From: a virus
Length of the DNA: 25,201 nucleotides
IMG/VR virus record: IMGVR_UViG_3300034112_002133
Span: 1-25,201 of that record
Strand: one strand, 5' to 3'
Shown here: in pieces, positions 1 through 25,201 of the stretch
Numbering within the stretch: the stretch's first letter is position 1
Layout: each line of letters begins with the position of its first letter
Program-made: the position numbers and the translations under genes
The notes under the pieces: model-generated
Told to the model about the DNA's origin: nothing
The model's database searches: none
The model's input: the letters and a program-made list of their open reading frames with translations, nothing else

Positions 1-99
1 CCCCACCCGCAGGCCGATCTCATCCGCCTCTCCCGCACCGGCGCGGAACTCCTCCGCGAAGTTAGAACCCTCACCAAGGCATACAGCCCGCACAAATGA
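1..99 (+). CDS. 3' end of an unidentified protein (partial)
   Basis: An open frame runs in from the left edge and ends at TGA 97-99; 32 residues are visible, ending YSPHK. They are charged and look helical (a LIRLSR...ELLREVRTL pattern). The stop overlaps the next start as ATGA, the same coupling seen at most junctions here, which supports this as a real gene end. Too little is visible to name a function. Confidence 0.55.
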   Translation, partial: PHPQADLIRLSRTGAELLREVRTLTKAYSPHK

Positions 100-317
100 A
101 CCCCTTTGCCATCCCACCCTTGCACCTCGACCCGTCGGGATTTGTGCGCGACTCCACCGGATCCCGCGTCCTTGCCTGCAATGAGGAAGCCGTTTGTTTT
201 CTCTATTCCGAAAAAGAAATCGAAAAGGACGGGCATTTCACCTGCTCCGTATGCGGCCGCCTTGGCCAGCGCATGACCGAAGCCACGCCAACACAATGCA
301 ATCTCGACACCCCATGA
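96..317 (+). CDS. Small hypothetical protein with one CxxC pair
   Basis: A 73-aa protein starting at ATG 96 inside the ATGA overlap with the upstream gene. It has a single CSVCGR knuckle at about residues 50-55 and a lone cysteine near residue 28 and another near 68, so it may bind a metal, but this is not a complete zinc-ribbon. No family was recognised. It precedes the terminase genes, a place where phages often carry small accessory ORFs. It ends in another ATGA overlap (314-317), so it probably sits in one translationally coupled string with its neighbours. Confidence 0.55.
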   Translation: MNPFAIPPLHLDPSGFVRDSTGSRVLACNEEAVCFLYSEKEIEKDGHFTCSVCGRLGQRMTEATPTQCNLDTP

Positions 318-592
318 AAACACAACGCACCGCCAAACCAGAATTCTGGGTCATCGACACCGATACGCCCGGCATGAGCCAAGGCCAATTTTCCGCGAGC
401 GGCCCATACCCCACGCAAAAAGCCGCCGAGGCCGCAATAATTGCCGACACGCGCAATCTTTGGGAAAGCGCCTGCAACTGCCTTCAATCCGCCGCCTCCC
501 CCCCATGGTCAGCCCCGCAGATCATCGTGCAAGTCGTCCGCAAAGTCGAAGTGCAGATCTCCGCAAGCATCTCACTCATCCCAACACCATGA
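314..592 (+). CDS. Hypothetical protein, 92 aa
   Basis: Starts at ATG 314, overlapping the previous stop by ATGA, and ends at 592, overlapping the next start by ATGA. A longer in-frame ATG at 194 exists but would overlap the preceding gene by more than 120 bases, so 314 is preferred. The middle (about residues 33-47, YPTQKAAEAAIIADT) is predicted helical; the C-terminus is rich in beta-branched residues (IIVQVVRKVEVQI). No family was recognised. The tight coupling on both sides is the main evidence that it is real. Confidence 0.5.
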   Translation: MKTQRTAKPEFWVIDTDTPGMSQGQFSASGPYPTQKAAEAAIIADTRNLWESACNCLQSAASPPWSAPQIIVQVVRKVEVQISASISLIPTP

Positions 593-1101
593 CCCCGCCC
601 GCCATCCCCATCCCCATCCCTAAGAACCCGCTGCACCAGCGCTATTGCGACAACATCCTCGCCGGGCATGGAGGAGGGGAGAGCTACCAACTCGCCTACG
701 CCGCCATCACCCCGAAGCTCACCCGCGCCAGCGCGGACACCGGCCACAAGCGCATCAAAAAAAACCCGGAAGTCATCGCCTACCTCCGCGCCGTCCGCGC
801 CGCCTCCGCCACCTCCACCGTCCTCACCGTCACGGAAAAGCGGGAATTCCTCGCCCGGGTAGTCCGCACCGACATCACCACCCTCTCCATCGATGGCGGG
901 GGGAAAGACGGCGACATGATCAAATCCTACTCCGTCAACGAATCCGAATCCTCCCGCAACATCCGCCTGGAGAAACACGACCCGCTCAAAGCCATCGACC
1001 TCGACAACCGCATCGCCGGAGAAGACCCCACCGCCAACCTCCTCACCGAACTCGCCCAAGCCCTCCAAAATTTACCCAAGCCCGCCGTCTCGAAACTATG
1101 A
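589..1101 (+). CDS. terS: Terminase small subunit
   Basis: A 170-aa protein, coupled to the previous gene by ATGA. Residues about 11-70 follow the Terminase_2 small-subunit pattern: 'lhqrYcdnilaGhgggeSYqlAY', then a run of helices ending in KRIKKNPEVIAYLRAVR, the DNA-recognition helix-turn-helix. After it comes the usual 'T.TEKREFLARVVRTDI' segment and a C-terminal LEKHDPLKAIDLDNRIAG stretch, typical of small subunits that end in an oligomerisation tail. It recognises the packaging site and presents concatemeric DNA to the large subunit, encoded about 700 bases downstream. Two small genes lie between the two subunits. Family assignment is from remembered sequence patterns. Confidence 0.8.
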   Translation: MTPPAIPIPIPKNPLHQRYCDNILAGHGGGESYQLAYAAITPKLTRASADTGHKRIKKNPEVIAYLRAVRAASATSTVLTVTEKREFLARVVRTDITTLSIDGGGKDGDMIKSYSVNESESSRNIRLEKHDPLKAIDLDNRIAGEDPTANLLTELAQALQNLPKPAVSKL

Positions 1102-1478
1102 ACCCTTACCTTAAAGACCTCCAATCCTTCGCCGACCTCCTCGCCGCCTGCAACGTCATACATGAAAGTGCCGTCCACGACGCCGAGGACTACGACGGGG
1201 AAGAGACTTTATGCTGCATCGCCGAAGCCCTCCGCAGAATCAATGCCGAGCAATCTCCCTACGACATCGAACCTATCCGCGAAGCCCACCGGAAAGCGTC
1301 CGCACGGTATGAAAAGGCAGTCCAGCACTACCACCAATGCGAAGAGGATCAGATTAACTCCTTCCTCGCCCACAACGACGCGAGCTACTGGAAAGGGAGA
1401 AGGGACGCTCTGAGGCATCTGATTCATTTTCTGCCTAACGCAAAGGATCTGGCGCGGCGGGCGCTGGACTCTGAATAA
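1098..1478 (+). CDS. Hypothetical protein, 126 aa, between the terminase genes
   Basis: Begins at ATG 1098 in an ATGA overlap with the small terminase gene. It is acidic and helical, with many alternating charged residues and several HY/YH pairs (for example YEKAVQHYHQCEED, about residues 74-87) and a C-terminal helix RDALRHLIHFLPNAKDLARRALD. Cysteines are scattered, not arranged as CxxC pairs. No family was recognised. Its codon usage is slightly less C-rich at third positions than the flanking genes, which may mean it is an accessory insertion between the two terminase genes. Confidence 0.6.
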   Translation: MNPYLKDLQSFADLLAACNVIHESAVHDAEDYDGEETLCCIAEALRRINAEQSPYDIEPIREAHRKASARYEKAVQHYHQCEEDQINSFLAHNDASYWKGRRDALRHLIHFLPNAKDLARRALDSE

Positions 1479-1486
1479 ACCAACAA

Positions 1487-1505
1487 GGCAACTCCCGCCG
1501 TTGCC
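1487..1505 (+). other. Short hairpin between genes
   Basis: GGCAAC (1487-1492) can pair with GTTGCC (1500-1505) around a 7-base loop. The only T-rich stretch comes about 20 bases later (1523-1529), so this is not a classical terminator. It may be an mRNA structure ahead of the zinc-ribbon gene, or chance. Confidence 0.3.
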
Positions 1506-1528
1506 AGCATCCACTTGTTCTCCTTTTT

Positions 1529-1723
1529 ATGGCTCTTATCCGATCCCAATACTGCCGATTCTGTGAAGCTGAAAAGCAACACACGAACGGGGAATGCAAC
1601 GACTGCCGCGAACGCAAACACCGCGAGGTGATGGCAGCATGGCAAGCCAAGACGACCGATGAAAAGCTCCTCGACATCCATAAGCGTCTCCAGCGGATCG
1701 AAGCTGGGCCTCAACGATATTGA
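1529..1723 (+). CDS. Small zinc-ribbon protein, 64 aa
   Basis: Two cysteine pairs, CRFC (residues 9-12) and CNDC (residues 23-26), separated by ten residues, form a classic four-cysteine zinc knuckle. A basic/helical tail follows (RERKHREVMAAWQAKTTDEK). Such small treble-clef or ribbon proteins in phages are often HNH-like remnants or nucleic-acid-binding regulators; no catalytic His-Asn-His signature is visible. It has no Shine-Dalgarno tract: the 20 bases upstream are pyrimidine-rich (CTTGTTCTCCTTTTT). It lies just ahead of the large terminase and could regulate packaging or DNA metabolism, but that is inference. Confidence 0.65.
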   Translation: MALIRSQYCRFCEAEKQHTNGECNDCRERKHREVMAAWQAKTTDEKLLDIHKRLQRIEAGPQRY

Positions 1724-1804
1724 GGAGAACAGCCAAGATCGGTGACGCGCAGCGTTCCCCGCATCGACCTGTTCGATACTCTTCAACAAAAGCCCTCGCC
1801 CTAA

Positions 1805-3388
1805 TTGTCCACCCTCTCCTCCATCCTCCGCGACTACCCGAGCCTCGCCGATCCGGCCTGGAGGATTGCGAACCTGCATACCATCCGCGACGCCGACGGC
1901 CATCTTGTCAAATACACGCCCTACCAAGGCCAGCGCCTCTACTACAACTCGAAGCACCTTTGCAACCACATCCTCAAAGCCCGGAAGCTCGGATTCTCCA
2001 CGCATCTTGAAATGGAAATGGCGGATTTCCTCATGTTCAACCCCAACCGCGTCGGCGGCATCATCGACTACACCCTCCCGGACGCGAAGAAAAAGCTCCG
2101 CATGGTCTCCACCACCCTCTCCCACATGGACAACGGAAACATCCACCCGGAGACATGGAGGCTCGGCGCACTCCTGAAAAAAGCCATCCCGCACACCGCC
2201 ACCACGGAAGTCGTCACCCTGGCCAACGGCTCCGCGCTCACTTGCGGAACCTCCCACCGGGGAGACAGCCCGAACAAGCTCCACATTTCCGAGCTCGGCA
2301 AAACCGCCCTATGGGCTCCGATCAAAGCCCGCGAGATCATCGAGGGCGCGCTCAACTCCCTCACCCCCGGCAACATGGCCGACATCGAGACCACCCACGA
2401 AGGCGGGAAGATCGGCGACAACTACCGGCTCATGGACATTGCCATGCGGCACAACCCCGCGCAGCTCGCCCCCACGGATTTCAAATTCCACTTCTTTGCT
2501 TGGTTTATCGACACCCGCTATGCCATCACGCCCACGCGCCCCATCCGCCCGGAAATCCTACAATACTTCGCCGCCCTCTCCAAGGCCACCGGCCACACCT
2601 TCACGCCGGCACAAATGTTCTGGTATGATTCCAAGGAAACCGTCCAAGGCCACGGCATGAAAAAGGAATTCCCCTCCACCCCCGGCGAAGCCTTCGAGGC
2701 ACTTGTGGAAAATGCGATCTACGGCCAGCAAATGGCGGATCTCCGCGCGGGCGGGCGCATCCTCGACTTTTCCCCCGAGGCCGCGCCGCCCCTGTTCACC
2801 TTCTGGGACATCGGCATTTCCGACTTCGCCGCGATATGGCTCATCCAACCCATCGGCAGACACCACCTTGTCCTCGACTGGTATGAGGCCGAGGGGAAAA
2901 GCGCCGCCGCGCACGCCGACCAGATGCGAGTTTGGGAGGCAAAATACCGCCGCCCCATCGCCACCCACTTCCTCCCCCACGACGCCGAGAACCGCACCCC
3001 CGGCAGCGGCATGACCTACCGCCAGTATCTCGCCCAGGCGGGTATCGCCAACACCCGCGTCGTCCCCCGCACGCCGGACGTATGGCTCGGCATCGGCCAT
3101 GTCCGCGATTGCCTCCCGCATTGCTTCTTCCACAAGACCCACACCGACACCCCCCGCCACCACAACGGCACCGAATTCCCCAGCGGCGTCGCCTGCCTCT
3201 CCGCCTACTCCCGCGACGTTTCCCCCCGCCTCCTCCGCGAAATGCCCCGCCACGACCATTTCAGCCACAGCGCCGACGCCTTCCGCACCTTCGCCGAAGC
3301 CCTCCGCCTCGGCATGATCGAACGCGCCGGCGACACCTCCCGCACCAAACCCCAGGCACTAGGCCGCCCGACCACGAAACGCAGATGA
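1805..3388 (+). CDS. terL: Terminase large subunit (ATPase-nuclease packaging motor)
   Basis: A 527-aa protein with both enzyme halves of a phage packaging motor. In the N-terminal ATPase, LKARKLGFST (residues 57-66) matches the variant Walker A 'LKARQLGxST' of podovirus-type terminases, and LHISELGK (159-166) is the Walker B/catalytic acid region with Glu163. In the C-terminal RNase H-like nuclease, the metal ligands are visible as WDIGISD (Asp335), PHDAEN (Asp393) and SHSADAF (Asp491). It cuts concatemeric DNA and pumps it into the prohead through the portal. The start is TTG at 1805: an in-frame TAA sits at 1802-1804, and the next ATG falls at about residue 70, after the Walker A, so a TTG start is required unless translation begins by a more unusual route. 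It couples to the next gene by ATGA. Confidence 0.93.
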   Translation: MSTLSSILRDYPSLADPAWRIANLHTIRDADGHLVKYTPYQGQRLYYNSKHLCNHILKARKLGFSTHLEMEMADFLMFNPNRVGGIIDYTLPDAKKKLRMVSTTLSHMDNGNIHPETWRLGALLKKAIPHTATTEVVTLANGSALTCGTSHRGDSPNKLHISELGKTALWAPIKAREIIEGALNSLTPGNMADIETTHEGGKIGDNYRLMDIAMRHNPAQLAPTDFKFHFFAWFIDTRYAITPTRPIRPEILQYFAALSKATGHTFTPAQMFWYDSKETVQGHGMKKEFPSTPGEAFEALVENAIYGQQMADLRAGGRILDFSPEAAPPLFTFWDIGISDFAAIWLIQPIGRHHLVLDWYEAEGKSAAAHADQMRVWEAKYRRPIATHFLPHDAENRTPGSGMTYRQYLAQAGIANTRVVPRTPDVWLGIGHVRDCLPHCFFHKTHTDTPRHHNGTEFPSGVACLSAYSRDVSPRLLREMPRHDHFSHSADAFRTFAEALRLGMIERAGDTSRTKPQALGRPTTKRR

Positions 3389-3810
3389 CCCCCTACCTCT
3401 CCGCGCTCGAACTCTGGCGGAACCTCACGCCTTACCCCTGGCCGGATCTGATCGACACATGCGCCCAGGCCGGCGTCCTTGTCTGCACCCCGGAAATGTT
3501 CCTTGCCGCCTTGCCGGACATCCGGGAGGAGGCCGGGCAGACCCTTTCCCCGCTTCAATACCCGGAAGAAGCGGACTGTTGGCATGTTTGGATTGCCGCC
3601 GGGAAACCGGAGGCCATGCGAACCCTCACCCGGCTCGCGCCCAAGCCCCTTCCATGGATCACTTGGCACCGCCGGGACAGGCTCGTCTCCCTGAAATGGG
3701 AAACCATAAACCGCCACGCCCATGTCAAAGCCGAAAATGCCAAAACTTCCCCCGCCGCCCCCGCCGCCGATCTCATCGACGGGAGTAGAACGCGGAGCCG
3801 CCGAGGATGA
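3385..3810 (+). CDS. Hypothetical protein between terminase and portal, 141 aa
   Basis: Starts in an ATGA overlap with the large terminase. About residues 1-110 look like a real fold: a helical N-terminus (YLSALELWRNL), then CWHVWIAAGKPEAMRTLTRL and PLPWITWHRRDRLVSLKWETI. The 'WxxxAAG...W..WxRRDR' pattern vaguely resembles phage GNAT-like or gp13-like proteins encoded between terminase and portal in other podoviruses, but I cannot confirm this. The last ~29 residues (Ala/Ser/Arg-rich, ending SRTRSRRG) are low in information because another gene is read there in a different frame (3722-3898). Confidence 0.65.
   Translation: MTPYLSALELWRNLTPYPWPDLIDTCAQAGVLVCTPEMFLAALPDIREEAGQTLSPLQYPEEADCWHVWIAAGKPEAMRTLTRLAPKPLPWITWHRRDRLVSLKWETINRHAHVKAENAKTSPAAPAADLIDGSRTRSRRG
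3545..3560 (+). repeat. Copy A of a 14-16-nt repeated motif (in coding sequence)
   Basis: TTTCCCCGCTTCAATA, identical over 16 bases to 7006-7021 and over 14 bases to 12634-12647. This copy lies inside the 141-aa gene and encodes part of LSPLQYP, so it may be a coding coincidence. Confidence 0.6.
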
Positions 3811-3898
3811 GACACGCCGCCGCGCTACTAAGCGTTACTCGTTCGACGATACCGTCCTCTCCCCAAATCCCTCCGGCCTAAAGCGCACCCTCGGCTAG
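3722..3898 (+). CDS. Proline-rich small virion-associated protein, 58 aa, overlapping in another frame
   Basis: ATG 3722 opens a 58-codon frame ending at TAG 3896-3898, six bases before the portal start. The first 89 bases lie inside the end of the upstream gene in a different frame. The protein begins MSKPKMPKLP followed by seven prolines, has a central charged helix (VERGAAEDETRRRATKRYS), and ends SGLKRTLG. This layout (short MSKP, polyproline run, ETRRR/AAKR helix, terminal TLG or TLLG) matches a recurrent small protein encoded next to the portal in many podovirus-type phages, as I remember it; its function is unknown. Placement and layout argue it is genuine despite its size. Confidence 0.72.
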   Translation: MSKPKMPKLPPPPPPPISSTGVERGAAEDETRRRATKRYSFDDTVLSPNPSGLKRTLG

Positions 3899-3904
3899 TC
3901 CCCT

Positions 3905-5560
3905 ATGTCCGACCTCGCCGATACCGTTTCCCGCCAGATCGCCGCCCTCGACGCGGATCGCCTACCGTGGGAAGGCCTTTGGCAGGAACTCGCCGAGGTA
4001 TGCCACCCCCGCCGCAACACGATCCAGCAGGGAACAGGCCGCGACACCACCCCCGACCGCTCCTCCATCGCCTGGAGCTTTGACGGCACGGCCATGCGGG
4101 CAAACTCCACCCTCGCCTCCGGCCAGTCCGCTCGCATCACGCCCATGGGAGCGCGTTGGTTTGTCCTCCGCCCGCCCGCAGAACTCAACGACTCCGCCGC
4201 CGCCCAGGAATACTACGCCCGCGCCACCGAGATCCTTGTCGCCAAGCTGGGTGCATCCAATTTCTACAACCGCGCCAACGAATGCTATCTCGACCGAGGC
4301 GCCTTTGGAATTTCCGCGCTGGAAACCACATCCGGGAAAAACGGCAGGGGACTCCATTTCCGCGCGCTTCCCTGCGGCAGCTACTCCATCGCCCAAAACA
4401 GCCTCGACGAGGTGGACGTCATCGCCAGCACCACCTGCTACACGCCGGCACAAATGCGCGAGGCCTTTGGCGAGGAGAACCTACCGCCTTCCGTCCGCGC
4501 GCTTTTCGATGAACCAGCCAAACGCTTCACCTCAAAGCAGACCGTTCAGCGCCTCATCGTCCCGCGCTCCGACCGGGATCCTCGCAAGATGGATTCCAAA
4601 AACAAACCGATTGCCTCCTACCACATCCACAAGGAATCCAACACCATCCTCCTCGAAAGCGGCTTCGATGAAATCCCCATCGCCGTCTCCCGCTGGAGCA
4701 TGTGGGGAGATTCGCCCTATGGATGGTCTCCCGCCTACCACGCCCTCCCCGAGGCCGCGCAGTTGAATTTCCTTGAGCAGATGCTCGACACCCTCGCGGA
4801 AACCGCCGCCTTCCCGCGCGTGCTCTACCCCGCCGGATTCAAGGAGGAGATTGATTTCTCCGCCCTCGGCCTCACTTGCTACGATCCCAGCCTCAACGCA
4901 AAGCCCGAGGAATGGCTCACGGCCGGACGCTACGACATCGGCAAAGACCGCTCCGCCGAGAAGCGCCGCGCCATCGAGGCCGCTTTCCATGTGGAGCTTT
5001 TCAACGCCATCTCCCACCTAGACCCGAGCGCCACCGCCACGCAAATCTCCGCCATCGTCAGCGAAAGCCGCGAGCTTTTCCACCCGATCTACTCGAACAT
5101 GGTGCGGGAATTCCTCACCCCCGTCCTCCGCCGTTCCTTCGCCTTGCTAGTCCGTTCCGGGGAAATCCCGCCACCGCCCCAGGACGTTCTCCTCCGCGAC
5201 GACCTCGGCGCCTACCTCGCGGATCCAGAAGTCGATTACGTCTCCGCCATGGCGCTCGCCATGGAACAGTCCCACCTCTCCGGCCTCGGCGACATCCTCG
5301 CCATCACCAGCCAGCTCGCCACGCTCGACCCCACCTTCCTGGACTCCCTCAATCCCCGCACGCTCCTCCCGCACTTCGCCCGTGCGAAAGGCCTGCCCAC
5401 CATCCTCCTCCGCACCGAGAAGCAGCTCGCGGAACTGGACGCCGCCCGCGCCGAAGCCGCGCAGCAACAGCAAGCCATCGCCGCCACCGAGGCCGTCCGC
5501 AACCTCGGCGGCGCCCGCGAGACCATGGACGCCGCCCAGCAACTCTCCCCGCAACAATGA
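3905..5560 (+). CDS. Portal (head-to-tail connecting) protein
   Basis: A 551-aa protein of the usual length for the T7 gp8-type connector family (head-tail connector, PF12236-like). The N-terminal WEGLWQELAEVCHPRRNTI matches the opening helix of that family. The central 'WSMWGDSPYGWSPAYHALPEAAQLNFLEQML' region is the conserved GxSP.G...al...i..Ln stretch. The C-terminal third is helical and ends in a Gln/Ala-rich tail (EAAQQQQAIAATEAVRNLGG). Twelve copies form the DNA channel at one capsid vertex, dock the terminase during packaging, and later hold the tail adaptor. The six bases before ATG (TCCCCT) contain no ribosome-binding purines. It ends in ATGA with the next gene. Confidence 0.92.
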   Translation: MSDLADTVSRQIAALDADRLPWEGLWQELAEVCHPRRNTIQQGTGRDTTPDRSSIAWSFDGTAMRANSTLASGQSARITPMGARWFVLRPPAELNDSAAAQEYYARATEILVAKLGASNFYNRANECYLDRGAFGISALETTSGKNGRGLHFRALPCGSYSIAQNSLDEVDVIASTTCYTPAQMREAFGEENLPPSVRALFDEPAKRFTSKQTVQRLIVPRSDRDPRKMDSKNKPIASYHIHKESNTILLESGFDEIPIAVSRWSMWGDSPYGWSPAYHALPEAAQLNFLEQMLDTLAETAAFPRVLYPAGFKEEIDFSALGLTCYDPSLNAKPEEWLTAGRYDIGKDRSAEKRRAIEAAFHVELFNAISHLDPSATATQISAIVSESRELFHPIYSNMVREFLTPVLRRSFALLVRSGEIPPPPQDVLLRDDLGAYLADPEVDYVSAMALAMEQSHLSGLGDILAITSQLATLDPTFLDSLNPRTLLPHFARAKGLPTILLRTEKQLAELDAARAEAAQQQQAIAATEAVRNLGGARETMDAAQQLSPQQ

Positions 5561-5835
5561 CCCCAACCCCGAAAGACAATGCCAAAGAAAACGCCGCGCG
5601 CATCAAACAGCAGCGCCAAGACCTACTCGCCGCCATCCGCCGAACCTTCGACACCCCCGACGGAAAACGAACCCTCGCATGGCTACACGCCGCCACCGCC
5701 ACCGGAGAGCCCGCATTCCAAGCTGGCCGGGATGGAAATTTCTGTCCCATTGCCGCCGCCTTCCGCAACGGCCGACAATCCGTCATACAGGAAATCGACA
5801 AAGCCCTCGCCGAAGCCGCGAGCCATACCGCTTAA
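5557..5835 (+). CDS. Bbp19-like phage protein, 92 aa
   Basis: Starts in the ATGA overlap with the portal. Residues about 25-80 follow the Bbp19 pattern: TFDTPDGKRTLAWLHAATATG, then an aromatic/acidic loop (FQAGRDGNFCPIAAAF) and RNGRQSVIQEIDKAL. This small protein is typically encoded between portal and scaffold in podovirus-type phages; its role is not established but the position suggests head assembly. The 3' end overlaps the next gene by 104 bases in another frame. Confidence 0.75.
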   Translation: MTPTPKDNAKENAARIKQQRQDLLAAIRRTFDTPDGKRTLAWLHAATATGEPAFQAGRDGNFCPIAAAFRNGRQSVIQEIDKALAEAASHTA

Positions 5836-6070
5836 CGACGAAGACGAAGAGGAACCGCTCGCCGCCAAGATCAAAGACGCACCGACCCACCCGGATCTCG
5901 GATTCGGAACGCCGGAATGTTTCCTCTGGTGCTTTGAAAACCTCTCCCGCCACGACTTCCTTTCCCTCTACGCCGAGCGCCGTCAGGAAATGCGCGAGAA
6001 ATGCCGCGGCAACCATGACACCGCCGAAGCCCTTGCCTATCTGAAACCCTCCACCAAACCACTCCCATGA
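5732..6070 (+). CDS. Hypothetical protein upstream of scaffold, 112 aa
   Basis: The likely start is ATG 5732, giving a 104-base overlap with the Bbp19-like gene. An in-frame ATG at 5579 would overlap that gene almost entirely, and no ATG, GTG or TTG occurs in frame shortly after 5732. The first ~35 residues, read in the overlap, are Pro/Ser/Lys-rich and probably disordered. The folded part begins at the acidic run DEDEEEPL and contains TPECFLWCFENLSRHDFLSLYAERRQEMREKC (positions 5909-6004), a helical segment with three cysteines. No family was recognised. It ends in ATGA with the scaffold gene, so it may be co-expressed with head assembly factors. Confidence 0.6.
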   Translation: MEISVPLPPPSATADNPSYRKSTKPSPKPRAIPLNDEDEEEPLAAKIKDAPTHPDLGFGTPECFLWCFENLSRHDFLSLYAERRQEMREKCRGNHDTAEALAYLKPSTKPLP

Positions 6071-6948
6071 TCGATACCCCCGAAGCACCACCCGCCGAAG
6101 CCCCGCCCGTAGCACCCGCCGCGCCCGAGCCACCACCCGCCGCTGAAATCGTAACGCCGCCAGCCGCACCCGCCGCACCGCGCGCCTTCAACGACGACGG
6201 CACATTCACCGAGAACTGGCACCAGGCATTCGGCGATGAATTCAGCGCCTACGGAGAAACCGCCGCCCGTTTCAAAAATCCCGGCGACCTCCTGAAATCC
6301 TACGTCCACCTCCGCCAGACCGGCCCCGCGTATCCCGACGCCACCGCCACGCCCGACCAGGTGGAACGATTCCGGCAACTCGCCAACGTGCCGGCCACCG
6401 CCGAAGGCTACAACCTCCCCGTCCCGGAGAACTTGCCGGAGGGAGTAAGTTTCAACGCAGACCTCGCCGCAGACTTCGCCAAGCTCGCCCACCAGCACCA
6501 TGTCCCCGCGCCCGCCCTCCGCGCGCTCATGGACAAGCAGCTTGCCATCGCCTCCGCCGAGGCCAGCGAACACGCGCAGGCCATCGCCAAGGCGCAGGAA
6601 GAAGCCCGCTCGTCTCTCATCACCGAGTGGAAAGGGGACTACACCAGCAACCTCTCCACCGTCCGCCACCTCACCGAGCGTTTCGGCGAGGCCGCAGGCA
6701 TCGAGGAGGGAGCCGTAAAAGAACTCGCCAACAATCCCGCCTTCGCCCGCATCATGCACCAAGTGGCAAAGCTCACCCGCGAGGATAGCGTCGCAGCCCC
6801 CGCAGGCTTTGGCGATCTCCGCTCCTCCGCCGAGCGGGCAGACTCCATCATCGCGGGCAAGGATGCGCAATGGAGCGAGCGCTACGCCAACGGCGACCCC
6901 GCCGCCTACCAGCTCGTCACCAAGCTCCTCGGCGAGGCCAAGAAATAA
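6067..6948 (+). CDS. Capsid assembly scaffold protein
   Basis: A 293-aa protein placed directly before the major capsid gene. Residues 1-40 are almost all Ala/Pro/Glu, a disordered N-terminus. The rest is charged and helical: a 'F..D.TF.ENWHQAFGDE.....AARFKNPGDLLKSYVHLR' block (about 40-80), then long helices rich in Ala/Glu/Lys/Gln and a C-terminal AYQLVTKLLGEAKK. The 'fk....dllkSyv.lr' segment is common in podovirus-type scaffolding proteins. It would co-assemble with capsid protein to shape the prohead and then leave or be degraded. The gene is followed by a strong terminator, so it ends the upstream transcript. Confidence 0.8.
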   Translation: MIDTPEAPPAEAPPVAPAAPEPPPAAEIVTPPAAPAAPRAFNDDGTFTENWHQAFGDEFSAYGETAARFKNPGDLLKSYVHLRQTGPAYPDATATPDQVERFRQLANVPATAEGYNLPVPENLPEGVSFNADLAADFAKLAHQHHVPAPALRALMDKQLAIASAEASEHAQAIAKAQEEARSSLITEWKGDYTSNLSTVRHLTERFGEAAGIEEGAVKELANNPAFARIMHQVAKLTREDSVAAPAGFGDLRSSAERADSIIAGKDAQWSERYANGDPAAYQLVTKLLGEAKK

Positions 6949-6968
6949 TCTCAGCGTTGTGTTGTTTT

Positions 6969-7008
6969 CCGCCCGTCCTCTCTCGCAGGGGGCGGGCGGT
7001 TTTCGTTT
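6969..7008 (+). terminator. Rho-independent terminator after scaffold gene
   Basis: CCGCCCG (6969-6975) pairs with CGGGCGG (6993-6999). The stem extends inward through T-G, C-G, C-G, T-G and C-G pairs to 12 bp, with loop TCTCGCA (6981-6987). TTTTCGTTT follows at once. It separates the packaging/portal/scaffold transcript from the capsid unit. Confidence 0.85.
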
Positions 7009-7021
7009 CCCCGCTTCAATA
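7006..7021 (+). repeat. Copy B of the repeated motif, just after the terminator
   Basis: The same TTTCCCCGCTTCAATA, immediately 3' of the T-run of the terminator and about 170 bases before the capsid start. The position would suit a promoter or processing element, but no -35/-10 pair is clear. Confidence 0.6.
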
Positions 7022-7090
7022 GCGGATTTACAGCGTTTCCCGCAGTCTCATCACCGACGCAAGACAGACAACCGGCACCAGTGGCCGCCC

Positions 7091-7134
7091 TGTCCTAAAG
7101 CACAGCCGCACCTCGCTCTGCCCCTTTTAGGACA
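7091..7134. promoter_or_regulatory. Inverted repeat TGTCCTAAA / TTTAGGACA upstream of capsid gene
   Basis: TGTCCTAAA (7091-7099) and TTTAGGACA (7126-7134) are perfect 9-bp inverted repeats, with a G-T pair possible just inside and a 26-base spacer. The arms are more AT-rich than the surroundings. It could be a two-half-site operator or a long-loop RNA hairpin in the capsid leader. It lies about 55 bases before the capsid start. Confidence 0.5.
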
Positions 7135-7161
7135 ACCGGACGCGAACGGATTCACCAACCG

Positions 7162-7190
7162 TTTCCAACCAAACCACTACCACCACCACC
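7162..7190 (+). promoter_or_regulatory. CA-rich, G-free leader of the capsid gene
   Basis: The 29 bases before the capsid ATG contain no G and are mostly CCA/ACC repeats, ending CACCACCACC-ATG. There is no Shine-Dalgarno tract. An unstructured leader like this can support efficient SD-independent initiation; a similar CA-rich stretch (8152-8168) lies before the decoration-like gene. Confidence 0.5.
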
Positions 7191-8120
7191 ATGTCACTTG
7201 CAGTTCCAGACCATTTCACCACTCAGTTCGGAAAGAACTTCGAACCACTCGTCGCCCAGACCGTTTCCCGCCTGCGTAAATTCGCGGTCGTGACCACCGG
7301 CTGCACGGGCGAAGCCAAGACCCACAACCAGGTCGATTCCATCGCCGCGAAGGAAACCACCGGCACCCGCTACAACCGCCTCGCCCAGAAGGATCTCGAC
7401 ACCGAGAAACGCTGGAACCACATGAGAACCTTCCAAGGTCTCACCAGCGAGCCGAAGTGGGACGAGATCGCCCTTGCACCCACCATCATGGGGCAAGGCA
7501 CTCACATCGTGCAGCACTCCGCCGCCTACGCCCGCCAGCTTGACGCCGTGCTCATCGACGGCCTGCTCGGCACCAACTACGTCGGAGCGACCGGATCCAC
7601 CACGCAGGCCATCACGCAATCCGTTGCGGTGGACTTCGTGCCATCCGGCAGCCCGGCCAACAGCGGCATGACCGCCTCCAAGGTCATCGAAGCCGTCCGC
7701 CAGCTCCGCGCCTCCGAGGCATGGAACAGCGAGGCGCAGGCACGCGGCGTGAAACTCTGCGGCTTGCTCAACTCCGAGCTTGAGGCGCAGCTCCTCCACG
7801 CAGCGAACACCAACGCCGGCGACCGACTCTATTCCAAGGAATTCCTGCCACCCGTCTATGACGAGAACGGCGGACTTCGCTTCTGGCTCGGCGTCAATTG
7901 GGTTTCCATCGAGGCGCTTCCCACCAACACCGGCGGCACCATCGCCGAGTCCGCAATCTGGACTTCCGACGGCCTCTATCTGGATATCTGGCAAGACCTC
8001 AAGGTCTATGTCGATATCCTGCCGGAGCTCGACCATTGCGTCCAGTTCAAGTCCGACTACGCCTTCAACGCCTGCCGCAGGCAGGAAAAGCAGGTCGTCA
8101 AAATCAACTGCGTCCTCTAA
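7191..8120 (+). CDS. Major capsid protein
   Basis: A 309-aa protein right after the scaffold. It shows the pattern of podovirus-type capsid proteins with an HK97-like fold: an N-terminal helical arm (VPDHFTTQFGKNFEPLV), a long loop (KTHNQVDSIAAKETTGTRYNRL), a central spine-helix region, then beta-rich LNSELEAQLLHA and FWLGVNWVSIEALPT. The C-terminal P-domain-like segment (YLDIWQDLKVYVDILPELDHCVQFKSDYAFNACRRQEKQVVKINC) is typical of phage major capsid proteins, with conserved 'a.r....kvv.i.c'. It forms the icosahedral shell. High expression is suggested by its own leader, the upstream terminator and the downstream hairpin. Confidence 0.9.
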   Translation: MSLAVPDHFTTQFGKNFEPLVAQTVSRLRKFAVVTTGCTGEAKTHNQVDSIAAKETTGTRYNRLAQKDLDTEKRWNHMRTFQGLTSEPKWDEIALAPTIMGQGTHIVQHSAAYARQLDAVLIDGLLGTNYVGATGSTTQAITQSVAVDFVPSGSPANSGMTASKVIEAVRQLRASEAWNSEAQARGVKLCGLLNSELEAQLLHAANTNAGDRLYSKEFLPPVYDENGGLRFWLGVNWVSIEALPTNTGGTIAESAIWTSDGLYLDIWQDLKVYVDILPELDHCVQFKSDYAFNACRRQEKQVVKINCVL

Positions 8121-8129
8121 CCCCACCAA

Positions 8130-8151
8130 GCCGGGGGAGCGATCCCCCGGC
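8130..8151 (+). other. Perfect hairpin with GNRA tetraloop after the capsid gene
   Basis: GCCGGGGGA (8130-8138) pairs perfectly with TCCCCCGGC (8143-8151) around a GCGA tetraloop, an especially stable GNRA loop. No U-run follows, so it is more likely an mRNA-stabilising 3' barrier or processing site for the capsid message than a full terminator. Confidence 0.75.
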
Positions 8152-8183
8152 AAACCTCACCACCAACCGAAAGAACAACTATC

Positions 8184-8645
8184 ATGGCCGAATTCGATTC
8201 CAACCTTGTCACCACTTCCGAAGCCCGTCTCGTCTCCGCAGGATTGCGCGATGGCGACGACGCCAACGGCAAGCTCACCGTCGCCACCGCCAAAGTCACC
8301 CTCACGGGCTCCACGGCTGCCAACGACATCCTCAACATCATCCCGACGAAATATTTGCCGGTTGATGCTTGTGTCGTGCCGCAGCTTTGCAGCGTCACCA
8401 GCTCCGATCCGGGAACCACGCTCACCCTCGACATCGGCCACACCGGAAACGTGGACGCCTACGCCGACGGCATCACCCTCAGCTCGGGCGGCATCATCGG
8501 CTTTTGCTCCGGCACCAAGCCGAGCACGGTCGAAACTCCTGTCCGCACGGACGACACGGGCGCGATCTTCGCGACCGTCATGTCCGCCGACACGATCACC
8601 AACGGAACCGTCCTCACGTTCCTGATCGCCTACCGCTCGAAATAA
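8184..8645 (+). CDS. Probable capsid decoration or head structural protein, 153 aa
   Basis: Lies directly after the major capsid gene. The sequence is beta-rich, with many Thr/Ser/Gly/Val: TVATAKVTLTGSTAANDILNIIPTKYLPVDACVV, then 'TTLTLDIGHTGNVDAYADGI' and 'GAIFATVMSADTITNGTVLTFLIAY'. The order 'ndil.iiptkylPvda.vv...TLtlDiG' resembles small structural proteins that follow the capsid gene in many tailed phages and form beta-sandwich decorations. Function is inferred from position and composition. It is flanked by the GNRA hairpin before and a hairpin plus terminator after, so it probably shares the capsid transcript. Confidence 0.7.
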   Translation: MAEFDSNLVTTSEARLVSAGLRDGDDANGKLTVATAKVTLTGSTAANDILNIIPTKYLPVDACVVPQLCSVTSSDPGTTLTLDIGHTGNVDAYADGITLSSGGIIGFCSGTKPSTVETPVRTDDTGAIFATVMSADTITNGTVLTFLIAYRSK

Positions 8646-8661
8646 TCTTCCGGGGGGAAGA
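8646..8661 (+). other. Short hairpin abutting the stop codon
   Basis: TCTTCC (8646-8651) pairs with GGAAGA (8656-8661) around GGGG, starting on the base after the TAA stop. With the larger terminator next to it, this makes a tandem 3' structure. Confidence 0.5.
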
Positions 8662-8668
8662 ACCAACC

Positions 8669-8706
8669 GAAAAGCCCCGTTCCGCCATGCCGGGGCGGGG
8701 CTTTTC
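8669..8706. terminator. Strong, probably bidirectional terminator after the capsid unit
   Basis: GAAAAGCCCCG (8669-8679) pairs with CGGGGCTTTTC (8696-8706). The stem continues through two G-T pairs and three G-C pairs to 17 bp with loop CCATGC (8685-8690). Its A-run and T-run sit at the stem base, so it could work in both directions. It separates the capsid genes from the tail genes. Confidence 0.88.
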
Positions 8707-8724
8707 ACTTTCCACATTGCCGCC

Positions 8725-9660
8725 ATGACGAAAACGCAGATCGCCAACCTCGCCCTTTCCCACCTGGGGGAGCCCGCCGCCACCGACATCGACGTCGATT
8801 CGACGACCGCCGCCACCGTTTGCCGGACGCATTACGACAACACCCTCGCCACCCTCCTCGAAACCCACCCCTGGAACTTCGCCCGCGCCCTCACCAAGCT
8901 CATCCCCTCACAGGTATCCGTCACCTACACCAAGGCCAGCGGCACCTTTTCCAGCGGACTCACCACCCACACCGTCCAGCTTTCCCTCACCACCTACACC
9001 GCCGCCGCCACCACCTACGTCGGCACGGATGCGGACGACAATGTTTTCACCCTCACCAAGGCCGCAAACACCGCCTACGCGGAACTCTCCGCCGTGGACG
9101 ATGCTGACGCCACTCTCACGGACTACGCCGCCCGCACCGCCTCGACCTTCCCCGTGGACGCCTTCCCCTATCAGGAGCCGTGGACGATTATCGATGCGTC
9201 CATGTCCGCCGTCGCCACCATGCTTTCCACCGCGTTTCTCCCCTGGACGGTTGCCTACGACCTCCCCGCCGCCTGCCTCCGCGTCCTCCGCTTTGCCACC
9301 ACATCGGACACCGCCCTGCAGCGCTTCGAGATCGTGGACAGGAAAGTCCTTTGCGACACCGAGGACACGCTGAATCTCTATTTCATCACCAGCGCCCCGC
9401 CGCTCGCCTCCTACCCGCCGAGCTTCATAAACGCCTTCACCCTCCTCCTCGCCTCCGACATGGCCAGGCAGATCACCGGCAGCGAGCAGACCGCCAGCGA
9501 CTTCCTGCAAAAGCACAAGCTCGCCCTCAACCAGGCCTTAACCAAGGACACCCGCGAGACCCAATCCGGCGAGAACATGACCCCCCGCCGCCTCGCCATG
9601 AAATCCGGCCTCTACCGTTCCCGCTTCCGCAATAACGGCGCACCCGGCTTCGACCTATGA
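8725..9660 (+). CDS. Tail tubular protein A (tail adaptor) with internal insertion
   Basis: A 311-aa protein. The N-terminus, TKTQIANLALSHLGE, then VCRTHYDNTLATLLETHPWNFA (about residues 31-52), is the classic opening of the T7 gp11-type adaptor. The second half resumes the family pattern: DLPAACLRVLRF, YPPSFINAFTLLLASDMARQITGSEQ and the C-terminal helix. The usual length is about 190-210 residues; here roughly residues 62-148 form an added Thr/Ser/Ala-rich, beta-like stretch with paired 'T.YTxAATTY' phrases, inserted where a loop is expected. Twelve copies bridge portal and nozzle. It is preceded by a terminator, so a promoter must lie nearby or read-through occurs. It couples by ATGA to the nozzle gene. 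Confidence 0.87.
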   Translation: MTKTQIANLALSHLGEPAATDIDVDSTTAATVCRTHYDNTLATLLETHPWNFARALTKLIPSQVSVTYTKASGTFSSGLTTHTVQLSLTTYTAAATTYVGTDADDNVFTLTKAANTAYAELSAVDDADATLTDYAARTASTFPVDAFPYQEPWTIIDASMSAVATMLSTAFLPWTVAYDLPAACLRVLRFATTSDTALQRFEIVDRKVLCDTEDTLNLYFITSAPPLASYPPSFINAFTLLLASDMARQITGSEQTASDFLQKHKLALNQALTKDTRETQSGENMTPRRLAMKSGLYRSRFRNNGAPGFDL

Positions 9661-12629
9661 ACCCCACCCTTCTCTCATTCAACAACGGCGAAGTTTCCCC
9701 CTACCTCCGCCACCGCATTGACCTCGAAAAAGCCGCGTCTTCCGCCGAGACTTGCGAGAACTTCACGGCCACGCCCTACGGAGCAATCAGCAAGCGCCCC
9801 GGCCTCCTGCATGTCGGCATGTCAGCCGCCGCCCCGCAAAACTCCCACCTCCACCCGTTCATCTCCACGGACGGCTCCCGCTACCTCCTGCATTTCACCG
9901 AGGACTTGCTCACCATTTACCGCGAAGACGGCACCGTAGCGGACACCATCGCCCTCCTCACCTCCACTTCCCCGACCGCCAGCGACAGCACCACCGGCTT
10001 CTGGTCGGCTCCCCTCCGCGAGCTGCAAATCGAGGCCGTCAACGACGTCCTTTTCATCACTCACCCGGACACCCATCCGCTCCGCATCTCCCGCGTATCC
10101 GATACCAACTGGACAAAGGAATTCATCCCCTTCACCCAGCCGCCCGTCATCGACCAGAACGCCGACCCGCTTCTCAAACTCTCCGTCTTTTCCAACCCCA
10201 TCGCCCCCGCATGGGTAACTTCCACCAGCTACGCCCTCGGCTATGTCGTCTTCGAGGGCGGCGCGGAGTGGCAATGCACCGTAGCGCACACATCCGGCTC
10301 CGCGTCCCGCCCCGGTATCGGCGCAGACTGGAAGGGATTATGGCGGCGTAAGCTCTACGCGGAAGGGGACGCCATAACCATATCCAGCATCAATTCCTTT
10401 TTTACCGCTTTTGTCAGAAGCTACTCCGTCAACGACGTTTCCTACGCCGCAAACTACCCTACCAATCCGCACCCCAGCATTTGCATAATGAGCCACACGC
10501 CCACACGGCTCCAGGACTCGGCAGGGTATTTGAGCTCGGATCAAGACAAATGGGCGCTTGCGACGGCATATAATGCACAGGAATCGGTTTTCGCCAATTC
10601 TTACAGAACTTACTCCGGCAATATTTATAAATCTTTGGCCGTCTTCTCAGCTAGTCCCGTCGGCTCCCCAGCATCCCGCCCCGATTTGTGGGAATTTGTA
10701 ATAGCTGTCCCGGGCTCCATTCCTATCTATGCACCCTTCCCGACGATCACAGCAGGGATGTATATTTCCCACCTTGGCATTGTGTGGGAAGCTCTCACAA
10801 ATGTAACCCCGACTCTCATTATTGACGGCATCACAGGCGCTCCGGTTGCAGGAGTTAATTGGCGTCTAGTAGATAATTTGTTCCTTCCTGGCCACGGCTC
10901 GTCGGCAGACTCGCCCGGCTCCGCATGGAAACTCTCCCCCCGCCGCGACGACAAGGATTTCCAGATTTCCCACGGCGCACTCACCGGCAACAACAACACC
11001 GGCTCGCAGCCCATCGCCATGCAAGGCGCGTGGAATATCAATACCTATGGCACATGGAGCGGCACGTTTAACGTGCAGCGCAGCGACGACAACGGCCTCA
11101 CCTGGGAAACCATCCGCAGCTACGAGGCAAAAGCAGACCGCAACATCGCCGACTCCGGCATCGAGGATGCGCCATGTCTCCTCCGTCTTTTCTTTATCCA
11201 GGACGGCTCCACCGCCGCCAGCGGCGGACAGCGCGCCGTCCTTACCCCGGAAAAACAATCCATATCCGGCTACGTTCAAGCCGACACTTACGTCAACAGC
11301 GCACAATTAACCGGCACCGCGCTAACGCCCGTCATGTCCGGCCTCACTCCGGACTGGAGCGAAGGCGCTTTTTCCACGGTTCGCGGATTCCCCAGCACCC
11401 TCTCCCTCCACGAAAGCCGCCTTTGTTTTGCTGGCACAGCCTCAAACCCCGTTTCCCTTTGGCTTTCCCAAACCGACGACCTTCTCAACTTCGAGCAAGG
11501 CGTCGATGATACCGATTCCATCTTCGTCACCCTCGCCGCGCCTTACCAATACCCCATCCGCTGGATCGAATCCCAGCGCCGCCTTTTTATCGGCACCGCC
11601 GTCGCCCTATGGGTAGCCGGTTCGGAAACATCAGACGCCGCCCTCACCCCATCCAACTTCAACGCCCGCACCTACGCCGCCACCGGCTCCTCCACCCTCC
11701 GCCCGCTCCTCGCCTCGGAATCCCTCTTTTTCACCGATCGCAAAGGCTCGCGCCTCCACCAGCTCGCTTTCTCCGCCGATGCGGAAAGCTACGAACCCAT
11801 CGACCTCTCCCGCCTCGCCGAGCACCTCACCCAGCCCGGCATCGCCCAGCTCGCATGGCAGCAGACGCGCGAGCCATCGCTCTGGGCGGTCACCCGCGAG
11901 GGAAAGCTCCTCCAATTCTCCTACTCCCGCCGGGACAACCTCATGGCCTGGAGCCAGCACACCACCGCAGGCGGGACGTTCCGCAACGTCGCTGTCCTCC
12001 CATCCGATCGCGGGGACGACGACGTGTTTTTCATCGTCCAGCGCGCCGGAGGCTCTGCCCTGGAGCGTTTCCCCCAGCACTACCAAGAGACGCAGGAAAC
12101 CGGCAACACCCCCGGCCTCACCGCCTCACCGCTCTTTCCCTACCACTACCTCGACGGCATCAGCTACCGCGGCACCGCCACCACCTCGCTCACCGTCCCC
12201 GCCACCCTCATCGGCCAAGCCCTCACCCTCCTCACCGTTTCCGCCGGCGGAGTGGTCACCAGCTCCACCGTCACCCCGTCCGCCTCGCCGCTCACCATCG
12301 CCAGCACCACCCGCGCCATCCTTGGGAAGCCCATCACTTCCCGCCTCTCATCCCTCCCCGTGGACATGCCCGGCAATCAATCCCTCACCAAGCGCCTCCA
12401 CAAAATCGCCCTGAGTCTTTTCCGCTCCAAAGGCGGCACCATGTTCAACGCCGCCGCCGCCAGCGCCAAGCCCATCCCGTATCCATCCACCGACCTTTAC
12501 ACCGGCTGGACGGAAATGCTCCCGGATCTCGGCAACAAGGACGAGGTGCAGGTGCATATCGTCCACGCCGATCCCTACCCCTTCACCGTCCGCGCCGTCG
12601 CCCTCCGCATGAACCAGCAGGAGCGCTAA
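9657..12629 (+). CDS. Tail tubular protein B (tail nozzle) with inserted modules
   Basis: A 990-aa protein; T7 gp12, the family type, is about 794. The N-terminus, LLSFNNGEVSPYLRHRIDLEKA...NFTATPYGAISKRPGL, is the standard nozzle start. The second half carries the family hallmarks: FPSTLSLHESRLCFAGT, LFIGTAVALWVAGSE, LFFTDRKGSRLHQLAFSADAESYEPIDLSRLAEHL, and LWAVTREGKLLQFSYSRRDNLMAWSQHTT. Six copies form the tail tip through which DNA leaves. Residues about 185-403 hold three segments resembling carbohydrate-binding modules (see 10360-10880), suggesting that this nozzle may also take part in host recognition. No separate tail fibre gene was seen in the window. Confidence 0.88.
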   Translation: MNPTLLSFNNGEVSPYLRHRIDLEKAASSAETCENFTATPYGAISKRPGLLHVGMSAAAPQNSHLHPFISTDGSRYLLHFTEDLLTIYREDGTVADTIALLTSTSPTASDSTTGFWSAPLRELQIEAVNDVLFITHPDTHPLRISRVSDTNWTKEFIPFTQPPVIDQNADPLLKLSVFSNPIAPAWVTSTSYALGYVVFEGGAEWQCTVAHTSGSASRPGIGADWKGLWRRKLYAEGDAITISSINSFFTAFVRSYSVNDVSYAANYPTNPHPSICIMSHTPTRLQDSAGYLSSDQDKWALATAYNAQESVFANSYRTYSGNIYKSLAVFSASPVGSPASRPDLWEFVIAVPGSIPIYAPFPTITAGMYISHLGIVWEALTNVTPTLIIDGITGAPVAGVNWRLVDNLFLPGHGSSADSPGSAWKLSPRRDDKDFQISHGALTGNNNTGSQPIAMQGAWNINTYGTWSGTFNVQRSDDNGLTWETIRSYEAKADRNIADSGIEDAPCLLRLFFIQDGSTAASGGQRAVLTPEKQSISGYVQADTYVNSAQLTGTALTPVMSGLTPDWSEGAFSTVRGFPSTLSLHESRLCFAGTASNPVSLWLSQTDDLLNFEQGVDDTDSIFVTLAAPYQYPIRWIESQRRLFIGTAVALWVAGSETSDAALTPSNFNARTYAATGSSTLRPLLASESLFFTDRKGSRLHQLAFSADAESYEPIDLSRLAEHLTQPGIAQLAWQQTREPSLWAVTREGKLLQFSYSRRDNLMAWSQHTTAGGTFRNVAVLPSDRGDDDVFFIVQRAGGSALERFPQHYQETQETGNTPGLTASPLFPYHYLDGISYRGTATTSLTVPATLIGQALTLLTVSAGGVVTSSTVTPSASPLTIASTTRAILGKPITSRLSSLPVDMPGNQSLTKRLHKIALSLFRSKGGTMFNAAAASAKPIPYPSTDLYTGWTEMLPDLGNKDEVQVHIVHADPYPFTVRAVALRMNQQER
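10360..10880 (+). other. AT-richer insertion within nozzle gene, CBM-like repeats
   Basis: In this stretch, hand-counted 60-base lines fall to 47-52% GC (for example 10561-10620 and 10801-10860), against about 65-70% on either side. It encodes nozzle residues ~235-408. Three segments (about 185-229, 298-346, 357-403) share a 'W....Y..g..V...g..w.......S...sRP....W..' layout like small aromatic chitin/carbohydrate-binding folds (CBM5/12-type); the first has WQCTVAHTSGSASRPG. The first copy lies just before the AT-rich patch. Family assignment is tentative. Confidence 0.6.
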
Positions 12630-12633
12630 CCCG

Positions 12634-12647
12634 TTCCCCGCTTCAAT
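12634..12647 (+). repeat. Copy C of the repeated 14-nt motif (intergenic)
   Basis: TTCCCCGCTTCAAT, four bases after the nozzle stop and 35 bases before the next start. Together with copy B it is one of two intergenic occurrences. Confidence 0.6.
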
Positions 12648-12682
12648 CCCCGCCACCCCATTTTTTACCCATCCTCACCCCA

Positions 12683-13162
12683 ATGTTCGGAATCGTCGGA
12701 ATGCTAGGCGGCCTGCTTTCGGCTGGCCTTGGAATTTACAGCACACGGCAGCAGGGGAAAACCGCCGTCGCCGCCGCGAACTACAACAACGCCCTCGCCG
12801 TGCGCGAGGCGGAAAACCTCCAAAAGGAAACCGCCGAGAACATCGCCCGCACCCGCATCAATAACCGCCGCAGCCTTTCCACCCTCCGCACCCGCGCCGC
12901 CGCATCCGGCACCCTCACCACATCCGGCAGCACCGCCGCCATGCTCGCCGCCGCCGCCGGAACTTTTGAGGTGGGTATCGCCGACGCCGCCCGCGCCGCC
13001 AACCTCCGCGCCGAATCCATCCGCCAGCAGGGTCAAATGAAAATCTGGGAAGCCAAGCAGCAGAAAAAAGCCGCGAACCTCCAAGCCATCGGCCAAGGCA
13101 TCGCCGGACTCACGAAGGCAGCAGACACCGCATACGGAAATTACCAAATAGGCTCACGATGA
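12683..13162 (+). CDS. Internal virion protein, gp14-like, 159 aa
   Basis: Starts at ATG 12683, the first ATG after the nozzle stop that leaves a sensible leader; upstream in-frame ATGs lie inside the nozzle gene. Residues 1-20 (MFGIVGMLGGLLSAGLGIYS) form a Gly-rich hydrophobic membrane-type segment. The rest is Ala/Arg/Gln-rich helix (ANYNNALAVREAENLQKETAENIARTRINNRR, then AAMLAAAAGTFEVGIADAARAANLRAESIRQQG). This matches small internal virion proteins after the nozzle, such as T7 gp14, which is ejected first and forms an outer-membrane channel. The 53-base gap before it holds repeat copy C and a T-rich run but no clear hairpin. It couples by ATGA to the next gene. Confidence 0.75.
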   Translation: MFGIVGMLGGLLSAGLGIYSTRQQGKTAVAAANYNNALAVREAENLQKETAENIARTRINNRRSLSTLRTRAAASGTLTTSGSTAAMLAAAAGTFEVGIADAARAANLRAESIRQQGQMKIWEAKQQKKAANLQAIGQGIAGLTKAADTAYGNYQIGSR

Positions 13163-14637
13163 TCCGCTTACCCGACACCCCCACCTTCGCCTCCACCGGA
13201 CTCGGCGCGCCCCAGGTATCCGCCGAAGCCGCCGCCGCGCCCGCCCGCGCCCTCGGCACCATCGCCGGAGCCATCGGCCAGGCATCCGACGGTTTCGTAA
13301 AACTCGGCCACGACCTCGCCCGCATCGACAACGCCCGCATGATCTCCGAAGCCCGCACCAACCGCGCCTCGGCCTACTCGCAATTTCAGATCGATCTCCA
13401 AAAGGAAACCGACCCACAAGCCCGCATCGCCCGCACCAACGCCTTCCTCGCCGAGCAGAAGAGCAGCATGATTCCCGCAGGCGCTCCGCCCGTAGTCCGC
13501 GACGCCCTCGCCCTAGACTTCGAGGACTTCTCCGCCCGCACCCAGATCAATGCCGCCCAGGACGCCGCACAGCTCACCACCAAGCGCGCCACCCTTGCCT
13601 TTCAAAATGAGGTGGACGCAGCCAAGCGCACCGGCAACCGCGACCAATACGAAACCGCCAAGCGCACAGCCGCCGAAGCCCTCGGCCTACTCCCCGAAGA
13701 ACTCGACGCCATGGACGCGGATTTCGACCGCAACACCACCCTACTAGGATTCGACACCCGCATTTCCCAAGACCCGCGCGCCGTCCTTGCAGAAACTGAA
13801 TCCGAATCCTTCGACACCGACCACCCGTTCCTGGACGCCACCGACAAAAACCGCATCCGCCGCGCCGCGCAAAGCCAGCTTGAGGACTTCCGCAGCGAGG
13901 AAATCGACCTGCTCGAAAACGCCCTCGCCGACGGCACCCTTGCCCCGCCCGATCTTGAGGCAGCGGAATTCATTTCCCCAAAAGATCGCCGTTCCTTTTC
14001 CGACGCCCTCATCAAATCACAGGGAGAGGAACCCATTTCAAAACAGGATTACCTCAACGCCTGGAAAGTCACCGACGTCCTCCGCTCCGCCCGCAACAAC
14101 CCCGCCGTGAGTGACGACCAATACCGCCTCATCCACAACGAGGCACGCACCGACATCCTCGCCCGCGTCCCACCCTCCCTCCAAGGAGATTTGAAAAAGG
14201 AACTCGGCTACCTCTCGCCCGCAGGCCGCGACACCTCCGCGCCCGCCAACCCGTCCGACCGCGCGGAACTCGAATCGATCGCCCGCGCACAGATCAACCG
14301 CGCCCACGACGCCGGCGCTTTCGGCGACGTTTCCAAGGAAGCCGACTACGACACCCGCGAGAAAGCCGCCCGTCAGGCCGAGGACATCCGCATCGAGGCG
14401 AAACGCTTCATCGCCTCCCGCCCCACTCCGCCCTCGCCCGCCGAGGTGCGCGACTTCGTGGACAGCATGAACCAGCGCAGCATCGGCTCCAATTCCCTAC
14501 TCCTCCCCACCATCCCGCAAAAATTCAGCATCGGCGACGACATCGACAGCTTGCTCGAAACGCCACCCATCCAACCTCTCGACGGACTCGCCCCAGGCAC
14601 TCCCGGATCCACCGACGCACTCCTCCCACCACGATGA
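13159..14637 (+). CDS. Internal virion protein, gp15-like position, 492 aa, with KFSIG motif
   Basis: Almost wholly alpha-helical and rich in Ala/Arg/Asp/Glu, coupled by ATGA on both sides. The N-terminus (residues 1-60) has a Gly/Ala-rich helix, APARALGTIAGAIGQASDGF, common in phage internal/ejection proteins. The centre has repeated helices such as AAQLTTKRATLAFQNEVDAAKR. T7 gp15 is larger (about 750 aa), so identity is by position and composition only. Notably the C-terminus carries PQKFSIGDDID at residues ~453-463, the same FSIG motif that separates modules in the giant protein encoded next. No lytic transglycosylase motif was seen. Confidence 0.7.
   Translation: MIRLPDTPTFASTGLGAPQVSAEAAAAPARALGTIAGAIGQASDGFVKLGHDLARIDNARMISEARTNRASAYSQFQIDLQKETDPQARIARTNAFLAEQKSSMIPAGAPPVVRDALALDFEDFSARTQINAAQDAAQLTTKRATLAFQNEVDAAKRTGNRDQYETAKRTAAEALGLLPEELDAMDADFDRNTTLLGFDTRISQDPRAVLAETESESFDTDHPFLDATDKNRIRRAAQSQLEDFRSEEIDLLENALADGTLAPPDLEAAEFISPKDRRSFSDALIKSQGEEPISKQDYLNAWKVTDVLRSARNNPAVSDDQYRLIHNEARTDILARVPPSLQGDLKKELGYLSPAGRDTSAPANPSDRAELESIARAQINRAHDAGAFGDVSKEADYDTREKAARQAEDIRIEAKRFIASRPTPPSPAEVRDFVDSMNQRSIGSNSLLLPTIPQKFSIGDDIDSLLETPPIQPLDGLAPGTPGSTDALLPPR
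14521..14535 (+). repeat. FSIG motif in gp15-like protein (KFSIG)
   Basis: Encodes K-F-S-I-G at residues 455-459, 34 residues before the protein end. It is the only copy found outside the giant gene and links the two proteins. Confidence 0.7.
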
Positions 14638-17600
14638 CACCCACCGACCTGCAACTCGTCCAAGGAGACGCCACCAGCATCCCCGAAGAAACCGCCTTCG
14701 CCGCCTACCAGACACTCCGCGAGGCGCGCACCAACCCAGAGCTCGCGGCCAGCCCCGCCCTTGCCACTTCCCGCGAGGCGCTGAAATCCTACGTCACCGA
14801 GCGCCGCCGCCACGGCCACGACCTTTTCCCCAACGTCACCACCGCCGCCAACCGCGAGCGCAACGATTCCCTCGCCGGGCTCTACACCAAGCCCCTCGAA
14901 AAAGCCCTCCCGCAACAGGCCTTCGCCGACCTCACCCGGAAAATGGAATTCGTTCCTGATCCGGAGGCTTTCAAGATGCGGGAAATCAATCGCACCTTCC
15001 TTTCCGCCACCGTCGGCCAAGCCATCCCGCCGGAAAAATACGACACCATCCGCACCATCTACGCCAAGCAGCACCTCGGCCTGGACAAGGACACATCGGA
15101 AGCCGCCGTTTTCACCGCCATCAAAACCCGCTTCGATGAGGAACTTGGAAGCACCGAGAAAATCCGCGAGATCGCCAAGGGAGAATTTGAATCCATCCTT
15201 GGCGGCACACTCCCCACCACGCTCCCCGACCTCTCCGCCATCCCGGAGCGCCTTCGCCCACAGGTATCCGACCAGATCCTCGCCACCCGCCGCCAGTCCA
15301 AGGAGCGCATCCGCCAGGCTATGCCCGCCGTCCGCGAGATCATGCCCGCGCTCCAAGCCGAAGCCGCCCGACTCGCATCCGGGCAAATGCAGGGACTCCC
15401 GCACCTCGCACTTATGGATCGCATGGCCGCCGCCCTCCCGCGTGATCCGGTGAAAAAGGAAATCGCCATCGCTCTCATCGCCCGGGAAATGCAGAAGCTC
15501 CCCGAGCAAGAGAAAGGCGCATTCGCCCGCATCCTTACCTCCATCGAACGCGGCGGGGACAACGCCGCCATGTCCGCTATCCGCGCCCCCATGGAGGCCG
15601 GAGCCGCCATCCGCGACATGATCCCCGCCGGAGCCGAGCAGAAGCGCACAGCCGCCGATAACCTCACCATCCGCACCGACGCGGAAAACCTCCGCAAGGC
15701 TTTCCTCGGCGAAGTGGATCCGCTCCGCAGGGCAGGGGACAACATCGCCGTGCAGTCCCTTGTCCTTGCCGGGGAATCCGCCTGGACGATCCCCGCCACA
15801 CTTTCGGGGCCGATAGGATGGGGCGCAATGGCATCCAGCTTTGCCGGAAATTCCTTTCAAGAAGCCCGCACCATAAACCCGGACGCATCCGCAGGCGCAC
15901 AGATCGGCGCGGCAGCCGCTTCCGGCGTCGCCCAGGCGGGCGCGGAGGTTGTCCTCAACAAGGTGGGATTCAAGATCATCGGCGGGAAACTCCCCGGCCT
16001 CGCGGGAATCCTCAACAAATCCGGCGTCTTCAACCCCGCCGCCCGCGCCACCATCGCCGGAGCTACCGGAGCCGTATCCATCGGAGCCACGGAATATGCC
16101 GAGGAAGCCGTGCAGGGAGGCATCGACCGCCTCGCGCAGGATCTCGCACTCGAGTTTTCCAACATCGCACCGGATACCGATTGGAAAGGATTCTGGGGTG
16201 ATTGGCTCACCGTCGGCAAAGCGGAACAGAAGGACACCCTCCTCGCCGTCCTTCCCTTCGCCGTTGTCGGCGCAGGCGGCGCATCCTTCCAGCATTTCCG
16301 CTACGGATCGCAGCTCGCCAAAAACCGCACCGTCCTCGACGCCATCGGCGTTCCCTCCTCCGTCGTGGACGAAATGGTGAACACCACCGACGTCAAAAAG
16401 ACCGACGAGCTTTTCCGCCAGGCATGGGAAACCGGACTGGAGGAGCGCACGCAGGAGCAGAAAGCCGCCGCGCTCGACGTCATGCGGGAAATCAATTCCC
16501 TCACCGCCGCCGCCGGACTCGACCGCATCACCCGCGATTCCGAATTCACCTACACCTACACCGACCCACTCACGCGCGACTCGCAGGAATTCGAGACCGA
16601 GGAGGAGGCGCTTCTCCACTGGAGGCAGCAGGCGCTTTCCGCCAGCCAGACCGACCTCGACACCATCGCCCTCACCTCCCGCGAGGACTTGCTCAATTTC
16701 CTCACCTCCGAAGGCAAGGCATCCGAGGAAACCATGATCGACGAGCAGGAGCGCACCCTCACCCTCCCGCAGGCCGTCAAGGAAGGCATCGCCAACCCAG
16801 AGCAGATCGAGAGCCGCGTCCGCATCTTTATCCTCCAGAACGGCCTCACACCCGCACAGGCCGCAAAGGAAGTGGAATCCCTCACCATCCGCGCCCGTTC
16901 CTACACCCAGCAATCCCGCGACGGCCAATACCGCTACGCCGTGCAGCTTTTCAAGAACGCCGACCCTCTCGACGTCTTCGAGGACTTTGCCGAGGACAGC
17001 ATCAAGCGCGCCTTCGACGATTCCCTCGCCGATCCCCGCCGCATCCTCCGCGACATCCGCGACTATGAGGGAGCCAGCAACACCCGCCTCATTGCCCAGG
17101 ACTACGAGTATGACCCGGACAACACCCTCCCGCTTGTGGAAGGCTTCTCCGCCCTCGCCCGCGCCCTTGTCATCGGCAACGCCCGCGCCGATCTCCTACC
17201 GCCCGCCGTTTCCCAATGGATCGAAGTCGCCGCCACCTACGGAGCCAACACCATCGACCTCGCCCGCTCCGCCATCACCGCCGACCTCACCCGCGCCGGG
17301 GAACTGAAAAAAGCCCTCGCATCCGGCAACGTCCCCACCGAACTCGTCTCCCGCCTGGAGGACGCCATCGGCATCAATGAAACCGAAGTCCTAGCCCGCC
17401 TCGAAAAAAAGCACCGCGACCAGCTCGCCGCCGAGGCCATGGGAGGCTTCCCAGAAATCCGCGACAATCTGGAAGGCCGTATGCCCCACCCGGAAACCCT
17501 TCGCAAAAACCAGCACCCACTCGCCGGCGAAGTGCGCCGGATATGGGAGAGCATGAAAAAGCCCACCCGCCGCAAGGACAGGAGCGGGCGCACCATCGAC

Positions 17601-20600
17601 CGCTCCAACGAGGCCAACGCCTTTTTCCTCCCCGTCGGTCAAATGGTGGACATCGACAAGCTCCGCGAGTCCATGAACGAAAAGGGCTTCGACTTCGACA
17701 CCCCCGCCGACATGCTCGACGCCCTCGAATCATCCATCTCCTACAACAAACCCGTCTATGGCACCGGCAGCCGCGGGAATGATTCCTTCTCCATCGGGAC
17801 GACATATCCAAGATTCAACTTGCGCCCGGACGGCGCCACGCTTTACGTCCACTCAAACACAGGTGTTCTTTTTCCGGACGGCCATGAAATCAAAACGCTA
17901 CCAGCAGTCCCCGATACGCTATCCGATGGGAGAGGAGCGTTTTGGGACGGGATTCGGAATGGTGGACGACGTGACGCCATACTGCGCGCATGGCGAAAAA
18001 AAGGAACCGACCAGCGCAATGCCGACTGGCTTGTCAAAGCCCTATCCAAAGCGGACGGTTGGAAGAATTCCGGCACCGTAGCGGAAACATGGCAATGGCT
18101 GGCAAACAGCCTCAACTCCATGACCATCGATCAAGGATGGGAAGTTGAAAACATCATTGAAACCCTGCCGGAACTGCTAGACCTGCCCGGCGCTGTATGG
18201 GAAGGCATCAGGGAAAAGGATTACGCATACATCCCAATCAGCCCAGACGGCACAGTCCTTTACACCCCCGTCAGAGAACAAAAATTCGCCTTCGGTCGGC
18301 TCCCTACAACCGCAGAAGTAGCAGAAGCCCAAGCAGCACACGACGCAAACCCACAAATCTACCCTTCCTTCTCCATCGGCCGCGCTATTCCCCGCGCCGC
18401 AAAAACCTTTGAAGAAGCCCGCGAGTCCGCGCGGTCATTTATCGGAAAGCCCATCGTCAACGCGGACGACAACACCGTCGCCACAATTTCCGCTAACTCC
18501 CTCAGGAAAATACTCCACGAAAAAGCGTCATCGAAATCCGTTTCCCCGGAAGTTCATTCCCTTGTGACAGCAAATCTCGACACACTTTTCGAAAGATCCA
18601 TCCGCACCCACAGCGACACGAATCCGGACGGCGACAACATGAAGGCAAGGCACCGTTACCACGCGCCTTTCATCAGCGGGGGGGAAGTGATGCTAGCCAA
18701 GATCACCGTCAACGAATTCAAGGAGGAATCCGACGGAACGCGGATCTACTCGGTGGAGGCCATGGAAATAGTGAAACCCGCAATTTTCAAGGCGTCCTCC
18801 ATTTCCGAAGATCGGCGGAACTACAACCGGGTTGCGGGCTTCGAGGAGAAATTAGAATCGCGCATTGCCGAAGTCAACAATCAACCATCCGTTGAGAGTT
18901 CCTTTTCCATCGGCCGCGCCACCGTCACCCCCACCAAGGAAACCCAAACCTCCCCCACCAAGGACGGCGATTCTTTCTCCATTGGAGCCAGCCCCGCGCC
19001 TTTCTATTCCCAGCTCGAAAGAGTCATCGAGGACAAGCTCCCCAAGGCCGCCACATTCGCGCAGATCATGGCCACCATCGACCCCGCCAAAGGCAGCGGA
19101 GTCAAAGCAGAGGAAATCAAATGGAGCGGCATCGAAAGCGAAGTTTTCCGCCTCGCCCTGGATAATGACAAGGTGAAGAAATCCGACCTCCTCGCCTACC
19201 TCGCCGCCGCCGGGCGCGTGGAATTTGCGGAAGTGACCATGAGTGATCCGCAAAGAAAAGGAGCGGTTTATGATTGGGCTGTTTCCAATGGGGAGGAAAA
19301 TACTTACTTCCGCAGCTACCAAGAAGCAGCGGAATACGCCGACCAGCAAGGAATCAACATCACCGAAGATACTGTTTTCCAAGCCACAAATCGGCGGCGG
19401 GACTCAACTAATCCGAAATACGAACAATACACCCTCCCCGGCGGTGAGAACTACCGGGAAACCGTCCTCCGCCTACCCCAAAAAGGCACCAGCTACACCG
19501 AGGAAAACGTTGTCGCAATCGACCCCGCCGCGCCTATCGCCGGACGCCCGGATTTGTTTTGGTATTTTGAAGTCCCCGGCAACGTCCTCCAAATACCAAA
19601 GTCCAATCACCCGACTCAGGCCGAGGCCAAAACCTATATCCTCCGCGACAAGCAACCCGAGGAACCAAATTCCTACACTTCCAGCCACTTCCCCGAAATT
19701 TCCAACTACGTCGCGCACATGCGCCTCAACGAACGCGAAGATTCACAGGGAGCTCCCGGCCTTTTCATTGAGGAAATCCAAAGCGACCGGCACCAAGCGG
19801 GCAGGAAAAAAGGTTATGCACTCGGACGACCGAATGAGAATGATATTGAGCTGAATTTCATAAAGTCAGTCGTGCCAGAGGGACAGGATCCCTCAAACTA
19901 CCCCGGATATTGGGAGAGTTTCGACAAGCGCACCGGGGAAATGATTACCCGCCATCCGGGTAGATCAACGAGGGAGCAGGCCATGAGGGACGCCCAAGGA
20001 TTCGGTGAGGGGATGGACTCCGAGCGCATCGCCGACGCCCCATTCCGCACCACCTGGCCGCTCGCCATGTTCAAGCGCGCCCTCCGCGAGGCCGTGGAAT
20101 CCGGCAAGGATTGGATTGGCTGGACGGTTGGCGAGACTCAGAACGATCGCTTTGACCTGAGTAAGCAAGTGCGGCACATCGACTGGCGGGTAAGCTCTGA
20201 ATCCAACCGCGAGGCTGTAAAAATCGACGTTGGGGTAGCGACATTACAAGGCGGAGACGCACAAGACCTAAACAAAGAAGCACTCACATATTCTGAGATT
20301 GCCGACTTCGTAGGCAAGGAAATTGCCGACAGAATTAAAACTCAAGTGGACTCCTTCAAAAGCAAAGGAAGGCTTGAAGGAGACGGCCTTAAAGTCGGCG
20401 GCTCCGGCATGAAAGGCTTCTACGACAACATGCTGCCCAAGGAGATCGGGAAGTATGTGAAGCAGTGGGGCGGGAAGGTGGAATCCTCCACCATCGGCCA
20501 ATCCATCGCCTCCGAGGAAATCGACATGGGTGAACTCGACAACGCCACCCCGGAAGAACTCGCCCAGCTTGAGGCGGACGGAGCCATCCAAGGCAAAGCC

Positions 20601-23600
20601 GTTCCAATCCACCGCGTCACCATCACCCCGCAAATGCGGGAATCCGTCGCAGCCGGGCAGCCTTCCTTTTCCATCGGCACCCGCCGCGTCATGCCGACCA
20701 ACTACCCGGAGAGCGCGCGCGAAATCATTTCCACCACCAACGTCAAAGGCATCACCCACGCGCTCCTCAAACCCGGCGAGCAGCTTGTCATCCTCGACGA
20801 GGAAGCGGAGAAGCCGATGATGGTTTCCCCGGCCTACAAGGCAGCCAAGCGCGAAGGGGACAAGCGCGCCGCCTGGGACATCGCCCGCCTTTTCCTCACC
20901 GGCAAGCGCGTCGCGCCATACAAGGCCGCCCTCGGCGACCGCTCGCCCGTTTTCGTCCCGATCCGCCAGGAAGAGGGAGCCAAGCAGAACCTCCTCCCCA
21001 TCGCCGCCGCTTGGGCATTGCAGCAGCAGCTTGGCGGGAGAGTCGCCAATACCGTCCTCCAACTCAAAAAGGGAGGCCTCACCGGAGCGGACAACAACGA
21101 GCGCAGCAAGAAAGACCACGACTTCGAGGGAGCGCTGGAGATACAGCCCGGCGAAACTGTTGTCCTCATCGACGACACCTTCACCAGCGGCAGCACATTG
21201 ACGTCCCTTTACGATCACCTCTCCTCGCAGGGCATCGAGGCCGAGCACATTTTCAGCATCGCATCCGGGCGCTACACCAAAAATATCGCCGCATCCGACG
21301 AACAAATCACCCGCGCGCTTGACAAGGTGGGCATGAGCGAGGAAGAGTTTCAGCGTGCCACCGGAATCCCCATCCAAGCCTTTACCGGCGCAGAGCTCGC
21401 CGCCTACTCCCTCAACGGAGCCAGAGGAATCGAGGGCTTCGCGCTACGCTTCGATGTTAAAGGAAACACAGGAAGCGGATCAATGGTTCCAGGCTCAGAC
21501 GCTGGACTAGACCCTTCCTTTTCCCTCGGAATCAATCAGTCCCTTTTGCAACCCTTGATCCAAGGGAATGGGATAGATGCAGAATCGGAAGTTTCCAACG
21601 ACGGACAATTCCGCACCTACGCCGCCGACTACGCCACATCCACCGGGCGCTATTACCGCTTCGTAAAAATGGATGACAATGGCCAGATCATCAGCGCCCT
21701 TTACGTCAAAATGCAGGGAACACGCAGCAAAAAAGGCGTGATCTCTGGCGTTTACACAGACGAAGAACACAGAAGGCAAGGACACGCTGGAAGCCTTTTG
21801 CGCTACGCCCAGAAGAACTACACCGTCAAACATAGCTTCGACCTTACGAGCGACGGACGGGCTTTCAAAAAAGCGGACGGAGTTTCCTACTCCCTCGGCC
21901 CCGCCGCCTTCGCCCGCCTGGAGCAGGCCATCGCCGCGAAAATGACCGCCGCCCCCGACGAGCGCGCCGAATATTACTCCCGCGTCCGCGACCGTCTTGC
22001 CGCCACCCAGCAGCGCCTTGAGGACATGGACAACGGCATCGGCGTATTCGCCCGCCTACCCACTGACGAGGCCGGGGAAGAACGCCGGCGCATTCAAGAC
22101 GCCATCGCAGAAGCCCGCGCCATCATCGGCGCACTACCACCCGACGCGCGCGGGCGCGTGGAAATGGACTTCGAGGACATCACTTCCAAGACCACCGAGA
22201 AAGGCCGCGTTAAAGCCCTCATCCGCCTCATGGACAAGGCCGATATTGCCCTGGAAAAAGTCCTCCAATCCGCCTACCTCGAAAGCATCACCCGCGTCCT
22301 AGACCTAGCGCAGCCGGATCTCCGCCAAAACCGCAGCGTGCGCGGCCGCCTCACCCCGGAAACGCAGCGCCTCATCAACGCCATCCTCCCGCTCACCCGC
22401 CTCACCCCCATCGAGGCCAGCGCGGAACAGATCGCCGCACAAGCCTCCTTCGACGCCCTCGACAACCAATTCCCCGACCCCGAGGACGACGCCGCCGTTG
22501 ACGCATGGGAGCGCAGCCTCGCCGCCGCACAGGAACGCCTCGACCTCATCGACACCTTCGCCAGCCTCTCCACCCAGACCAGCGCCGAGCTGGCCGCCGC
22601 CCGCAAGCACCTCCTCCAAATCTACACCAAGGGACGCACCGCCCGCCAGATGCTCGACCAGGCGAAACGCTCCGAGACCGCATCCGAACGCCGCGAAGTG
22701 ATCGAATCCCTCGGCGGCCTCCCCTCACAGTCCAAGTGGAAAAAGCGCGTGGACGATAAGGGATTCCTCGACCGCATGGAAGGCTACCGCCTCGGCCTTG
22801 TTTCCTTCCATGAAATGATGGAATGGATGTTCCCCAACTCCATCGCCGCCCGCGACTACCAGAAGCGCATCCGCGATTCCGAGCGATCCGTCACCCGCGC
22901 CCGCATCGACGCCCGCCAGCGCTGGGAAAACTTCGCATTCACCGCCCTCAACCTCACCGGACGCTCCCGCAAGCGCCGCCTAAACCAGATCATCGCCACC
23001 CTCTCGACCGCCCGCGACGATTGGAATATCGAAATCGCAGAAGGCCGCCGCAGCGAATCCGTGAAAATGTCCGAGGAACAGGCCGCCAGCATCCTCGACG
23101 GCACGCTCAAACCCGGATGGGAGAAAGACCTCATCGCCATGGAATCCCTCCGCCAGGCGCTCGCAGACTTCCGCTTGAAGCGCAAGGCCGCCCAGGATCA
23201 AGACAAGGCATTCCAAGGCAAGGTGATCCGCTTCGAGAGAGTCACCCAACGCGGCGCGCCGACCTTCCTCCGCATGTCAGACATGGAAGCCGTCTATTTC
23301 TTGCAGCTCGCCGCACAGTCCCAATACCTACCCGCCCTCGACAAATACGGATTCACCGAAAAAGTCCTCAATCAGATCCGGGCAAAGATCGATCCGCGCG
23401 CACTCACCATCATGTCCCACCTTCGCGGGGAATATGACATGCAATACCAGCGCCTCAATCCCGTCCACCAACGCCTTTTCGGTTTGGACATGCCGCAGAT
23501 CCGCAATTACGCGCCGGGCGCTTTTGAATCGATGGACGGCAAGCAGGATCCAAACATTTCCCCGGACGGCACCGGCGGCGCACTCTCCGCCATGTCCGCA

Positions 23601-25201
23601 GGTTTCACCAAGGCACGGACTCACCACATGGCACGCCCCCGGCAGGCCAACGCCCTCGCCCTCTACTGGAGCAGCCTCGAGCAGACCGAGCATTTTATCG
23701 CATGGGCGGAAGTCATGCGCGACATGCGCCAGATTTTCCGCTCGCCCGACGTCCGCCGCACCCTCGAAGCCGCCTATGGCTCCCGCGCGGGCGCGGAATT
23801 CTCAACGTGGCTGGATATCCTCGAAACAGATGGACGCTCCCGCGCCGCCGAATCCCTCTCCCTCACCCAGACCTTCAACCAGATCCTCACCGCACAGTCC
23901 GCCATCGGCCTCGCGTTTAACATCGGCACCGTATTCAAACAATGGAGCGCAGGCATCGGCCACTTCATGCTCATGCCCACCGGCGCAGCCGTGAAAGCCA
24001 CCTACAAGGCTCTCACCTCGCCCAAGTCCCTTCGCTACGTTTGGAACAGCGAGGCCGTGCAGCAGCGCATCACCCAAGGGATTTCCCCGGAGGATCGCCG
24101 CCTCATGGACGCCGCCAACGCCTCGCCCTCCCTCGCCATGGAACTCCTCGAAATAGGCAGGCTCCCCATTTCCCTCGCCGACGGCGCTTTCACGACCCTC
24201 ATGGGCGCCGCCGCCTACCGCTACCAATACGACGAGGCCACCAAGAACGGCCTCACGGACTCACAGGCGCACACCGCCGCCCTCGCCCACATGGATATGG
24301 TCATCACCCGGGCAGCCCAGCCCGCCACCACCCAAGACAAATCTCTCGCCGAGAACACCGCCCGCGGCTTCGGCAAAGCCCTCTTCCTTTTCAAGTCAGA
24401 TCCCCGCCAGAAATTCGCCATCGCCATCACCGCCATCCGCCTCGCCACCCGTGGCGACCTAAAAACACCCGAGGCCATCCGCCGCGTGTTCTTCTCATGG
24501 GCAGTCTATGGACTCATGGCACAGATCGCTGCCGATATGTGGCGCGCAATCTCCCGCGACGACGACGACCCGGAGCTATGGGAGCCAAAGGACTACATCG
24601 CCGCCATGATCGCGGGGCCACTCGCCGGCGTCCCGATCCTCGGCGCAGCCATGGAATCCACCATCCGCTCCCTGGTAGGATCCAAGGCCTACACCAACAA
24701 CGCCAACCCCATCGACAAGGCCGCATCGATGCTTTTCCGCGACGGCGGTTTTTCCTCCGCCACCATCAACGCTATGAGCGGGGAGGACGTTGACCTCACC
24801 GAGATCCTCGCCGCCGCCACCCGCGACGCCGGCAGCATTTCCCAGCTCCTCGCCATCGTCAGCCCCGCCACCGCCATCGTTCCCGCCGGTCTCCGCGCCG
24901 TCCGCGATGTTGTAGGCATCGGCTCTAATGTCATCGGCGCTTTCAGCGGGGACACCCCGGAGGACATCGCCGCCCGCATCGTGCGCGAGGAGAAGGAAGC
25001 GGACAAGAAACCCGCCGAGAACCGCAAGCAGACCCTCGACACCCTCGCCAAGGAACTCGCCGCCATGCCCGCCGCCCAACGCGAAAAACGCCTCCGCCAG
25101 CTCGACGCAGACACCCGCACCGCCATCACCTCCCGCCTCCGCAAGGCCGACATGACACCCAGCGAGCGCAGCCTCGCCAGCCTACCCGCCGCCGCCCGCG
25201 C
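14634..25201 (+). CDS. Giant large polyvalent / internal virion protein (partial, at least 3522 aa)
   Basis: ATG 14634 overlaps the previous stop as ATGA. The frame was read codon by codon to the window edge with no stop; 3522 complete codons are visible and the 3' end lies outside. Order: residues 1-380 helical; ~381-505 Gly/Ala-rich membrane-type segment; ~505-1050 helical; from 1051 a string of modules separated by SFSIG-like motifs: unknown module (1056-1244), LPD3-like (1250-1422), IEEIQSD module (1452-2010), phosphoribosyltransferase (2016-2294), GNAT (2300-2417); then coiled-coil-like helices (~2420-2800) and a long C-terminal region with hydrophobic stretches near 3285-3305 and 3321-3340. 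This matches phage 'large polyvalent proteins' that combine a virion/ejection scaffold with effector enzymes. No lytic transglycosylase signature, as in T7 gp16, was recognised. Confidence 0.9.
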   Translation, partial: MTPTDLQLVQGDATSIPEETAFAAYQTLREARTNPELAASPALATSREALKSYVTERRRHGHDLFPNVTTAANRERNDSLAGLYTKPLEKALPQQAFADLTRKMEFVPDPEAFKMREINRTFLSATVGQAIPPEKYDTIRTIYAKQHLGLDKDTSEAAVFTAIKTRFDEELGSTEKIREIAKGEFESILGGTLPTTLPDLSAIPERLRPQVSDQILATRRQSKERIRQAMPAVREIMPALQAEAARLASGQMQGLPHLALMDRMAAALPRDPVKKEIAIALIAREMQKLPEQEKGAFARILTSIERGGDNAAMSAIRAPMEAGAAIRDMIPAGAEQKRTAADNLTIRTDAENLRKAFLGEVDPLRRAGDNIAVQSLVLAGESAWTIPATLSGPIGWGAMASSFAGNSFQEARTINPDASAGAQIGAAAASGVAQAGAEVVLNKVGFKIIGGKLPGLAGILNKSGVFNPAARATIAGATGAVSIGATEYAEEAVQGGIDRLAQDLALEFSNIAPDTDWKGFWGDWLTVGKAEQKDTLLAVLPFAVVGAGGASFQHFRYGSQLAKNRTVLDAIGVPSSVVDEMVNTTDVKKTDELFRQAWETGLEERTQEQKAAALDVMREINSLTAAAGLDRITRDSEFTYTYTDPLTRDSQEFETEEEALLHWRQQALSASQTDLDTIALTSREDLLNFLTSEGKASEETMIDEQERTLTLPQAVKEGIANPEQIESRVRIFILQNGLTPAQAAKEVESLTIRARSYTQQSRDGQYRYAVQLFKNADPLDVFEDFAEDSIKRAFDDSLADPRRILRDIRDYEGASNTRLIAQDYEYDPDNTLPLVEGFSALARALVIGNARADLLPPAVSQWIEVAATYGANTIDLARSAITADLTRAGELKKALASGNVPTELVSRLEDAIGINETEVLARLEKKHRDQLAAEAMGGFPEIRDNLEGRMPHPETLRKNQHPLAGEVRRIWESMKKPTRRKDRSGRTIDRSNEANAFFLPVGQMVDIDKLRESMNEKGFDFDTPADMLDALESSISYNKPVYGTGSRGNDSFSIGTTYPRFNLRPDGATLYVHSNTGVLFPDGHEIKTLPAVPDTLSDGRGAFWDGIRNGGRRDAILRAWRKKGTDQRNADWLVKALSKADGWKNSGTVAETWQWLANSLNSMTIDQGWEVENIIETLPELLDLPGAVWEGIREKDYAYIPISPDGTVLYTPVREQKFAFGRLPTTAEVAEAQAAHDANPQIYPSFSIGRAIPRAAKTFEEARESARSFIGKPIVNADDNTVATISANSLRKILHEKASSKSVSPEVHSLVTANLDTLFERSIRTHSDTNPDGDNMKARHRYHAPFISGGEVMLAKITVNEFKEESDGTRIYSVEAMEIVKPAIFKASSISEDRRNYNRVAGFEEKLESRIAEVNNQPSVESSFSIGRATVTPTKETQTSPTKDGDSFSIGASPAPFYSQLERVIEDKLPKAATFAQIMATIDPAKGSGVKAEEIKWSGIESEVFRLALDNDKVKKSDLLAYLAAAGRVEFAEVTMSDPQRKGAVYDWAVSNGEENTYFRSYQEAAEYADQQGINITEDTVFQATNRRRDSTNPKYEQYTLPGGENYRETVLRLPQKGTSYTEENVVAIDPAAPIAGRPDLFWYFEVPGNVLQIPKSNHPTQAEAKTYILRDKQPEEPNSYTSSHFPEISNYVAHMRLNEREDSQGAPGLFIEEIQSDRHQAGRKKGYALGRPNENDIELNFIKSVVPEGQDPSNYPGYWESFDKRTGEMITRHPGRSTREQAMRDAQGFGEGMDSERIADAPFRTTWPLAMFKRALREAVESGKDWIGWTVGETQNDRFDLSKQVRHIDWRVSSESNREAVKIDVGVATLQGGDAQDLNKEALTYSEIADFVGKEIADRIKTQVDSFKSKGRLEGDGLKVGGSGMKGFYDNMLPKEIGKYVKQWGGKVESSTIGQSIASEEIDMGELDNATPEELAQLEADGAIQGKAVPIHRVTITPQMRESVAAGQPSFSIGTRRVMPTNYPESAREIISTTNVKGITHALLKPGEQLVILDEEAEKPMMVSPAYKAAKREGDKRAAWDIARLFLTGKRVAPYKAALGDRSPVFVPIRQEEGAKQNLLPIAAAWALQQQLGGRVANTVLQLKKGGLTGADNNERSKKDHDFEGALEIQPGETVVLIDDTFTSGSTLTSLYDHLSSQGIEAEHIFSIASGRYTKNIAASDEQITRALDKVGMSEEEFQRATGIPIQAFTGAELAAYSLNGARGIEGFALRFDVKGNTGSGSMVPGSDAGLDPSFSLGINQSLLQPLIQGNGIDAESEVSNDGQFRTYAADYATSTGRYYRFVKMDDNGQIISALYVKMQGTRSKKGVISGVYTDEEHRRQGHAGSLLRYAQKNYTVKHSFDLTSDGRAFKKADGVSYSLGPAAFARLEQAIAAKMTAAPDERAEYYSRVRDRLAATQQRLEDMDNGIGVFARLPTDEAGEERRRIQDAIAEARAIIGALPPDARGRVEMDFEDITSKTTEKGRVKALIRLMDKADIALEKVLQSAYLESITRVLDLAQPDLRQNRSVRGRLTPETQRLINAILPLTRLTPIEASAEQIAAQASFDALDNQFPDPEDDAAVDAWERSLAAAQERLDLIDTFASLSTQTSAELAAARKHLLQIYTKGRTARQMLDQAKRSETASERREVIESLGGLPSQSKWKKRVDDKGFLDRMEGYRLGLVSFHEMMEWMFPNSIAARDYQKRIRDSERSVTRARIDARQRWENFAFTALNLTGRSRKRRLNQIIATLSTARDDWNIEIAEGRRSESVKMSEEQAASILDGTLKPGWEKDLIAMESLRQALADFRLKRKAAQDQDKAFQGKVIRFERVTQRGAPTFLRMSDMEAVYFLQLAAQSQYLPALDKYGFTEKVLNQIRAKIDPRALTIMSHLRGEYDMQYQRLNPVHQRLFGLDMPQIRNYAPGAFESMDGKQDPNISPDGTGGALSAMSAGFTKARTHHMARPRQANALALYWSSLEQTEHFIAWAEVMRDMRQIFRSPDVRRTLEAAYGSRAGAEFSTWLDILETDGRSRAAESLSLTQTFNQILTAQSAIGLAFNIGTVFKQWSAGIGHFMLMPTGAAVKATYKALTSPKSLRYVWNSEAVQQRITQGISPEDRRLMDAANASPSLAMELLEIGRLPISLADGAFTTLMGAAAYRYQYDEATKNGLTDSQAHTAALAHMDMVITRAAQPATTQDKSLAENTARGFGKALFLFKSDPRQKFAIAITAIRLATRGDLKTPEAIRRVFFSWAVYGLMAQIAADMWRAISRDDDDPELWEPKDYIAAMIAGPLAGVPILGAAMESTIRSLVGSKAYTNNANPIDKAASMLFRDGGFSSATINAMSGEDVDLTEILAAATRDAGSISQLLAIVSPATAIVPAGLRAVRDVVGIGSNVIGAFSGDTPEDIAARIVREEKEADKKPAENRKQTLDTLAKELAAMPAAQREKRLRQLDADTRTAITSRLRKADMTPSERSLASLPAAAR
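15774..16150 (+). other. Gly/Ala-rich membrane-type segment of the giant protein
   Basis: Residues ~381-505: LSGPIGWGAMASSFAG, AGAQIGAAAASGVAQAGAEVVLNKVG, then AGATGAVSIGATEYAEEAVQGG. Small residues at regular spacing (glycine-zipper-like), closed by an E.AEEAVQ stretch, recall membrane-inserting segments of phage ejection proteins. A role in a DNA-delivery channel is inferred. Confidence 0.55.
17784..17798 (+). repeat. SFSIG motif 1
   Basis: Residues 1051-1055, context NDSFSIGTT. It marks the change from the helical N-terminal half to the module string, and the GC content falls just after it. Confidence 0.75.
17799..18365 (+). other. Module of unknown function between SFSIG motifs 1 and 2
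   Basis: Residues 1056-1244. It opens with a beta-like stretch (LRPDGATLYVHSNTGVLFPDG), then Trp-rich helices (AETWQWLANSLN) and AYIPISPDGTVLYTPV, which echoes the opening 'PDGT.LY' phrase. Counted lines are 53-55% GC, lower than the flanks. No family recognised. Confidence 0.5.
18366..18380 (+). repeat. SFSIG motif 2
   Basis: Residues 1245-1249, context YPSFSIGRAIP. Confidence 0.75.
18381..18899 (+). other. LPD3-like module of the giant protein
   Basis: Residues 1250-1422. FIGKPIVNADDNTVATIS (from residue 1269), then a helix, EVHSLVTANLDTLFERSI, KARHRYHAPF (around His1340), and a strand RIYSVEAMEI (from about 1370). This order resembles the LPD3 domain of polyvalent proteins, which literature links to nuclease/toxin-like folds; I assign it from memory and tentatively. 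GC drops to about 45% in 18541-18600. Confidence 0.55.
18900..18914 (+). repeat. SFSIG motif 3
   Basis: Residues 1423-1427, context ESSFSIGRAT; only 19 residues separate it from motif 4. Confidence 0.75.
18972..18986 (+). repeat. SFSIG motif 4
   Basis: Residues 1447-1451, context GDSFSIGASP, immediately before the FYSQLERVIEDKLPK start of the next module. The close spacing to motif 3 looks like a linker left by a lost or duplicated module. Confidence 0.75.
18987..20663 (+). other. Large conserved phage module with IEEIQSD motif (unknown activity)
   Basis: Residues 1452-2010. Starts FYSQLERVIEDKLPK (1457), followed by GVKAEEIKWSGIE and a 'YEQYTLPGGENYRETVLRLP' stretch. The core is FPEISNYVAHMRLNER...FIEEIQSDRHQAGRKKGY (IEEIQSD at 1712-1718), then WTVGETQNDRFDLSKQV (from 1830) and GFYDNMLPKEIGKYVKQWG (from 1928). 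It ends IHRVTITPQMRESVAAGQP just before motif 5. This combination recurs in polyvalent proteins of podovirus-type phages; conserved Glu/Asp/Gln residues suggest an enzyme, but I know no proven activity. Parts are AT-rich (about 40% GC at 20281-20340). Confidence 0.65.
20664..20678 (+). repeat. SFSIG motif 5
   Basis: Residues 2011-2015, context QPSFSIGTRR, between the IEEIQSD module and the phosphoribosyltransferase module. Confidence 0.75.
20679..21515 (+). other. Phosphoribosyltransferase module of the giant protein
   Basis: Residues 2016-2294. The PRPP-binding signature of type I phosphoribosyltransferases is clear: VVLIDDTFTSGST at residues 2176-2188 (bases 21159-21197), the expected hydrophobic strand, two acidic residues and a T-x-S-G-S-T loop. 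Upstream, FVPIRQEEGAKQNLLPIAAAWALQQQLGG would supply the preceding strand and helix. Phage polyvalent proteins are known to include PRTases; substrate here is unknown, and a role in altering host nucleotides, RNA or proteins is inference. Confidence 0.8.
21516..21530 (+). repeat. SFSLG motif 6
   Basis: Residues 2295-2299, context DPSFSLGINQ; Leu replaces Ile. It separates the PRTase and GNAT modules. Confidence 0.75.
21531..21884 (+). other. GNAT acetyltransferase-like module
   Basis: Residues 2300-2417, about 118 residues, short for a GNAT fold. The acetyl-CoA loop pattern (R/Q-x-x-G-x-G/A) is seen as ISGVYTDEEHRRQGHAGSLLRYAQK, with RRQGHAGSLL at 2380-2389. Preceding strands RYYRFVKMDDNGQIISALYVKM fit beta-2 to beta-4. 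The segment after (KHSFDLTSDGRAFKKADG) fits the last strand and helix. Local GC is about 48% at 21541-21600. The target is unknown. Confidence 0.7.
21885..21899 (+). repeat. SYSLG motif 7
   Basis: Residues 2418-2422, context GVSYSLGPAA; the most diverged copy (Tyr for Phe, Leu for Ile). It is the last copy seen and marks the return to GC-rich helical sequence. Confidence 0.65.
21900..25201 (+). other. C-terminal helical scaffold of the giant protein
   Basis: Residues ~2423 to the window edge. Long Ala/Arg/Gln/Glu helices (~2423-2800) suggest coiled coil. Then FLRMSDMEAVYFLQLAAQSQYL, LNPVHQRLFGLDMPQIRNYAPGAF and TFNQILTAQSAIGLAFNIGTVFKQW, which resemble the conserved C-terminal part of phage polyvalent/ejection proteins. 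Hydrophobic stretches near VFFSWAVYGLMAQIAADM (3285) and YIAAMIAGPLAGVPILGAAM (3321) may insert in the host membrane. GC returns to about 72%. Confidence 0.6.

Follow-up and report, generated by a model that had tools for sequence, protein, structure and literature searches.

A predicted array of four CBM5/12-like units in the tail nozzle of a podovirus, with exchange of a middle unit among close relatives and a putative role in host-glycan contact

Tail nozzles are usually viewed as conserved conduits, with host choice being assigned to fibres and spikes. T7 gp12 consists of 794 aa, and the nozzle gene in the present study encodes a markedly longer protein, which raises the question of what the additional residues are and whether they may contribute to contact with the host. 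The DNA examined (hereafter the window) is the entire virus record of 25,201 bases, and this record is a fragment because it stops within an open ORF of 3522+ aa. The features discussed below are listed in Table 1.

By profile comparison, the product of the ORF at 9657-12629 (P0001) is a podovirus tail nozzle. It matched the PHROG 376 tail protein family with an E-value of 1.3e-113 and the Tail Nozzle of Carin1 (8ck1) with an E-value of 4.8e-47 (9.5e-95 with a profile), and the alignment to 8ck1 consisted of two blocks, residues 7-184 and 557-807. The Pfam family Phage_nozzle (PF25675), a single model that does not span all nozzles, gave a partial match at residues 24-135 (16.8 bits; gathering score, 27). 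The upstream tail gene at 8725..9660 probably encodes the adaptor, or tail tubular protein A, and is preceded by head-tail adaptor (portal-like) and major-head genes. Nothing was matched when the phage collection was searched with the nozzle gene at the DNA level, when genomes were scanned with the nozzle alignment, or when the defence library was searched.

Table 1. Positions of the nozzle gene, its insertion and units, the variable regions, and neighbouring genes in the window.
Feature	Nucleotides	Strand	Residues	Remarks
Upstream tail gene	8725..9660	+		PHROG 394 tail protein, E 9.2e-30; PHROG 9239 tail tubular protein, E 3.1e-8
Tail nozzle gene (tail tubular protein B / gp12-like), P0001	9657..12629	+		990 aa
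Insertion	10194..10880	+	~180-408	Delimited by alignments; AT-rich
Unit 1, CBM_5_12	10209..10349	+	185-231	Pfam E 8.8e-6
Unit 2, CBM5/12-like by pattern only	10407..10553	+	~251-299	
Unit 3, CBM5/12-like fold, swapped module	10557..10712	+	~301-352	
Unit 4, CBM5/12-like fold	10725..10877	+	~357-407	
Variable tract	10464..12666	+		135 of 152 window-L002 differences over 17.4 kb
Mosaic block, most of unit 3	10532..10675	+		65 of 144 positions differ from L002
Giant ORF, open at record end	14634-25201			3522+ aa; LPD3, GNAT acetyltransferase, weak phosphoribosyltransferase match

The original prediction that this nozzle is approximately 200 residues longer than usual was confirmed: it has 990 aa against 830 in 8ck1, and the additional residues are located between the aligned blocks, which are separated by ~373 residues in P0001 and ~128 in Carin1. 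When P0001 was aligned with nine other nozzles, those more distantly related had nothing equivalent to residues ~180-408. The interval originally proposed for the insertion, 10360-10880, is indeed part of it, but starts too late, because the insertion begins at ~10194, and it accordingly misses the strongest CBM5/12 match. The AT-richness and the abundance of Trp and Tyr attributed to this region were both borne out. The GC content of 10360-10880 is 0.509, which places it among the lowest 0.1% of 521-bp windows in the contig. The AT-richest part of the whole contig falls inside the insertion, and W, Y, and F together account for 12.9% of the insertion versus 8.7% of the remainder of the nozzle. 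Across residues 180-412, the GC content was 0.545 and third-position GC was 0.605, versus 0.82-0.83 at the start of the nozzle (0.827) and in the major head gene. The GC content of the insert was also low in the close relatives L003 and L004 (0.554 vs 0.62), slightly lower in the more distant L009 (0.527 vs 0.548), and little different in L034 (0.576 vs 0.594).

The layout of the insertion suggests four small tandem CBM5/12-like units; the resemblance to CBM5/12 had been foreseen and is supported by a Pfam match and, through a low-confidence model, by fold searches, whereas the number of segments had been given as three. Unit 1 is the most conserved of the four, and its match to CBM_5_12 (PF02839) at residues 185-216 is borderline in the whole protein (26.1 bits) and slightly stronger as a lone segment (26.6 bits), with a gathering score of 26.2. 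This match was found in the window and in four relatives, three of which exceeded the cutoff of 26.2, namely L002 (34.7 bits, E 1.8e-8), L004 (31.6 bits, E 1.7e-7), and L009 (26.8 bits, E 5.2e-6); the fourth, L003, scored 21.8 bits (E 1.9e-4). Units 2-4 of the window gave no match to Pfam CBM_5_12, and those of the relatives reached 14.2 and 16.7 bits at best against the same cutoff, the L009 counterpart of unit 4 scoring 16.7 bits. By this measure, units 2-4 are CBM5/12-like and not members of the family, and since they fall below the cutoff, chitin or cellulose cannot be assumed to be the ligand. Unit 2 is the weakest claim because HHalign detected no similarity between it and units 3 and 4; it aligned with unit 1 (probability 34%, E 4e-4) and showed paired strands in the low-confidence model. 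No CBM_5_12 match was found at E<=1 in the L034 nozzle, the units of which were assigned from the alignment and by eye. In nozzles of another lineage (L010, L011, L013, and L015; 1139-1225 aa), a seeming CBM5/12-like motif is split by a propeller-like stretch and lies elsewhere in the protein, ahead of the motif YQEGAYSDHRGYP; the two halves from L010 joined by hand gave a CBM_5_12 E-value of 4.5e-4, while the intact proteins had no such match.

In the model of the insert (mean pLDDT 51), strand pairs occur at each of the four unit positions, and the pLDDT of unit 3 is mostly 71-88. Using VIA-align on this low-confidence model, for which the tool's note regards a Z below 8 as middling, unit 3 resembled the chitin-binding domains of chitinases (Z 7.0) and unit 4 the module of Vibrio cholerae chitin deacetylase (Z 5.5), with the top-ranking matches agreeing with one another. 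Unit 3 also resembled parts of phage appendages, including the tail fibre of A-1(L) (8kec, Z 6.2), the receptor-binding complex of Milano (8fqc, Z 6.2), and the tail fibres of 7-7-1 (9rkv, Z 5.4). A Foldseek search of the PDB with the insert model returned mostly chitin-binding enzymes and some phage receptor-binding parts, none with E <1e-3, whereas a fold search of a viral library with the same low-confidence model gave 29 matches at E <1e-3, the best of which was a phage ChiC_BD protein (3.6e-8); several were named ChiC_BD, chitin-binding type-3, or CBM5/12. The full-length AlphaFold2 model of the nozzle had a pLDDT of 43 and was discarded for locating the insertion; a fold continuous with the propeller, which would speak against a separate domain, was not seen in it, but the model is too poor to decide this point. 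A protein search with the insert alone against 50,697 phage records gave a best E-value of 0.02, these hits being other tail proteins, and no sequenced phage nozzle with the insert was recognised by this search. Among the nozzle matches listed, the aligned span was ~670-730 codons against ~920-980 in the query, which is too short to hold the insert.

A comparison of near-identical phages identified the insertion as the region of the genome that varies most, and this variability is the new aspect of the present study. The 17,424-base alignment between the window and L002, a contig from another dataset, has 99.16% identity and shows no differences over 5208-10463 and 13001-18000. The differences were concentrated in the variable tract (Table 1); apart from one just past the nozzle, the few others lie in the giant ORF. 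The mosaic block within this tract has sharp edges, as two positions differ in the ~70 bases 5' of it and one in the ~230 bases 3' of it, and 25 of the 38 amino acid changes in the nozzle fall within residues 294-340. In the block, pS was 0.38 and dN/dS 0.61, whereas changes in the rest of the tract were mostly synonymous (dN/dS 0.13-0.16), and a dN/dS >1 was not found. Because synonymous change in the block is also high, replacement by recombination, and not the accumulation of point mutations, accounts for it, and the difference in unit 3, as read from the two alleles, is an in-frame module swap. Recombination is directly visible in these data, whereas selection on the swapped block can only be inferred. 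A diversity-generating retroelement was considered and rejected, as the substitutions affect all bases and are accompanied by a 3-nt gap, instead of being adenine-focused and free of indels.

More divergent alleles were also present. In L003, residues 232-412 were only 23-38% identical by segment, with many indels, whereas the flanks (residues 1-179 and 413 onward) were 94-97% identical, with 97% for residues 1-179 and 413-560. L007 carries the L003 allele and is identical to it as far as L007 reaches; by alignment, these two constitute a second allele class with a largely different middle insert. L004 was intermediate, with 62% identity in the insert and 89-93% in the flanks. Ordinary phage recombination in a weakly constrained surface decoration or spacer with no binding role might generate such a pattern, and the exchange evident from the high synonymous divergence, the lack of any dN/dS >1 (0.61 in the block), and the drift of units 2-4 away from the CBM5/12 pattern are all compatible with a tolerated insertion of this type. 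We nevertheless regard this as improbable because the insertion is in frame and at the same site in three lineages, the CBM5/12 match of unit 1 is kept in all close relatives, and the divergence forms a sharp block over one module and is not diffuse.

Three of the six related contigs break inside the insertion (L005, L006, and L007). L005, from another dataset and 100% identical to the window, ends at 10653, and L006 (99.99% identical) ends at 10463, one base short of the first variable site. On a rough estimate, three of six ends would fall in a 700-bp stretch with a probability of ~0.002 if contig ends were spread evenly across 15 kb. Breaks are expected at a position where the strains in a sample diverge, and together with the L002 allele being known from a single contig, they might be taken to indicate that the variability is an artefact of assembly, with strains of a metagenome joined into chimeras. 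This appears very improbable: L005 repeats the window allele up to 10653 in another dataset, the L002 allele is in frame and has the better CBM_5_12 score (34.7 bits), and the second allele class was recovered in two datasets (L003 and L007) with identical sequences in the overlap. Furthermore, a chimera would still require the existence of both alleles.

The insertion was found by alignment at the same site in the nozzles of L009 (55% identical) and L034 (41% over the best segment). Low GC is consequently not a sign of a recent gain of the whole insertion, which is common to nozzles of 55% and ~41% identity, and that candidate history was rejected; the horizontal acquisition previously deduced from base composition thus holds for parts of the insertion, the recombination of which is seen directly, and not for the insertion as a whole. 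L034, found by a genome scan with the portal, lies in a contig binned to an uncultured Acidobacteriia genome, and looks like a prophage because glycerol-3-phosphate dehydrogenase and acyltransferase genes come after its phage genes. Hosts in Acidobacteriota are accordingly a lead and not proof, since binning can err and the relation to L034 is distant. The L034 nozzle (L034:15679-19248, 1190 aa) has an extra insertion near the N-terminus, at residues ~60-290, which is absent from the window.

The nozzle had also been proposed to bind a host polysaccharide in place of a missing tail fibre, and the idea that it replaces a fibre is not supported. The ORF at 14634-25201, a large polyvalent protein by its domain content, has SFSIG-type motifs repeated between its parts, and its counterpart in L009 (2605 aa) matches the DNA-repair family phrog_10276. 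The next gene in L009 encodes a 613-aa protein that weakly matches tail-fibre family PHROG 19602 (E 0.0017) and is repetitive at its C-terminus; slightly further downstream lies an endolysin gene. In L034, one unassigned ORF lies between the giant ORF and a lysin-like gene. Since the window is a fragment that stops before the position matching the fibre-like gene of L009, the lack of a tail-fibre gene in view carries no weight. A separate receptor-binding protein, which would argue against a role for the nozzle, is thus weakly indicated in relatives, and the nozzle is probably a further recognition protein and not the only one. Genome scans with the product of 13159-14637 and with the end of the giant protein retrieved the contig of L002 only. 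Most of the few differences between the window and L002 outside the nozzle lie within 18001-22000, and a second stretch of lower GC (0.556) occurs in the middle of the giant ORF at 17500-20500, which is possibly another exchanged part. In L023, a fibre-like protein (L023:7951-9792) has a C-terminus made up of numerous repeats of the GTASGTFTDCTAG type, which suggest a beta-helix.

The insertion is a real and well-delimited feature of this nozzle with a likely, predicted function in host recognition. Suggestive in this respect is that the block differing most between near-identical phages is the insertion itself, which points to the nozzle helping to recognise host sugars, and allele swapping makes a role at the host surface likelier. 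The tip of T7 gp12, which faces the outer membrane, is built from a loop projecting out of propeller blade 3, and propeller residues Y146 and Y281 are named on either side of this loop (PMC6702177). By the order and length of parts, the present insertion falls in the corresponding stretch, and by analogy with T7 it would be placed at the nozzle tip and the nozzle would be a hexamer. We consider it fairly probable that the nozzle tip bears an array of four CBM5/12-type modules that makes putative contact with host glycans alongside a separate fibre, and that the middle modules are exchanged. With four modules per nozzle protein and a hexamer as in T7, about 24 modules would surround the tail tip. 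They may bind host-surface polysaccharide weakly and multivalently once the virion nears the cell, as a secondary or trigger contact beside the fibre, and this contact may possibly aid the opening of the nozzle; the middle modules would be swapped by recombination as the surface glycans of hosts change. Glycan binding, the ligand, and the role of the insertion in recognition are inferred. A stronger proposal, in which the nozzle is the primary organ of host recognition, with a lectin-like array of four recombined modules coupling glycan recognition to channel opening, is doubtful. The fibre-like gene in L009 means that the nozzle need not decide host range.

The modules may instead bind extracellular polysaccharide, such as the biofilm matrix, chitin, or the walls of plants and fungi, and retain virions near hosts without influencing host choice. 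The nearest solved folds are the chitin-binding domains of enzymes, and many phage proteins whose role is unknown carry similar modules, both of which agree with retention. On the other hand, the exchange of modules between near-identical phages is a trait more usual for parts that recognise the host, and the nozzle tip, if that is where the insertion resides, would be an odd site for mere retention; we therefore consider this alternative to be unlikely. Under the preferred reading of host-glycan contact, variable CBM5/12-like modules in a nozzle would extend the set of likely determinants of host range, and the natural allele pairs described here represent a means to test nozzle-glycan contact in adsorption or in the triggering of DNA ejection. 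We found no published account of CBM5/12 units in a nozzle, with most subscription papers, any on Carin1 included, lying outside the coverage of this search.

The nozzle of Cobetia phage Carin1 (8ck1) is homologous to P0001 over residues 7-184 and 557-807, whereas T7 gp12 is compared with it by the order of parts; both share with the window the general gene order of adaptor then nozzle, but neither has such an insertion. The CBM5/12 modules of Serratia marcescens ChiB, Streptomyces griseus ChiC, and V. cholerae chitin deacetylase resemble unit 1 by the Pfam match and the modelled units 3 and 4 by fold; in contrast to these enzymes, the present units would be four in tandem within a tail protein of the virion, with units 2-4 below the Pfam cutoff. 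A CBM5/12-like fold is also present in host-binding parts of the phages A-1(L) (8kec), Milano (8fqc), and 7-7-1 (9rkv), and in the Pam1 tailspike (7eea); those modules are carried on fibres or spikes, whereas the modules predicted here are inside the nozzle. The host range of the Acinetobacter podophage vB_Ab4_Hep4 was broadened by one substitution in tail tubular protein B, a protein that competed for adsorption when supplied in recombinant form (PMC10904470). That mutant is similar to the case proposed here in that a nozzle-type protein affects host range, and differs from it in that a single substitution at a repeat locus was responsible, in place of the exchange of inserted modules.
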